From: a bacterium
GTDB lineage: Bacteria; Pseudomonadota; Alphaproteobacteria; Rhizobiales; Aestuariivirgaceae
Direction of reading: 5' to 3'
Assembly (NCBI GenBank): GCA_022842165.1
Contig: JALHQC010000012.1
Coordinates: 1-64,000 of the forward strand
DNA: 64,000 nucleotides
Of the stretch, positions 1-64,000 are shown in pieces. Each line of letters begins with the position of its first letter. Position 1 is the stretch's first letter. The notes below the pieces were generated by a model, which had not been told where the DNA came from, ran no database searches, and saw only the letters and a list, made by a program, of their open reading frames with translations. The position numbers and the translations under genes are program-made.

Positions 1-1500
1 CGTCAGGCCACTTTTCAGGAACTGCGATGCGAGTTCGCTGAGATCCGAAAGCAGGCTGCTTTTCATGCTCTCAAAGGCGTCAGAAACCGTCACGGTGCCT
101 TGTACCAGGCCGCTGAGCGATGACGACAGCCCATCGATCGCATCGCCTGCCAGGCCTTCCATGGTCGCGCGGAATTCATCGACGGCCGGGGTGGATTGTG
201 CAAACTCCTCGCGCAGCTGCTCCACGCCGCGCATGTAGAGATCGTTGTCGATCACGTGCGCTTGCATCAGGTCATTGAGATTCCGGATGCCGAGCTGATA
301 TTGCTCGAGCGGCGTCCGGGTGCCATCATACAGGGCCTGCCCAGCATCCCTCAGGCGATCCAACGCCAGCGCCGCTTCGTCAATGCCTGTCCTGGTCTTC
401 TTCAGGGCTTCAGTGTCGATGATCGGCGCTTCACGAAGCGGCTTCTGGCGCGGGATCGGAATGATGCTGGAACCGGACGGGCTTCCGAGGCTCTGGCCAG
501 GCGGAAGCGGCGTCACAACGGGCTGACGATAGTTCGGATTTGGCACCGATGCACCGCCGCCAAGATCGAGCCGCGGAACATTGGCCATGTCAACGCCCTG
601 CTTCAATGCCACGCCCGCCGCAGATGACATGAGCCCGTACGCAAGGTTGACGGCTTCGATCTGCTTTTCCAGGCCGCCAACAATCGGGATGAGGTCCGTG
701 ATTTCGACGGCCATGTCTTTGATGAAGCCGATCACGCCTTCGCGCTGTTCGACGAATGTCACAAGGGCTTCCGTGAGATTGGCGGCCGCCGGCAGCATCT
801 CGCTCGCCAGCGTAGTGACGACACCCTCTCCGGCGGCCATGAGGTCCGTAAGGCTGTCATTGAAGCGCTCTGCAGCCTTGGCGGCGTCTTCCGAAACAAC
901 CAGGCCAAAGGCCTTTGCCTTCTCCGATGCCGCCTCGAATGCCATCCGCCCGCCGTTCAAGAGCGGGATCATGTCCGCGCCCGACTTGCCGAACAATGCA
1001 ATGGCTAGGGCCGTCTTGTTGGCGCCATCCTTGAGGACCGAAAATTCCTCTGCGATTTCGATGATGAGCTCACTCGTCGGCCGCAATTTTCCATCGACAT
1101 CGACAGCCGAGATGCCCAGCGCCTTCATCGCAGCGCCCGCGTCGTTCTTGCCTCCGCCCGCGATCTCGCCCAGGGATTTCGAGAACCGGGCTAGCGTGGT
1201 TTCGAGATCGCCAAGAGAGACATCCGAGAGCCGCGCGGCATATTCGAGCTTCGACAGTTCCTCAACCGGAATGCCGATCTTCTGTGCAGCCTTGCCGAGG
1301 TTGTCCATGTGATCGGCAGCGGAACGAAGTCCACCGACAATCGCGCCAAGGCTCAACGCCCCTGCGGCACCGACTGCAAAGGCCTTGAGCGAAGACGTGA
1401 GCCCGCCAAGCGTGGACTGTGCCCGCTTCGCGCCGGCCTGAAACTCCGCCGTGTCCAGTCCTAAACTGACGTGGAGGGCACCGATCTTCGCTTGGCTCAT
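1..1500 (-). CDS. Phage tail tape-measure protein (partial, N-terminal 500 residues)
   Basis: The reading frame is open from an ATG at 1500 to the left edge, so the C-terminus lies outside the window. The protein begins MSQAKIGALHVSLGLDTAEF, followed by an Ala/Gly-rich hydrophobic stretch near residues 40-60 and long amphipathic helices (for example the LGDLETTLARFSKSLGEIAG region), as expected for tape-measure proteins that set tail length and act at the tail lumen and host membrane. A Pro/Ser-rich linker lies at about residues 310-345. An AGAAGGA ribosome site precedes the ATG by about 8 bases. Unusually for a tailed phage, it follows the capsid gene directly, with no connector or major tail genes between. 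The family call is from composition and motif memory, not a search. Confidence 0.8.
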   Translation of the reverse strand, partial: MSQAKIGALHVSLGLDTAEFQAGAKRAQSTLGGLTSSLKAFAVGAAGALSLGAIVGGLRSAADHMDNLGKAAQKIGIPVEELSKLEYAARLSDVSLGDLETTLARFSKSLGEIAGGGKNDAGAAMKALGISAVDVDGKLRPTSELIIEIAEEFSVLKDGANKTALAIALFGKSGADMIPLLNGGRMAFEAASEKAKAFGLVVSEDAAKAAERFNDSLTDLMAAGEGVVTTLASEMLPAAANLTEALVTFVEQREGVIGFIKDMAVEITDLIPIVGGLEKQIEAVNLAYGLMSSAAGVALKQGVDMANVPRLDLGGGASVPNPNYRQPVVTPLPPGQSLGSPSGSSIIPIPRQKPLREAPIIDTEALKKTRTGIDEAALALDRLRDAGQALYDGTRTPLEQYQLGIRNLNDLMQAHVIDNDLYMRGVEQLREEFAQSTPAVDEFRATMEGLAGDAIDGLSSSLSGLVQGTVTVSDAFESMKSSLLSDLSELASQFLKSGLT

Positions 1501-1527
1501 ATCAGCATCCTTCTATGGGAGGGTTGA

Positions 1528-1559
1528 GGGAGACGGCCCCATGAGCAAAGCCGTCTCCC
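1528..1559 (-). terminator. Hairpin between capsid and tape-measure genes
   Basis: A perfect 10-bp stem (GGGAGACGGC with GCCGTCTCCC) encloses a 12-base loop in the 98-bp gap between the capsid stop and the tape-measure start. No U-tract follows on the minus strand, so it may be an attenuator or an mRNA-processing or stability element that lowers tape-measure expression relative to capsid, rather than a full intrinsic terminator. Confidence 0.5.
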
Positions 1560-1598
1560 GGGCGCGAACGAGTGAGACACCCCACTCGCGCCTTGTCA

Positions 1599-2987
1599 TC
1601 AGTTCGTAACGCCCGACATGACCGTGAAGGCCGCCTCAAATTCAGCCGCGACATCGGCACGGAGAACCGCGACGAAGGCGTACTGGTTCACGTCGGCATA
1701 ACGTTCCTTCAGGATTTCGATGCGGAGCTGGTGGCGAATGCCGATCAAAAGGCGCGACCATTCGCCGGCGAAAACCTTGGCCTCGTTCGTGCCAACGCCG
1801 CCATTGATCGCGATCTTCGTCGTGGTGAGCATCGGGATATTGGCGATCGCGGGCGGCACGATAAGCGGCTGGCCGTCGCCGCTCAAAGCGCCCGTGAGGT
1901 TTCCTTCGGTGCGCGGGTGCATGACGTAGGCCGAGAGGTTCGCATTGACGCCTTTCAGCGCCGAACGAAGCTGCACGAACGGCGAATAACCCGTCACCAT
2001 GCCGCCGGTGAAGCTGTTGGCAGTCAGGCTCGAGAAATTCGCCACGCCGCGGGGTTCGGGCGCCGTGCCGCTTCCGAGCAGCGCTGCGCGGTCGAGTTCG
2101 GCCGCCATCGCCGTGGCGATGATGTTGGGAAGCGCCGTCCCGATGTTGAGCGAATCCTCGAGCAATTCGCGCGAAACCCGGACGATCACGCCAAGAGATC
2201 GGGCCGTCAGCGTCACGCGGCCGAAAGTCGGATCGCTTTCGGCAATTGCCGCGTTTTCGTTGCGCCATGCCGGTGCAGGGTCCGTCAGAACCTTCGCCAC
2301 ATAGTTCACATCACTCATGAGCGGAACCGTCTGCGCGCCAGCCTGGATCACAGTCGAGGCTGCACGCATGCGATCGATCAAGCGGGCCGACAGAACGTCG
2401 GGAACCGTGAAGCCGCCGGCCGAATCGGTGCCTTCGGCAAGGGCGCGCTTTTCGACGTCATTGCGCGGGCCGACGATCATGGCGCGGAGATAGTCGCCGG
2501 TGGTGAGGCCACGATAGTCGCGCAGTTCGGACTTGCGGTTTTCCAGAAGCCATTGCGTGTAAGACTGGTCCCGGCGGAGCAGGACGGAAGCCTCTTCGGC
2601 ATCGGCAGTCTGATAACCGTCATCATCGCCGCGAGCCTGGCCGTCCTTCGGGATCGGGCGCATGGGGTTGCCACCGGCGGCGCGCGGGCCCTTGTCGCCA
2701 ATGTTCGAGCGAATGTCCTTCTCACGCTCGATGAGGTCGAAGATTTCGAGGATAGCGTCATGCGCGGTTTCGACTTCGCGGGCCTCGTCTTCGGGCGCGT
2801 CCTTTTTCAGGCCGTCGAGCATCGCGCGCGCCTGGCGCTTGATGTCGGATTCGAGATCGTTGAGGGCCTTCCACGACAGGCCGTGGACGGAAATCGCGTC
2901 AACGTCCTTGATGTCGTGCTTGCGAAGGGTCGTGACCGCGTGCTTGCGAAGGGCAAGGGCTTGGCGGTTCGTGAACTGGATGGTCAT
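1599..2987 (-). CDS. HK97-fold major capsid protein
   Basis: The 462-residue product has the phage_capsid (HK97) layout. A charged helical N-terminal region of about 150 residues resembles the scaffolding delta domain. It is followed by GGFTVP, then the WRNENAAIAESDPTFGRVTL and LGVIVRVSRELLEDS segments, and ALLGSGTAPEPRGV, all typical of the family. I chose the ATG at 2987 (MTIQFTNRQ) because AAAGG lies about 10 bases upstream and because it overlaps the stop of the preceding small ORF by 4 bp (ATGA). A start 15 codons upstream is possible but lacks support. No prohead protease, portal or terminase gene is adjacent. The delta-like region suggests a protease encoded elsewhere, or a degenerate element. 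Confidence 0.9.
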   Translation of the reverse strand: MTIQFTNRQALALRKHAVTTLRKHDIKDVDAISVHGLSWKALNDLESDIKRQARAMLDGLKKDAPEDEAREVETAHDAILEIFDLIEREKDIRSNIGDKGPRAAGGNPMRPIPKDGQARGDDDGYQTADAEEASVLLRRDQSYTQWLLENRKSELRDYRGLTTGDYLRAMIVGPRNDVEKRALAEGTDSAGGFTVPDVLSARLIDRMRAASTVIQAGAQTVPLMSDVNYVAKVLTDPAPAWRNENAAIAESDPTFGRVTLTARSLGVIVRVSRELLEDSLNIGTALPNIIATAMAAELDRAALLGSGTAPEPRGVANFSSLTANSFTGGMVTGYSPFVQLRSALKGVNANLSAYVMHPRTEGNLTGALSGDGQPLIVPPAIANIPMLTTTKIAINGGVGTNEAKVFAGEWSRLLIGIRHQLRIEILKERYADVNQYAFVAVLRADVAAEFEAAFTVMSGVTN

Positions 2988-3178
2988 CGGTCGGTACCTT
3001 TCGAGGCGGCGCATGCGAAGACGCGAGAGCACCGCAATTCGTGTTGAACGGATTGCTTGAGCTCCATCGCGCGCTGCCCATCAGGCTGGCCTCTGGAAAG
3101 GTAGGGAGAACCGCGAGACACCATCTCAAACGGATCACCGAACACCACAGGACTACCATGGGCACCAGGCGTTTTCAA
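2984..3178 (-). CDS. Possible 64-residue phage micro-ORF (TTG start)
   Basis: The ORF starts with TTG inside the stop of the 85-residue gene (TTGA overlap) and its TGA overlaps the capsid ATG (ATGA). Both junctions are 4-bp overlaps like the others in this operon, which is the only argument for translation. The sequence (MKTPGAHGSPVVFGDPFEMV...) contains three Cys and no motif I recognise. It could equally be a leader frame whose translation couples capsid synthesis. Confidence 0.35.
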   Translation of the reverse strand: MKTPGAHGSPVVFGDPFEMVSRGSPYLSRGQPDGQRAMELKQSVQHELRCSRVFACAASKGTDR

Positions 3179-3432
3179 GCGTGGCCCTCCACAGGCGCGA
3201 TGGTGAGAGGGTGCTCATAAGGGGCAAAGGCATCCGGGAACCGCGCGTGCATGTCGCCCAGGAACACCGCCAGCATATCGACGGTCTTGCCCGCACCGAT
3301 GGCCGCCACTGAAAGCACAAGCCCCATGCGCAGCAGTTCGGTCATGGCGTCATCGATCGGCCGGCCCTCGGCCTCAAGCTTCGAAAGCCCGCGGTCGAGT
3401 TCAGCCCTTAGAGTGGCGTAGGGTTTCGTCAT
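3175..3432 (-). CDS. Small phage protein of unknown function (85 aa)
   Basis: This is an acidic, helix-rich 85-residue protein (MTKPYATLRAELDRGLSKLE...) with a central hydrophobic stretch, MGLVLSVAAIGAGKTVDMLA. AAAGGA stands about 9 bases before the ATG at 3432. The start overlaps the stop of the upstream 49-residue ORF by 4 bp. I recognise no family. The GAGKT string resembles a P-loop by chance, but the protein is too short to be an ATPase. Its position before the capsid suggests a head-assembly or accessory role, which is inference only. Confidence 0.65.
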   Translation of the reverse strand: MTKPYATLRAELDRGLSKLEAEGRPIDDAMTELLRMGLVLSVAAIGAGKTVDMLAVFLGDMHARFPDAFAPYEHPLTIAPVEGHA

Positions 3433-3578
3433 GGCCCTGGTTCCTTTCGTGACAGGTCTTCCCCTTCGGGGAAGGGTGCGGGTTTTTGTTTCGTTTCAGG
3501 TCGCGTTGCACGTGGAGGGTGCGCACGGGTCCAGGAACGGCGCCGTCCGGAAAAATTACCCGGCCCTCCCATGGTCAT
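3429..3578 (-). CDS. Micro-ORF of 49 aa in the phage operon
   Basis: This short frame begins MTMGGPGNFSGRRRSW and is rich in Arg, Pro and Lys. Its ATG overlaps the stop of the 65-residue gene (ATGA, 3575-3578) and its own TGA overlaps the start of the 85-residue gene (ATGA, 3429-3432). The exact double coupling and lack of a competing frame argue that it is translated. Its composition suggests a small basic, possibly nucleic-acid-binding peptide, but no function can be assigned. Confidence 0.5.
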   Translation of the reverse strand: MTMGGPGNFSGRRRSWTRAHPPRATRPETKQKPAPFPEGEDLSRKEPGP

Positions 3579-3772
3579 AGGCTGGCCTCCAATTCATCTG
3601 CCAGGCGGCGCAAGAGGCGTGCGGCGTCCTGGGTTTCGAGGTCCGGCCCCATGGTTATCGAGAGGGCTGGCGAGGATCGCACCACGGTTGCAGGCATCGG
3701 CGTGAAGCGCCGGGCCATGGTGCCGTCGCGGGTGATGGTGATGGTCTGCCTGTTGATGAATGTTCCTGCCAT
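3575..3772 (-). CDS. Small phage protein of unknown function (65 aa)
   Basis: The ATG at 3772 has an excellent AGGAGG site about 6 bases upstream and lies 9 bp after the stop of the replication-type gene. The product (MAGTFINRQTITITRDGTMA...) looks like beta strands followed by a C-terminal helix (DAARLLRRLADELEAS). I recognise no family. It is the first of the run of coupled small genes leading to the capsid gene. Confidence 0.65.
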   Translation of the reverse strand: MAGTFINRQTITITRDGTMARRFTPMPATVVRSSPALSITMGPDLETQDAARLLRRLADELEASL

Positions 3773-3781
3773 TGGTGCCTC

Positions 3782-4705
3782 CTAAGCCTGCTTGCCCACG
3801 GCTTCCTCGATCGCAATGCGCGCGGCCTCGAGGCCCTTTGTCGCCAGTGCCTTGGCGATCTTGCTTTGATGATCGAAGGAAAGGCCCCGGATGAGGTCCA
3901 TGATCGGCTTGGATTGTCCAAATTCCTTCTCAATCGCGGGGAAGCAGCAGGCCGGATGCCGCGGTGGCGACCGCACGGGCCTTTCCAGAGCCTCTTCCTG
4001 GCCTGCCACGGGCACCGACGAAATGGGGAGCATGAGGGCGGCGACGGGCGGCGTTGCAGCCGCCGCGCGCTGCGACGACCGAACGTCGTGTTCTGAAGAG
4101 GCTGTTCTAATAGAGGCTGTTCTAAGAGGCTGTTCTGGTAGCCGTGCGGCTACTATGGGAGTAGCGAAACGGCTACCTTGGGGAGCGGTTTGGCTACTAT
4201 GGGGTAGCGAAACGGCTACTATGGAATTGTCGGATGCCGCTTCCAAGGTAGTCATACGGCTACCATTACGTTGCGTCCCCATAGTAGCCGCTTGGCTACC
4301 ATTGGCGGTCTTCTTAGCCCTGCGAGAGGCCACCGCGACCTTGCCGCGATCCTTCGCCTCATCGCTCAATCGGATGAGCCGTTCCCAGTTGAAGATGTAA
4401 TGGCTCTGGTGGCGCGGGCCGCCCGGATTGGTCCAGTGGATGAGGCGATGCCGGTCCCTGAGTTCGGCCTTGGCCTTCTTGACGGATACCTCATGCACGC
4501 CCAGCGTTTCAGCGATCCGTAATTCGCTGGGGAAGCATTCGCGGGTGTCATTGTCCATCATGCAGAGAAGGGCAGTGAGTACGCGACGGGCCAAGGGCGA
4601 GAGGTCGGGCGCGGAGTTCGCCGCTTCAATCGCGCGCCATCGCCATCCGGCAATTTCTGCAGGCGTCGGCATCGTGTCTTCGAACGGGGCTTCGTGATCT
4701 TTCAC
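3782..4705 (-). CDS. Winged-helix (HTH) phage replication-type protein
   Basis: Residues 35-105 (LARRVLTALLCMMDNDTREC... to ...HYIFNW) form a winged-helix domain of the kind found at the N-terminus of phage and plasmid replication initiators (HTH_36/DnaD-like; general family knowledge). The middle, roughly residues 130-260, is low-complexity Ala/Ser/Arg sequence encoded by DNA that carries an iteron-like array. The C-terminal 40 residues are a predicted helical domain (KPIMDLIRGLSFDHQSKIAK...). I chose the GTG at 4705 because it overlaps the HNH gene stop by 4 bp (GTGA). An internal ATG at 4672 is an alternative. A role in origin binding or helicase loading is inferred. It could instead be a regulator. 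Confidence 0.7.
   Translation of the reverse strand: MKDHEAPFEDTMPTPAEIAGWRWRAIEAANSAPDLSPLARRVLTALLCMMDNDTRECFPSELRIAETLGVHEVSVKKAKAELRDRHRLIHWTNPGGPRHQSHYIFNWERLIRLSDEAKDRGKVAVASRRAKKTANGSQAATMGTQRNGSRMTTLEAASDNSIVAVSLPHSSQTAPQGSRFATPIVAARLPEQPLRTASIRTASSEHDVRSSQRAAAATPPVAALMLPISSVPVAGQEEALERPVRSPPRHPACCFPAIEKEFGQSKPIMDLIRGLSFDHQSKIAKALATKGLEAARIAIEEAVGKQA
4097..4136. repeat. Three direct copies of AGAGGCTGTTCT
   Basis: Exact 12-bp copies lie at 4097-4108, 4112-4123 and 4125-4136, beside the palindrome array inside the replication-type gene. The spacings of 15 and 13 bp mean that they are not all in the same codon phase. They could be a second class of protein-binding site or part of an origin. 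Confidence 0.7.
4138..4299. repeat. Iteron-like array of a 16-bp hyphenated palindrome (candidate phage origin)
   Basis: The unit GTAGCN-N4-GGCTAC occurs at 4138-4153, 4161-4176, 4182-4197 (left arm degenerate), 4204-4219, 4248-4263 and 4284-4299. The GGCTAC arms are 23, 21, 22, 44 and 36 bp apart, so the first five fit a period of about 22 bp with one slot empty. The period is not a multiple of three, so the repeats fall in different codon phases and cannot be explained as a protein repeat. The arrangement recalls phage lambda, where iterons bound by O lie inside the O gene (established). Origin function here is inferred. Confidence 0.75.
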
Positions 4706-5157
4706 GGTGCCACCTGTTGCGCGTGATCCTGCAGGCCGGCCTTAGATCGGGTCGCAGTCTTAGCCCTATACCGGCGCGCCGCTTCCGCATTGCAAGCCCG
4801 GCAGGACCGCCGCCGGCCGCGCCGATAGGTGTTGCCGTCATCGAAGGGGTGTTCATGCTGGCAGCGGGCCTTCCTGGCATTGCAGGCCGGTGGAGATATG
4901 CCGCGCATGACGTTCTCGAAATGCGAGGTTGCTTCCAGATGCCAAGGGCAAGCGCAAGCCCGGTTGCGGCACGTGTGATGGATGACCCCACCTTCAGCGA
5001 TAGGCCCCACGAAGAGCAGATAGGCCACCCGGTGTGCGCCGTGACGCCTACCGTCCATGTAGACGCTGCCATAGCCGTCGGCGTCCCTGGCACCCTTCCA
5101 GGCCCAGCAACCGGTAGCGGTGATCTCCACCATGGCCTTGAAAGCAGCGGGCGTCAT
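4702..5157 (-). CDS. HNH endonuclease (phage/homing type)
   Basis: The 151-residue protein has the small HNH nuclease pattern: GCWAWKGARDADGYG near the N-terminus, then HHTCRNRACACPWHLE, which carries the paired His, Cys and Asn-like positions, and a C-terminal segment with Cys pairs (ARCQHEHPF and SCRACNAEAARRYR) that can bind zinc. I chose the ATG at 5157 (MTPAAFKAM) because GGAG sits 8 bases upstream. A TTG 13 codons earlier is possible. Its stop overlaps the GTG of the replication-type gene. Such proteins in phages act as packaging-associated nickases or as homing nucleases. The separate location from any terminase leaves both open. Confidence 0.85.
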   Translation of the reverse strand: MTPAAFKAMVEITATGCWAWKGARDADGYGSVYMDGRRHGAHRVAYLLFVGPIAEGGVIHHTCRNRACACPWHLEATSHFENVMRGISPPACNARKARCQHEHPFDDGNTYRRGRRRSCRACNAEAARRYRAKTATRSKAGLQDHAQQVAP

Positions 5158-5319
5158 GCCGTGCGCTCCAACGCTGCGAAGGCGATGACAAGGCAATCAG
5201 CCGAGAGCGAATAGCGGATGAAAGGGCAGGGCGCTGGGAATTCCAACTTCCGGCGATTATGGGCCGGTTTCGTGGCTTCAAATTCTGGAATGGGCTTTGA
5301 AGTATCTACGGTATGGCAG
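5158..5319. other. Phage-side flank of the attachment site, no gene seen
   Basis: These 162 bp lie between the HNH start and the tRNA-Asp fragment. I see no open frame with a ribosome site on either strand. The leftward promoter of the HNH operon should lie here, but no clear -35/-10 pair stands out. Confidence 0.5.
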
Positions 5320-5367
5320 GGCCTGTCACGCCGAAGGTCGCGGGTTCGAGCCCCGTCTCTCGCGCCA
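5320..5367 (+). other. Attachment site: 3' half of a tRNA-Asp gene (attR-like)
   Basis: From the anticodon loop CTGTCAC (5323-5329, anticodon GUC) onwards, the sequence gives the anticodon 3' stem, variable loop, T-arm (stem GCGGG/CCCGT around TTCGAGC), acceptor strand CTCTCGC, discriminator G and encoded CCA ending at 5367. Upstream of 5320 the anticodon stem pairing breaks (positions 27-28 mismatch), and no D-arm or 5' acceptor GCGAGAG is present. This is what remains where a prophage inserts in a tRNA gene, the intact copy being rebuilt at the other end. The phage genes lie to the left, so host DNA starts to the right. Confidence 0.85.
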
Positions 5368-5645
5368 ATCTCGTCAGCAGGTTGGCCCTTCCCGCAGCCC
5401 GGTTTCCCGAGCCATGCCCAAGACGTTCAGTTTCTTAATGCGGTAGCCTTATGGTCGGGCCTTGCCCCATATTGCGGCAGGCTTCGAACAGTTCAATCTT
5501 GCAACCGTCCGTTGATCCGAGCGTGCCTGGCAACTGATGATTGGCAGACAAGTTGACGTATAGACAACTGGATTGAAATGCGGTAATTTGATAATGCTCA
5601 AAATTGTTGGACGGCGGTTAGTGTTGTGAAGAGGTCTGATAAATC
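5368..5645. other. Intergenic, host side of the attachment site
   Basis: This stretch of 278 bp has lower GC than its surroundings (5440-5640 in particular). I see no gene or structured RNA. The promoter for the small gene at 5646 probably lies here. Confidence 0.4.
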
Positions 5646-5855
5646 ATGTCGACAGAGCGTACAATTGCGAGTGCGATAGGAATCAGGCGGGAAGTGACCC
5701 GAAACGCGGTGACGGGAGACGCGTGGCGGGTTTCGAGGTCCGCTGGTGGCCAGGTTTATCTTGGCAAGGCGCGAAATCTTATCGAAGCGCGTGAACTGGC
5801 AGAAGCCGATATTCGCAAGGGCCTGCGGAAGTCAGGCGACGTCAAGCCGCGCTAG
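5646..5855 (+). CDS. Small hypothetical protein (69 aa)
   Basis: The ORF starts at ATG 5646 with AAGAGG about 10 bases upstream. The product (MSTERTIASAIGIRREVTRN...) has a short beta-rich centre (AWRVSRSAGGQVYLGKA) and a helical C-terminal half (LIEARELAEADIRKGL). I recognise no family. It lies just outside the attachment site, so it may be host DNA or a relic of an earlier insertion. Confidence 0.45.
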   Translation: MSTERTIASAIGIRREVTRNAVTGDAWRVSRSAGGQVYLGKARNLIEARELAEADIRKGLRKSGDVKPR

Positions 5856-5956
5856 CGCACAGGGCGCGCAAGCTGAATTGCTTGCGGCGCCAAACATGCG
5901 GCAAGCTGAAATCCAGCGGGCATTCGGCGTGCAATCCAGCGCCGGATGGTCTTGCC

Positions 5957-5990
5957 AGAAAACAAAAGGGCCGCCGCATGAACGGCCCTT
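5957..5990 (-). terminator. Intrinsic terminator of the HdeA-like gene
   Basis: On the minus strand an 8-bp stem (AAGGGCCG/CGGCCCTT, 5966-5990) with a 9-base loop is followed by TTGTTTTCT. It lies 28 bp past the stop at 6019, the right place for a rho-independent terminator. Confidence 0.75.
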
Positions 5991-6018
5991 CCGCGATCCG
6001 CGTCCGGAATGGCGCCAG

Positions 6019-6309
6019 CTATTCCCCCAGAACTTCCAGCGAGGCCGACAGCAGGCCCACATCGGGGTTGGCAGCGCAATAGTTGCCGATCTGGCTTCCG
6101 ATCGATCCCATGGCGTCGAGATCCATCAGGGTCGAACCCGCCTGGCCGCCAGCATAGCCGAGAAGCCACGTAAATATGAAGGACGCGTCGCTTTCACTCA
6201 TGTTCGCAAGCTCGGAGCACTTCACCGTGCCAAGGTCGATGGTTTCGGCAGACGCGGGCGCGATGCCGATCAGTGCCGCGATTGCCGTTGCGGCCAGTGT
6301 CCGTTTCAT
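6019..6309 (-). CDS. HdeA/HdeB-like periplasmic protein
   Basis: The 96-residue product has a signal peptide (MKRTLAATAIAALIGIAPASA, cleavage near residue 21). Its mature domain contains two cysteines (C31 in VKCSELANM and C78 in IGNYCAANP) at the spacing of the HdeA/HdeB acid-stress chaperone family, which are joined by a disulfide. The pattern SESDASFIFTWLLGYAGGQAG is characteristic. I chose the ATG at 6309 for the signal peptide and the CGAGGA site. The frame is open further upstream, but that extension lacks support. Function in acid stress is by family only, since many rhizobial homologues are uncharacterised. Confidence 0.8.
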   Translation of the reverse strand: MKRTLAATAIAALIGIAPASAETIDLGTVKCSELANMSESDASFIFTWLLGYAGGQAGSTLMDLDAMGSIGSQIGNYCAANPDVGLLSASLEVLGE

Positions 6310-6526
6310 GGGGGTCCTCGTGGTTTGGGCTATATTGTCGCGCCTGCGAATTTCAGGGCGGAGTGAGATGGGCATGCTTTGACGATTCTGTCCACGCCCT
6401 ATCAGCGAGAGGACATTTGCACACCTGCATTGACAAGTGTGGCGAAAGGCTTGCGGTACATGTTGCGGTGCGCTACCAAGCGGCGGATTCACGTCTGCCG
6501 TGCTGGCGGACCTGGGGCGAAAGCAT
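6310..6526. promoter_or_regulatory. Divergent region upstream of hdeA-like gene and the nuo operon
   Basis: These 217 bp separate the leftward HdeA-like gene from rightward nuoA and must contain both promoters. TTGACA occurs at about 6431-6436, but I find no well-spaced -10 hexamer, so no individual promoter is called. Confidence 0.4.
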
Positions 6527-6892
6527 ATGCCTGAACTTCTGAGAGAATACCTGCCGATCGTCATTTTCATGGCCGTGGCATTGGGACTGTCACTGGCGCT
6601 GATCATCGCGCCGATTCTGATCGCCATCCGTAATCCCGACCCCGAGAAGCTCTCGGCCTATGAGTGCGGCTTCAACGCCTTCGACGACGCCCGCATGAAG
6701 TTCGACGTGAGATTCTATCTCGTGTCGATTCTCTTCATCATCTTCGATCTCGAAGTGGCCTTCCTGTTCCCCTGGGCGGTGACGCTGGGGGACAACGGCG
6801 TTTTCGGCTTCTGGTCGATGATGATTTTCCTCGGCGTGCTGACCATCGGGTTCATATATGAGTGGCGCAAAGGAGCTCTCGAATGGGACTGA
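6527..6892 (+). CDS. nuoA: NADH-quinone oxidoreductase subunit A
   Basis: This is a 121-residue membrane subunit of complex I, with three hydrophobic segments (about residues 8-30, 63-85 and 92-113). The conserved loop [20 protein letters not shown] contains the family Cys at the entrance of the quinone cavity, and [20 protein letters not shown] is the signature second helix. I chose the ATG at 6527 ([10 protein letters not shown]), which matches the usual family length. A longer frame from 6437 lacks support. First gene of the nuo operon. Its end overlaps nuoB by 10 bp. Confidence 0.96.
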
Positions 6893-7407
6893 TTGAAAAG
6901 GCTTCTCCCGAGCAGCGCGAACACTTCACCAACATCAGCGCTGAACTGGCCGACAAGGGATTTCTCGTTACCGCATCCGACGACTTGATCAACTGGGCCC
7001 GTACCGGCTCGCTCATGTGGATGACCTTCGGGCTCGCCTGCTGTGCGGTCGAGATGATGCAGGCCTCGATGCCGCGCTGGGACTTGGAACGCTTCGGCTT
7101 CGCGCCCCGCGCCTCGCCTCGCCAGTCTGACGTGATGATCGTTGCCGGAACGCTGACCAACAAGATGGCTCCCGCACTCCGCAAGGTCTACGACCAGATG
7201 CCGGAGCCGCGCTATGTCATCTCCATGGGAAGCTGTGCAAACGGCGGCGGCTATTATCATTATTCCTACTCGGTGGTGCGCGGCTGCGACCGCATCGTGC
7301 CCGTCGATATCTATGTCCCGGGCTGCCCGCCCACGGCCGAGGCGCTGATCTACGGCATTCTGCAGTTGCAGAAGAAGATCCGCCGCACCGGAACGATCGA
7401 GCGCTGA
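6883..7407 (+). CDS. nuoB: NADH-quinone oxidoreductase subunit B
   Basis: The 174-residue peripheral-arm subunit carries iron-sulfur cluster N2, the last electron carrier before quinone. All four ligands are visible: the tandem C53-C54 in [11 protein letters not shown]118 in GSCANGG and C148 in PGCPPTAE. I chose the ATG at 6883 ([11 protein letters not shown]), within the end of nuoA, because it has AGGAG upstream and matches family length. Confidence 0.97.
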
Positions 7408-7409
7408 GA

Positions 7410-8012
7410 ATGGCTGAGACCCTTCAGGAACTGGGCGGCTATATTGCAGGCAAGCTTGGCGCATCGGTGACGGGCGTAACGGTGGCGTTCGGCGATCTCA
7501 CCATCCTGGCGGAAGCCAGCGACATCGTCAGCGTGCTGACCTTCCTGCGTGACGATGCGGAATGTGCCTTCGTGTGCTTCATCGACATCTGTGGCGTCGA
7601 CTACCCCGAGCGTGAGAAGCGCTTTGACGTGGTCTATCACCTGCTGGCGCCCTACAAGAACCGCCGCATCCGCGTGAAGGTTCAGGCTGACGAGGACACG
7701 CCCGTTCCGAGCGTGATCGAGGTGTTCCCGTCCGCCAACTGGTATGAGCGCGAGGCCTTCGATCTCTACGGCATGCTGTTCTCGGGCCACCCCGACCTCC
7801 GCCGCATCCTGACCGACTATGGCTTTGCGGGCCATCCACTGCGGAAGGATTTCCCGCTCACCGGCTATGTCGAGGTCCGCTACGACGATGAGGTCAAGCG
7901 CGTGGTCTATGAGCCCGTGAAACTTACCCAGGAGTTCCGTGCATTCGATTATCTCTCGCCGTGGGAAGGCACTGATTATGTCATTCCCGGTGACGAAAAG
8001 GCGAAGTCATGA
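7410..8012 (+). CDS. nuoC: NADH-quinone oxidoreductase subunit C
   Basis: The 200-residue 30-kDa subunit of the peripheral arm of complex I is recognised by [18 protein letters not shown], the [20 protein letters not shown] signature and the [20 protein letters not shown] segment. It starts 2 bp after nuoB. It is separate from nuoD, as in alphaproteobacteria and mitochondria, unlike the fused NuoCD of E. coli. Confidence 0.97.
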
Positions 8013-9196
8013 CTGAAGCAGTCAGAAACTTTTCGATCAACTTCGGGCCGCAGCATCCTGCGGCCCACGGCGTGTTGCGCCTTGTCCTCGAGCTTGACGG
8101 CGAGGTCTGCACCCGCGTCGATCCGCATATCGGGCTTCTGCATCGCGGCACCGAAAAGCTGATCGAGTACAAGACCTATCTGCAGGCCGTTCCCTATTTC
8201 GACCGGCTCGACTACGTGGCGCCGATGAACCAGGAACATGCCTGGTCTCTGGCTGTCGAACGCATGATCGGCATCACCGTTCCGAAGCGCGGGCAGCTGA
8301 TCCGCGTGATGTATTCCGAAATCAGCCGTATTCTCTCCCATCTCCTCAACGTCACCACGCAGGCGATGGACGTGGGCGCCTTGACCCCGCCGCTCTGGGG
8401 CTTCGAGGAACGCGAGAAGCTGATGGTGTTCTACGAGCGCGCATCGGGTTCGCGCATGCATGCGGCCTATTTCCGGCCAGGCGGCGTGCACCAGGATATC
8501 ACGCAGCAACTCATCGACGATATCGGCGAGTTCTGCGACCACCACAACAAGGTGCTCGACGATATCGAAGGCCTGCTCACCGACAACCGCATCTTCAAGC
8601 AGCGCAACGTCGATATCGGTGTCGTATCGCTGAAAGAGTGTTTCGAGTGGGGCTTTTCAGGGGTCATGGTGCGGGGCTCCGGTGCGGCATGGGACCTGCG
8701 CAAGTCGCAGCCCTATGAATGCTACAACGAGATGGAATTCGACATTCCGATCGGCAAGAACGGCGACTGCTACGACCGCTACCTGATCCGCATGCAGGAA
8801 ATGCGCGAGTCCGTGAAGATCATGAAGCAGTGCGTTGAACTGCTTTCAGGCAAGGAGCGTGTCGGGCCGGTTTCTTCAGCCGATGGCAAGGTGGTGCCCC
8901 CGAAGCGCGGCGAGATGAAGAAGTCGATGGAAGCGCTGATCCATCACTTCAAGCTCTACACCGAAGGCTACCGCGTGCCGGAAGGCGAAATCTATGCCGC
9001 CGTCGAAGCGCCGAAGGGTGAGTTCGGCGTCTATCTGGTATCGGATGGCACCAACAAGCCTTACCGCTGCAAGATCAGGGCTCCGGGCTTCGCGCATTTG
9101 CAGGCCATGGACCACATCTGCCGCGGCCACATGCTGGCCGATGTCTCCGCCGTGCTCGGTTCTCTCGATATCGTTTTTGGTGAGGTGGACCGGTGA
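8009..9196 (+). CDS. nuoD: NADH-quinone oxidoreductase subunit D
   Basis: The 395-residue 49-kDa subunit forms the quinone-binding site with Nuo[21 protein letters not shown] near the N-terminus holds the conserved quinone-site His, [18 protein letters not shown] and [20 protein letters not shown] follow, and [20 protein letters not shown] and the C-terminal [13 protein letters not shown] are standard. The ATG overlaps the nuoC stop (ATGA), indicating translational coupling. Confidence 0.97.
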
Positions 9197-10569
9197 GCGT
9201 CCGTCGTCTTTATGCAATTCAGCCTGAGAGCTTCGCGTTCAACGCGGAGAACATGGCTTGGGCCAAGCAGACCATCGCGAAATATCCTGAAGGGAAACAG
9301 GCTTCCGCCGTGATCCCGCTGCTGTGGCGCGCGCAGGAGCAGAACGAGAACTGGGTTTCGAAGCCGGTGATCGAATACGTGGCTGACATGCTGGGCATGT
9401 CCTATATCCGCGTGCTAGAGGTCGCGACCTTCTACACGATGTTCCAGTTGCAGCCGGTGGGAAAGATCGCCCACATCCAGGTGTGCGGAACGACGCCCTG
9501 CATGCTGCGCGGCGCCGAGGACCTGAAAAAGGTCTGCCAGAGCAAGATCCATCACGATCCGCATCACCTGTCGGTTGACGGCAATTTCTCGTGGGAAGAG
9601 GTCGAGTGCCTCGGCGCCTGCGTGAATGCGCCTATGGTGCAGATATTCAAGGACACCTACGAAGACCTGACGCCCGCTTCGCTCGACAAGTTGATCGAGG
9701 ACCTGGCCGCCGGGCGTAAAGTGAAGGTCGGCCCGCAGATCGACAGGCACAACGCAGCACCCGAAGGAGGCCCGACGACGCTGACGGACCCCGCCCTCTA
9801 CAAGGGCAGCCGCAGCTTCACCCGCGTCGAGCCGCCGCCGCCAGCCGAAGCCCCGCCCGCTGCGGCAGCGCCGGCTCCAGCAGCGCCGGCGCCTGTTGCT
9901 CCTCCGGCCGCGACTCCCGCACCCGCCGCCGCGGCGCCGAAGAAGGAACCCCTGGTGGTCGTGTCTTCCGATACGCCCGCACCGGCACCCGCCGTGCCGA
10001 AGCCCGAGGACATTCGCCCGGTCTCCGCCGCCGCAAAAGCGACGGAACGCCAGCAGGCCGCCGCCGAGAGGAAAGAAGCCGCTTCGCCCGCAGCCGGCTC
10101 GCCCATGGAAGGCAAGGCCCAGCGCGAGACGAATGTGACGCGCGCTTCGGCGAATGAAGTGAAATCCGCAGCGCCGGTGAAGTCGATTGCCGATGTGAAG
10201 CCGGTCGAAATCACCAACCCCAAGGCCCCGGCGCCCGTGAAACTCGCTGAGGCGAAGATACAGCCCGCGCGCCAGCCATCGCCTGATGGCAAGCCGGAGC
10301 TATTGAAGAAGCCGAAGGGCGGCAAAGGTGACGACCTCAAGCTCATCTGGGGCGTTGGCCCCAAGCTGGAGCAGATGCTGAACACCATGGGCATCTGGCA
10401 TTTCGACCAGATCGCCGCATGGACAGCTAAGGAACTGGCCTGGGTGGACGAACGCCTCGAAGGCTTCAAGGGCCGCGCCAGGCGCGATGGCTGGATTAAG
10501 CAGGCGAAGAAACTCAGCACCGGATGGCGGCCCGACAGCGCCACCGGCGACAAGCCGAAGAGCAAGTGA
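9193..10569 (+). CDS. nuoE: NADH-quinone oxidoreductase subunit E with C-terminal extension
   Basis: Residues 1-200 are the 24-kDa thioredoxin-fold subunit with the 2Fe-2S ligands C98, C103, C139 and C143 (VCGTTPCML and [10 protein letters not shown]). Family members usually end near residue 200. Here an Ala/Pro-rich linker (about 210-370) joins a folded C-terminal domain at about 375-445 ([20 protein letters not shown]...), which has a helix-hairpin-helix-like GVGPKLEQ motif. Similar extensions are known in rhizobial NuoE proteins. The role is unknown. The GTG start at 9193 overlaps the nuoD stop (GTGA). Confidence 0.95.
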
Positions 10570-10578
10570 GGGTAGGCG

Positions 10579-11886
10579 ATGCTCGCTGACAAGGACCGCA
10601 TCTTCACCAACATCTACGGCTTCCACGACTGGGGCCTTGATGGCGCGAAGAAGCGCGGCTGCTGGAATGGAACCAAGGGTTTCATCGACAAGGGCCGCGA
10701 CTGGATGGTCAACGAGATGAAGGCCTCAGGGCTCCGTGGCCGCGGCGGTGCGGGCTTCCCCACGGGCCTCAAGTGGAGCTTCATGCCGAAGGTGATCGGC
10801 GAGCGCCCGCATTACCTCGTGGTGAACGCCGATGAATCCGAGCCCGGCACCTGCAAGGACCGCGAAATCCTCCGCCACGAACCGCACCTGCTCGTCGAAG
10901 GCTGCCTGCTGGCTGGCGCGGCGATGGGCTGCCACACGGCTTACATTTATGTGCGCGGTGAATTCATCCGCGAGCGCGAGCATCTGCAGGCCGCCGTCGA
11001 CCAGGCCTATGAGGCACGCCTCCTCGGCAAGAACAATGTGCATGGCTGGGATTTCGACGTCGTCGTGCATCACGGTGCCGGCGCCTATATCTGCGGCGAG
11101 GAAACCGCGATGCTCGAAAGCCTCGAGGGCAAGAAGGGCCAGCCGCGCATGAAGCCGCCGTTCCCCGCGAATGTGGGCCTTTATGGCGCGCCGACGACGG
11201 TGAACAATGTGGAATCGATCGCAGTGGCGGGCACCATCATGCGTCGTGGCGCGACGTGGTTCTCCTCCATCGGCCGCCCGAACAACTTAGGGACCAAGCT
11301 GTTCTGCATTTCGGGCCATGTGAACAAGCCCTGCGTGGTGGAAGAAGAGCTCGGCATTCCCTTCCGCGAATTGATCGAGCGTCACGCCGGCGGCGTGCGC
11401 GGCGGTTTTGACAATCTCCTGGCGGTCATCCCCGGTGGTTCTTCGGTCCGCATGGTGCCGGCCGAACAGATCATCGACACGCCGATGGATTTCGACTCGC
11501 TCTCGAAGCTGCGCTCAGGCCTTGGCACGGCGGCGGTGATCGTCATGGACAAGTCCACCGATCTCATTCGCGCCATCGCCCGCCTTGCTTACTTCTACAA
11601 GCACGAATCCTGCGGCCAGTGCACGCCCTGCCGGGAAGGCACGGGCTGGATGTGGCGCGTGATGACGCGCATGGCCGAGGGCCGCGCCGAGAAGCGCGAG
11701 ATCGACATGCTGCTCGACGTGACGAAGCAGATCGAGGGCCACACGATCTGCGCATTGGGCGATGCCGCGGCCTGGCCGATCCAGGGCCTCATCGCGCATT
11801 TCCGCCATGTCATCGAAGAGCGTATCGACCAATATGCAGCCAACCCTGACCATGATGGCGCGGTGCGCCGAGTGGCCGCTGAATAA
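10579..11886 (+). CDS. nuoF: NADH-quinone oxidoreductase subunit F
   Basis: The 435-residue 51-kDa subunit oxidises NADH through FMN and passes electrons to cluster N3. The NADH/FMN glycine motif [16 protein letters not shown] lies near residue 55, [13 protein letters not shown] and [16 protein letters not shown] follow, and [14 protein letters not shown] near residue 345 provides three of the four 4Fe-4S cysteines, the fourth being in [13 protein letters not shown]. It lies 9 bp after nuoE. Confidence 0.97.
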
Positions 11887-11900
11887 TCACGAGCAAGCGA

Positions 11901-13982
11901 ATGCCTAAACTGAAGATCGACGGCACCGAGATCGAGGTCGAGAACGGACTGACCCTGCTGCAGGCCTGCGAGCAGGCGGGCGCCGAAGTGCCGCGCTTCT
12001 GCTATCACGAGCGTCTTTCGATTGCCGGCAACTGCCGCATGTGCCTTGTTGAAGTAAAGGGCGGACCGCCGAAGCCGCAGGCCTCCTGCGCGATTTCGGT
12101 GAACGACCTCCGTCCCGGACCCAATGGCGAGCCGCCGGAAGTCTTTACCAAGACGCCGATGGTGAAGAAGGCGCGCGAGGGCGTGCTCGAATTCCTGCTG
12201 ATCAACCATCCGCTCGATTGCCCGATCTGCGACCAGGGCGGCGAGTGCGACCTGCAGGACCAGACGATGGCCTATGGCCTCGACAAGAACCGCTTCTTCG
12301 AGAACAAGCGGGCGGTCGAGGACAAGTACCTCGGGCCGCTGGTCAACACCCACATGAACCGCTGCATCCAGTGCACGCGCTGTGTGCGCTTCACCACCGA
12401 AGTGGCGGGTATCGAGGAGATGGGCGCCACCGGCCGTGGCGAGGACATGGAGATCACCACCTATCTCAACAAGGCGATCTCCTCCGAGCTTCAGGGCAAC
12501 ATCATCGACCTTTGCCCGGTTGGCGCACTTGTAAGCGCGCCTTACGAGTTCAAGGCGCGTCCTTGGGAATTGCGCAAGACCGAGACTATCGACGCGATGG
12601 ATGCGGTGGGCTCTAACATCCGCGTCGATGCGCGCGGCCGCGAAGTGATGCGCATCCTGCCGCGCACCCATGAAGACGTGAACGAAGAATGGATTTCCGA
12701 CAAGACGCGCTTCGTGTGGGATGGGCTTCGCGCCCAGCGTCTTGACCGCCCCTATGTGCGTGAGTTCGGCAAACTCCGCTCCGCAAGCTGGCCCGAGGCC
12801 TTCCTGCGCGTGGCGCAGAAGATGAAGGCCGCCAGGCCTGAGCGCGTCGGCATTATTCTCGGCGATCTTGTGGGTGCCGAGGAAGCTTTCTCGGTTCGTC
12901 AGCTGGCGGATCAACTGGGTATCAGGAACATCGATTGCCGTCAGGATGGCTCGCCGCTTGGCGAATTGGGCGGGCGCGCTGGCTATCTCTTCAACACCGG
13001 CATCGCCGGGATCGAGGAGGCTGACGCCATCCTGCTGGTCGGCACCAACCCGCGCCTCGAGGCTCCGGTGCTGAACGCCCGCATCCGCAAGCGCCTGCTG
13101 AAGGGCGGCTGCACCATCGGCGTCATCGGCGAGAAGGCCGACCTGACCTATCCCTACGCCTACCTTGGCGCCGGAACCGACACGCTGGCGAAACTTGCCG
13201 AACATGCGCCGGCTCAGGCGCAAAAGCCGATGTTCATCATCGGGCAGGGCGCTCTGGCCCGTGCCGATGGCCCCGCCGTGCTCGCCACCGCCTATAAGGC
13301 CGCCGCGGCAATCGGCGTCGTCAAGGATGGCTGGAACGGTTTCAACGTGCTGCACACCGCTGCTGGCCGCGTGGGCGCGCTCGATGTCTGCGCGCTGCCC
13401 GGGAAGGATGGCGGCAAGACCACGCGTGAAATGATCGCGGCGGCGAAAGCGGGCGAACTCGACGTGCTGTTCCTGATCGGCGCCGACGAGATCGATACCG
13501 CCAATCTTGGCTCCACTTTCGTCGTCTATGTCGGTTCGCATGGCGATCAGGGCGCACACCGCGCCGATGTGATCCTTGCAGGCGCCGCCTACACCGAAAA
13601 GCAGGTGACTTACGTCAACACCGAAGGCCGCCCGCAGATGACGCAGCGCGCCTCCTTCCCGCCGGGTGAAGCGCGTGAGGACTGGGCGATCTTCCGTGCC
13701 CTGTCGGACCAGCTGGGCGCCACGCTGCCGTGGAACTCGCTCGATGAGCTGCGCTCCGCCATGTACAAGGTGGCGCCGCAGCTGATGCGCCTTGACCAGC
13801 TCACGCCCTCCAATGCGACCGAACTTGCCGACCTTGCAAAATCCGAGGGCCAGATGTCGGGCGAGCCGTTCCGTTCGCCGATTGTCGATTTCTACATGAC
13901 CAACCCGATCGCGCGCGCGTCCAGGACCATGGCCGAATGCTCGGCGGTGAAGAATGGCGCTAAGCTCGAGGCGGCGGAGTGA
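11901..13982 (+). CDS. nuoG: NADH-quinone oxidoreductase subunit G
   Basis: The 693-residue 75-kDa subunit carries the N-terminal 2Fe-2S cluster ([19 protein letters not shown]), the His/Cys N5 cluster region ([14 protein letters not shown]) and the N4 ligands ([10 protein letters not shown]), followed by a molybdopterin-oxidoreductase-like domain that has lost its cofactor in this family. The length matches alphaproteobacterial and mitochondrial NuoG (about 690). E. coli NuoG is longer. The ATG at 11901 is 14 bp from nuoF. Confidence 0.97.
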
Positions 13983-13986
13983 ATCC

Positions 13987-15048
13987 ATGACCGAGATCAT
14001 CACCGCACTTCTGTTCTGGGTTGTCGTGAGCCTGGGCTTCATGTCGGCCCTGCTGATCATTGTCGCCTATCTGCTCTGGGCAGACCGCAAGATCTGGGCC
14101 GCTGTGCAAATGCGCCGCGGGCCCAATGTGGTAGGACCCTGGGGCCTGTTCCAGTCCTTCGCCGATCTCCTGAAGTTCGCCTTCAAGGAAGTGGTGATCC
14201 CCGATGGCGCCAACAAGGGCATCTTCGTCATAGCACCGCTGGTCACGGCCACATTGGCGCTCGCGGCCTGGGCCGTAGTGCCGGTGTCGGATGGCAGCTT
14301 CTTCGGGCTTGTCGAGGGCCGCTGGGTCGTCTCCGACATCAATGTCGGCATCCTCTATCTCTTCGCGCTGTCTTCGCTTGGCGTCTATGGCGTCATCATG
14401 GGCGGCTGGGCCTCGAACTCGAAATATCCCTTCCTCTCGGCATTGCGTTCAGCCGCGCAGATGGTGAGCTACGAAGTCTCGATCGGCTTCGTCATCATCA
14501 CCGTGCTGCTCTGCGCGGGCACGCTGAACCTGACGGAGATCGTACTGTCGCAGAAGACCGGGCTCGGCACCATGCTCGGCCTGCCGAACTCCTTCCTCGA
14601 CTGGTACTTCATCCCGCTGTTCCCGATGTTCATCATCTTCTTCATTTCGGCACTGGCGGAAACCAACCGTCCGCCCTTCGACCTGGTCGAGGCGGAGTCG
14701 GAACTCGTGGCCGGCTTCATGGTGGAGTATTCCTCCACGCCCTATCTGCTGTTCATGCTCGGCGAGTATGTGGCGATCGTGCTGATGTGCGCGATGACAA
14801 CGATCCTGTTCCTCGGGGGCTGGCTGCCGATCATCGACGTTCCGGTGTTGAACTGGGTACCGGGCATCCTGTGGTTCTTGGCGAAGCTGTTCTTCGTCTT
14901 CTTCATGTTCGCCATGGTGAAGGCCATCGTGCCGCGCTACCGCTATGACCAGTTGATGCGCCTCGGCTGGAAGGTGTTCCTGCCGATCTCGCTGTTCTGG
15001 GTGGCGCTGACCGCTGGTGTCCTCGTCGCATTCGGATGGGCGCCATGA
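13987..15048 (+). CDS. nuoH: NADH-quinone oxidoreductase subunit H
   Basis: The 353-residue subunit has eight predicted membrane helices and forms much of the quinone tunnel. [20 protein letters not shown] and the acidic loop [20 protein letters not shown] are the family signatures. I chose the ATG at 13987 ([11 protein letters not shown]), 4 bp after nuoG. An upstream in-frame extension is not supported. Confidence 0.96.
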
Positions 15049-15284
15049 GTTTTTACAGCCTCGTTGGGGCCCTGATTTTCCTGGCGATCGGATTGGTCGA
15101 ACTGGCAGTGCTGAACCGCACGCTCTATCCCGCGCTGCGTTGGCGCTACGAGAAGGCCAAGGTCACGCAGGAGCAGGGTATCGACCCCAACCGCATCATG
15201 ACGCTTGTCCGCATCCAGAGCCTTGTCATCCTGCCGCTGCTGGGGCTGTTCCTCGGCCGGCAGATCGAAGCGATCTTCGAGTGA
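15045..15284 (+). CDS. Small membrane protein inserted between nuoH and nuoI (79 aa)
   Basis: The ATG overlaps the nuoH stop (ATGA), and the 79-residue product has two clear hydrophobic segments (about residues 3-22 and 56-72) around a charged loop with [20 protein letters not shown]. It is not one of the 14 bacterial Nuo subunits. Its coupled position suggests an accessory or assembly factor of complex I (inference). I do not recognise a named family. Confidence 0.75.
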
Positions 15285-15291
15285 GAAACAC

Positions 15292-15780
15292 ATGAGACTT
15301 GCACAATCCGCGCGTTCGCTGTTCCTCAAGGAATTCGCCCAGGCCACCATGATGGCGATGCGCTATTTCTTCGCGCCCAAGGCGACGATCAACTATCCCA
15401 ATGAGAAGGGTCCGCTGTCGCCCCGCTTCCGCGGCGAGCATGCGCTTCGCCGTTATCCCAACGGAGAGGAACGCTGCATCGCCTGCAAGCTGTGCGAAGC
15501 CGTTTGCCCCGCCGTCTGCATCACCATCGAAGCAGGCCCCCGCCGCAATGACGGAACCAGGCGCACGACGCGCTATGACATCGACATGGTGAAGTGCATC
15601 TACTGTGGCTACTGCCAGGAAGCCTGCCCCGTGGATGCGATCGTGCTCGGCCCCAATTTCGAATTCGCCACCGAGACGCGCGAGGAACTGCTCTACAGCA
15701 AGGAAAAGCTGCTCGCCAACGGAGACCGCTGGGAACGCGAGATCGCGCGCAACATGTCGCTCGACGCGCCCTACCGGTGA
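15292..15780 (+). CDS. nuoI: NADH-quinone oxidoreductase subunit I
   Basis: The 162-residue ferredoxin-like subunit has two complete 4Fe-4S motifs: C62, C65, C68, C72 ([12 protein letters not shown]) and C102, C105, C108, C112 ([12 protein letters not shown]), which hold clusters N6a and N6b. The N-terminal amphipathic helix and [15 protein letters not shown] are typical. I chose the ATG at 15292 (MRLAQSARS), 7 bp after the small membrane ORF. An upstream frame overlaps that ORF without support. Confidence 0.96.
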
Positions 15781-15789
15781 GGAGATAAC

Positions 15790-16395
15790 ATGATCCCCGC
15801 ACTCTTCTTCTATCTCTTCTCGGCAATCGCGGTCGCCTCCGCCGTCATGGTCATTTCGGCGAAGAATCCGGTCCATTCGGTGCTGTTCCTCATTCTCTGC
15901 TTCTTCAACGCCGCCGGGCTTTTCGTTCTCCTGGGCGCCGAGTTCTTGGCCATGATCCTGGTTGTCGTCTATGTCGGCGCCGTCGCCGTACTGTTCCTCT
16001 TCGTCGTCATGATGCTTGATGTCGATTTCGTGGAACTGCGGCAGGGCATGCTGAACTATCTTCCCGTCGGCGCGACGGTCGGTCTGATCGTGCTGGTTGA
16101 ACTGGCGCTGGTCTTCGGCAGCTGGGTGATCAATCCCAGCAGCGTGTCAACCCGCGCCGCACCAACGCCCACCGACATCACCAACACTGAAGCGCTGGGC
16201 CGCATCCTCTATACGGACTTCATCTACTACTTCCAGGCGGCCGGCCTCATTCTGCTGGTCGCCATGGTGGGTGCCATCGTGCTGACGCTCCGCCACAAGG
16301 AAGGCGTCAAGCGCCAGAACATTTCGGAACAGGTCGCGCGCAATCCCGCGACCGCCATCGAGGTCGTCAAGGTCAAGCCGGGGCAGGGGATCTGA
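15790..16395 (+). CDS. nuoJ: NADH-quinone oxidoreductase subunit J
   Basis: The 201-residue membrane subunit has five predicted helices. [20 protein letters not shown] and [20 protein letters not shown], the latter with the conserved third-helix pattern that bends during turnover, identify ND6/NuoJ. AGGAG precedes the ATG, which lies 9 bp after nuoI. Confidence 0.96.
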
Positions 16396-16397
16396 AT

Positions 16398-16706
16398 ATG
16401 GAAATCGGTCTGTCCCATTATCTCACCGTCGCGGCGATCCTCTTCACGATCGGCATTTTCGGCATTTTCCTCAATCGCAAGAACGTCATCGTCATCCTGA
16501 TGTCGATCGAGCTGATCCTGCTTGCCGTCAACATCAACCTGGTCGCATTCTCCGTCGCGCTGAACGATCTCGTCGGCCAGGTCTTCGCGCTTCTGGTGCT
16601 GACTGTTGCCGCGGGCGAAGCGGCAATCGGATTGGCGATCCTCGTCACCTATTTCCGCAACCGCGGCTCCATCGCGGTTGAAGACATCAATCTCATGAAG
16701 GGCTGA
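16398..16706 (+). CDS. nuoK: NADH-quinone oxidoreductase subunit K
   Basis: The 102-residue subunit has three helices and resembles ND4L. The membrane glutamates are visible in [20 protein letters not shown] and [20 protein letters not shown]. It starts 2 bp after nuoJ. Confidence 0.97.
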
Positions 16707-16714
16707 CGGGCATC

Positions 16715-18748
16715 ATGAACACCGTCTACATCGCCATTGTCTTCCTGCCGCTGCTGGGCGCGCTGATTGCGGGCCTCTTCGGCACCAAAGCGTTCAAGGG
16801 CCTCGGCTCCGACGCCGACGTCTATGGCGAGCATCATGCCCATGCCGATGATCACCACGACGCACATGGCCATGATGATCACGGCCATCACGGCCATTAC
16901 GATGGCCCGGCATGGCCGATGTATGTGACAACGGTTCTGCTCTGCATCTCCGCCGTGCTGTCCTGGTATGTCTTCGTCGGCTTCCTGGCCGAACCGCATT
17001 CCACCAAGGTGGAAGTGCTGCGCTGGATCAATTCCGGCACGCTCACCGCCAACTGGTCGCTCCGCATCGATACGCTCACCGCCGTCATGCTGGTAGTGGT
17101 GAACACCGTCTCGGCCCTCGTGCACATCTATTCGCTGGGCTACATGAGCCACGACGAGCACCAGCCGCGCTTCTTCGCCTATCTCTCGCTCTTCACCTTT
17201 GCCATGCTCATGCTGGTGACGTCCGACAACCTCGTTCAAATGTTCTTCGGCTGGGAAGGCGTGGGCCTCGCCTCCTATCTCCTGATCGGTTTCTGGTACA
17301 CGCGCGAGAGCGCGAACGCCGCTGCCATCAAGGCTTTCGTCGTCAATCGCGTGGGCGACTTCGGCTTCGCGCTCGGCATCTTCGGTTGCTTCTTCATCTT
17401 TGGCTCGGTCGATTTCGACACGATTTTCGGCGCGGCGGCAGGGCAGGTCGGCAAGACTTTCACCTTCCTGTCGTGGGACGTCGATGTTCTGACCGTGCTT
17501 TGCCTGCTGCTGTTCATGGGCGCCATGGGCAAGTCGGCGCAGTTCCTGCTGCACACCTGGCTGCCCGACGCGATGGAAGGCCCGACACCCGTCTCGGCGC
17601 TGATCCATGCCGCAACCATGGTAACGGCCGGGGTGTTTCTCGTCGCGCGCATGTCGCCGATGTTTGAATTGGCGCCCGATGCCAAGAATGTGGTTGTCAT
17701 CATCGGCGCTATCACTGCCTTCTTCGCGGCCACCGTCGGTCTCGTCCAGAACGATATCAAGCGCGTCATTGCCTACTCGACCTGCTCGCAATTGGGCTAC
17801 ATGTTCGTGGCGCTGGGCGTCGGCGCCTATGGCGTCGGCATCTTCCACCTCTTTACCCATGCCTTCTTCAAGGCGCTGCTGTTCTTGGGCTCGGGCTCGG
17901 TCATCCATGCGATGTCGGGCGAGCAGGACATGCGCAAGATGGGTGGCCTTGCCCCCCATATCCGCATCACCTGGGCCATGATGATCATCGGCAACCTCGC
18001 GCTCACGGGCTTTCCCTTCACCGCGGGCTATTTCTCGAAGGATGCGATCATCGAATCCTCCTATGCCGCCAACTGGGGTTTCGCCTTCTGGCTGCTGGTC
18101 ATTGCCGCCTTCTGCACCTCCTTCTATTCCTGGCGCCTGGCCTTCATGACCTTCCATGGGCACCCGCGCGCCGACCGGGAGACGATGGCACATGTGCACG
18201 AAAGCCCCAACGTGATGCTGATCCCGCTTTACGTTCTGGCGGTGGGAGCGCTCGCCGCGGGCTTTGTTTTCAAGGACTACTTCATCGGCCACCATTATGC
18301 GGAATTCTGGCATGGCGCAGTGGCGGACAATGAAATCATGCACGCCTTCCACGAGGTGCCGGGCTGGGTTGTCGCGTCGCCCTTCGTCGCCATGGCGCTG
18401 GGTTTCGCCTTGGCCTTCCTCTTCTACATCCGCGATACCTCGCTGCCCGTCAAACTCGCCGCCCAGCATGAGCCGCTTTACAGGTTCCTGCTCAACAAGT
18501 GGTATTTTGATGAGCTTTATGACCTCATCTTCGTGCGCCCCGCCATGTGGCTCGGCCGCTTCTTCTGGCGGAAGGGCGATGGCTATGTGATCGACGGCTT
18601 CGGGCCGGATGGCGTTTCCTCCGTGGTGGGAGATGTCACCAAGGGCGTCGTCAGGCTGCAGACGGGCTATCTCTACCACTATGCCTTCGCCATGATGATC
18701 GGCGTTGCCGCATTGATTTCTTGGTTCATGTTCGGGGGCGCACACTGA
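16715..18748 (+). CDS. nuoL: NADH-quinone oxidoreductase subunit L
   Basis: The 677-residue Mrp-antiporter-like proton-pumping subunit is identified by [40 protein letters not shown] (conserved pumping-site residues) and the long C-terminal lateral helix region. A His-rich loop between the first two membrane segments has 11 His within residues 40-61 ([19 protein letters not shown] and the next residues), which is unusual for the subunit. It starts 8 bp after nuoK and its TGA overlaps the nuoM ATG. Confidence 0.96.
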
Positions 18749-20262
18749 TGTCGGGCTGGCCCATTCTTTCCCTCGTCACTTTCCTGCCGCTGCTGGGCGT
18801 TGCCTTCATCCTCACGGTGCGTGGCGACGATGAAACGGCGCTGCGCAATATCCGCTGGGGCGCGCTGTGGACGACCATTGTCACCTTCCTGCTCTCGCTC
18901 TTCATCTGGGCGGGCTTCGATTCGAATTCCGCCGGCTTCCAGTTCGTCGAGAAACACGAGTGGCTGGGAAGTGCCGCGATTTACCAGATGGGCGTTGACG
19001 GCATATCCATGCCCTTCGTCATCCTCACCACCTTCCTGATGCCGATCTGCATTCTCGCATCCTGGCATGTGACGAAGCGCGTGCGTGAATACATGATCGC
19101 CTTCCTGGTGCTCGAGACGTTGATGATCGGCGTGTTCTGCGCGCTCGACATGGTGCTGTTCTACCTGTTCTTCGAGGCTGGCCTGATCCCGATGTTCCTC
19201 ATCATCGGCATCTGGGGCGGCGTCCGCCGTGTCTATGCGAGCTTCAAATTCTTCCTTTATACGCTGCTGGGCTCGGTGCTCATGCTGCTCGCTATCATCT
19301 ACATGTACTGGACGGCGGGCACGACCGACATCATCGCGCTGCTGCAGAACCCCAGCTTCACGCCGGAGGCCCAGCGCTGGCTGTGGCTTGCTTTCTTCGC
19401 CTCCTTCGCGGTGAAGATGCCGATGTGGCCGGTCCACACCTGGCTTCCCGATGCGCATGTCGAGGCGCCGACTGCGGGCTCCGTCATCCTCGCGGCAATC
19501 CTCCTGAAGATGGGCGGCTACGGCTTCCTGCGCTTCTCGCTGCCGATGTTCCCGGATGCGAGCCTCTACTTCCAGACCTTCGTCTACACGCTCTCCGTCA
19601 TCGCCATCATCTACACCTCGCTGGTGGCGCTGATGCAGGAGGACATGAAGAAGCTGATCGCGTACTCCTCCGTCGCCCACATGGGCTTCGTCACCATGGG
19701 CATCTTCACCATGAACCGCCAGGGCATCGATGGCGCGATGTTCCAGATGATCAGCCACGGACTGGTCTCCGGCGCGCTCTTCCTCTGCGTCGGCGTCGTC
19801 TATGACCGCATGCATACGCGCGAGATCAAGGCCTATGGCGGGCTCGTCTCCACCATGCCGCTCTATGCTTTCACATTCCTGGTCTTCACCATGGCGAATG
19901 TGGGCTTGCCGGGCACCAGCGGCTTCGTCGGCGAATTCCTGTCGCTGATGGGCGCCTTCAAGGACAACACCTGGGTCGCCTTCTTCGCGACGACCGGCGT
20001 GATCCTGTCGGCGGCTTACGCATTGTGGCTTTATCGCCGCGTGATCTACGGCAAGCTCGAGAAGCCCGCCCTGATGCATTTGCCGGACATGACGCCGCGC
20101 GAAGTGATGACGCTCGCCCCGCTTGTCGTTCTCACCATCTTCTTCGGCGCCTATCCGGCCCCCATCCTCGACATCTTCGGCGCCTCCGTCGAAAACCTCA
20201 TCAAGCCGTTGAATGAAGCAGCCGCCGCCGCACAGGCGCTGGCCACCGCTTCGCTGCAGTAA
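18748..20262 (+). CDS. nuoM: NADH-quinone oxidoreductase subunit M
   Basis: The 504-residue antiporter-like subunit is recognised by [20 protein letters not shown] (with the conserved membrane Glu) and [21 protein letters not shown] chose the ATG at 18748 ([12 protein letters not shown]), which shares bases with the nuoL stop (TGATG). A longer frame reading back into nuoL is a shadow. Confidence 0.96.
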
Positions 20263-20275
20263 GGACGAATACCCC

Positions 20276-21715
20276 ATGTGGCTTCTCCAACAGGCCGATG
20301 CCGTAGCGGTTCTCCCCGAGATCGTGCTGGCCATTCTGGCGATGGCGCTCCTGATGTTCGGTGTGTTCCGCAAGGATGACGCGTCAGACAGCGTGACCAT
20401 CGGCGCGCTTCTCTCCCTGGGCCTCGTGGCGGTGCTGGTGATCTGGGGTGGAGAGGGCCGGGAAACCGCCTTTAAGGGGGCTTTCATCGTCGATACCTTC
20501 GCCCGCGTCATGAAGGTGCTGGCGCTGTTCGGTTCGGCCGTCGCCATCGCGCTTTCGGTCAACTTCATGAAGCGCGATGGCTCGCAGCGTTTCGAGTATC
20601 CGATCCTCATTCTCCTCGCCACCATCGGCATGATGATGATGATCTCGGCCAACAACCTCATCTCGCTCTACATGGGTCTCGAACTGCAGTCGCTGTCGCT
20701 TTACGTGCTGGCTGCCATCAACAGGGATTCGGCACGGGCATCCGAAGCCGGCCTCAAATATTTCGTGCTGGGTGCCTTGTCCTCCGGCATGCTGCTCTAT
20801 GGTTCTTCGCTGGTCTACGGCTTTACGGGCTCGACTGCTTTCCCGCAGATCGCGGAAGCCCTTTCCACGCAAGGGGTTGGCGTCGGCATCATCTTCGGCC
20901 TCGTCTTCGTGATCGCGGGGCTGGCCTTCAAGATCTCCGCCGTGCCGTTCCACATGTGGACACCGGACGTTTACGAAGGAGCGCCAACGCCCGTCACCGC
21001 CTTTTTCGCGGCAGCGCCCAAGGTCGCGGCAGCGGCATTGTTCGTGCGCACCATGGTGAGCCCTTTCGGCAACATCACGCCGGACTGGCAGCAGATCGTC
21101 ATCTTCGTGTCGATCGCGTCCATGGCGCTCGGTGCATTTGCGGCGATTGGCCAGAACAACATCAAGCGCCTGCTGGCCTATTCCTCGATCGGCAACATGG
21201 GCTATGCGCTCGTCGGCCTTGCCGCCGGAACGAAGGAGGGCGTCCAAGGCGTCGTTGTCTACATGATGATCTACCTGATCATGACGCTGGGCACCTTTGC
21301 CTGTGTGCTGGCCATGCGCCGCCGGGGCCATATGGTGGAGCAGATCAGCGATCTTGCAGGGCTTGCCCGCAACAACAAGGGCCTGGCCTTCGTATTCGCC
21401 ATGCTGATGTTCTCGCTTGCGGGCATTCCGCCGCTGGCCGGCTTCTTCGCCAAATATTTCGTGTTCCTTGCCGCCGTGCAAGCAGGCCTCTACACGCTCG
21501 CCATCATCGGAGTCGTCACATCGGTGGTCGGTGCCTTCTATTATCTGCGCATCGTGAAGATCATCTATTTCGATGAGCCGGCCGAAACCTTCGACACGAT
21601 GGACGCGGAGGTAAGACTTGTGGCCTATGCGTCGGGTGCCTTCATCCTGCTTTTCGTGTTCTTCGCCAATCCGCTGATCGAGCTGGCGGCGCAGGCGGCA
21701 CAGTCGCTCTATTGA
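20276..21715 (+). CDS. nuoN: NADH-quinone oxidoreductase subunit N
   Basis: The 479-residue antiporter-like subunit, the last of the complex I genes, shows LYMGLELQSLSLYVLAAINR (membrane Glu), FKISAVPFHMWTPDVYEGAP and LFSLAGIPPLAGFFAKYFVF-type motifs. I chose the ATG at 20276 (MWLLQQADAVAV), 13 bp after nuoM with AAGGA upstream. The upstream extension lies inside nuoM. Its stop overlaps the birA start. Confidence 0.96.
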   Translation: MWLLQQADAVAVLPEIVLAILAMALLMFGVFRKDDASDSVTIGALLSLGLVAVLVIWGGEGRETAFKGAFIVDTFARVMKVLALFGSAVAIALSVNFMKRDGSQRFEYPILILLATIGMMMMISANNLISLYMGLELQSLSLYVLAAINRDSARASEAGLKYFVLGALSSGMLLYGSSLVYGFTGSTAFPQIAEALSTQGVGVGIIFGLVFVIAGLAFKISAVPFHMWTPDVYEGAPTPVTAFFAAAPKVAAAALFVRTMVSPFGNITPDWQQIVIFVSIASMALGAFAAIGQNNIKRLLAYSSIGNMGYALVGLAAGTKEGVQGVVVYMMIYLIMTLGTFACVLAMRRRGHMVEQISDLAGLARNNKGLAFVFAMLMFSLAGIPPLAGFFAKYFVFLAAVQAGLYTLAIIGVVTSVVGAFYYLRIVKIIYFDEPAETFDTMDAEVRLVAYASGAFILLFVFFANPLIELAAQAAQSLY

Positions 21716-22464
21716 AACTCGGTACGGGACATCCGGTTGTCCACTTCGACCGGATCGATTCCACTAATGCCGAGGCCCGCAGGCTCGCCGATCAGGGTGA
21801 GCGCGGGCCTCTCTGGCTCTGGGCCGATGCGCAGACGGGTGGCCGCGGCCGGCTGGGCCGCACTTGGATCTCGGAGCCCGGAAATCTCTACGCCACATTC
21901 CTGTTCTCCATCGCCGCTGGTGCGGAAGTGGCTGCACAGGTGAGCTTCGTGGCGGCCCTTGCCGTGCATGACATGGTGATGGCGCTTCGCCCCGAGCTTG
22001 CCCCCCGCATCAAGTGGCCGAACGACGTGCTGATCGGCGGTGCAAAATTCTGTGGAGTACTGCCGGAAGTGGTGGGCGCGAACCCCGCACGCATCGCCAT
22101 CGGTTGCGGGGTGAACGTAGCGCTTGCGCCTGATGGAACCCCATATCCGGTGACGGCGCTTGGGGCCGGTCTGCAGGTTGAATCTGTTCTGCAGCAGCTT
22201 GATGCAAGCCTTTCAAATCGCTTGCGGATATGGGATGAGGGCAAGGGCTTTCCCGCCATCCGCTTAGCCTGGAGCGAACGGGCCCTGGGGCTGGGCGGCG
22301 AGGTGACGGCAAACCCCGGAACAAAAGAAAGCCGTGGCATTTTCACTGGACTGGCGGCAGATGGTGCCCTGATCCTGACGGAGCGGGACGGCACCGTTTC
22401 GCATATCCATTCCGGCGAGGTGAAATTCGCTGAACTCGAACACGCAAGACAACGGACAACATGA
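21712..22464 (+). CDS. birA: Biotin--[acetyl-CoA-carboxylase] ligase
   Basis: This 250-residue monofunctional biotin protein ligase activates biotin to biotinyl-AMP and transfers it to carboxylase lysines. The glycine-rich loop GRGRLGR (residues 44-50), KWPNDV (101-106), the catalytic-region Lys in GGAKFCG and GCGVNV are present. It lacks the N-terminal DNA-binding domain of E. coli BirA, so it should not be a repressor. The start is a TTG overlapping the nuoN stop (TTGA). It follows nuo in several alphaproteobacteria, often with coaX next, which is absent here. Confidence 0.93.
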   Translation: MKLGTGHPVVHFDRIDSTNAEARRLADQGERGPLWLWADAQTGGRGRLGRTWISEPGNLYATFLFSIAAGAEVAAQVSFVAALAVHDMVMALRPELAPRIKWPNDVLIGGAKFCGVLPEVVGANPARIAIGCGVNVALAPDGTPYPVTALGAGLQVESVLQQLDASLSNRLRIWDEGKGFPAIRLAWSERALGLGGEVTANPGTKESRGIFTGLAADGALILTERDGTVSHIHSGEVKFAELEHARQRTT

Positions 22465-24128
22465 ACGCCAAGAAGAAGTTCGACCATAGCAACGATCTGG
22501 TTTTCCTGCCGCTGGGCGGCACGGGAGAGATCGGCATGAACTGCTATTGCTATGGCGTTGGCCCCGCGGATGACCGGCAGTGGCTGATGGTGGACCTTGG
22601 CGTGAAGTTCGGCGAGGAAACCGATCCCGGCATCGACGTGATCCTGCCGGATGTGGGCTTCATTGCCAGCGACAAGGCAAACCTCCATGGCATCGTGCTG
22701 ACCCACGCGCACGAGGATCATCTGGGGGCCGTCGCCTGGCTCTGGCCACAGCTGCAATGCCCCGTCTATTGCACGCCCTTTGCCGCGCAGATCCTGGCGC
22801 TGAAGCTGAAGGAAGCGGGCCTCGATGAAGAAGTGCCGGTGAAGGTGATCCCGGTCGGGTCGAAGTTCACTGCCGGGCCTTTCCATCTCGAATACATATC
22901 CGTCACGCATTCGATCCCGGAGCCCACCGCGCTGCTGATCAAGACGAAGCAAGGCACGGTTTTGCATTCGGGTGACTGGAAGATCGACCGGACACCGGTG
23001 CTGGGGCAGGGCATGGACGAGAAGCGCCTGCGCGCCATTGGCGACGAGGGCGTTGATGTTCTGGTCTGCGATTCCACCAATGTGCTGCGCGAGGGTTTCT
23101 CGCCATCCGAAGCGCAGGTGGCCGACACCATCGCTGCAATCGTGGCGGAAGCGAAAGGCCGGGTGGCCGTGACGACCTTCGCCTCGCATGTGGACCGCAT
23201 CTCGACCGCCGTACGCGCCGCGCGCGCCACGGGCCGCGAGGTGGTGATTGCCGGCCGCGCCATGCGCAATACGATCGAGGCTGCCCGCGCTTGCGGCATG
23301 CTGAAGGATTCCGGCCGCCTGCTGGACGAGGAAGAGTTCGGCTACCTGCCGCCCGACAAGGTGATGCTGCTATGCACCGGAAGCCAGGGCGAGCCCCGCG
23401 CCGCCATTGCCCGCATCGCCGAGGACCAGCACCCGCATGTGTCGCTCGATCCGGGCGATCTGGTGCTGTTTTCCTCGAAGACCATTCCCGGCAACGAGAA
23501 GGAAGTGAGCCGCGTGCTGAACAATTTGGCGCGCCTCGATATCGACGTGATCACGGGAGAGGACGCGCTGGTCCATTCTTCCGGTCATCCCCGGCAGGAT
23601 GAGCTGAAACTGCTCTATGACTGGGTGCGGCCCAGGGCGCTGATCCCCATGCATGGCGAGCCGCGCCACCTCCGCGCCCATGCGATCTTCGCCCGGAAGC
23701 ATGGCATCGAGGATGTCGTGATCCCGCGCGACGGTCATATCACCAAGCTGATGCCCGGCCCCTTGCGCCAAATCGACGAAGCGCATTTCGGCAGGCTGCA
23801 TGTCGATGGCAGGCTGATCGTGCCGAGCGAGGACGGACCCGCGAAGCAGCGCCGCAAGCTGAGCTTCGTCGGCATCATCCTCGTCAGCGTGGCAGTCAAT
23901 TCCAAGCAGGATCTCGCCGCCGATATCGAAGTTGTGACCGACGGGCTTCCACACGGATTGCAGGATGGCCTGCAGGAGGCCGCCGAGAAAGCCTTTGAGG
24001 GAACGCCGAAGCCGCGCCGCCGCGACGTGAACGTTCTTGGCGAAACCATACGAACATCCGTCCGCCGCCATGCCGATCAGATATGGGGAAAGAAACCTAT
24101 CGTCAAGGTCGTGGTGCATGAAGTGTGA
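22461..24128 (+). CDS. rnj: Ribonuclease J
   Basis: The 555-residue beta-CASP metallo-beta-lactamase RNase has both endonuclease and 5' exonuclease activity in the family. THAHEDHLGA (H82, H84, D86, H87) supplies the zinc ligands, VHSGDWKID and LVCDSTNVL are further lactamase motifs, and LIPMHGEPRHLRAHA is the beta-CASP C-motif region. A C-terminal domain follows from about residue 450. The ATG overlaps the birA stop (ATGA). Confidence 0.95.
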   Translation: MNAKKKFDHSNDLVFLPLGGTGEIGMNCYCYGVGPADDRQWLMVDLGVKFGEETDPGIDVILPDVGFIASDKANLHGIVLTHAHEDHLGAVAWLWPQLQCPVYCTPFAAQILALKLKEAGLDEEVPVKVIPVGSKFTAGPFHLEYISVTHSIPEPTALLIKTKQGTVLHSGDWKIDRTPVLGQGMDEKRLRAIGDEGVDVLVCDSTNVLREGFSPSEAQVADTIAAIVAEAKGRVAVTTFASHVDRISTAVRAARATGREVVIAGRAMRNTIEAARACGMLKDSGRLLDEEEFGYLPPDKVMLLCTGSQGEPRAAIARIAEDQHPHVSLDPGDLVLFSSKTIPGNEKEVSRVLNNLARLDIDVITGEDALVHSSGHPRQDELKLLYDWVRPRALIPMHGEPRHLRAHAIFARKHGIEDVVIPRDGHITKLMPGPLRQIDEAHFGRLHVDGRLIVPSEDGPAKQRRKLSFVGIILVSVAVNSKQDLAADIEVVTDGLPHGLQDGLQEAAEKAFEGTPKPRRRDVNVLGETIRTSVRRHADQIWGKKPIVKVVVHEV

Positions 24129-24148
24129 CCGTAGTGCGCGCTCTGCGG

Positions 24149-27100
24149 TCAGAGCCAGTTCCCCATCAGGATGAACGCCGCCCAATAATATGGGTGGGCG
24201 GTGGAGGTGTCTTCCGCTGTGCCGGTATCGGCGTCGGCATCGGTCGCCCCGCGGTTCGCGGTCTTCTCCGCAGCTGAGCCCCGGAGCATCGCGATCTGCG
24301 CGCGTTGCAGCGCCACGGCCTTATTGAGCTTGCCGCCGATCCGCCCCTCGTAGAAATCCTGCATCAGCGTCGCGGTCGACCGGTCGGCAATGGGCCACAG
24401 TGTGGCCATCACCGCACTAGCGCCATTGATCTGCGCCAGTGCGCCGAAACTCTCGATCTCTTCTCCTTCCGAGCCGCCGCCGCGCGCCGTTTCGCAGGCC
24501 GACAGCGTCAGGAGATCGACACCCGTGAAACGCAGCGACGTGTCCGACCTGAGCTTTGCGAGGCTCAGAGATTCGCCGTTGCCCAGAAGCAGATATGACC
24601 TGTCCTCATTGCCGGGCAGGAATTTGAAGTGGCTTGCCACATGCAGATAGCGTGGCTTCGCCTTGAGCGCCGCACCGATGCTGGCGGCGGTGAAGTTGCC
24701 GTCGAGGACCGGCATGCCCTGGAGCGGGCCGGCCCGATCCGCTCCCGAAAAAATTGCTTCAAGCTCCAGCCCCACGCCGGGGAGCGGCGAAAACTCGCGC
24801 GACCCGGTGGTTACGCCAAAACCGGCGCCTGTGGCGTCATCGGCGGCCGCGGCCTCGAAACGCGCGGCGACGGCGGAGCCATGAAGGGCCAGGGCGTAGT
24901 CCTCGACGAGATAGTGCCCGCCGGTGCGCAGCGCGGAATAGGGAACGTAGCGGAGAAATCCCGACAGATCGAGCATGAGGACGCGCGGCCGCAACGCGCC
25001 AATATCGCCGATCACCGGATCGATCAGCAGCCTGCTCAACTCTTCGAGGCTGGCGATTGCGGTTTCGCTGCGTGTCTCCACCGCGTTGACGGCGTCGTAG
25101 ACTTTTCTCGCCAGTTCGGCTCGAGGCACCGGAATCTGGCGGTGAACCGTGTCGCGCCCCGCAGCGGAGACGAAGAGGTGCAGCATCCCGTCGAGCGCGA
25201 TAGCCTGATACAGCGCGACATCCGGCCCGGCCTGTGCCAGCATGTCCTGCAAGGCGGCGGCGCGCTGGGCGTTGCTGTTCAGCTCGTCCTGCTGGATCTT
25301 CTGGCCCTCGGCCTCCAGGTTCTCGAACATGGCAAGTGCGGCGTCCCCGGCGCGGGCCTTTTCGGCAAAGTCCTTTTCCAGCCGCTTGAGACGCGACAAT
25401 TCCTTCGCGGTGAGCTTCTTGCCGCGCTGCCTGGTCAGGAGCTTCTGGATATCGCGCGCCATGGCGGCGGGTTTCGCGGTGATCTGCTGCAACTGGGCGA
25501 CAAGGGCTGCTTCCCGCTTCGTCAGCCGCGTGCGGGCCACCGCATCCTGTTCCGCCGTGGTCGCGCCGCGGGTGAAGGCCGCGAGCTCGGCGGTCTTGAA
25601 GAGCGAGCCGGAGAACTGCGCATCCGAGAAGGCGCCATCGGCGATCTGCTGTTCGACCAGAAGATCGTAGGCGGGCTTCATGGTGGCGGCGAGCGAGCGC
25701 GACAGGCGTGGCGCGAGCCCGGAGTTCAGCACGCGAAGCTGCTGGTGAGCATTGACCGCCAGCTTGGCGAACAGGGTTGCCGAACGCCGGTAGCCCATGT
25801 CCTTCAACTGCCCGGCAAGCACGAGATAGAGCTTCCGCAGGACGGGCAGGTTCGAGTCTGGCGATTGCTCGTAGGTGGAGAGCGCTTCCATCAGCATGGC
25901 CAGGGCCTCACGCGTGTCGCCCAGCGCGGCGATGCTTCGCGACATGTTGACCAGCACGCCCGCCCGCTCGGCATGCGCCGGGCCGTAGAGCGTCATGTGG
26001 CTCTGCAACGAGGCGCGGAAGGCGGCGATAGCCTCCTGATGATTGCCCATGTGGTGATGCACCAGCCCGATGCTGTTGGTGAGAAGCGCCGTGCGCAGGC
26101 CATCGGCGCCGAAGGTCGACCGGTAGATGGGCAGCGCGTCCTGATAGAGCTTCAGCGCTTCGGAATAATTGCCCATATCCGCCATCACCCCCGCCATCTC
26201 GATCCGGACACCCGCCGCATCGGCGATGTTGGCCATGCCCATCGCCTCGTAGACTGCGAGCGCTTGCGCATAGCTCTCGAGCGCGGCTTTCCAGTCGCCC
26301 AGTTCGCTCAGCACGTTGCCCTTGTTGTTCGCCACGATGGCGAGGCTGCCGCGCATCCCGTTGCCGCCGGAAGCCAGCGCGCGGGATGCCTTGTCGAGAA
26401 GGTCCAGCCCTTCGGGGTACCGTTTCAGCGTGATGAGCACGGTGGCCATATCGGACAGGTGGCGGCCATAGAGCGGGTGGCCGTCCCCATAGGCGGCGAG
26501 AAATGCCGGGGTGGCCTTGTGGTAGAATTCGAGCGCCTCCTCGCTGCGGTGGAGACGGTCGAGGACGCTGCCCATCGAGTCGAGGATCGGCGCCGTCTCG
26601 ATATGGTTCTCTCCGAAGGCCCGGATCGAGATGTCGAGCGCCTTGCGGTAGGCCGCCAGCGCCTTGTCGAACTCGGATAATTGTTCATGATAGGTGCCGA
26701 GATTGAGGTGGATCATGCCGACGCGCGGATCGTTCTTGCCATAGGCCTTCGTATGCACCGGCAAGGCGCGGAGCGTGCTGGCGATGGCTTCGGCGTTCCT
26801 GTCGAGGCTGCTGAGGTAGACGCCGATGTTCACGTCGATCTGCGCGAGCCAGCGGCTGTAGATGCCAATCCGCGCGACGATGGTGCGCAGCCGCTCGGCA
26901 GTCTTCAGCGCGTCTTCCGGATATCCCTGATCGCTATGGGCGAGGCTGAGGAGCCAGAGAAACTCCGCCATCGCCTTGTCGTCATTGGCGAAGGCCAGAT
27001 CTGCGGCGGGCTGAAGCTCCAGCAGCAGGGCGCGCGCCTTCTCTGTGCCGGCGGAGCTTCTGCTGTCGATCAGCTGCCGCGCCTCGCCGATCTTCGCGAG

Positions 27101-27217
27101 CAGGGCGCTGGCGTCCTGCGCCACAGCCGGGCGGAGGCCGAGCCCGCCCGCCACGACCAGCAGCACAAGAAGCCGCAACGTCAATCGCAAAATACCCGTG
27201 CCGTCCATGCGTGGCAT
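24149..27217 (-). CDS. Secreted TPR-CHAT domain protein
   Basis: The 1022-residue protein begins with a signal peptide (hydrophobic LRLTLRLLVLLVVAGGLGL, cleavage near AVAQD at about residue 34). Residues 60-480 are tetratricopeptide repeats (for example LGTYHEQLSEFDKALAAYRK and NEKGN-like units). A coiled, charged region lies at about 560-670. The CHAT domain, a caspase-like peptidase fold, occupies about 740-1020, with the putative catalytic His in LHVASHFKF (H863) and Cys in LSACETARGGG (C908), ending in HPYYWAAFILMGNWL. A peptidase role outside the cytoplasm is inferred. The gene stands alone between rnj (convergent) and parC (divergent). Confidence 0.85.
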   Translation of the reverse strand: MPRMDGTGILRLTLRLLVLLVVAGGLGLRPAVAQDASALLAKIGEARQLIDSRSSAGTEKARALLLELQPAADLAFANDDKAMAEFLWLLSLAHSDQGYPEDALKTAERLRTIVARIGIYSRWLAQIDVNIGVYLSSLDRNAEAIASTLRALPVHTKAYGKNDPRVGMIHLNLGTYHEQLSEFDKALAAYRKALDISIRAFGENHIETAPILDSMGSVLDRLHRSEEALEFYHKATPAFLAAYGDGHPLYGRHLSDMATVLITLKRYPEGLDLLDKASRALASGGNGMRGSLAIVANNKGNVLSELGDWKAALESYAQALAVYEAMGMANIADAAGVRIEMAGVMADMGNYSEALKLYQDALPIYRSTFGADGLRTALLTNSIGLVHHHMGNHQEAIAAFRASLQSHMTLYGPAHAERAGVLVNMSRSIAALGDTREALAMLMEALSTYEQSPDSNLPVLRKLYLVLAGQLKDMGYRRSATLFAKLAVNAHQQLRVLNSGLAPRLSRSLAATMKPAYDLLVEQQIADGAFSDAQFSGSLFKTAELAAFTRGATTAEQDAVARTRLTKREAALVAQLQQITAKPAAMARDIQKLLTRQRGKKLTAKELSRLKRLEKDFAEKARAGDAALAMFENLEAEGQKIQQDELNSNAQRAAALQDMLAQAGPDVALYQAIALDGMLHLFVSAAGRDTVHRQIPVPRAELARKVYDAVNAVETRSETAIASLEELSRLLIDPVIGDIGALRPRVLMLDLSGFLRYVPYSALRTGGHYLVEDYALALHGSAVAARFEAAAADDATGAGFGVTTGSREFSPLPGVGLELEAIFSGADRAGPLQGMPVLDGNFTAASIGAALKAKPRYLHVASHFKFLPGNEDRSYLLLGNGESLSLAKLRSDTSLRFTGVDLLTLSACETARGGGSEGEEIESFGALAQINGASAVMATLWPIADRSTATLMQDFYEGRIGGKLNKAVALQRAQIAMLRGSAAEKTANRGATDADADTGTAEDTSTAHPYYWAAFILMGNWL

Positions 27218-27361
27218 CCTGTGACGAAGTGCTGGATCTAGACCCTGCCAGCGGCGGAAGAGTGGCGAGTTTGCAGCCGGTTGCGGGCTTTCGCAAGGTC
27301 AACGCCAGCGGGCGGAAGATTGATTCTTTCCGGCTTCGCAGCCGCTATACTCCCGCGAATC

Positions 27362-29605
27362 ATGAGCAAGCACGTACCCCCGCCGCAATCGCCCCGCGAA
27401 GCCGAACGCATCGACCTGAAGGATGCGCTTGAAGAACGCTATCTCGCCTATGCGCTCTCCACCATCATGCACCGGGCGCTGCCGGACGTGCGCGACGGGT
27501 TGAAGCCCGTGCACCGCCGCCTGTTGCATGTGATGCAGCTCTTGCGGCTCGACCCCAATACCGCGCCGAAGAAGTCCGCCAAGATCGTGGGCGACGTGAT
27601 GGGCGGCTATCACCCGCATGGCGACCAGTCGATCTATGATGCGCTCGTCCGCCTCGCGCAGGATTTCTCCTCGCGCTATCCCCTCGTCGACGGGCAAGGG
27701 AACTTCGGCAACATCGACGGCGATGGCGCGGCCGCCTATCGCTACACCGAAGCCCGCATGACGGACGTGGCGAAGCTGCTGCTGGAAGGGCTCGATGAAG
27801 ACACCGTCGACTTCCGCCCGAACTATGATGGCTCCGTGCAGGAGCCCGTGGTGCTGCCCGGCGCGTTTCCGAACCTGCTGGCGAACGGATCGTCCGGCAT
27901 CGCGGTGGGCATGGCGACGTCGATCCCGCCGCACAATGCGGCCGAGCTTTGCGATGCCGCACTTCACCTGATCAAGACGCCGAACGCAACCGACGAGAAG
28001 ATCGCCACGCTGGTGCAGGGACCGGACTTTCCGACGGGCGGCATCGTCATCGATGACCGCGCCTCAATCGTCGAGGCCTATCGCACCGGGCGTGGCGGCT
28101 TCCGCGTGCGCGCGAAGTGGGAGAAGGAAGAGCTGGAACGTGGCGCGTGGCAGATCGTCGTCACCGAGATTCCCTATCTCGTGCAGAAAAGTAGGCTGGT
28201 TGAAAAGATCGCCGAACTGCTGATGGCGAAGAAGCTGCCGCTGCTGGGCGATGTGCGGGATGAATCCGCAGAGGACATCCGCCTGGTGCTGGAGCCCAAG
28301 ACCCGCACGGTGGACCCGACGCTGCTGATGGAGTCGCTGTTCAACTACACCGAACTTGAATCGCGCTTTCCCTTGAACATGAACGTGCTGAGCCACGGCA
28401 AGGTGCCGAAGGTGATGGGCCTCAAGCAGGTCCTGCGCGAATGGCTGGACCATCGCAAGGAGGTGCTGGTTCGCCGCTCGAACTTCCGCTTGGCCGAGAT
28501 CGCGCGGCGGCTGGAAATCCTCGAAGGCTATTTGATTGCCTATCTCAATCTCGACGAGGTGATCCGCATCATCCGCGAGGAGGATGAGCCGAAGCCGGCG
28601 TTGATCGCGCACTTCACGTTGACCGACGTGCAGGCCGAGGCCATCCTCAACATGCGACTGCGCGCATTGCGCAAGCTCGAGGAAATGGAAATCCGCAACG
28701 AGCATGCGAAGCTCGTGAAGGAGCAGAAGGGCCTGAAAGCGCTGCTGAAGTCCGAAGACGAGCAGTGGGCGAGGATTTCGGACGAGGTCCGGTCCGTCAA
28801 GGAGAAGTTCTCGAAGAAGACGCCGCTGGGCAGGAGGCGGACGGATTTTGCCGAAGCGCCCGAGATCGATTTCGATTTCGAGCAGGCGATGATCGAGAAG
28901 GAGCCGGTGACGGTGGTGTGCTCCGAGAAGGGCTGGATCCGCACCATGAAGGGCCATCTCGAGGATTTTTCCACGCTCTCCTACAAGGATGGCGATGCGG
29001 CGCGCTTCGTGTTTCACGCGATGACGACCGACCGGATCATGCTGTTTTCCTCGAGCGGCAAATTCTTCACGCTCGAGACCGCGAAGCTTCCCGGCGGGCG
29101 CGGGCATGGCGAGCCGGTGCGCCTGATCTGCGACCTCGATGCGGCGGACCAGATCGTCGCGCTCTTCGTGCATACGCCGGGAGCGAAACGCCTGCTCGCC
29201 TCAACCGAGGGCGACGGTTTCGTGGTGGCCGAGGAGGAGTGCCTGGCGACCACCCGCAAGGGCAAGCAGGTGCTGAACGTGAAGGCGCCGGTGGAGGCGC
29301 TGGTCTGCGTATCCGTGGCTGACGATGCGACCCATGTGGCGACCATCGGCGACAATCGCAAGATGATCATCTTCAAGCTGGCCGAAGTGCCGGAGATGTC
29401 GCGCGGCAAGGGCGTCAGGCTGCAGAAATTCAAGGATGGCGGGCTGGCGGATGCCCAGGCCTTCAGGCTGAAGGAAGGCCTGAGCTGGGTGGATTCATCA
29501 GGCCGCAACTGGAATGTGACCGACCTCAAGGAATGGATCGGCGAACGCGCGCAGGCCGGCAGACTGCCGCCCAAGGGCTTTCCGAAAAGCAACCGGTTTA
29601 GTTAG
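27362..29605 (+). CDS. parC: DNA topoisomerase IV subunit A
   Basis: The 747-residue A subunit of topoisomerase IV cuts and rejoins DNA to decatenate chromosomes with ParE. The active-site Tyr is Y128 in [26 protein letters not shown] is the winged-helix motif, and the C-terminal beta-pinwheel starts near residue 510. The position equivalent to E. coli ParC Ser80 is Gln89 ([12 protein letters not shown]), a form seen in alphaproteobacterial ParC and absent from GyrA. I chose the ATG at 27362 ([10 protein letters not shown]). Upstream frame sequence is unsupported. Confidence 0.93.
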
Positions 29606-29996
29606 GGTCCATCGCGGCAGCGGTGAGGGAGAGTGAATGGAGGGGATGCCCCTGCCATGGCTCCAGCCCTTGCGGCCGTCGAGAAGTGGGTGGTGGTGTG
29701 ATGGGCCGAAGCCACGGATAGAGACGCAGCGATTTGTGCCGGGGCCAGATTCTTCGCGATGGCGGTAAAGGCCATCCCTAGCCATTGAAGGCGCTTGGGT
29801 CCTAGTGCCCAAGGGTCCTGACCGAAGCTCCCGGGAGATGGAGGTGCTGTCATTCCTTCACCCCGCAGGCGCTGCCTGCTCATCCGGTCAATGCGAGACG
29901 CTGTGCACATTGTCCCCTCCTGTCCGGTTGAACTATGGAGAATGTAATCCTAAGTCGCCCGGAAAGTCAAGGAATATTTTCAGGACGCCGGAAGGA
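29606..29996. other. Intergenic, no convincing gene
   Basis: About 390 bp follow parC. On the minus strand an open frame from 29853 to 29602 could encode 83 residues (MTAPPSPGSFGQDPWALGPK...), but its ribosome site abuts the ATG and I recognise no family. I leave it uncalled. The right part leads into the palindromic repeats. Confidence 0.4.
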
Positions 29997-30083
29997 AGCG
30001 GGGCCCCGGCCTGCGCCGGGGTGACGGTTGGGGGGAGATATCAAAAAGTTTCGTCACCCCCGCGCAGGCGGGGGCCCAGCTTT
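29997..30083. repeat. REP-like imperfect palindrome
   Basis: The left arm (AGCGGGGCCCCGGCCTGCGC then CGGGGTGACGG) and right arm (CGTCACCCCCGCGCAGGCGG then GGGCCCAGCTTT) are near-exact inverted copies. The same arm type recurs at 30165-30253 and 47384-47472. Such GC-rich palindromes are common intergenic repeats of alphaproteobacterial chromosomes. Confidence 0.75.
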
Positions 30084-30308
30084 CAGCGGGCGCGCGTGTT
30101 GAGGGGTGGTTCGCCGGAACGAGTCCGGCGATGACAGGATGGGGGTGCGGTGCTCGTGATCAGCAAAGCTGGGTCCTCCGCTTTCGCGGAGGATGACGGA
30201 GCTATTAACATCTTCCCCAAACCGTCACCCCCGCGAAGGCGGGGGCCCAGCTTTCAGCGGGCGCGCGTGTTGAGGGATGGTCCGCCGGAACGAGTCCGGC
30301 GATGACAG
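30053..30308. repeat. 85-bp direct repeat, two copies (30053-30137 and 30224-30308)
   Basis: The two copies share GTCACCCCCGCG at their left ends, a common centre (CAGCTTTCAGCGGGCGCGCG) and the end CGAGTCCGGCGATGACAG, differing at only a few positions. Each contains a palindrome arm plus a small inverted repeat (GCCGGAACGAGTCCGGC). The copies are 171 bp apart, suggesting recent duplication of a compound repeat. Confidence 0.8.
30165..30253. repeat. REP-like imperfect palindrome, second copy
   Basis: The left arm AAAGCTGGGTCCTCCGC...GGATGACGG faces the right arm CCGTCACCCCCGCGAAGGCG...GCCCAGCTTT. The left arm is more diverged than in the first element. A short AT-richer centre separates the arms. 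Confidence 0.65.
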
Positions 30309-30331
30309 AATAGGGCAGAACCGCACTCATC

Positions 30332-30360
30332 TTGACTCTAACTGAATGGCGGGTTAGTTA
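30332..30360 (+). promoter_or_regulatory. Promoter and TetR operator of the export operon
   Basis: TTGACT (30332-30337) is followed after 17 bp by TAGTTA (30355-30360), a plausible sigma-70-type pair ending 6 bp before the tetR start. The inverted repeat CTAAC-N10-GTTAG (30338-30357) fills the spacer exactly, the usual place for an autorepressing TetR-family operator. Function is inferred from position. Confidence 0.6.
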
Positions 30361-30366
30361 TCATTT

Positions 30367-30996
30367 ATGACTGACCGTCCAGTAACTAAAACACACCAGC
30401 GCCGCCCGGAAGCCCGGCCTGCGGAAATCCTTGCCGCGGCGCTCGAACTTTTTGCGGAGAAGGGCTTCACGGCTACCCGGATGCAGGATGTCGCTTCACG
30501 CGCTGGATTGAGCAAGGCTGCGATCTACCTCTATTACAAAGATAAAATGGCGCTGCTTCAGGCGCTGGTGCAGGAGATGGCGGGCGCCAACCTGACGGTT
30601 GCCGCCGGCATTGCCGAGCATTATCAGGGGCCCGCCCGGCCGTTACTGCGGCAAATCCTGATGTTCATGGCCGGGCAGTTGCGGTCGACCCGCTTTCCGG
30701 ACCTTCTGAAGATCATCATTTCCGAAAGCCGGGCGCACCCTGAAATCGGGCGGATGTATTTCGAGAACGTCATCAGCAAGGGGCTGCCGATCTTCGAAAG
30801 CGTGATCCGCCGCGGCATTGCCTCGGGAGAATTCCGTAACGTCGACCCTGCCTTTGCGGTAAAGTCCATGGTGGCGCCGATGCTGCTGGCGGCGATCTGG
30901 AAAACCGTGTTCGAGCCGCTGGGGGCGGAACAGCTCGATATCGAGGCCTTTGCAACCCAGCATGTGGACGGTTTCATTCGGGGGATCGCGGCATGA
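30367..30996 (+). CDS. TetR/AcrR family transcriptional regulator
   Basis: The 209-residue repressor has an N-terminal helix-turn-helix (ILAAALELFAEKGFTATRMQ, then DVASRAGLSKAAIYLYYKDK) and a variable C-terminal ligand domain. It is the first gene of the operon, with its stop overlapping the start of the HlyD-type gene (ATGA). The palindrome in its own promoter suggests it represses the exporter until it binds an effector, probably an exported compound. Confidence 0.92.
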   Translation: MTDRPVTKTHQRRPEARPAEILAAALELFAEKGFTATRMQDVASRAGLSKAAIYLYYKDKMALLQALVQEMAGANLTVAAGIAEHYQGPARPLLRQILMFMAGQLRSTRFPDLLKIIISESRAHPEIGRMYFENVISKGLPIFESVIRRGIASGEFRNVDPAFAVKSMVAPMLLAAIWKTVFEPLGAEQLDIEAFATQHVDGFIRGIAA

Positions 30997-31964
30997 AGCG
31001 CATCGTTCCGCTGCTGATCGTGGCACTGGCCGTTACCGCCTTCTGGTTCAAGGACCAGTGGCTGCCGCCGCCGCGAGGCACGCTCAATCATCTGGGCTAT
31101 GTCGAGGGCGAGACCATTCTGGTCGGCGCGCCCGTGGCGGGCCGCATCGTCTCCATGGCGGCGGTGAAGGGCGGCGAGGCAGCAGCGGGAATGGTGCTGT
31201 TCGCGCTCGACCCCGCCGCGGCCAGGGCGGAAGTGGCCCGCGCCGAGGCGGCGGTCGCCACCGCAGAGGCCAGTCATGCCAATCTCCTGTCGGGCAAGCG
31301 GCAGCCCGAGATCGATATCATCCGCGCCCAGATGGAGCAGGTGGAAGCTTCCCTCGATCTGGCGCGCAAGGAACTGAAACGCGCCACCATGCTGGCCAAT
31401 ACCGGGACGGCGGCGCAAGCCCGCCTCGACACGGCGGCCATGCAGGCGGCCGTCTATGAGGCACGGCTTCGCGAATTGACGGCGCAGCTCGAACTGGCGG
31501 CACTGCCGGCACGAGCCGCCGAAATCGACGCTGCGCGCGCACGCATCGACGAGGCGAAGGCGGCCGCCGATGCCGCGCGCCGGAAGCTGGCCGATCTGGC
31601 GCCGGTGGCGCCGCGCGACGCGCGGGCCGAGGACGTGTTCTTCGAGACGGGCGAATGGGTGCAGGCGGGCCAGCCGGTGGTTTCGCTGCTGGCGCCCGAT
31701 CGCATCACGCTGCGCTTCTTCGTGCCCGAAGCCGCCATGGCGGCGGCCGCGCCCGGAACGAAGATCCGTTTCCTTTGCGATGGCTGCGGGGAAATGCAAA
31801 CCGCCACCATCACCAAACTGGCGGCAGTGCCCGAGTTCACGCCGCCCGTCGTCTATTCACAGGGCGCGCGCGCCAAGCTGGTGTTCAAGGTGGAGGCAAG
31901 GCCCGACCGGCTTGATGAACGGCTGGTGCCGGGCCTGCCGATCGAGGTGGAGCCGCTGCCATGA
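30993..31964 (+). CDS. HlyD-type periplasmic adaptor (membrane fusion protein)
   Basis: The 323-residue protein has one N-terminal membrane anchor (IVPLLIVALAVTAFWF), a split lipoyl domain (YVEGETILVGAPVAGRIVSM), a long coiled-coil hairpin (about 75-200, many Ala/Glu heptads) and a beta-barrel end domain with two nearby cysteines in RFLCDGCGEMQ. This is the layout of YbhG-like adaptors that connect an ABC transporter to an outer membrane channel. No outer membrane channel gene is adjacent. Confidence 0.9.
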   Translation: MKRIVPLLIVALAVTAFWFKDQWLPPPRGTLNHLGYVEGETILVGAPVAGRIVSMAAVKGGEAAAGMVLFALDPAAARAEVARAEAAVATAEASHANLLSGKRQPEIDIIRAQMEQVEASLDLARKELKRATMLANTGTAAQARLDTAAMQAAVYEARLRELTAQLELAALPARAAEIDAARARIDEAKAAADAARRKLADLAPVAPRDARAEDVFFETGEWVQAGQPVVSLLAPDRITLRFFVPEAAMAAAAPGTKIRFLCDGCGEMQTATITKLAAVPEFTPPVVYSQGARAKLVFKVEARPDRLDERLVPGLPIEVEPLP

Positions 31965-32890
31965 GCGGGGCGCTGGCCGTCGACGTCCACGGGCTGGTCA
32001 AGATCTATGGTACGAGGACCGTGGTCGATCACGTCGACCTCGCGATCGCGCCGGGCCGCATCTGCGGGTTCCTGGGGCCCAATGGCTCGGGCAAGACCAC
32101 GACGCTCCGCATGATCTGCGGGCTGCTGACGCCCGATGGCGGGTCGGGCACCTGTCTTGGCCACGACATCATCACCGCGCGTAACGCCATCAAGGCGCAA
32201 GCCGGCTACATGACGCAGCGCTTCGGTCTCTACGAGGACCTGACCATCCGCGAGAATCTCGAATTCGTGGCGAGGCTCTATCTCATTCCGCGGCTGAAGG
32301 AGCGCGTGGACCAGTCGCTGGAGCGGCTGGGGCTGGCCTCGCGCCAGCATCAGCTGACGGGGTCATTGTCGGGCGGCTGGAAGCAGCGGCTGGCGCTGGC
32401 GGCCTGCGTGCTGCACGAGCCGAAGCTGTTGCTGCTCGACGAGCCGACTGCCGGCGTCGACCCCAAGGCGCGGCGCGCCTTCTGGGACGAGATCCACGCA
32501 CTCGCAGCACAAGGGATCACCGTGCTGGTCTCGACGCATTACATGGACGAGGCCGAGCGCTGCCACGAGATCGCATATATCGCCTATGGCAAGCTGATGG
32601 CGCGCGGCACGGCGGACGACATCGTGGCGCAGTCGGGCCTCAAGGCCGTGGTGGCCACGGGGCCGGGCGCGGACCGGCTGGCGCCTGAGCTGCGCGATCG
32701 TCCCGGCATCACCGCGGCGGCGGCTTTCGGAACGACACTGCATGTGTGCAGCCCGGATGGCGAGGCTCTCGACCGCGCCATTGCGCCGTTCCGCCGCGAC
32801 GGATTGCTCTGGGAGCCAGCAGTGCCGACGCTCGAGGATGTGTTCATCCACCTGATGGGGCAGGCGCAAGACAACGCCCTGGCGGCGTGA
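31961..32890 (+). CDS. ABC transporter ATP-binding protein
   Basis: The 309-residue ATPase has Walker A GPNGSGKTTT (residues 39-48), signature LSGGWKQRL (Trp instead of the common Gln after GG), Walker B LLLLDEPTAGVD and the switch His in STHYMDEAERC. It starts at an ATG overlapping the adaptor stop. It resembles the YbhF/CcmA-type exporters but has only one nucleotide-binding domain, so it should act as a homodimer. Confidence 0.93.
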   Translation: MSGALAVDVHGLVKIYGTRTVVDHVDLAIAPGRICGFLGPNGSGKTTTLRMICGLLTPDGGSGTCLGHDIITARNAIKAQAGYMTQRFGLYEDLTIRENLEFVARLYLIPRLKERVDQSLERLGLASRQHQLTGSLSGGWKQRLALAACVLHEPKLLLLDEPTAGVDPKARRAFWDEIHALAAQGITVLVSTHYMDEAERCHEIAYIAYGKLMARGTADDIVAQSGLKAVVATGPGADRLAPELRDRPGITAAAAFGTTLHVCSPDGEALDRAIAPFRRDGLLWEPAVPTLEDVFIHLMGQAQDNALAA

Positions 32891-34017
32891 TGGGCTTCCT
32901 CAGCCGGTTATGGGCGATGATCGTGAAGGAGGCCCAGCAGCTTCGCCGCGACCGGCTGACCTTCGGCATGATGTTCGGCATCCCGATCATGCAGCTCTTG
33001 CTGTTCGGCTTTGCGATCAATGCCGACCCCAAGGGATTGCCGACCGCGATCCTCTCCTCCGATCACACCAGCCTGACGCGCAGCCTCACCAGCGCCATCG
33101 CCAGCACCGGTTATTTCAGCATCGTCAAAGTGGCGGCGAGCGAGCGCGAGGCGGATGAGCTGCTGCAGCGGGGCGATGTGCAGTTCGTCATCACCATTCC
33201 GGGCGGTTTCACGCGGAAGCTCGTCCGGCACGAGCCGGCCCAGCTGGCGGTCGAGGCCGATGCGACCGACCCGGCGACGACCGGCCCGGCGATCGGCGCG
33301 GTGGCGCAGGCCGTGGCGCAGACCCTGTCTCAGGAACTGTCGGGGCCATTGTCGTCCTACCGCGCGGGGGCGAGCCCGGTCGACGTGGTGCTGCACCGGC
33401 GCTACAACCCCGAGGGCGTGACCCGCTTCAATATCGTGCCGGGGCTGCTGGGCATCATCCTCACCATGACCATGGTGATGATGACGGCGCTGGCGGTGAC
33501 GCGCGAGCGCGAGCGCGGCACCATGGAAAACCTGCTCGCCATGCCGGTGCGCCCCATCGAGGTGATGGCGGGGAAAATCGCCCCCTATATCCTGATCGGC
33601 GGCGTGCAGGTGGCCGTGGTGCTGGTCGCCGCAAGGCTTCTGTTTGCCGTTCCCTTCGAGGGCAGCTTCGTGCTGTTCGGCGGGGCCACGCTTCTGTTCA
33701 TCACCGTCAACCTGGCGATCGGCTTCACCTTCTCGACCATCGCCCAGAACCAGCTTCAGGCGATGCAGATGTCGTTCTTCTTCCTGATGCCCTCGATCCT
33801 GCTGTCGGGCTTTGCCTTCCCCTTCCGCGGCATGCCGGGCTGGGCGCAGGTGATCGGCGAGGTGCTGCCCGCCACGCATTTCCTGCGGATCGTGCGGGGG
33901 CTGATGCTGAAGGCCGCCGATCTCTCGCAAGTTTCGGGAGAGATTGCGGTTCTATCGCTGATGCTGATGATCGTGTCGGCGGTGGCGATCAGCCGGTACA
34001 AGGTTACTCTCGACTAA
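32890..34017 (+). CDS. ABC-2 type transporter permease
   Basis: The 375-residue membrane protein has a first membrane segment near residues 22-42, a large extracytoplasmic domain (about 45-170) and five more segments from about 180 to 370, the ABC2_membrane_3 pattern of YbhR/YbhS. TRERERGTMENLLAMPVRPIE is the family coupling-helix motif. The ATG shares bases with the ATPase stop (TGATG). YbhFSR has two permeases, whereas here there is one. Substrate unknown. Confidence 0.92.
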   Translation: MGFLSRLWAMIVKEAQQLRRDRLTFGMMFGIPIMQLLLFGFAINADPKGLPTAILSSDHTSLTRSLTSAIASTGYFSIVKVAASEREADELLQRGDVQFVITIPGGFTRKLVRHEPAQLAVEADATDPATTGPAIGAVAQAVAQTLSQELSGPLSSYRAGASPVDVVLHRRYNPEGVTRFNIVPGLLGIILTMTMVMMTALAVTRERERGTMENLLAMPVRPIEVMAGKIAPYILIGGVQVAVVLVAARLLFAVPFEGSFVLFGGATLLFITVNLAIGFTFSTIAQNQLQAMQMSFFFLMPSILLSGFAFPFRGMPGWAQVIGEVLPATHFLRIVRGLMLKAADLSQVSGEIAVLSLMLMIVSAVAISRYKVTLD

Positions 34018-34145
34018 GTTGAACGCACTATAGAAAACTGAATCTTGATCCAGTCCGTTAATCACTCCTTATGTTGCAATATATTAGACAGGGAAGTTCA
34101 ATATCACGTTCCGGGGGGCCGGAATCGAGAGAACGGGACTGGGCG

Positions 34146-34907
34146 ATGACGTCGGGCGTCCATTGGATTTTGAACGGCAGGATCGTGCCTGCACCGGACC
34201 GCGCAGGGCTGCCGGGCGCCGACGAGCGCGCGCTGCTGCACCGGGAAGGTTATGTAAACATCGTCGAGAGCGCCACCGGCACGACGGTGCGCTGGGCCAT
34301 GTTCTCGGCCAACTGGGCCTCGCTGTTCTTCGCCATGGAATGGATTCACGGGGCGACCGGTCCGTTCCAGCTTCAGTATCACTCGGCCGGCTGGTTCAAC
34401 GAGCGCTTCGACCACGCCTGGGAAGCCGCTGAGCGCATCCACCACCTGATCCACAAGAGCGATGTTCACCTGTCGCAGACAGTCTACATCCAGGACGCGA
34501 ACGAGGACCGGGACGACGTTCCCGTCCTGCTGAAACAGGCTTTGAAAGAGCGCCAGATCGACGAGGATCATTCCATCGACTGCATGTTCGACATGCCCTC
34601 GCAGAAATTCCAGGTCTCGCGCGTCGGCCCGAAATCATCGATTGCCCAGGTCTATGGCTTGAGCCCGGTGTCCTACCCGTGCCTGACGGGCCATTCCTAC
34701 GACCAGGCGGTAAGCCGCATCTATCCCGATGTCATTCAAACCGGCACGCCGCACTACGATCATATCTATGCGGCGATGTCCTCGCCGGTGGGCGATGTGT
34801 TCTGGGTGCCCTACCAGCGCGTGGTGCTGCCGCTCAAGGCCGGGCGCAACAAGCGCGGCGTCCGCATCGTCACCGAAGTGACGAAAGTTGATGTCGCGAT
34901 TCTTTAG
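34146..34907 (+). CDS. Hypothetical protein (253 aa)
   Basis: I chose the ATG at 34146 (MTSGVHWILNGRIV) over an upstream frame with no ribosome site. The protein has no signal peptide or membrane segment. The regions REGYVNIVESATGTTVRWAM, AMEWIHGATGPFQLQYHSAG and RIYPDVIQTGTPHYDHIYAA suggest a compact alpha/beta domain, possibly a sensor of PAS-like type, but I recognise no family. It converges on and overlaps the next gene by 38 bp. Confidence 0.7.
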   Translation: MTSGVHWILNGRIVPAPDRAGLPGADERALLHREGYVNIVESATGTTVRWAMFSANWASLFFAMEWIHGATGPFQLQYHSAGWFNERFDHAWEAAERIHHLIHKSDVHLSQTVYIQDANEDRDDVPVLLKQALKERQIDEDHSIDCMFDMPSQKFQVSRVGPKSSIAQVYGLSPVSYPCLTGHSYDQAVSRIYPDVIQTGTPHYDHIYAAMSSPVGDVFWVPYQRVVLPLKAGRNKRGVRIVTEVTKVDVAIL

Positions 34908-35622
34908 ACGTCATTTCTGAAATCATGAACTCGAGGTGGCGGCGTTCGGCGATGCCGATCCACTCGACTTGTTCCGCACCCGATGGCTCCCAGTTCCAGC
35001 GCAGGAAGCTGCGCTCGATGTGGACATAGCCTGAGCGCACGAAATGGCCGCGCGTCGCCATGGCCTTGCTGCCAAGGCACCACAGCGCCTCCGGCTGCCA
35101 TTTCAGCATCGCCAGCAGCATGCCGGTGCGCGTGAAATTCTCGAAGATGCCCTTGTGCTGATTGTCGATCCAGAGTTCGCCGTGATAGGCGATCGGCCCG
35201 CTGATCAGCATGGTGGCGGAATGATCCGGCACATGCGGCGCGCCGGGAATGACGAGTTCCTGGCGCTTGGCATATTGGCCCATCATCCAGCCCAAAGCCC
35301 ATTCCGCCAGGTTGGGGTCGGCATCGTCGAGCCGGAAGGCCTGCATCGCCACCGTGTTGCCTTCCGGGCTGACCGCCGAGACCCAGAAGGCGCGGTCCGC
35401 CAGGCTGCGGTTCACGGCAGTGTCGAACATCGGGGAAATCTGCGTTTTCCGCAGCTTCATCCGCATGTCGGCCAAATCGTCGAAATCGGTGCCGGTCTGG
35501 AAGTCGTAGGCCTGGGCGCCGCGGAGGAGGGTGATCGCTTCCACGGCCTTGAGCGGATCGCTCAATCCTACGGGGGCGCCAAGCGGCCGCGTTCCCGGAA
35601 AGCTCTTGACCTGTACGTTCAT
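34870..35622 (-). CDS. Hypothetical protein, possible GNAT-like acyltransferase fold (250 aa)
   Basis: I chose the ATG at 35622 (MNVQVKSFPG) because GGAG lies 9 bases upstream. A GTG five codons earlier is an alternative. The strand pattern FWVSAVSPEGNTVAMQAFRL, GELWIDNQHKGIFENFTRTG, LWCLGSKAMATRGHFVRSGY and VEWIGIAERRHLEFMISE recalls an N-acetyltransferase-like fold, but the acetyl-CoA signature is not clear, so this is tentative. The 3' end overlaps the convergent gene. Confidence 0.65.
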   Translation of the reverse strand: MNVQVKSFPGTRPLGAPVGLSDPLKAVEAITLLRGAQAYDFQTGTDFDDLADMRMKLRKTQISPMFDTAVNRSLADRAFWVSAVSPEGNTVAMQAFRLDDADPNLAEWALGWMMGQYAKRQELVIPGAPHVPDHSATMLISGPIAYHGELWIDNQHKGIFENFTRTGMLLAMLKWQPEALWCLGSKAMATRGHFVRSGYVHIERSFLRWNWEPSGAEQVEWIGIAERRHLEFMISEMTSKESRHQLSSLR

Positions 35623-35865
35623 CAGCAATGACTCCACAACTTACTACCCATGGGCCGTTACCACCGGACGCATGATTCCTGGGGGAGGAATAGCGGTGAC
35701 AGGATGTGGTTCAGTCGATCCCTTGAATTCGATGAGAATACCGGGAACAACCTTATCGGCCCATTAACGATACGTAGCGTTAACTTGATTTACGTTCAGG
35801 TCAAGATGTCTTCTGCGTGATCATTGTGCATGGGGGCCTTGCGCCGGACTGACGGGCCCCAGCGA

Positions 35866-36795
35866 TCAGTATTCCTGCGGCGCCGAGCGCAGGGTTCCGG
35901 CCGTGCGGCTGAGCCGCCAGGCGCTGTGCAGGACCAGCGTCGCCACCACGATGGCGCCGCCCGCCAGCACCATGCCGCCCGGCATCTCGCCGAACAGCAG
36001 CCAGATCCAGACCGGCGTCAGCACCGTTTCGAGCATGAAGAACATGCTGACATCCGCCGAGGGCAGGATCCGGGGGCCGCGCGCCAGCAGCATGGTGGCG
36101 AGCGGAATGGCGATGAAGCCGTTGAGGCCCAGCCACACCCAGGCCGGAATGCCAAAGCTGCCGGCCTGCAGCAGCCCGGACAGCGACACCTGAAAGAAGA
36201 TCAGCGCGATGAGCGCCGAGGACAGGCTGCCCACCGCAAGGCTCGTCGCCACCTTCTTGCGCGTGGCCCGGACCACGGTGAAGGCCGAGGCCGAGCAGAT
36301 GGCCGAGACCAGCGCCAGCGCATCGCCCATCAGCTTGCCGGCATGAATGCCGTCCCATGCGATGATGCCGACGCCGAAGAATGCGAGGCCAGTGGCCACC
36401 CAGGTCAGCGTCGGCACCTGCTCGCCCAGCAGAATGCGCGACATGGCCGCCGCGATGACCGGCGTCAGCGCGATGATGAAGACGACATTGGCCGCATTGG
36501 TTTGAACGATGGCGCCGATATAGGCCATGTTGCCGATGGTGCTGGTGACGGCGACCAGCACACCGGCCCGCCCGGCGATGAAGGGCGTGTTGCCGGCATC
36601 GCGCCTGCGGGTGAAGAACCACACGGCGCTGATCGACAGGAAAAGAAAGATGCCGCGGGTGAACACCATCGTCCACTGGTCGGCTTGAGACAGCCGGAGC
36701 AATGGCAGGTCGAAGGTGAATAACAAACCGCCGAGTGCAGTAATCAGAAAGGCAATCCGAATCTGCCGGACACTCGGCTGCGTGACGCGACTCAT
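35866..36795 (-). CDS. DMT-family (EamA) transporter
   Basis: The 309-residue inner membrane protein has ten predicted helices in two EamA repeats (about 10-140 and 155-290), with motifs such as FLITALGGLLFTFDLPLLRL and LGEQVPTLTWVATGLAFFGV. I chose the ATG at 36795 (MSRVTQPSVR). An upstream frame extension is unsupported. The substrate, likely a metabolite or amino acid, cannot be read from sequence. Confidence 0.88.
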   Translation of the reverse strand: MSRVTQPSVRQIRIAFLITALGGLLFTFDLPLLRLSQADQWTMVFTRGIFLFLSISAVWFFTRRRDAGNTPFIAGRAGVLVAVTSTIGNMAYIGAIVQTNAANVVFIIALTPVIAAAMSRILLGEQVPTLTWVATGLAFFGVGIIAWDGIHAGKLMGDALALVSAICSASAFTVVRATRKKVATSLAVGSLSSALIALIFFQVSLSGLLQAGSFGIPAWVWLGLNGFIAIPLATMLLARGPRILPSADVSMFFMLETVLTPVWIWLLFGEMPGGMVLAGGAIVVATLVLHSAWRLSRTAGTLRSAPQEY

Positions 36796-36907
36796 GATGA
36801 CCTGATGGTTGCTCCTGCCAGTATCGCTAGCGTGGAACATGTCCTTGGGTCAATGCGAATTGCACCTGCCGGTTGCCAGTTAATCTCAGTGGTTAATGAT
36901 TTCCATC

Positions 36908-37699
36908 TCACTGGCGGTGGAGAACCCAACCTTCGGCTGTAAGCCGCTCCTGCGGCAGGAAACGCGACTTGTAGTCCATCTTGCGCGAGCCCCGCACCCA
37001 GTAGCCGAGATAGAGATAGGGGAGCCCCAGGCGTTTGACGCGCGCGATATTGTCGAGGATCATGAAAGTACCGAGTCCCCGGTGCTGGTGGTCGGGATCG
37101 TAGAAGCTGTAGATCATCGAGATGCCGTCGCCCAGGATATCGATCAGCACGGCGGCGACAAGCTGACCCGGCTCGCCATTCAGGCTTCTGATACGGTATT
37201 CGACGAGGCGGCTGTCGACGAAATTGTCGTCGACCATGGCGGAGAAGTCGAGCACCGTCATGTCGGCCATGCCGCCATCGCCATGACGTGAGTCGATGTA
37301 GCCGCGGAACAGTGAATAATGCTCGCTCGTGGCATGCGACTTCACCACCGTGCCGTCGACATCGGCGTTCATCCGCAGCGTGCGCCTGAAGCTGCGCGAC
37401 GGCACGAAGGTGTTGACCGGAACGCGCACCGAGACGCAGGCCGCGCAGCCATCGCAGGCCGGGCGGTAGGCGATGTTCTGGCTGCGGCGGAAACCGCCCT
37501 GGCCGAGCTGGGTGTTGAGGCTCCGCGCATCCTGGCCGACAAGATGCGTGAACACCTTGCGTTCGACACGCCCCGCCAGATAGGGGCAGGGCGATGGCGC
37601 GGTAATGAAGAACTGGGGAAAATTCCGCCGTTCGATGCTCAACTGCAAGGACTCCGCTTCGACATCCGGTCCGTCATAATGCCGGTCCTTCGCAGACAT
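36908..37699 (-). CDS. bpt: Aspartate/glutamate leucyltransferase (N-end rule)
   Basis: The 263-residue aminoacyl-tRNA-protein transferase belongs to the Bpt/ATE1 group. [20 protein letters not shown] holds the first conserved Cys, and [16 protein letters not shown] the CxxC pair. The second half has the GNAT-like transferase signature [20 protein letters not shown]. It adds Leu to N-terminal Asp or Glu of proteins for degradation by ClpS-ClpAP. The arginyltransferase name is also used for this family. Confidence 0.92.
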
Positions 37700-37798
37700 T
37701 CAAGGCCAATATCTGGCAAGGCTGGTATCGTCGTGGCCCCGAATTGATTTCAGCCGGTCTATACCCTACGAGAGGCCGATCACAAGGGAGTGCTTCTG

Positions 37799-38677
37799 AT
37801 GCGTGTGGCCTGGATTGGACTTGGCGTGATGGGTTACCCGATGGCGGGCCATCTGGTGTCGCGCGGCGGCCTCGATGTCACCGTCTACAACCGCACATCC
37901 GCGAAGGCCGCGAAATGGGTCGATGCCTTCAAGGGCAGGTCCGCGCCGACACCGGCCGATGCCGCGAAGGACGCCGACTACGTGTTCGCCTGCGTAGGCA
38001 ACGACGATGACCTGCGCGAGGTGACGGTGGGCGCCACTGGCGCCTTCAAGGCGATGAAGAAGGGCGCGGTCTTCATCGATCACACCACGGCCTCGGCCAA
38101 TGTGGCGCGCGAGCTGCACGGACAGGCCAAGGCGCTGGGATTGGGCTTCGTCGATGCGCCGGTTTCGGGCGGGCAGGCCGGCGCCGAGAATGGCGCGCTG
38201 ACCGTGATGTGCGGCGGTGATGCGGATGACTACGCGAAGGCCGAGCCGCTGATCGTGCATTTCTCGAAGATGCGGAAGCTGCTGGGGCCTGCGGGTTCGG
38301 GCCAGCTGGCCAAGATGTGCAACCAGATCGCCATCGCCGGGCTGGTGCAGGGCCTGGCCGAAGCCGTCAACTTCGGCATGAAGGCCGGCCTCGACATGGA
38401 GGCGGTGGTCGACGTCATCTCGAAGGGCGCGGCGGGGTCGTGGCAGATGGAGAACCGCCACAAGACGATGATCGCGGGCAAGTTCGACTTCGGCTTCGCC
38501 GCCGACTGGATGAGGAAGGACTTAGGCATCTGCCTCGATGAATCCCGCAGGAACGGCGCGCCGCTGCCGGTGACGGCATTGGTCGACCAGTTCTACGCCG
38601 AAGTGCAGAAGCTTGGCGGCGGGCGCTGGGACACGTCGAGCCTCATCGCCCGGTTTCAGAATCTCGACGGGAAGTAG
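37799..38677 (+). CDS. Beta-hydroxyacid dehydrogenase (3-hydroxyisobutyrate dehydrogenase family)
   Basis: The 292-residue protein begins with a Rossmann motif (IGLGVMGYPMAG, G7-x-G9-x-x-G12), has VDAPVSGGQAGAENGALTVM, the substrate-binding motif of the family, and GSGQLAKMCNQ, which contains the catalytic Lys. It acts on a small 3-hydroxyacid with NAD(P). The exact substrate is not determined by sequence. I chose the ATG at 37799, with GGGAG upstream. Confidence 0.88.
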   Translation: MRVAWIGLGVMGYPMAGHLVSRGGLDVTVYNRTSAKAAKWVDAFKGRSAPTPADAAKDADYVFACVGNDDDLREVTVGATGAFKAMKKGAVFIDHTTASANVARELHGQAKALGLGFVDAPVSGGQAGAENGALTVMCGGDADDYAKAEPLIVHFSKMRKLLGPAGSGQLAKMCNQIAIAGLVQGLAEAVNFGMKAGLDMEAVVDVISKGAAGSWQMENRHKTMIAGKFDFGFAADWMRKDLGICLDESRRNGAPLPVTALVDQFYAEVQKLGGGRWDTSSLIARFQNLDGK

Positions 38678-38710
38678 GACGCGGCACACTGTGCCGCGTC
38701 CTCAGGCTTG

Positions 38711-39808
38711 CTAAAGTATGAAGTCCGACGCGGTGAGCGTGCTCGCCTGTACATTCAGCAGGCGTATGCTCATCTCAGAACTTCCAAACGAGGTGTTGGT
38801 ATTGATGAATACCAGGGTGTCCGCGCCCGACTGTTGCACTAGCAACTGACCTGCGCCTGAAAAGCCGAGCGCGGTCCCCAGGAATACCAGGGCTTCGTTC
38901 GCTGGCGTGGACAGCCGGTCGTAGACATCAAACAGATCGATCACGTCTTCGCCCTGTTTGAAGTCGGCGATCGTGTCGCGGTAGATCGTCAATGGGTCGA
39001 CGCGCCCTGAGTCGGAGGTCGAAGCAAAGTAGAACGTATCGCTGCCGCTGCCGCCGAACAGGAAGTCGGAACCGAGGCCGCCTTCGATTTCATCGTCGCC
39101 GAAGCCGCCGCGAATCTCGTCCCTGCCGTCGTGCCCGAAGAGATAGTCGTCGCCAGCCTGGCCGCGCATCGTATCATCGCCTGTGCCGCCGTTCATGTCG
39201 TCGTCGCCGATGCCGCCGCGCATGTCGTCGGCGTCTTCCGCGCCGAAGAGGCTATCGCTGCCCGCGCCGCCGCGCATGTTATCGTTGCCGATGCCACCAT
39301 CAAGGCTGTCGTCGTCGCCGCCGCCATTCATCGTGTCGTTGCCGCTGCCGCCGTCAAGCTCGTCGCTTCCGTTGCCGCCGAACATCTGATCGTTGTCGTC
39401 TTCGCCGAACAGTAGATCGTCGCCCACGCCGCCGTACATGGTGTCATTTCCCGAGCCGCCGAAAAGTGCGTCGCTGCCGGTCCACCCGTCCAGCGTATCA
39501 TTGCCCTCTTCGCCATCGAGTGCGTCGTCGCCGCCGGCACCATTGGCCTCATCGTCGCCAGCCCCAAGGCTGACTTCGTCGTCGCCCGCGCCAGAGTAGA
39601 CGTTGTCGTTGAAAACTCCGCTCAAGTAGATGTAGTCGTTTCCATTCAGGAAATAGAACATGGTTGCCGGGCGGATTGCCGGGTCGAGCGCCAGCCAGGC
39701 AAGATTGTCGCTCGGGTCCGAATCGACGATGTTGTTCTGGATATTCACCGACTGATTGTTGGTTGCGATGTACAGGCCACTTGAGAAAAACTGAACGTCA
39801 ATTGTCAT
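38711..39808 (-). CDS. RTX (calcium-binding nonapeptide repeat) protein
   Basis: The 365-residue acidic protein has no signal peptide. Residues 75-250 hold about 15 GGxGxDx-type repeats (for example GGSGNDTMYGGVGDDLLFGE), which fold into a parallel beta roll on binding calcium. The C-terminal region (SDTFYFASTSDSGRVDPL to the end) is the usual type I secretion signal area. The N-terminal 65 residues are not a recognisable enzyme domain. I chose the ATG at 39808 for its GGAGGG site. No type I secretion genes are in the window. Confidence 0.85.
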   Translation of the reverse strand: MTIDVQFFSSGLYIATNNQSVNIQNNIVDSDPSDNLAWLALDPAIRPATMFYFLNGNDYIYLSGVFNDNVYSGAGDDEVSLGAGDDEANGAGGDDALDGEEGNDTLDGWTGSDALFGGSGNDTMYGGVGDDLLFGEDDNDQMFGGNGSDELDGGSGNDTMNGGGDDDSLDGGIGNDNMRGGAGSDSLFGAEDADDMRGGIGDDDMNGGTGDDTMRGQAGDDYLFGHDGRDEIRGGFGDDEIEGGLGSDFLFGGSGSDTFYFASTSDSGRVDPLTIYRDTIADFKQGEDVIDLFDVYDRLSTPANEALVFLGTALGFSGAGQLLVQQSGADTLVFINTNTSFGSSEMSIRLLNVQASTLTASDFIL

Positions 39809-39986
39809 TTTGCCCTCCCTTGTTTTAGTCGAAGAGCGCAAACGTTCTCACAGACAATGACGACGTTTCAAGTACTGAATCGATGCTAACTTATCCAGGA
39901 TGCGTGCGCCGGATGCGCTGCCCGCGGCAAACTGCCGTGAAGGAATATATGCAATGCAGCAAGTGCGGGGCCGCGAACTGCGGCCT

Positions 39987-41078
<1,092 letters not shown>

Positions 41079-41879
41079 CTACTTGCAGATCCGGTAGCCG
41101 CCCTTCCGCGCGATCGCGTCCACATGGAAATGATCGCCGTGGTAGCGGTCCGAGCCGGGACCGAGGACGGTGGTGAAATGTTCGCAGGCGCCCTTGCGGA
41201 CATCGTCGAGGAAGCTGCCGCCCTTCGACAGGCCCATGGCCTTGAGGATGCCGCCGCCCCAGCTGCCGCCGCCGCCGACGCTGACCTGATCCGACTTGGC
41301 GAAGGAAAAGCCCGACATGTCGAGCGCATTGGCCTTGGCATGTTCGCTGAGCTTGCCGCCGATTGCATTGTTGCGCCGCCGGCAGACATAGGAGGCGGCA
41401 ACATGGATCGCCGTCACCTCCGTCTTGAGGCGGCGTTTCGCTGCGGGCTGCAGCGTGCCGGTGACCCAGCCGTGAAGCTCGCGCGCCATGGCGCAGTTGA
41501 TGATGGCGGGCGGGGTGAGCGTAACGCCCGCGATCTCACTCACCTCAAGAGGAGCGCGCGCGCCGCAGCCGCCACCGTCGCCAATGGGTTGGCGCGGTGA
41601 ATAGACGATGGCGAGGTCCTGCAACTCGCTGGCGCAGGCGCCTGCGGTGGCCTCAGGCAGGGTGAGCGCCGGCTTTTTTGCGGCAATGTCCGGCGGCGTT
41701 TCCGCCGGTGCGTTGCGCCGCGGGTTGGGCCTCGGGATCGGAATTGAGATGGCGGGGGTCACCAGCCCGCGCGGCGGCTTCTGGCGCGGCAACGGTATCG
41801 TTTCAGCTGCGGCTGCGATGGTAGTGGCAAGAAGAGCCGACATGCCCAGGATCGATGCGCCAAGCTTCATGGAGGTCAT
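41079..41879 (-). CDS. Extensin-like C-terminal domain protein, secreted
   Basis: The 266-residue product starts with a signal peptide (SILGMSALLATTIAAAAE), then a Pro-rich linker (about 25-75) and the extensin-like C domain (from TLTPPAIINCAMARELHGWV to the end), a peptidase-like fold with H/D pattern SEHAKANALDMSGF and YHGDHFHVD near the C-terminus. Such proteins are predicted periplasmic cell-wall enzymes of the LAS/VanY-like group. The function here is inferred. Confidence 0.82.
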   Translation of the reverse strand: MTSMKLGASILGMSALLATTIAAAAETIPLPRQKPPRGLVTPAISIPIPRPNPRRNAPAETPPDIAAKKPALTLPEATAGACASELQDLAIVYSPRQPIGDGGGCGARAPLEVSEIAGVTLTPPAIINCAMARELHGWVTGTLQPAAKRRLKTEVTAIHVAASYVCRRRNNAIGGKLSEHAKANALDMSGFSFAKSDQVSVGGGGSWGGGILKAMGLSKGGSFLDDVRKGACEHFTTVLGPGSDRYHGDHFHVDAIARKGGYRICK

Positions 41880-42004
41880 TATCGCCCGTCCTTCCGGCGC
41901 ATGGCAAGCGGGGGTTAACCATGCCATTCAAAATTGCTTACGGTTTGAATCAAATTAACAGCGCGCGGCTATCGTGGGCGGCGAAAGACGGAGCATTTCC
42001 CGGC

Positions 42005-42727
42005 ATGTTGAAGTCCAAGCTGTCTCACCTTCTGTTCGCGCTGCCATTGCTGGCCTTGCCGGCCGGGCCACTATATGTAACGCCAGCACTTGCGGCGGGT
42101 TCCGCCGCCGAGGAAGCTGTCCGCATCCTGACGCGCGCCCGTGGTGCGGACCAGAAATGCGATTATCTGTCCGCTGCCGAGCGGAGCGAACTCTCGCGCT
42201 ATACCGCGCGCGCCGAGATTGCTGCCGCGAGCCAGTCTTCCACGGCGGCCGCCAGGACGGCATCCGCCACCGGCATGGCCGAGGCAAAGTCCTCGTCCTG
42301 TTCGCGCGACGTCGAAGCCGACGTTCGCGAGACCCTCGAAGCGGCCCGCGAGGCGGTGGCCGCCTCGAATGCAGAGGCGAACCAGGCCAGGAAGACCATG
42401 ACGAAACCGGCGCAGCGCGCTGCAGCCATTGCCGAAGACGATGACGGCGATGAGCCGGCCCGCCTGACCGGCAAGAGCCTTGGCGGCTATGCCCGCATCG
42501 TGCGCGGCTATTATCTCGAACGCGAATGCCGCAGCCTGTCGCGCAACGACGCTGACCGCTTCTGGCGCGGCGTCGTGAAGCTTCACAAGACCGCAGTCCG
42601 CACCAATGGCACGTCTGCCGTGGCGCGGGTGATGGCCGCCGCCGAACGGAAGGCCAGCGGTTCATCCTGCGGCAGGAATGTGCAGGCGCGCATTCGCCAG
42701 ATCTATTCGGAAGTCTCGGACCGCTAG
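42005..42727 (+). CDS. Exported hypothetical protein, Cys-containing (240 aa)
   Basis: The ATG at 42005 is followed by a signal peptide (SHLLFALPLLALPAGPLYVT... cleaved near ALAAG, residue 31). The mature protein has two helical repeats that look alike: CDYLSAAERSELSRYTARAE...SSCSRDVEADVRETLE and CRSLSRNDADRFWRGVVKLH...SSCGRNVQARIRQIYS. Each has a pair of cysteines, suggesting an internal duplication held by disulfides. An acidic linker (EDDDGDE) lies between. I do not recognise the family. Confidence 0.75.
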   Translation: MLKSKLSHLLFALPLLALPAGPLYVTPALAAGSAAEEAVRILTRARGADQKCDYLSAAERSELSRYTARAEIAAASQSSTAAARTASATGMAEAKSSSCSRDVEADVRETLEAAREAVAASNAEANQARKTMTKPAQRAAAIAEDDDGDEPARLTGKSLGGYARIVRGYYLERECRSLSRNDADRFWRGVVKLHKTAVRTNGTSAVARVMAAAERKASGSSCGRNVQARIRQIYSEVSDR

Positions 42728-43035
42728 CGAAGAGCTTCTGCTCCAAAGGGGATGGAGCAAACAGGCGGGGGCAGACGGGTGGGGCCGTCTGCCCCCGCAG
42801 TCGTTTCCGGAGGGTGCCGATTGCGCACAATTGGCCGAAATTCGGAAAGAGCCTGTTAAGCGCGAAAAATGTGACTCTGTAAACGCTGTAAGCCGTTCTC
42901 CCAAATATCTGATAATCTAAGGATAAATTTACTCAAAGCATTGAGCAGCCTTTAAGCCACCGCCGCGTAATGTGAATGCGATCAGGGGAATGGACAAAGA
43001 AGCCAGCCCCGCTTCAAGGGTAAGGTGGAACAAAC
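42728..43035. other. Intergenic region between the exported protein and ldtR
   Basis: The left part contains a strong hairpin (42766-42797). The rest is AT-richer, particularly 42880-42940, and should contain the ldtR promoter. I see no gene. Confidence 0.5.
42766..42797 (+). terminator. Strong hairpin after the exported-protein gene
   Basis: A perfect 13-bp stem (CGGGGGCAGACGG with its complement) closes a six-base loop GTGGGG, 39 bp past the stop codon. The following bases have no U-tract, so it may stop RNA decay or work with Rho rather than be a classical intrinsic terminator. Confidence 0.6.
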
Positions 43036-43551
43036 ATGCGTACTGAAGTGATGGGGGCTTTGCGCCCGCAAATAGCCGAAACGCCTCGCAATCCGGTCAA
43101 GCCGAAATATCTCGAGGCCCTCAATCTGATCGAGCGGTTGCACCGCCGCCTGCTCGACGTCATCAAGGATGATTTCGAGCGCAATGGCGAGCCGGAAGTG
43201 AACCCGGTGCAGGCGCTGCTGCTGTTCAACATCGCCGACAGCGAACTGACGGCGGGCGAACTGAAGACGCGCGGCCACTATCAGGGCTCGAACGTTTCGT
43301 ACAATCTGAAGAAGCTGGTGGAAGCGGGTTATGTGCACCACGAACGCTCTTCGACCGACAAGCGCTCGGTGCGCGTGCGCCTGACGCCCAAGGGCCAGTC
43401 GATCCGCAACCGGGTCGACGCGCTCTACAATCGCCAGATGATGGCGGTGGAGCAGGTCGTCGGCCTCAACACCGACGAGCTCGACCGGATCAACAAGGCG
43501 CTGACCCGTCTGGAGCGCTACTGGACCGACCAGATTCTCTACCGCCTCTGA
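43036..43551 (+). CDS. ldtR: MarR-family regulator LdtR
   Basis: The 171-residue winged-helix regulator has recognition helix TRGHYQGSNVSYNLKKLVEA and wing ERSSTDKRSVRVRLTPKG. Sequence and position, directly upstream of an L,D-transpeptidase, match LdtR of Liberibacter and Sinorhizobium, which controls ldtP and stress tolerance (established for those species). The name rests on that synteny. Confidence 0.85.
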   Translation: MRTEVMGALRPQIAETPRNPVKPKYLEALNLIERLHRRLLDVIKDDFERNGEPEVNPVQALLLFNIADSELTAGELKTRGHYQGSNVSYNLKKLVEAGYVHHERSSTDKRSVRVRLTPKGQSIRNRVDALYNRQMMAVEQVVGLNTDELDRINKALTRLERYWTDQILYRL

Positions 43552-43625
43552 GTTTTACCCTGCAAATGGTCTCGGGGCCGTGCTGTGGCTGAAAAGCCGC
43601 AGCGCGGTCCTGAAGTTTATGTGCA

Positions 43626-43688
43626 TTGCCATTTGTGGCAACTCCATCGCATTCTTGCCTCAATTGCCGCGCTTGTCATGGCGGCAAT
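43626..43688. promoter_or_regulatory. Two inverted repeats in the ldtP upstream region (candidate LdtR sites)
   Basis: TTGCCA-TTTG-TGGCAA (43626-43641) is a perfect 6-bp inverted repeat, and ATTGCCGC-N10-GCGGCAAT (43663-43688) is a perfect 8-bp one. Both share the TTGCC half-site and lie 100-165 bp before the ldtP start. A MarR-family dimer would fit such symmetry, but the link is inferred. The second could also be an RNA hairpin. Confidence 0.5.
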
Positions 43689-43789
43689 GTGGCCGGGTTT
43701 TGACGAGTCGTAACCGGGCTGTTAGAAACATTGCCCGGCGGGACACGATCGTGGATCACCGGGTCGAGGCAGATGGAGTGAGGTTGTAG

Positions 43790-45778
43790 ATGGCTTTGTG
43801 GAGTCTTGCGCGTTCTGGCCGGATGCTTCGGACGGTGTCACTCGCGGTTCTCATCGGATTTGGCGCGGGAACGGCCCTGCCTTCGGCCTCGCATGCGGAC
43901 AACGAAGACTCGCTCTTCAACATGCTGCGGAAGAAGAAGCAGGCGAGGACTACCGGCGTCACCACCACCCAGCACTCGCAAGGAACCGGCGGCAAGGCGA
44001 CGACCGAAACCGGAATCGTCACCGATGGAGCGGTGAGCCCCTTCCTGCTGCCTGACAGCATCGCCAGCATGGAGGCGGTTTCCGCCAAATACGCCCAGAT
44101 CGTCGCCTCCGGCGGCTGGCCCAAGGTATCGGGCGGCAAGCTGAAGAAGGGCTCCGAGGGCACTGGCGTCCTTGCCCTCAACAAGCGGCTTCATGCCGAA
44201 GGCTATCTGCGTGACGAAGCCGTTGCAGGCGAATATGCACAGGTGTTCACTTCCGCAACGGAAGACGCGCTGCGCCGCTTCCAGCGCAATCACGGCCTTG
44301 CTGCGACAGGCAGCATGGACGGCCAGACCCTTGCCGCCCTCAACGTGCCGGCCGAGCGCAGGCTCGCCACCATCCGCGCCAATATTCCGCGCGTCGCCGA
44401 ATATTCGAAGGACCTGGGCGAGCGCTACATGGTCGTCAACATTCCGGCCCAGCAGATCGAGACGGTGAACGGCGGCCGCGTCTATTCGCGCCATAACGCC
44501 ATCGTCGGCCGCCCGTCGCGCCCGACGCCGGTGGTGATGACGCCGCTGACCGTCATCCGCTTCAATCCCTACTGGAATGCGCCGCCGTCGATCGTGGAAA
44601 AGGACATCGTTCCGCGCATGGCCTCGAAGGGCGCTTCGCGGGTCATGAGCGATATGAACATGAAGATCTTCAAGGGCGTCGGCGGTCCCGAGATCGATCC
44701 CGATTCCGTCAACTGGCGCCGCGCACGGGTGGACGACTATCACTTCCGCCAGGAGCCCGGCGGCAGCAATGCCATGGCGACCGCCAAGATCGAGTTCAAC
44801 AGCCCGCACGGCATCTATCTGCACGACACGCCGGAGCCGGAACTGTTCAATAACTTCCAGCGGCTCTATTCCTCAGGCTGTGTGCGCGTCGAGAAGGTTG
44901 CCACGCTGATCGACTGGATCCTGCAAGGGCAGGACGGCATCAATTCCTCGCGCATCGCCGAACTGGCGGATACCAAGGAACGCCTCGACACCACGATCGC
45001 CAATGCGCCCCAGCTGCGCGTGGCCTATCTGACGGCATGGCCGACGCGCGATGGCGTGGCGGCCTTCCGGCCCGACGTCTATGAGCTGGACCGCACGGAC
45101 TTCGTGGTCGGCCAGCCATTGCCGGTGGGCGAGACAATGGGCGGCAAGCGCTATGTGCTGAAGCCCATTCCGCGTTCGCAGGAATCGGTCGACGAGGCGG
45201 AAGCCTTCGGCTTCGCCTCGCTGTTCCGCAACCGCAATTCGGACAAGGATAGCCCCTTCAACCGCGACGGCAGGGCAAGCGCGAAGAAGAAGGACAGCCT
45301 GATCAAGCTTCAGACCACGGCGAAAGCCAAGGACAAGGGCAAGAAGAAGGTCGCCGCGCGCAAGGCCAGAAAGCCGTTCTTCGGCAACCTCGACAATGCG
45401 CCGGAAGCCGTGCTGGCCAATGCCAGCGCCGATGATGACGGCAAGACCATCGTCAAGAAGAAGCCGCTGGCCAAGAAGAAGGCTTCAGCCAAGCCTGATG
45501 ACAAGACCAAGACCGCCAAGGCCAAGAAGGTCGTGAAGAAGGACGAGGCCGAGGTTGCCGCCAAGAACCCAGCAGGCAAGGATGCACCGGCCAAGAAGAA
45601 GCCGGTGACAGCCGCAAGCGCCAAGGACAAGGCCAAGCCCGCCGTGGCTGCCAAGAAGCCGGCCGCGAAGGATTGCAAGGCCGGAGCTGATGGCAAGCTT
45701 CCCGCCGGCTGCAAGGCGGCAAGTGCCACCAAGAAGCCCGTCGCGAAGCCCACCGAGAAGGTTACAGCGGCGAACTGA
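43790..45778 (+). CDS. ldtP: L,D-transpeptidase with peptidoglycan-binding domain and Lys/Ala-rich tail
   Basis: The 662-residue protein has a signal peptide (SLAVLIGFGAGTALPSASHA, end about residue 36), a peptidoglycan-binding domain at 125-190 (VLALNKRLHAEGYL to QTLAALNV) and a YkuD catalytic domain at about 210-375 with H345 (YLHDTPEP) and C364 (RLYSSGCVRV). It makes 3-3 peptidoglycan crosslinks or lipoprotein links in the periplasm. Residues 490-662 are a low-complexity tail of Lys, Ala and Asp (AKKKPVTAASAKDKAK-like), much longer than the usual family end. Regulation by the upstream LdtR is likely. Confidence 0.9.
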   Translation: MALWSLARSGRMLRTVSLAVLIGFGAGTALPSASHADNEDSLFNMLRKKKQARTTGVTTTQHSQGTGGKATTETGIVTDGAVSPFLLPDSIASMEAVSAKYAQIVASGGWPKVSGGKLKKGSEGTGVLALNKRLHAEGYLRDEAVAGEYAQVFTSATEDALRRFQRNHGLAATGSMDGQTLAALNVPAERRLATIRANIPRVAEYSKDLGERYMVVNIPAQQIETVNGGRVYSRHNAIVGRPSRPTPVVMTPLTVIRFNPYWNAPPSIVEKDIVPRMASKGASRVMSDMNMKIFKGVGGPEIDPDSVNWRRARVDDYHFRQEPGGSNAMATAKIEFNSPHGIYLHDTPEPELFNNFQRLYSSGCVRVEKVATLIDWILQGQDGINSSRIAELADTKERLDTTIANAPQLRVAYLTAWPTRDGVAAFRPDVYELDRTDFVVGQPLPVGETMGGKRYVLKPIPRSQESVDEAEAFGFASLFRNRNSDKDSPFNRDGRASAKKKDSLIKLQTTAKAKDKGKKKVAARKARKPFFGNLDNAPEAVLANASADDDGKTIVKKKPLAKKKASAKPDDKTKTAKAKKVVKKDEAEVAAKNPAGKDAPAKKKPVTAASAKDKAKPAVAAKKPAAKDCKAGADGKLPAGCKAASATKKPVAKPTEKVTAAN

Positions 45779-45931
45779 CGTCGTCTCTTCAGCGGGGCGG
45801 TGGTGACGGTTTGAACGCAAGTTCCGCCGTTCTACGTCGCCTGTTGTGTTGCGTGAACGTGTAGCTGGACCCTGTTTCGGCGCGCTGCAATGTGCGGCTG
45901 AAGATATCGAATGCGGTTGAAGGAACTGACG

Positions 45932-47314
45932 ATGGCGAAGAAATCGGCGAAGAAGGCTGCAAAGCCCGCAAAGGCAAAGTCACGCGCGAAGGTGGCTGCG
46001 AAGGCCAGGAAACCCGCGGCCAAGGCGGCAGGCCCCAAGCTGCTGTTTCCCGGCTTCTTTAGCGATGGGCTGGCGAAGAGCGATGCCAGGATCGCCAAAG
46101 CGATTGCCAATGAGCTTGGCCGCCAGCAGCACGAGATCGAGCTGATCGCATCCGAAAACATCGTGTCGAAGGCCGTGCTCGAGGCCCAGGGCTCGGTGAT
46201 GACCAACAAATATGCGGAGGGCTATCCCGGCCGCCGCTATTATGGCGGCTGCCAGTTTGTCGACGTGTCGGAAACGCTGGCGATCGAGCGGGCCAGGCAG
46301 CTTTTCTCCTGTTCATACGCCAATGTTCAGCCGCACTCCGGCGCCACGGCGAACCAGGCGGTGTTCTTCGCGCTGCTGCAGCCGGGCGACACTTACATGG
46401 GCCTCGACCTCGCCTGCGGCGGTCACCTCACGCACGGCTCGCCCGTCAACCAGTCGGGCAAGTGGTTCAAGGTGGCGCCCTACAAGGTGCGGGAAGACAA
46501 CCACTTGATCGATTATGACAAGCTGGCCGAGCAAGCCCTTGAAGTAAAACCGAAACTGATTATCGCAGGCGGCTCCGCCTATCCCCGCATTCTCGATTTC
46601 AAGCGCTTCCGCGAGATCGCCGATTCGGTGGGCGCCTATCTGATGGTCGACATGGCCCACATCGCCGGCCTGGTGGCGGGCGGTGTTCATCCCAATCCGC
46701 TGGAATATGCCGACGTGGTGACGACGACGACCCACAAGACACTCCGTGGCCCTCGCGGCGGCATGATCCTGAGCCGCAATGACGACCTCGGCAAGAAATT
46801 CAACTCCGCCGTATTCCCCGGCCTGCAGGGCGGGCCGCTGGAACATGTGATCGCCGCCAAGGCGGTGGCCTTCGGCGAGGCGCTGAAACCCGCCTTCCGG
46901 AAGTATGCGAAGGCAGTGGCGGATAATGCCAGGGTTCTGGCGAAGTCGATGCAGGATGGCGGCTGCGATCTCGTCTCCGGCGGCACCGACACGCATCTGA
47001 TGCTGGTCGACCTCCGCAAGAAGGGCGTGACCGGCAAGGCCGCGGAAGCAGCCCTGGGCCGCGCCTACATCACCTGCAACAAGAACGGCATTCCCTTCGA
47101 TCCGGCACCCTTCACGATCACCAGCGGCATCCGCCTCGGGACGCCGGCGGGCACGACGCGCAGCTTTGGCGCCGCAGAGTTCAGGGAAGTGGGCGCGCTG
47201 ATCACCGAAGTGCTGGACGGCCTCGCCGCCAATGGCGAGGAGGGCAATGCCAGGGTCGAGAAGGCCGTGGCGAAGAAGGTGAAGGCGCTGACGGCGAAGT
47301 TCCCGATCTATTGA
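45932..47314 (+). CDS. glyA: Serine hydroxymethyltransferase with basic N-terminal extension
   Basis: The 460-residue PLP enzyme interconverts serine and glycine with tetrahydrofolate. [16 protein letters not shown] contains the PLP Lys, [20 protein letters not shown] and [20 protein letters not shown] are signatures. I chose the ATG at 45932 with AAGGA 7-8 bases upstream. The first 36 residues ([20 protein letters not shown] and on) form a histone-H1-like Lys/Ala tail not found in typical GlyA, which begins about where [13 protein letters not shown] starts. Confidence 0.95.
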
Positions 47315-47383
47315 CGTCTATCACCTTTATCGGAGGCCCGGTATGAACCGGCCCTTCCTTAAGGCCACGCCCGCCTCCATAAA

Positions 47384-47472
47384 CGTCATCCCGGCGCAGG
47401 CCGGGACCCCGCTTTCTTTCCGTGTCTGTGGCAAGCACCAAAGCTGGGCCCCGGCCTTCGCCGGCGTGACGG
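47384..47472. repeat. REP-like imperfect palindrome between glyA and nrdR
   Basis: The left arm CGTCATCCCGGCGCAGGCCG and right arm CGGCCTTCGCCGGCGTGACG are inverted copies of one another around a centre of about 25 bp. They have the same consensus as the elements after parC. Confidence 0.7.
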
Positions 47473-47548
47473 ACAAGAGGAGCACTTGACCCGCTCTGCT
47501 TTTATCCCCCAGAGATGGTACAGCCCCACCAACCCGAGTCCCTGAAAC

Positions 47549-48028
47549 TTGCGCTGTCCGTTCTGTTCCAACGAAGAAACCCAGGTGAAGGATTCCCGTC
47601 CCACCGAGGATGGCACCGCCATTCGCCGCCGGCGCTATTGTCCGGACTGTTCGGGCCGGTTCACCACCTTCGAGCGGGTGCAGCTGCGCGAGTTGATGGT
47701 GGTGAAGCGCTCGGGCCGGCGCGTGCCGTTCGATCGCGACAAGCTGATGCGCTCGATCCAGGTGGCGCTGCGGAAGCGCCCGGTGGACCCCGAGCGCGTG
47801 GAGCGCATGGTGTCGGGCATCGTGCGGCGGCTGGAGAGCCTGGGCGAAAGCGAGATCCGGTCGGAAACCGTCGGCAAGCTGGTGATGGAGGCGCTCAAGA
47901 TGCTTGATGATGTCGCCTATGTGCGCTTTGCCTCCGTCTACAAGAACTTCCGTGAGGCCAAGGATTTCGAGGAACTGCTGGGCGAGCTGACCGGCGAGGA
48001 CGACAACGGCGAATCCGGTGACCGCTGA
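47549..48028 (+). CDS. nrdR: Transcriptional repressor NrdR
   Basis: The 159-residue regulator of ribonucleotide reductase genes has a zinc ribbon (C3, C6, C31, C34; MRCPFC and YCPDC) and an ATP-cone at about 49-139. The only start giving the invariant MRCPFC N-terminus is a TTG at 47549. Upstream it has no strong ribosome site, and its end overlaps ribD by 11 bp. The glyA-nrdR-rib order is common in alphaproteobacteria. Confidence 0.94.
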
Positions 48029-49007
48029 CGACCGGCGCTGGATGGACTATGCGCTGCGCCTCGGGCGGCGGGCGCTGGGCACCACCGCCGAAAACCCCAA
48101 TGTCGGCTGCGTGATCGTCAAGGACGGCAGGCTGCTGGGCGTCGGCTGGACGCAACCCGGCGGCAGGCCGCATGCCGAGACCGAAGCCCTCGCCATGGCC
48201 GGAGAACAGGCGAGAGAGGCGACCGCCTATGTGACGCTCGAACCCTGCGCACACCACGGGAAAACCGGCCCTTGCGCCGAGGCGCTGGTGATGGCCGGGA
48301 TCGCCCGCGTGGTGACGGCGCTTGAAGACCCGGACCCCCGCGTCTCGGGCGGCGGTCATGCCATTCTCCGCGCGGCGGGAATCGAGGCTTCAACCGGTCT
48401 GGGTGCCGATGAGGCCCGCCGCGATCTTGCGGGCTTCCTCACGCGGATCACGAAGAAGCGGCCCTATGTGATTCTAAAGATGGCGGTTTCCGCTGATGAC
48501 AAGATTTCCTCCCGCGTCGGGGAGGCGACCGCCATCACCGGGCCGGAAGCCAACCGCCGTGTGCATCTGCTGCGCGCCCAATGCGATGCGATCCTCGTCG
48601 GGATGGGCACAGTGCGCACCGACGATCCGATGCTCACCTGCCGCCTTCCCGGCCTCGAACACCGCTCGCCGCGCCCCTTCGTGCTGGGGCATGGCCGCCT
48701 CTCGCCCATCAAGAGGCTGTCGGTGCGCGGTGCCGAAGTGGTGCGCGGCCTCGAGCCGATGACCGGCATCAACCGCCTGCTGGTGGAAGGGGGTGCGCGG
48801 GTGGCGCGGCATTTCCTCGATCTCGGGCTGGTGGATGAGTTCCATCTGTTCCGGTCGCCGAAGGCACTGGGGCCCCAGGGTGTGGACGCCGTGTTCGAAA
48901 TGCCGCTCGAACAGGCATTGCAGCCATTCCGCCTCCGCGAGGAAGAAAGACTTGGGAGCGATGTGCTGAGGGTCTATGAGAACGCCTCCAACTCACCCTC
49001 ACCCTGA
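48018..49007 (+). CDS. ribD: Riboflavin biosynthesis deaminase/reductase
   Basis: The 329-residue bifunctional enzyme acts at the second and third steps of riboflavin synthesis. The deaminase domain has HAE (H52-E54) and the zinc cysteines C77 and C86 in [13 protein letters not shown]. The reductase domain runs from about residue 148 ([16 protein letters not shown]). At 329 residues it is shorter than most (about 365); the shortage is in the reductase, between GAEVV and RLLVEGG. The start is GTG 48018 inside nrdR. Its last four codons and stop lie in the left arm of a palindromic repeat. Confidence 0.92.
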
Positions 49008-49093
49008 GGTGCCCGGCTACAAGCCGGGCTTCGAAGGGTGACCAGCGGAAGCATATGCTTCGAGGCGCGTTCCGCGCACCTCAGCATGAGGTA
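48992..49093. repeat. Palindromic repeat overlapping the ribD stop codon
   Basis: CTCACCCTCACCCTGAGGTG leads into an inverted pair GCCCGGC-TACAA-GCCGGGC, and the end CGCACCTCAGCATGAGG is complementary to the start (CCTGAGGTGC). A central GAAGCATATGCTTC is a perfect 14-bp palindrome. It is a different consensus from the parC-side repeats and resembles a common intergenic repeat of Hyphomicrobiales. It supplies the codons for SPSP and the stop of ribD. Confidence 0.7.
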
Positions 49094-49102
49094 CACTGAA
49101 CA

Positions 49103-49696
49103 ATGTTCACCGGCATCATCACCGATATCGGCACCGTTCGCGCCGTGGCAAAGACGGGCGATACGCGCTTCGAGATCGGCACCGGCTATGACGTCTCGGG
49201 GATCGACATGGGCGCGTCGATCGCCTGCAATGGCTGCTGCCTGACGGTGATCGAGAAGGGCAAGGAGTGGTTCGCGATCGAGGCTTCGGCCGAGACACTG
49301 TCCAAAACCACGCTTGGCGACTGGCGGGAGGGCACGCGGATCAATCTCGAGCGGGCGCTGAAGATCGGCGATGAATTGGGGGGCCATATCGTTTCGGGCC
49401 ATGTCGATGGCGTGGGCGAGGTCATCGCCATCACGCCCGAGGGTGACTCCAAGCGTTTCAATTTCAGGGTGCCGCACGATATTGCCCGATTCATCGCGCA
49501 GAAGGGGTCGGTCGCCATCGACGGAACGTCTCTCACCGTCAATGAAGTCGAAGGCGACACCTTCGGCGTCAATATCATTCCTCACACGCAGACCGTCACC
49601 ACATGGGGCGGAATGCGGGTGGGGCAGGCCGTCAACATTGAAATCGACATGCTGGCGCGCTATGTGGCGCGCCTTACAGAGTACAAGCCGACATGA
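49103..49696 (+). CDS. ribE: Riboflavin synthase (alpha subunit)
   Basis: The 197-residue enzyme dismutates two lumazine molecules to riboflavin. Its two lumazine-binding barrels start with [15 protein letters not shown] and with [36 protein letters not shown] and [20 protein letters not shown] are matched motifs of the repeats. The start lies 9 bp after the repeat element. The stop overlaps ribH. Confidence 0.94.
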
Positions 49697-50196
49697 AAAT
49701 CGAAAAGCAGGCGGCCCCCGCCGAAATCACCAAGGCCCATATCCTGATTCTTGAAGCGCGCTTCTATGGCGAGCTGTGCGATGCGCTGTGCGCCGGCGCC
49801 ATTGCCGCGATCGAGCGGGCAGGGGCGACGTGGGAGCGGATGTCGGTTCCGGGCGCGCTGGAAATTCCGGGCGCCATCGCCATGGCGCATGAAACCGGCA
49901 TCTATCATGGCTATGTGGCGCTGGGCTGCGTGCTGCGGGGCGAGACGACGCATTATGACATCGTGGCGAATGAAAGCTCGCGCGGCATCATGGACCTGAC
50001 GCTGGAAGGCCTGTGCATCGGCAACGGCATCCTCACCTGCGAGAACGAGGCGCAGGCCTGGGCACGTGCCAAGGTCGAGGAGTTGGACAAGGGCGGTGGT
50101 GCTGCCGAAGCAGCCTTGAGCATGATCCGCTTCCAGCGGCTGATGGGCCGCATTGCCGCCGAGGCGGGCCAATCCGATGCCAAGGCCTCGCCGTGA
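49693..50196 (+). CDS. ribH: 6,7-dimethyl-8-ribityllumazine synthase
   Basis: The 167-residue lumazine synthase forms 6,7-dimethyl-8-ribityllumazine. [15 protein letters not shown] and [20 protein letters not shown] are the substrate-site motifs, the latter containing the conserved His. The ATG overlaps the ribE stop (ATGA) and the end overlaps nusB (GTGA). Confidence 0.95.
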
Positions 50197-50666
50197 GCGA
50201 GAAACGCCGGGGAAAGCCCGTGGAACGCGCCGCCGCACGGCTTGGCGCGGTGCAGGCACTCTATCAGATGGATCTCTCCGGCAGCGATGTGGGCGAGACG
50301 CTGGCGCAGTTCTCGTCGCGCGCGGCGGGCGAGAATTTCGACGACGGCGATTGCGGCGAGGCTGACTACAAGCACTTGCGCGAAGTGGTCGACGGCGTGG
50401 TGCGCGAGCAGAAGACGATCGACCCGCAGGTCGACCAGCTGCTCGACAAGACCTGGCCGCTGCACCGGCTCGATTCGACCGTGCGCGCCATCCTGCGCGC
50501 TGCCGCCTATGAACTGATGTTCATGGCGCGTGTGCCGGCGCGCGTGGCGATCAGCGAATATGTCGACGTGGCGGATGCCTTCTTTGGCGAGGACGAGCCG
50601 CGCTTCGTCAACGGCGTGCTGGACCGGCTGGCGCGGCTGCGGCGGCCTGAGGAATTCAAGGCGTGA
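50193..50666 (+). CDS. nusB: Transcription antitermination factor NusB
   Basis: The 157-residue all-helical factor binds boxA RNA with NusE in rRNA antitermination. [20 protein letters not shown] and the C-terminal [32 protein letters not shown] are its signatures. I chose the GTG at 50193 (overlap with the ribH stop) because it gives the usual length. The longer upstream frame lies in ribH. Confidence 0.94.
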
Positions 50667-51865
50667 CGGCCGCGGCGGCATTCGACGATGCGAGGGCGCG
50701 CAAGAACGCGGTGATCCTGGCGATTGCGCAGGCCTTGTATGGCGCGGTGACGACGGCGGTGGTGGTGACGGCGGGCCTTGTGGGCTCGCAACTGGCATCC
50801 GGCCCCGAATGGGCGACACTGCCGATGTCGATGATGATTATCGGCACCGCGACGATGACTTTTCCGATCTCGCTGATGATGAAGCGCGTGGGCCGCCGCG
50901 CCGGCTTTGTCTCCTGCGCGCTTGCCGGCGTGGCGGGCGGGCTCGTCGGCGCCTATGCCATCTTCGGCCGCAGCTTCGGGCTGTTTCTGGTGGGCTGTTT
51001 CCTGATCGGCATCTATCAGGCCTCGGCTTCCTACTACCGCTTCGCGGCGGCGGACACCGCCAGCCCCGCCTTCCGGCCCAAGGCGATTTCCTGGGTGATG
51101 ACGGGTGGCATCGCTGCCGCACTTTTCGGCACGCTGATGGTGATGACGACAGTCGATCTCTTCGCGCCCATTACCTTTGCCGGCACCTGGTTTGCCATGG
51201 CGCTGCTGGCGCTGGTGGGGGCGGGCATTCTTCTCGCCGTCGATATTCCGTACAAGGAGGAAATCGGCAAGGCCACGGGCCGGCCGCTTGGCGTCATCGC
51301 GCGGCAGCCGCGCTATATTGTGGCCGCCGTCACCGCCATGCTGGCCTATGGCATCATGGTTCTGGTGATGACGGCAACGCCCGTCGCCATGCTGGGCTGC
51401 GGCTTTACGGTGCAGGATTCGAGCTGGGTCATCCAGTGGCATGCGCTTGCCATGTTCGTGCCGAGCTTCTTCACCGGCAGCCTGATCACCCGGTTCGGCG
51501 CCGAGCGCATTTCGGCAATCGGCATGGTGCTGCTGGTCGGCGCGGCAGTGGCGGGGCTGATGGGCATCCGCTTCGAGAATTTTGCCGTGGGCCTGATCCT
51601 GCTGGGGCTTGGCTGGAACTTCGGCTTCATCGGCGGCACGACGCTGCTGACCACGACCTATGAGGCCGCCGAGCGCAACAAGGCCCAAGGGCTGAACGAT
51701 CTGCTGGTCTTCGGCACCACGGCGATCGCCTCGCTGGGCGCTGGCAAGCTGCTGGCCTGGTTCGGCTGGGACGCCGTCAACTACGCCGTGTTCCCGATGG
51801 TCGTGGTGGCGCTGGCGATGATCGGCTGGCTGGCCACCCACAAGGGCAGCCGCCAGGCCGCGTGA
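50663..51865 (+). CDS. Major facilitator superfamily transporter
   Basis: The 400-residue protein has 12 predicted membrane helices in two halves of six. MKRVGRRAGFVSCALAGVAG is the loop 2-3 motif of the family. The GTG at 50663 overlaps the nusB stop, so it is coupled to the riboflavin operon, where thiL is often found in relatives. A flavin-related substrate is possible but unsupported. Confidence 0.88.
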   Translation: MTAAAAFDDARARKNAVILAIAQALYGAVTTAVVVTAGLVGSQLASGPEWATLPMSMMIIGTATMTFPISLMMKRVGRRAGFVSCALAGVAGGLVGAYAIFGRSFGLFLVGCFLIGIYQASASYYRFAAADTASPAFRPKAISWVMTGGIAAALFGTLMVMTTVDLFAPITFAGTWFAMALLALVGAGILLAVDIPYKEEIGKATGRPLGVIARQPRYIVAAVTAMLAYGIMVLVMTATPVAMLGCGFTVQDSSWVIQWHALAMFVPSFFTGSLITRFGAERISAIGMVLLVGAAVAGLMGIRFENFAVGLILLGLGWNFGFIGGTTLLTTTYEAAERNKAQGLNDLLVFGTTAIASLGAGKLLAWFGWDAVNYAVFPMVVVALAMIGWLATHKGSRQAA

Positions 51866-51871
51866 GCGGCT

Positions 51872-53386
51872 TCAGACGATGAAGATGTCTCCGGCGGTGA
51901 CCTGGCCGCCCGCCTGGATGGTGGCAATCACCACGGCGGCATGAATCGCGGCGCTGCCATCCTGATCGAACCGCAGGATGCCGGTATCGGTTTCGAAGAG
52001 GAACCGCACGAGTTCGTTTTCCGCGCTGCCGGCATCCGATGACTGGAAGAGCTCCGCCGCGATGGCGCCAAGCGCCAGGCCGCCAAAGGCCGCCGACACG
52101 AATTCGAAGCGGTCGTCGTTGCCGGGAGCATTGGACGAAAAGTCCCTGATCGAATCGAGTCCATGCCGCTTGTTCTCGTAGCGGAACGCGTCATCACCGC
52201 TGCCGCCATTGAGGAGATCGCGCGCCGCGCCACCGGTCAGCACGTCATCGCCGCCGCCGCCGCGCAGCATGTCGACGCCGCCGCCGCCGTTGAGCGTGTC
52301 GCCGCCGCCGAGGCCCGACAGGAGGTCGGCTCCACGGTTCCCGTCCAGGACGTTTGCCCCCTGGTTGCCGTTGATCTTGTCGGAGCCGATGCCGCCGGCA
52401 GCGTTCTCGATCAGCGAACGGGCATCGCCCTCGTAGAGCATGGCGTTGTAGACATTGCCGCGCGCCTTGATGCCATCGCCGGCATCGAGCACGGCCAGCT
52501 GCTGAACGGCGGTGATGGAATAAAGGCCGGGCGCGAGGTTGATGGTGACGGCGGAGGTGTAGTTCGACATGTCGTAGGTGTCGGTGCCGTTGCCGTCCCA
52601 GATGGTGAGGAAGACGCGGTTGGCGCCGGGCTGGCCCTGGCCCACGCCGTCGATGAACATTTCGCCGGTGGCGGCATCCCAGGAATAGACGGTGTTGCCC
52701 GCGTAGGACGTGAAATCGGCGCCATAGAGATGCTGCAGGGCGGCGATGTCGTTCATCATCCAGCTCTGCGCGAAACCGAACGCCTCGTTGGTGAAGGCCC
52801 CCTCGATCGCACCGCCGACGTTCGAGCGGTAGGTCATGACCGAGAATTCCATCGCGTCGCGCTGCACCGGCAGCTTCGGGAAGTTGAAGCTGCCGTCGGG
52901 CGAAATCTGCCGGGTATGGCCATGCTTCAGGCCGAGCGCGTGGCCGAGTTCGTGGATCAGCGTGATGTAGTCATAGGCACCTTTGACGGGAGCGTTGAAG
53001 TCGAACCGGTTGAAGAATGTATCGCCCTGGCCGAAAGGCGGAACGAAGCTGTCGTCGGGCGGCGAGCCGACCGCGGTGCCGATATTGCCGGGCGAGCCGA
53101 AGCCGTCCTGATCGACGTAGTCGGCCTCCGCGAAACGCAGATTGGCATTGGCGCCGTTGTCCGCCGGCGTGACGGCGAGCGTAACGATGCCGTTGAGCTC
53201 GCCGATGATTGCGGCAACGGCCGCCTTCTGCGCCGCGTTGAAGGCCTGGAAGCCGTCGATTTCGGAATAGCCGCCATACTGGTTGGCCTGGGTGGGAAAA
53301 CCATAGGTGATGGCGTTCCCGTCCCACTTCACACCCCAAAGTATGCCATCGATATTCGCATTCCCCGACAGTCCTACTTCCGACAT
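51872..53386 (-). CDS. Serralysin-like (M10B) metalloprotease with RTX repeats
   Basis: The 504-residue protein has a zinc motif H145-E-L-G-H149-A-L-G-L-K-H155 and a Met-turn (EFSVMTYRS), as in metzincins of the serralysin family. The peptidase domain covers about 1-240, the RTX beta roll about 330-405 (LDGNRGADLLSGLGGGDTLN and on) and the C-terminal domain has the type I secretion region. There is no signal peptide, as is usual for type I substrates. The converging MFS gene ends 6 bp away, and no secretion or inhibitor gene is nearby. Confidence 0.9.
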   Translation of the reverse strand: MSEVGLSGNANIDGILWGVKWDGNAITYGFPTQANQYGGYSEIDGFQAFNAAQKAAVAAIIGELNGIVTLAVTPADNGANANLRFAEADYVDQDGFGSPGNIGTAVGSPPDDSFVPPFGQGDTFFNRFDFNAPVKGAYDYITLIHELGHALGLKHGHTRQISPDGSFNFPKLPVQRDAMEFSVMTYRSNVGGAIEGAFTNEAFGFAQSWMMNDIAALQHLYGADFTSYAGNTVYSWDAATGEMFIDGVGQGQPGANRVFLTIWDGNGTDTYDMSNYTSAVTINLAPGLYSITAVQQLAVLDAGDGIKARGNVYNAMLYEGDARSLIENAAGGIGSDKINGNQGANVLDGNRGADLLSGLGGGDTLNGGGGVDMLRGGGGDDVLTGGAARDLLNGGSGDDAFRYENKRHGLDSIRDFSSNAPGNDDRFEFVSAAFGGLALGAIAAELFQSSDAGSAENELVRFLFETDTGILRFDQDGSAAIHAAVVIATIQAGGQVTAGDIFIV

Positions 53387-53660
53387 TGATCCCCCCTCAT
53401 CGACTGACCCCTCCTAGCACAGGCGATCCGGTCCTGAACATATCGCCGTCATCGCCAGGATGGGTTGCGCGGAGCTTGACCGCGGCGGGGTGCGAGAGCT
53501 GCCCCAAACCCCTCGCGGACGCGCCAAAGCCTTGTGTTCAAAGCAATTGCCTAATGCCTCGGCATTTGGCATACCGCTGGCACTTTCCGGGGCAGGGATT
53601 GGCGGGGTGTGATTCCGCCAAGGGGCTTCGGGGCAACTTTAACAAAGACAAGGGTTTATC

Positions 53661-55802
53661 ATGACCTCAACACTCTGGCTGATCGTGCTCGCGGGCGCGC
53701 TCTCCATCGTGTACGGCATCGTGACGACGCGCAGCCTGATGGCCGCCGACGCCGGCACCGCCCGTATGCAGGAGATCTCTGCCGCAGTGCGCGAAGGCGC
53801 CACGGCTTACCTCAACCGTCAATATGCAACGATCGGCGTCGTCGGCGTGGTAATCTTCGTCCTCGCCTGGTGGCTGCTGGGCCATTGGTCGGCGATCGGC
53901 TTCGCGATCGGCGCCATCCTGTCGGGGGCCGCCGGCTTCATCGGCATGAACGTGTCGGTCCGCGCCAACGTGCGCGTGGCGCAGGCTGCGACCACCTCGC
54001 TCGCCCGCGGCCTCGATCTCGCCTTCAAGGCGGGCGCCGTGACGGGCCTACTCGTCGCTGGCCTCGGCCTTCTGGGCGTGACGCTGTACTTCGGCTTCCT
54101 CACCGGCTCGATGGGCTATGCCCATACTGACCGCACGGTGATCGACGCGCTTGTGGCCTTGTCCTTCGGCGCCTCGCTGATCTCGATCTTCGCACGCTTG
54201 GGCGGCGGCATCTTCACCAAGGGTGCGGACGTCGGCGGCGACATGGTGGGCAAGGTTGAAGCGGGCATTCCGGAAGACGATCCGCGCAACCCCGCGACGA
54301 TTGCCGACAATGTGGGCGACAACGTCGGCGATTGCGCCGGCATGGCCGCCGACCTGTTCGAGACCTATGTGGTGACGGCGGTTGCCACCATGGTGCTCGC
54401 CGCCATCATCCTTCCCGACGCGATGAAGCTGGCCGGCATGGTTCTGCCGCTGGCCATCGGCGGCGCCTGCGTGATCACCTCGATCATCGGCACCTACTTC
54501 GTGAAGCTCGGCTCCAACAACAACATCATGGGCGCGCTCTACAAGGGCGTGATTGCGACGGGCGTCTTGTCCCTCGTGGCGCTCTACCCGGTGATGAGCC
54601 TGGTGTTCGGCGGCATGTCCGTCGACCTCGGCGGCTTCACCCCGATGGACCTGTTCTGGTGCGGCCTCGCAGGCCTCGTCATCACCGGCCTCATCATCTG
54701 GATCACCGAATACTATACCGGCACCGGCAAGCGCCCGGTGAACTCGATCGCCGAAGCCTCGATCACCGGCCACGGCACCAACGTCATCCAGGGCCTCGCG
54801 GTGTCGATGGAGTCAACCGCTCTGCCCGCACTCGTCATCATTGGCGGCATCATCGTCACCTTCAACCTCGCCGGTCTCTTCGGTGTGGCGGTGGCGGTCA
54901 CCACCATGCTCGCACTCGCCGGCATGATCGTGGCCTTGGACGCGTTCGGCCCGGTGACGGACAATGCCGGCGGCATCGCCGAAATGGCGGGCCTGCCGAA
55001 GGAAGTGCGCCACAACACCGACGCGCTCGATGCGGTGGGCAACACCACCAAGGCCGTGACCAAGGGCTATGCCATCGGTTCGGCTGGCTTGGGCGCGCTC
55101 GTTCTGTTCGCGGCCTACACGCAGGACCTCACCTACTTCACGGCGCAGGCGAATGTCGAAGGCTCGACCGTCTACCAGTACTTCAGGGGACTGGGCGAGG
55201 TCGACTTCTCGCTGGCCAATCCTTACGTCGTCGTCGGCCTGCTGTTCGGCGGCTTGCTGCCTTACCTCTTCGGCGGCATGTCGATGACGGCGGTTGGACG
55301 CGCGGCCATGGCCGTGGTGGTGGAAGTGCGCCGCCAGTTCAAGGAAAAGCCCGGCATCATGGAAGGCACCGAGAAGCCTGACTACGGCCGCGCCGTGGAC
55401 ATGCTGACCAAGGCCGCCATCAAGGAGATGATTATCCCCTCGATGCTGCCGGTGCTCTCGCCGATCGTCGTGTTCATCGCCATCAACCTGATCGCCGGCA
55501 AGGCCGCAGCCTTCTCGGCGCTCGGCGCCATGCTGATGGGCGTGATCGTGACGGGCCTCTTCGTCGCCATCTCGATGACGGCGGGCGGCGGCGCCTGGGA
55601 CAATGCGAAGAAGTCCTTCGAGGACGGCTTCGTGGACTCGAAGGGCGTGAAGCACTTCAAGGGATCGGACGCGCACAAGGCTTCCGTGACGGGTGACACC
55701 GTCGGCGACCCCTACAAGGACACGGCAGGCCCCGCCGTCAACCCGATGATCAAGATCACCAACATCGTGGCGCTCCTGCTGCTCGCCGTGCTGGCGCACT
55801 GA
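53661..55802 (+). CDS. hppA: K+-insensitive pyrophosphate-energised proton pump
   Basis: The 713-residue membrane pyrophosphatase couples PPi hydrolysis to proton export and has about 16 helices. [20 protein letters not shown] and [19 protein letters not shown] bind Mg-PPi. GNTTKA near residue 460 has Lys at the position that makes the pump independent of K+ (established rule for the family). The gene stands alone and is followed by a good terminator. Confidence 0.96.
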
Positions 55803-55830
55803 TCGGCCGGGCCGGCTTTACGCAATGACA

Positions 55831-55866
55831 GGGCCAGGGTGGCAGCACCCTGGTCCTTTCTTTTTT
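55831..55866 (+). terminator. Intrinsic terminator of hppA
   Basis: An 11-bp stem (GGGCCAGGGTG with CACCCTGGTCC, one G-T pair) with a four-base loop is followed by TTTCTTTTTT. It lies 28 bp past the hppA stop. Confidence 0.9.
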
Positions 55867-55989
55867 CGCCAAACATGCCCTGGGTACCGTCACATCGGTG
55901 TCTAACGGTGCCTCTTGCCGTAATGTAACCCTGGATGGTGTGTACACTTTATAACACAATCTTAAATAGCTCATCCCTAGACTGCCGCC

Positions 55990-58140
55990 ATGCGCAACCT
56001 GCGGCATTTTCTTCTGATGGTGATCATACCCCTTCTCCTCGCGGCGGTGGGGGTGAGCGCCTTGACGATCGATCTCGTGTCGCGGCTGTCGACCGGCGCC
56101 AATATCGAGGATCACCGCCGGACGGCTGAGGTCGTCAACGCGGCCATCCTGGCAACCCAGAACGAATTGTCGAATGCGGTTTCCGACAATGCCAACTGGG
56201 ACGATGGCGCCATTCAGGTCTACAAGCCCGAGATCGACCATGAGTACGTCAACCTGACATGGGGCGAAACCAGCGCCATGGGCGTGCTGTACGACCTGAT
56301 CTTTGTGGTGACAAGCGACGGCAAGCTGCTGTCCGGCTTCATCGGCGGCGAGCAGGTCGACCTCGATCCGCACGGCTTTCTGGGCGGCAGGCTGATGTCG
56401 CTTCTCTCGGCCCTGCCGCAGAATGCGACAGAAGCGAAGTCGGCCGCCGCCGTCGTCGAAACGCCGCGCGGCATCGTGGCATTCAGCGTCGGCAATTTCG
56501 TGCCGACGAGTTCCGATACCGTTCTCGACTCTCCCGGTCCGCGCTACCTGGTGCTGGGCAGGTTTCTGGATGCCGGCTTCCTTGCCGAGCTTGGCAATCG
56601 CTATGTCGTCGACAAGCTTGCCCTGACGCCCGCTCGCAGCGAAGGCTTTGTCGCACTCGAGAACAGCTTTGGCGACTATATGGGAACGCTCACCTGGCAG
56701 GACCGCCGCCCCGGTGACCTGACGCGCGCCGCGATCATTCTGCCGGCAACGGCAATGCTGGCTCTGCTCGCCGCGGTCATGACGGCTATCGCCCTGATCT
56801 GCTGGCAGCAGTTTCAGTTGATCGCGAAGCGCGAGCGTCAGGCCCAGTACGACGCTTCGCATGACGCGCTGACGGGACTTCCGAACCGCGTTGCCCTGAT
56901 CCGCGGCACCTCCGCCGCATTGAGCAATGCGGGCAACACGGTTGCCGTGCTGTTCATCGATCTCGACGGCTTCAAGGATGTCAACGACACCTATGATCAC
57001 GCCACAGGCGATGCGCTGATCCGCGCCGTCGCTGCAGGGTTCGCGGTGCTGCTGCCGGAGGGCGCGCAGCTTGGCCGCATCGGCGGCGATGAATTTCTCA
57101 TACTGATCACCGGCCCTACGGCCGAGGCGGAGGCGGTTTCAGCCGCGGGCTGCATTCTGGAGTTCCTGGCGCAGCCCTTCGACCTCGAAGGCCGCATCGC
57201 CATGGTCGGCGCCTCGATCGGCATGGCGCACGCCATTGGCGGAACGGTAGAAGCCGGCGAGCTGATGCGGCGGGCCGATGTCGCCATGTATGACGCCAAG
57301 GCCAGGCACAAGAACCGTCTCGAAATCTACACGCCCGCCATGGACGGGGAGCGCAACGGCCAGACGGTGATCCTCGATGAATTGCGCGGCTTTATCGACA
57401 ATGGCCTGATCGAGGTTGCCTATCAGCCGATCATCGACGCGGCGACGCTGAAGATCTGCGCAGTCGAGGCCCTGGCGCGATGGCCGAAAGCCGCCGCGCG
57501 CCACGTTGGACCGGACAAGTTCATCGCGATCGCCGAAAGCTCAGGCCTCATCAACCGGCTGGGCATGCAGATTCTCGACAAGGCATGCAGCGATGCGGCA
57601 TCCTGGGGCGACCTGAGGGTCGCGATCAACATTTCGCCCATACAGCTGCGCGATCCCGAATTCGCCGCGCGCGTGCTGGAAGTGGTGAGCAGCCACGGTA
57701 TCAATCCCTCGCGCATCGAGTTCGAGGTAACCGAAGGAACGCTCATCGAACAGCCCGACCGCATCGCGCCGATCTTCGAAAAGCTGCAGCGCGCCGGGTT
57801 CTCGATCGCGCTCGATGACTTCGGTTCCGGCTATTCGAGCATCGCCTACCTCCGGCAATTGCCGTTCAACCGCATCAAGATCGACCGCTCCATCACGTCC
57901 GAGCTGCTGATCAGCGAGTCGGCACGCAGCATGATCCAGGCAACCGGACTGATCGCCCATGGCCTCCATGCGCAAGTGACGGCCGAGGGCGTCGAGGCCG
58001 AGGAAGAAATCCAGATGCTGCGGCTTGCGGGCTGCAGCGAACTGCAGGGCTATTTCTTCGGCAAGCCGCAATCCTCCGCCGCGGTGACCAGCATGATCGA
58101 GGCCGCAGCCGCGCCGGAACGCGAGGCCTTAAACGGCTAG
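55990..58140 (+). CDS. Membrane-bound GGDEF/EAL cyclic-di-GMP enzyme with a periplasmic sensor domain
   Basis: The 716-residue protein has an N-terminal membrane helix (FLLMVIIPLLLAAVGVSAL), a periplasmic domain of about 210 residues with SDNANWDDGAIQ (CHASE4-like), a second helix near 250-275, then GGDEF (motif intact at 365-369, RIGGDEFLIL) and EAL (E493-A-L, VEALARW) domains. EAL catalytic features are present: NISP, LDDFGSGYSS, RIKIDRS, AEGVEAEE and QGYFFGKP. Both synthesis and degradation of c-di-GMP are therefore possible. It has its own upstream region after the hppA terminator. Confidence 0.92.
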   Translation: MRNLRHFLLMVIIPLLLAAVGVSALTIDLVSRLSTGANIEDHRRTAEVVNAAILATQNELSNAVSDNANWDDGAIQVYKPEIDHEYVNLTWGETSAMGVLYDLIFVVTSDGKLLSGFIGGEQVDLDPHGFLGGRLMSLLSALPQNATEAKSAAAVVETPRGIVAFSVGNFVPTSSDTVLDSPGPRYLVLGRFLDAGFLAELGNRYVVDKLALTPARSEGFVALENSFGDYMGTLTWQDRRPGDLTRAAIILPATAMLALLAAVMTAIALICWQQFQLIAKRERQAQYDASHDALTGLPNRVALIRGTSAALSNAGNTVAVLFIDLDGFKDVNDTYDHATGDALIRAVAAGFAVLLPEGAQLGRIGGDEFLILITGPTAEAEAVSAAGCILEFLAQPFDLEGRIAMVGASIGMAHAIGGTVEAGELMRRADVAMYDAKARHKNRLEIYTPAMDGERNGQTVILDELRGFIDNGLIEVAYQPIIDAATLKICAVEALARWPKAAARHVGPDKFIAIAESSGLINRLGMQILDKACSDAASWGDLRVAINISPIQLRDPEFAARVLEVVSSHGINPSRIEFEVTEGTLIEQPDRIAPIFEKLQRAGFSIALDDFGSGYSSIAYLRQLPFNRIKIDRSITSELLISESARSMIQATGLIAHGLHAQVTAEGVEAEEEIQMLRLAGCSELQGYFFGKPQSSAAVTSMIEAAAAPEREALNG

Positions 58141-59129
58141 ACACTGCGCATCATCCGCCGCTTCTTCATCCTCTCATGAGCTTCCGGTGTGCCGTCGTGG
58201 AAGGAGCCGAACCATTTGTCGAGCGGGACCATGCCGTCGGAATAGTTCACCTCGAAATATTTATGGTGCAGGTAATGGGCGTAATAGGAGACGTCCATCG
58301 TCGCCGTGTCGCCCAGCGCCAGCCGGTCGAAGCCCGTGTGACCCTGCGCGGGCGCAACGCCCAGCCGCGAGGCGAGGTTGATCATGTGGATGGGGTGCGA
58401 GGGGATGAAGAAGAACAGCAGGATCGTCGCGAAATAGATGACGTGTTCGACGGGGTGCATGGAAAGCCCCGACCATGGCCCGGGATTGATGTTGCGATGG
58501 TGCAGCTTGTGGGCAAATTCGTAGAGCACCGGAAAATGCAGCAGCCGGTGCGCGAAATAGAAGCCCACCTCATGGATGAAGGGCACGAGAAAGAACAGCG
58601 CGATGAAGCCCAAGGGATGCTCATCGAACGAGATCATCGGCGCCACGCCATTGGCATAGGCCCAGAGCAGCAGCACCTCGTAGGCCGTCCAGATCGGCAC
58701 GCCCGACGCCAGCGTGTGGAACATGTTGTCCCACGTCTGGTTGCCGAACAGGAAACCCTGTGAAGACTCTTTTGGCCATTGGCGATTGTACTTGAAGGCG
58801 GTGCCTTGCCGCCGCCAGACATAGAGCCAGAGATGCCACGCGCCGAAGACCGCGATGGCAAGCCCGATGTTGCGCAAGAGGACGACGCCTACCCAGCCGA
58901 AGGAAAGCTCCTTCATGGTTTCGAGTGGCGGCGTGAGATAGAGCCAGATGAGAACGGCACCCACCGCATAAAGCATGTTCCACGGCAGGAAATAGCCGGG
59001 GAAGCCGAAGAACCACTTGAGCAGCCTGGCGGGCTGCGGCGGCCACGCGAAGAACGGGCCATAGCTGATGGGCGATTTCGGTGCCCAGTTGCCGCGCTTG
59101 TCGTCGTTTCCGAATGCCGAATCGTCCAT
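58137..59129 (-). CDS. Sterol desaturase/fatty acid hydroxylase family protein
   Basis: The 330-residue membrane protein has the di-iron His clusters: HRLLH, HKLHHRN and HYLHHKYF, with HPVEH between. Membrane helices flank them. Members hydroxylate or desaturate lipids such as fatty acids, sterols or carotenoids; the substrate is unknown here. I chose the ATG at 59129 (MDDSAFGNDD). Its stop overlaps the end of the GGDEF/EAL gene by 4 bp (convergent). Confidence 0.88.
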   Translation of the reverse strand: MDDSAFGNDDKRGNWAPKSPISYGPFFAWPPQPARLLKWFFGFPGYFLPWNMLYAVGAVLIWLYLTPPLETMKELSFGWVGVVLLRNIGLAIAVFGAWHLWLYVWRRQGTAFKYNRQWPKESSQGFLFGNQTWDNMFHTLASGVPIWTAYEVLLLWAYANGVAPMISFDEHPLGFIALFFLVPFIHEVGFYFAHRLLHFPVLYEFAHKLHHRNINPGPWSGLSMHPVEHVIYFATILLFFFIPSHPIHMINLASRLGVAPAQGHTGFDRLALGDTATMDVSYYAHYLHHKYFEVNYSDGMVPLDKWFGSFHDGTPEAHERMKKRRMMRSV

Positions 59130-59277
59130 GGCCTGAACTCCGGGATTGCGAGGCCATGAACGTCGCATCGGCTTCTCCGCCAGTCAACCGTTCCGCTGGG
59201 GACCTCCATGCAGACAGCGGACTTGCCACTCCGGCGTCCGGTCTGTCAGATACCTTGCGTGCGACCGGGGAGAGACG

Positions 59278-60174
59278 ATGCTGATCGGCATAGACTGGGG
59301 CGGAACCAAGATCGAGGGCGTGGCGATGGATACCGATGGCCGCGAGTTGCTGCGCCTGCGCGAGGCAACACCCCGCCATGACTATGGCGGCTGCCTGAAG
59401 GCGATTGCCGCGATGATCGTGGCGCTTGAGGACAAGACGGGGAAGAAGGGAACGGTCGGCATCGGCATTCCGGGATCGCTGGAGCCAGAGAGCCGCCTCG
59501 GCAAGGGCGCGAGTTCCACTTGGATTCTTGGCAAGCCCGTCGAGGCTGATCTCAAGGCCGCGATCGGCCGCGATATCCGCGTCGAGAACGATGCCGATTG
59601 TTTCGCGGCCTCCGAAGCGGTGGATGGGGCAGGGGCGGGATATAATGTGGTGTTCGCGGTGATACTGGGGTCCGGCGTGGGGGCCGGCATCGCCGTCAAC
59701 GGGCGCGCGCATCATGGGCCGAACAATTCGGGCGGCGAGTGGGGGCATAACCCGTTGCCGTTTCCCGACACCACCGAAATCCCCGGCAAGCCCTGCTATT
59801 GCGGAAGGGTGGCATGTATCGAGACATGGTGCTCGGGGCGCGCCTTCGAAGCTCAGTATGCGGAGCATAAGGGTGTTGAGCTGAAAGCGGCTGAGATCAT
59901 GGTGCTGAAGCGGCAGGGCGATCACCTCGCGAGCCTGCTGTGGCGGCGCTACGTCGACCGCGTGGCACGGGGGCTGGCAACGGTCGTCAACGCGCTCGAT
60001 CCCGATGTGCTGGTGATGGGGGGCGGCATGTCGAACGTCGACGAGCTTTACGAGGATCTGCCGCCCGCATTGGCGCAGCGCACGTTCTCGACCGTGTTCC
60101 AGACACCGATTGTGCGCAACAGGCATGGCGATGCGAGCGGCGTGAGGGGAGCGGCATGGCTGTGGAAGGAATGA
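59278..60174 (+). CDS. ROK-family sugar kinase
   Basis: The 298-residue kinase has the phosphate motif GIDWGGTKIEG, a second ATP-site motif GSGVGAGIAVNG, catalytic-region ENDADCFAASEA, the ROK signature with zinc ligands (GEWGHNPL...CYCGRVACIETWCSG) and VMGGGMSN. This most resembles ROK fructokinase/glucokinase types. The ATG at 59278 has GGGGAGAG upstream. First gene of a four-gene operon divergent from the desaturase-like gene. Confidence 0.9.
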   Translation: MLIGIDWGGTKIEGVAMDTDGRELLRLREATPRHDYGGCLKAIAAMIVALEDKTGKKGTVGIGIPGSLEPESRLGKGASSTWILGKPVEADLKAAIGRDIRVENDADCFAASEAVDGAGAGYNVVFAVILGSGVGAGIAVNGRAHHGPNNSGGEWGHNPLPFPDTTEIPGKPCYCGRVACIETWCSGRAFEAQYAEHKGVELKAAEIMVLKRQGDHLASLLWRRYVDRVARGLATVVNALDPDVLVMGGGMSNVDELYEDLPPALAQRTFSTVFQTPIVRNRHGDASGVRGAAWLWKE

Positions 60175-60176
60175 GC

Positions 60177-60956
60177 ATGGAAACCAATCAGCGCTTCAAC
60201 TTCGGCCTCGACCTGATCAAGGAGGCAGGGGAGCTGGCGCTGGGCTACTTCAACGCGCGCAGCACGCTCACCATCCAGAACAAGGGCGTGCAGGATCTGG
60301 CCAGCGAGGCCGACCTCAACACCGAGCTGCTGATCCGCGACAAGCTGGCGAAGGCCTTTCCGGAAGATGCCTTTCTGGGCGAGGAGACGGAGCCCACATC
60401 CTATGACGGCGATCAGGGGATCTGGGTGGTCGACCCCATCGACGGGACGCAGCCGTTCATTTGCGGGCTTTCGAGCTGGTGCGTGTCGATCGCCTTCGTG
60501 AAGGGCGGCGTCCTGCAGTTCGGCATGGTCTACGCGCCGGCGCGCGGCGAATTGTTTTCAGGCGGCAAGGCCTATCCGGCGATGCTCAACGGAAAGCCCA
60601 TCGAGGGGCACAAGGGCAAGTCGGTGAAGGATGGCTTGACCGCCACCGGCTATTCGCCAAAGAGCGGGCCGGACGAATTCCTGCCGGGCTTCGAGCGGTT
60701 CCTGAAGGCGGGCGGCATGTTCTACCGCGATGGCTCCGGCGCGCTGGGTCTTTGCTATGTGGCGGCGGGGAGGCTGATCGGATTCTTCGAGCCGATGATC
60801 AGGTCCTGGGATTGCCTGGGTGCCGTGGCGGTGCTCGAGGCGGCGGGGCTGAAGGTGAGCGACTTCCTTGCGAACGACGGGCTGCGCAAGGGCAATCCGA
60901 TCATTGCGGCGAACGAACACGTGTACCGGGAACTTGAAAAGCTGATCGCGGGTTGA
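60177..60956 (+). CDS. Inositol monophosphatase family protein
   Basis: The 259-residue phosphatase has the metal-site motifs GEETEP, WVVDPIDGTQPFICG and SWDCLGAVAVLEAAG. The family removes phosphate from inositol, histidinol or fructose-1,6-bisphosphate-type substrates. I chose the ATG at 60177, with AAGGA six bases upstream. The ATG at 60171, which overlaps the kinase stop (ATGA), is equally possible. Confidence 0.9.
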   Translation: METNQRFNFGLDLIKEAGELALGYFNARSTLTIQNKGVQDLASEADLNTELLIRDKLAKAFPEDAFLGEETEPTSYDGDQGIWVVDPIDGTQPFICGLSSWCVSIAFVKGGVLQFGMVYAPARGELFSGGKAYPAMLNGKPIEGHKGKSVKDGLTATGYSPKSGPDEFLPGFERFLKAGGMFYRDGSGALGLCYVAAGRLIGFFEPMIRSWDCLGAVAVLEAAGLKVSDFLANDGLRKGNPIIAANEHVYRELEKLIAG

Positions 60957-61963
60957 TGCGCATGGCAAAGATCGACATCATTTATCTCAACGCCGCCGAC
61001 ATCGAGAAAATCGCGCTAAGCGATGACGAGATCATGGCCGCGGTGGAAGAAGCACTCATCGCTGCAGGACGCGGGCAGACGGTGATCGAGCCGCGCACCC
61101 ATCTGATCCCTGACCCGCAGGGAAACGGCCACTTCAACATCTTGCGCGGCGTGGTGGGGCCCCTGAACCTCGCAGGCGTGAAGGTTGTCGGAGACTTCCA
61201 CGACAATTACAAGCACGGGCTGCCCTCCGAGATGGCGATCCTCAATCTCTTCGATCCGCGCACTGGAATGCCGCGCGCCATCATCGATGCGACCGCGATC
61301 ACCGACATGCGGACGGGCGCACTGACGGCCATCGGTGCCAGGCATCTGGCGCCGCAGAAGCCTCGCGTGCTGGGGCACATCGGCGCGCGTGGCACGTCCT
61401 ACTGGAACATCAGGCTGCTCGACCGGCTCTATGACTTCGAGGAGATCCGCGTTCATTCGCGAAGGCCGGAAAGCCGCGAGGCCTTCGCGCGCCGGCTCGA
61501 GCAGGATTTGAAGAAGAAGATCACCATCACCGAGGATTGGCGAAGCTGCGTTGAAGGTGCAGACATCATCGTCGAAGCCTCGCGGCTGGAGAAGCCACAG
61601 CCGATGCTGAAGACTGCCTGGGTGAAGGAGGGTGCCCTCATCATCCCCTATGGCACGATGAGTGCCCTTGAACTCGACTTGACCGACCGCATGGCCAAGA
61701 TCGTGGTCGATGATCGCGGGCAGATGTTGGCCGGGCCCTTCGGTGCGCTGCGCCCGCACATCAATGCGGGCAAGGTCTCGCCCGATACGGTGCATGCCGA
61801 GATTGGCGAGATCTGTGCGGGCCTGAAGCCCGGCCGCGAGAGTGCCGCGGAAACGATCCTGTTCTGGCACCGGGGACTTTCGACAAGCGATATCGCGCTG
61901 GGTGCGGCCATCATCGCCAAGGCACAGGCAATGGGGCTTGGCCAGACCCTGAACTACATGTGA
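60956..61963 (+). CDS. Ornithine cyclodeaminase/mu-crystallin family protein, divergent
   Basis: The 335-residue protein matches the family overall: an N-terminal catalytic-site region with GVKVVGDF (K76) and ATAITDMRTGALTAIGARHL, then a Rossmann domain. The nucleotide motif normally GxGxQA is here GHIGARGTSYW (residues 140-150), without the usual Gln-Ala, so cofactor binding may differ. The family includes imine reductases and cyclodeaminases. The ATG shares bases with the preceding stop (TGATG); 60962 is an alternative start. Confidence 0.85.
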   Translation: MRMAKIDIIYLNAADIEKIALSDDEIMAAVEEALIAAGRGQTVIEPRTHLIPDPQGNGHFNILRGVVGPLNLAGVKVVGDFHDNYKHGLPSEMAILNLFDPRTGMPRAIIDATAITDMRTGALTAIGARHLAPQKPRVLGHIGARGTSYWNIRLLDRLYDFEEIRVHSRRPESREAFARRLEQDLKKKITITEDWRSCVEGADIIVEASRLEKPQPMLKTAWVKEGALIIPYGTMSALELDLTDRMAKIVVDDRGQMLAGPFGALRPHINAGKVSPDTVHAEIGEICAGLKPGRESAAETILFWHRGLSTSDIALGAAIIAKAQAMGLGQTLNYM

Positions 61964-61967
61964 TCGC

Positions 61968-63413
61968 ATGACGCTGGTTATCCAATCGCTCAACGACTTC
62001 ACCATCGAGAACTATAACCGCGTGGCGTGGGGCGGCGAGGGCGTGATGCTTTCGCCCGCCGCCGTGAAGCGCATGGCTGAGGAGCGCCGCCGCTTCGAGC
62101 GCCTGATCGAGGACCCGGGCGTCACCATCTATGGCGTGACCAGCGGCTATGGCCAGAATGCGAAGAAGCGGCTGACGCCCGAGGAGCGCAAGCTTCACGC
62201 CAAGGTGCCGCCGGTGCAATCGGCTGCGTCGTCGGGCAACCCGGTGCCGCAGCGCGTGGTGCGCGGCATCGTCTTCGCGCGGCTTGCCAATTTCATCGAA
62301 GGCCATTCGGCGATCACGCCCGCGATCGCCGAGGCCGTGGCGCAGATGCTGGATGGCCGCGAGCTTGCGCCTGTGCCTGCGCGCGGACAGGGCGGTGCGG
62401 GTGAAATCCTGTCGCTGTCGCATCTCTTCGCGAACTTTGCCGAGAACCCCGCCATTGCCGAAAAGGATTTGCTATCGCTCATCAACGGCTCGCCCGCGGC
62501 CAGCGCACTGACCGCCGATGCGGCACTTGCCGCGCGTGCGAGGCTCGATCTCGCCGCGGAAGTCTTCGCGCTGTCGGCGGAGGCCTTCAACATTCCATTG
62601 TCGCATTTTGCAGTAGCGCTCGAAGGTTTGTGGAACAACCGGCACGATGCCTGGGCGCTGCGCCGCTTGCGCGAACTGATCGGCAATGGTCATGGCGGCG
62701 CGCGGCGGCCCTATCAGGCGCCGGTGAGCTATCGCATCCTGCCGCGCATGCTGGGGCAGGCGCACCGCGCTGCTGTGATGGCTGAGGAGATTGCAGCGGA
62801 GTCACTCGGCGCCGTGACCGACAATCCGGTAATGCTGCCTGCGGATGAGAGCCATCCCGATGGCGAAGTCATCAGCACCGGCGGCTATCACAACCCGCAT
62901 GCCGTGCTGGCGATGGATGCGGTTGCTGCGGCGGCAGCCAATCTGATCGTGATCGCCGGGCGCCATGCCGACAAGCTTCTGAATGGTGCGGTCTCGCTGC
63001 TGCCCGATCAGCTGGGGCTTGGAAACTCCACCGACTATCTCGGCTGCCTGCCCTTCGCGAGTGCTGGCTATGAGGAAGAGGCACGCCTGATGGCGCAGAC
63101 GACTTTGCTGCCGGGATCGGAAACCGGAGGCTATGCGCAGAACGATGTGGCATCCCCCGTTTTTTTGAGCTGGACGAAGCAGGAGAGGGTAGGTGCGTTG
63201 CTGGAGGCCGCACTGGCAAACCTAGCGATCATTTCGCTCCGCGCGCTCGATCTCACGTCACGGCCCGTGCCGCCGGGGCTGAACGGGCTTGAAACTGCGA
63301 TTCGACAGTATCTGCCGCCGCTTCATTCCGGGCTGGCGCCGGGGCCTGTCGCAGCGCGGATCGAGGCGGCGTTTCGAAGCCGCGTCTATGGCACGTCAAG
63401 AGATGCGATATAG
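61968..63413 (+). CDS. Histidine/aromatic ammonia-lyase-like protein lacking the MIO triad
   Basis: The 481-residue protein follows the HAL/PAL fold: YGVTSGYG with Y55, a helical core, LINGSPAAS with N173 and AVTDNPVML. The Ala-Ser-Gly that cyclises to the MIO cofactor is absent: at the expected place it reads ARGQGGAGEILSLSHL (G143-A144-G145), one residue shorter than the usual RGSVGASGDLAPLSHL with no Ser. The QDxYSxR motif has become QAPVSYR (V253). It is intact and in frame, so it is not a simple pseudogene. The start is 4 bp after the OCD-like gene; its end overlaps the convergent cytochrome gene by 28 bp. Confidence 0.9.
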   Translation: MTLVIQSLNDFTIENYNRVAWGGEGVMLSPAAVKRMAEERRRFERLIEDPGVTIYGVTSGYGQNAKKRLTPEERKLHAKVPPVQSAASSGNPVPQRVVRGIVFARLANFIEGHSAITPAIAEAVAQMLDGRELAPVPARGQGGAGEILSLSHLFANFAENPAIAEKDLLSLINGSPAASALTADAALAARARLDLAAEVFALSAEAFNIPLSHFAVALEGLWNNRHDAWALRRLRELIGNGHGGARRPYQAPVSYRILPRMLGQAHRAAVMAEEIAAESLGAVTDNPVMLPADESHPDGEVISTGGYHNPHAVLAMDAVAAAAANLIVIAGRHADKLLNGAVSLLPDQLGLGNSTDYLGCLPFASAGYEEEARLMAQTTLLPGSETGGYAQNDVASPVFLSWTKQERVGALLEAALANLAIISLRALDLTSRPVPPGLNGLETAIRQYLPPLHSGLAPGPVAARIEAAFRSRVYGTSRDAI

Positions 63414-63706
63414 GCAACGAGGTCCTGCACTTCCTCGGGCATCAGCGTCCATTGCACGTCCGGCATGCCGGAATGGGGCGATGGCGCGATGATGCGCGAC
63501 CAGATGTCCTCGGAAGTGCGGTAGATCGCGATTGCTTGGAAGCTTGGCGGCTTCAGTTTGAAGCCTGCGCCTTTCTCGATGTTATGGCAGCGGACGCAGT
63601 GCTCCTCCGCGAGCCGGCGGCCCGCGGCCGCATCGCCTGCCAGCGTTGGCGCGGCGGCGAGTCCGCACATGACAAAGGTCGCGAGAAAGAGCAGCGGATT
63701 TTTCAT
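63386..63706 (-). CDS. Class I c-type cytochrome, periplasmic
   Basis: The 106-residue protein has a signal peptide (LFLATFVMCGLAAAPTLAG, cut near residue 23), a heme site C37-V-R-C40-H41 and a likely axial Met in SGMPDVQW. A short, monoheme electron carrier. I chose the ATG at 63706. Its 3' end overlaps the ammonia-lyase-like gene on the opposite strand. Confidence 0.88.
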   Translation of the reverse strand: MKNPLLFLATFVMCGLAAAPTLAGDAAAGRRLAEEHCVRCHNIEKGAGFKLKPPSFQAIAIYRTSEDIWSRIIAPSPHSGMPDVQWTLMPEEVQDLVAYIASLDVP

Positions 63707-63780
63707 CTGTGTGCCTCCCGTTAGCAGCCGGGATATCACAGCACTGTTCAGGGGCGTCTGCCTTGACTGGAATCAACCCC

Positions 63781-64000
63781 TCAGTTGAACCACACGGCGT
63801 AGCCGAGGAAGTTGCCCTCGAACATGCCCATGATGCGGTTCCAGGTCTGGTCGTCCGTCATCGGGCCGTCCTCGAGATAGGGCAGCGCGGCGGAGCCTTG
63901 CGCCCACAGGATGGGATCGAAGGTGCGTGACTCAGTCAGCGCGCGGCGGAAGTTGATGCCTTTGGCGAGGCGCCAGTGGGGCACGAGCTTCTTGCCTTGC
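63781..64000 (-). CDS. C-terminus of an unidentified protein (partial)
   Basis: The minus-strand frame is open to the window edge (QGKKLVPHWRLAKGINFRRA... to NFLGYAVWFN) and ends at 63781. About 73 residues are seen. No motif allows a family call, and the start lies outside the window. Confidence 0.6.
   Translation of the reverse strand, partial: QGKKLVPHWRLAKGINFRRALTESRTFDPILWAQGSAALPYLEDGPMTDDQTWNRIMGMFEGNFLGYAVWFN

Follow-up and report, generated by a model that had tools for sequence, protein, structure and literature searches.

The window, a stretch of 64 000 nucleotides, includes a gene for a PF00221 lyase of 481 aa in which MIO cannot form. MIO is a textbook self-made cofactor. The window lyase belongs to a clade, here called the GE subfamily, that is on sequence grounds a conserved bacterial MIO-less subfamily, and, as MIO cannot form and the clade as a whole is MIO-less, standard MIO chemistry is not expected of it. 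We give about an even chance to the reading that it is catalytically competent as a HAL/PAL superfamily member without MIO, and that it would carry out an ergothionase-like elimination of a pre-activated amine to yield an arylacrylic acid.

The window lyase and the loop at the MIO site

The reading frame runs from ATG to TAG with no internal stops, in keeping with the intact protein described in the initial annotation. The product scores 188.2 bits against the Pfam profile PF00221 Lyase_aromatic (curated cut-off 27.3), which places it in this family, and 133 bits against the NCBIfam hutH equivalog TIGR01225, below the cut-off of 539. The closest solved sequences are those of a tyrosine aminomutase and HAL. 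An AlphaFold2 model (pTM 0.86; pLDDT <50 in the predicted active-site loops) has a predicted fold that matches HAL and ergothionase, i.e. the HAL/PAL fold. The three fold markers noted initially, YGVTSGYG, LINGS and TDNP, are indeed present, at residues 55–62, 171–175 and 284–287.

Table 1. Features of the window that bear on the lyase
Feature	Position	Strand	Basis	Remarks
ROK-family sugar kinase gene	59278..60174	+	profile match	overlaps the inositol-monophosphatase-family gene; start chosen by eye
Inositol-monophosphatase-family gene	60156..60956	+	profile match	overlaps the OCD gene; start chosen by eye
Ornithine cyclodeaminase/mu-crystallin family (OCD) gene	60953..61963	+	profile match	4 bases upstream of the lyase gene
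MIO-less PF00221 lyase gene, GE subfamily	61968..63413	+	profile match, alignment, tree, AlphaFold2	481 aa
Tyr55	62130..62132	+	alignment	HAL Tyr53; retained in 98 % of 65 rows
GQGGAGEIL loop, residues 140–148	62385..62411	+	alignments	replaces GSVGASGDL; A144-G145-E146 at the HAL MIO site
Asn173	62484..62486	+	alignment	HAL Asn195; retained in 97 % of 65 rows
QAPVSYR (Gln250, Val253, Arg256)	62715..62735	+	alignments	HAL QDPYSLR (Q277, Y280, R283)
Y307-H308-N309	62886..62894	+	alignment	replaces HAL F329-H-G/A; Tyr in 55/65 rows

At the MIO position the window lyase reads VPARGQGGAGEILSLSH, and the genome's own HutH (L002) and four further ASG-bearing lyases read GSVGASGDLAPLAH. Aligned to these, the window sequence is GGA-GEI, with Ser deleted, Asp changed to Glu and the loop one residue shorter. 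The initial description of a GAG one residue shorter than Ala-Ser-Gly therefore holds (GA-GE versus GASGD, the serine being absent from the alignment), and the alignment places neither Ala-Ser-Gly nor any other MIO-forming triad (ASG or xSG) at the MIO position of this protein. The QDPYSxR motif is likewise altered, as had been noticed, to QAPVSYR, in which Gln and Arg are retained and Tyr280 is replaced by Val253.

Distribution and conservation of the subfamily

Among 397 genomes searched from the same order, 14 (the window genome included) have members that share 49–64 % identity, and beyond this group matches drop to approximately 30 %. The window genome has a second copy, 58 % identical to the window lyase and with the same loop, and GQGGAGEIL is invariant in all 15 sequences (the window lyase and the 14 at 49–64 % identity), which leaves no room for a chance resemblance. 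Wider searches used a profile built from 15 sequences. At E up to 1e-40, members were found in 17 of the 385 class genomes; at E up to 1e-60, they were found in 12 of 37 genomes from the genus and in 5 of 398 from the phylum, all five of the last already being in the class or order sets. Plasmids of Rhizobium tropici CIAT 899 and R. jaguaris also bear GE-subfamily members.

One alphaproteobacterial genome of 2.7 Mb, G481, has 24 members (E < 1e-100) and additionally two DGE-type relatives and two more PF00221 genes, one shown with ASG. Tandem arrays of GE-type paralogs are seen at two of its loci, five at L076 (G481:C6:266000-285900, genes 7082-14460) and six, with two other small genes inside, at L077 (G481:C7:1-17000, genes 565-10985), and the loops in these arrays differ (GQAGPGE, GAVSAGE, GNIGSGE, GTTWAGE and others). 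The DGE pair (L173; G481:C7:88000-107900, 7442-10506) has the loops MGMDGE and LGMDGE, and an OCD-family gene lies ~3 kb off.

The alignment comprised 65 members (39 from the main clade, 24 from G481 and the divergent DGE pair), which span 13 family codes, plus 18 other lyases. One contig-end fragment of 358 aa (L047) was excluded, and some rows are partial (e.g. L050, L092 and L109). The MIO-less clade that the initial annotation suggested looking for was recovered in a quick tree built without the loop columns, in which the 65 members group together (SH-aLRT 99, with a program warning about long branches). Gly145 and Glu146, which follow the gap, are invariant in 65/65 rows, and dN/dS values for seven close pairs were 0.07, 0.07, 0.14, 0.07, 0.08, 0.07 and 0.18. 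No description of a MIO-less PF00221 clade besides ergothionase was found in searches of one library of open-licence PMC papers.

Though a relative in G209 has a TGA within the match, a sequencing error or decaying pseudogene can practically be dismissed, as the window frame is open and dN/dS is 0.07–0.18. A missing serine codon due to a read error or local frameshift, which the initial annotation had allowed for, is ruled out by the presence of the same loop in two copies in the window genome and in 13 other genomes, and of Gly-Glu in every one of the 65 rows. The loop at the MIO site of the main clade (mostly GxGGAGE) is unusual and highly conserved, which would fit some other built-in or added electrophile in place of MIO. 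We consider this very improbable, since the loop contains no conserved Ser, Cys or Thr, some G481 proteins have Pro, Ser, Asp or Glu where Ala144 would be, and autocatalytic cyclisation is without any support.

Active-site residues

The positions of HAL Y53, N195, Q277 and R283 are each retained in 97–98 % of the 65 aligned GE-subfamily members. The window residue Tyr55 aligns with HAL Tyr53, the catalytic base in HAL. In the Tyr280 column (88 rows), Tyr is found in 5/5 ASG rows and Val, Leu or Ile (60, 18 and 5, respectively) in 83/83 ASG-less rows. The 65 rows show no conservation at HAL His83, where one DGE row has His, and the E414 position is mostly Asn or Asp.

The loss of MIO and of several active-site residues could indicate a non-catalytic pseudoenzyme, i.e. 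a scaffold, ligand-binding protein or regulatory subunit, possibly in hetero-oligomers, and the solitary position of most copies and the tandem arrays of five and six paralogs in G481 would be in line with this. However, Tyr55, Asn173, Gln250 and Arg256 hardly vary and Glu146 does not vary at all (65 rows, 13 family codes), dN/dS is low (0.07–0.18), some hosts place members in catabolic operons, and ergothionase is a working MIO-free precedent, all of which make a pseudoenzyme quite improbable. The initial annotation had proposed either different chemistry or a non-catalytic role; the former agrees with a MIO-less clade in which the cofactor cannot form, and the latter is not favoured.

Gene context

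Neighbours were examined at 42 loci with 51 members, using eleven query proteins. Only eight of the loci, one of them the window (OCD), have any of urocanase, S-Me-THD, OCD, DTA, Ert, SBP5, UbiD or UbiX in the fetched DNA. At the other 34, none of the sought genes was detected at the thresholds used, and many of these lyase genes lie beside der, ccm-dsbE, NAD-glutamate dehydrogenase or other housekeeping genes. Conserved neighbours of GE lyases are mostly absent beyond close relatives, and most relatives are solitary genes.

In the window, the OCD gene and the lyase gene are probably co-transcribed, and the OCD enzyme is a probable pathway partner. OCD was rejected as a clade-wide partner because, of the 42 loci, it is adjacent to the lyase in the window only; at L086, which also has an aldolase-like PLP gene, it is ~1 kb off and divergent. 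Orthologs of the window OCD gene were found in 3 of 37 congeneric genomes, its own included (E up to 1e-60). In G228 and G1104 (L159:11363-13905 and L160:2231-4419) an OCD ortholog is followed by a TSD-type ASG-less lyase gene, with overlaps of 4 and 1 bp, respectively. A related OCD gene adjoins a urocanase, and another is that near the DGE pair in G481. The inositol-monophosphatase-family and ROK genes are lyase neighbours in the window genome only, among the loci read. A small c-type cytochrome gene (63386-63739, minus strand) is convergent with the lyase gene and overlaps its 3′ end by 28 bp.

At L076 in G481, one gene passes the S-methyl-thiourocanate hydratase model NF058531 (890.8 versus 880) and one scores 409 for S-methyl-thiohydantoin desulfurase, below the cut-off of 450; both adjoin the five tandem lyase paralogs and an Opp-type transporter. 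L079 has a HutC-like regulator, a canonical urocanase and the lyase, with a 4-bp overlap each, and then a PLP-enzyme gene. UbiD and UbiX are found at L113, at L084 with ErtE (564 versus 520) and a solute-binding protein, and at L114 in R. jaguaris with ErtD (760 versus 600) and ErtE (575 versus 520), and at L093 a UbiD gene ends 3 bases upstream of the lyase. The lyase at L111, a close relative of the window lyase, lies downstream of ring-cleavage genes.

Urocanase, ErtD and S-Me-THD

Urocanase was found in 15 of 17 clade-bearing genomes of the class and in 81 of the remaining 368 (Fisher p 3.2e-8, with no correction for kinship or genome size). G481 has seven urocanase genes and all others of the 385 class genomes have at most two. 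The only urocanase of the window genome is an ordinary one that shares a contig with the genome's HutH, and both ErtD and S-Me-THD are absent from this genome. An ErtD match is present in 3 of the 25 clade-bearing genomes given (of 37 found), one of them above the cut-off. S-Me-THD occurs in 25 of 289 class genomes, of which only three (G481, G558 and G655) are clade-bearing, and hence there is no clear link with the GE clade. On these counts ergothioneine is not supported as a general substrate of the clade. It is also unlikely as the substrate of the window lyase, because neither ErtD nor S-Me-THD is present in the window genome and because the H83, F329 and E414 positions differ from those of ergothionase.

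Ert-type clusters were also sought in plasmid records, 44 retrieved with the R. jaguaris ErtD query and 15 with a G481 S-Me-THD-like protein query. Eight stretches were examined, in which the ErtD homologs (42–78 % identical) were assigned by sequence similarity. Four of the eight have a PF00221 gene, and in the other four none was found. The lyases in the Lichenihabitans and Burkholderia ambifaria stretches have ASG, the Agrobacterium cluster (L181) has a GYLTH lyase beside a glycine-betaine ABC transporter, and the Rhizobium sp. SL42 stretch has a lyase with a GCADI loop. The best PDB match of this last lyase, which lies near the ErtD homolog, is ergothionase 6s7j, whose loop is SSIGEGDITTLSH. 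With R. jaguaris there are five lyases in Ert-type clusters, three ASG-less ones of three loop types and two with ASG. We read these clusters as linking a putative trimethylammonium leaving group to MIO loss, the NCBIfam names being taken as annotations. Clusters with an ErtD homolog and UbiD were seen at L179:8856-13500 (UbiX too) and L180:8898-15765, and UbiD may represent a decarboxylation branch in ergothioneine-like breakdown there.

Proposed reaction

The GE subfamily probably still removes amines, like ergothionase. The reaction that we favour for the window lyase would be an acid-base β-elimination of an amine already good as a leaving group, giving an arylacrylic acid. The leaving group would most plausibly be the quaternary N-trimethyl group of an aryl- or imidazolyl-alanine betaine, and the β proton would be taken by Tyr55. 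Glu146, the aliphatic residue 253 and Tyr307 may reshape the pocket so that it accommodates a leaving group too bulky and cationic in kind for covalent attachment to MIO. The product would be urocanate or a related arylacrylate, in some hosts possibly processed by urocanase- or UbiD-type enzymes. The OCD-family reductase encoded upstream may have a connected imine or amino acid as its substrate. For the lyase itself, hercynine or a similar betaine is only a guess.

The retained fold and Tyr base would also suit a true ammonia-lyase that is MIO-free, or a lyase or hydro-lyase that works without MIO on a different leaving group. As in the fumarase/aspartase relatives of the fold, the group lost would be NH3, water, a thiol or an N-linked substituent. 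We regard this as unlikely, given that loss of ammonia from an α-amino acid with a non-acidic β proton is chemically hard without MIO. A MIO-free ammonia-lyase might be suspected where HutH is absent, as in G758, but this absence may be an assembly gap, and the second G758 urocanase lies at a contig end.

The favoured elimination can be extended, tentatively and with somewhat less than even confidence, to the whole clade, which would then be a new family of MIO-free C–N lyases for diverse aromatic and imidazole amino-acid betaines, with 24 paralogs in one 2.7-Mb alphaproteobacterium. It would be one of several branches (ergothionase, GYL[ST]H, TSD/AGD, ASD and GE) in a large MIO-less half of PF00221 that has mostly gone unrecognised and that has members annotated histidine ammonia-lyase. 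PF00221 genes are routinely given this name, e.g. those of the GYL[ST]H type on plasmids of rhizobia, and a conserved MIO-less family together with further ASG-less loop types would make many such annotations wrong. A mechanistic question also becomes testable, namely whether MIO loss is always paired with a pre-activated amine leaving group. If it is, these enzymes would represent new ways in which betaines of plants, fungi and microbes are turned into trimethylamine and arylacrylates.

Comparison with known systems

HutH and the TAL/aminomutases share the Pfam family and fold of the window lyase, and Y53, N195, Q277 and R283 are retained. Compared to HAL, the window lyase has no ASG, Tyr280 is replaced by Val, His83 is lost, F329 is Tyr and E414 is Asn/Asp. 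It is 22 % identical to the HutH of its own genome.

The GYL[ST]H-type PF00221 proteins of rhizobia and Agrobacterium, which are annotated hutH, resemble the window lyase in having no ASG and an aliphatic residue at Tyr280, but their loop is three residues shorter and they form a separate clade (100). Their closest PDB matches are HALs, 7tqr being the top one for two tested. Genes of this type were seen at L021, L022, L024-L028, L031, L034, L036 and L181:560-2053, and rhizobial plasmids commonly have similar genes, annotated hutH, that frequently overlap an ABC transporter gene. The TSD/AGD- and ASD-loop proteins also have no ASG and a loop one residue shorter, but the loop is followed by aspartate rather than glutamate and they lie in separate clades. 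Loops of the TSD, AGD, ASD and CAD types, all one residue shorter, were seen at L023, L033, L029, L032, L035 and L183:5705-7279.

Ergothionase (ergothioneine trimethylamine-lyase; PDB 6s7j, Treponema denticola) has the HAL fold in common with the window lyase, and its loop, SIGEGDI, is also MIO-less, being one residue shorter at the same place (GE-GD versus GA-GE). The Tyr base and the Gln and Arg of QDPxSxR are retained in both, and Tyr280 is replaced by Leu in ergothionase and by Val, also aliphatic, in the window lyase. Reportedly, four residues are essential in ergothionase. It lacks the GGAGEIL loop, and HAL His83, Phe329 and Glu414, which it retains, are changed in the window lyase. The two share only 19 % identity and, as His83 and Glu414 of ergothionase are lost, their active sites differ. 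In a quick tree with long branches that included one ergothionase and left out PAL and TAL, 6s7j groups with the TSD/AGD, ASD and CAD types (94), the GE clade is separate (99) and every ASG-less row is on one side of a single branch (97). Though the initial annotation held MIO to be essential to known members, this is contradicted by the short 6s7j loop and by PMC13405746, according to which ergothionase converts ergothioneine to thiourocanic acid and trimethylamine without MIO. Hence, a MIO-free member of this fold is already known, the conserved GE subfamily is a further case, and the window lyase probably works like ergothionase without being one.
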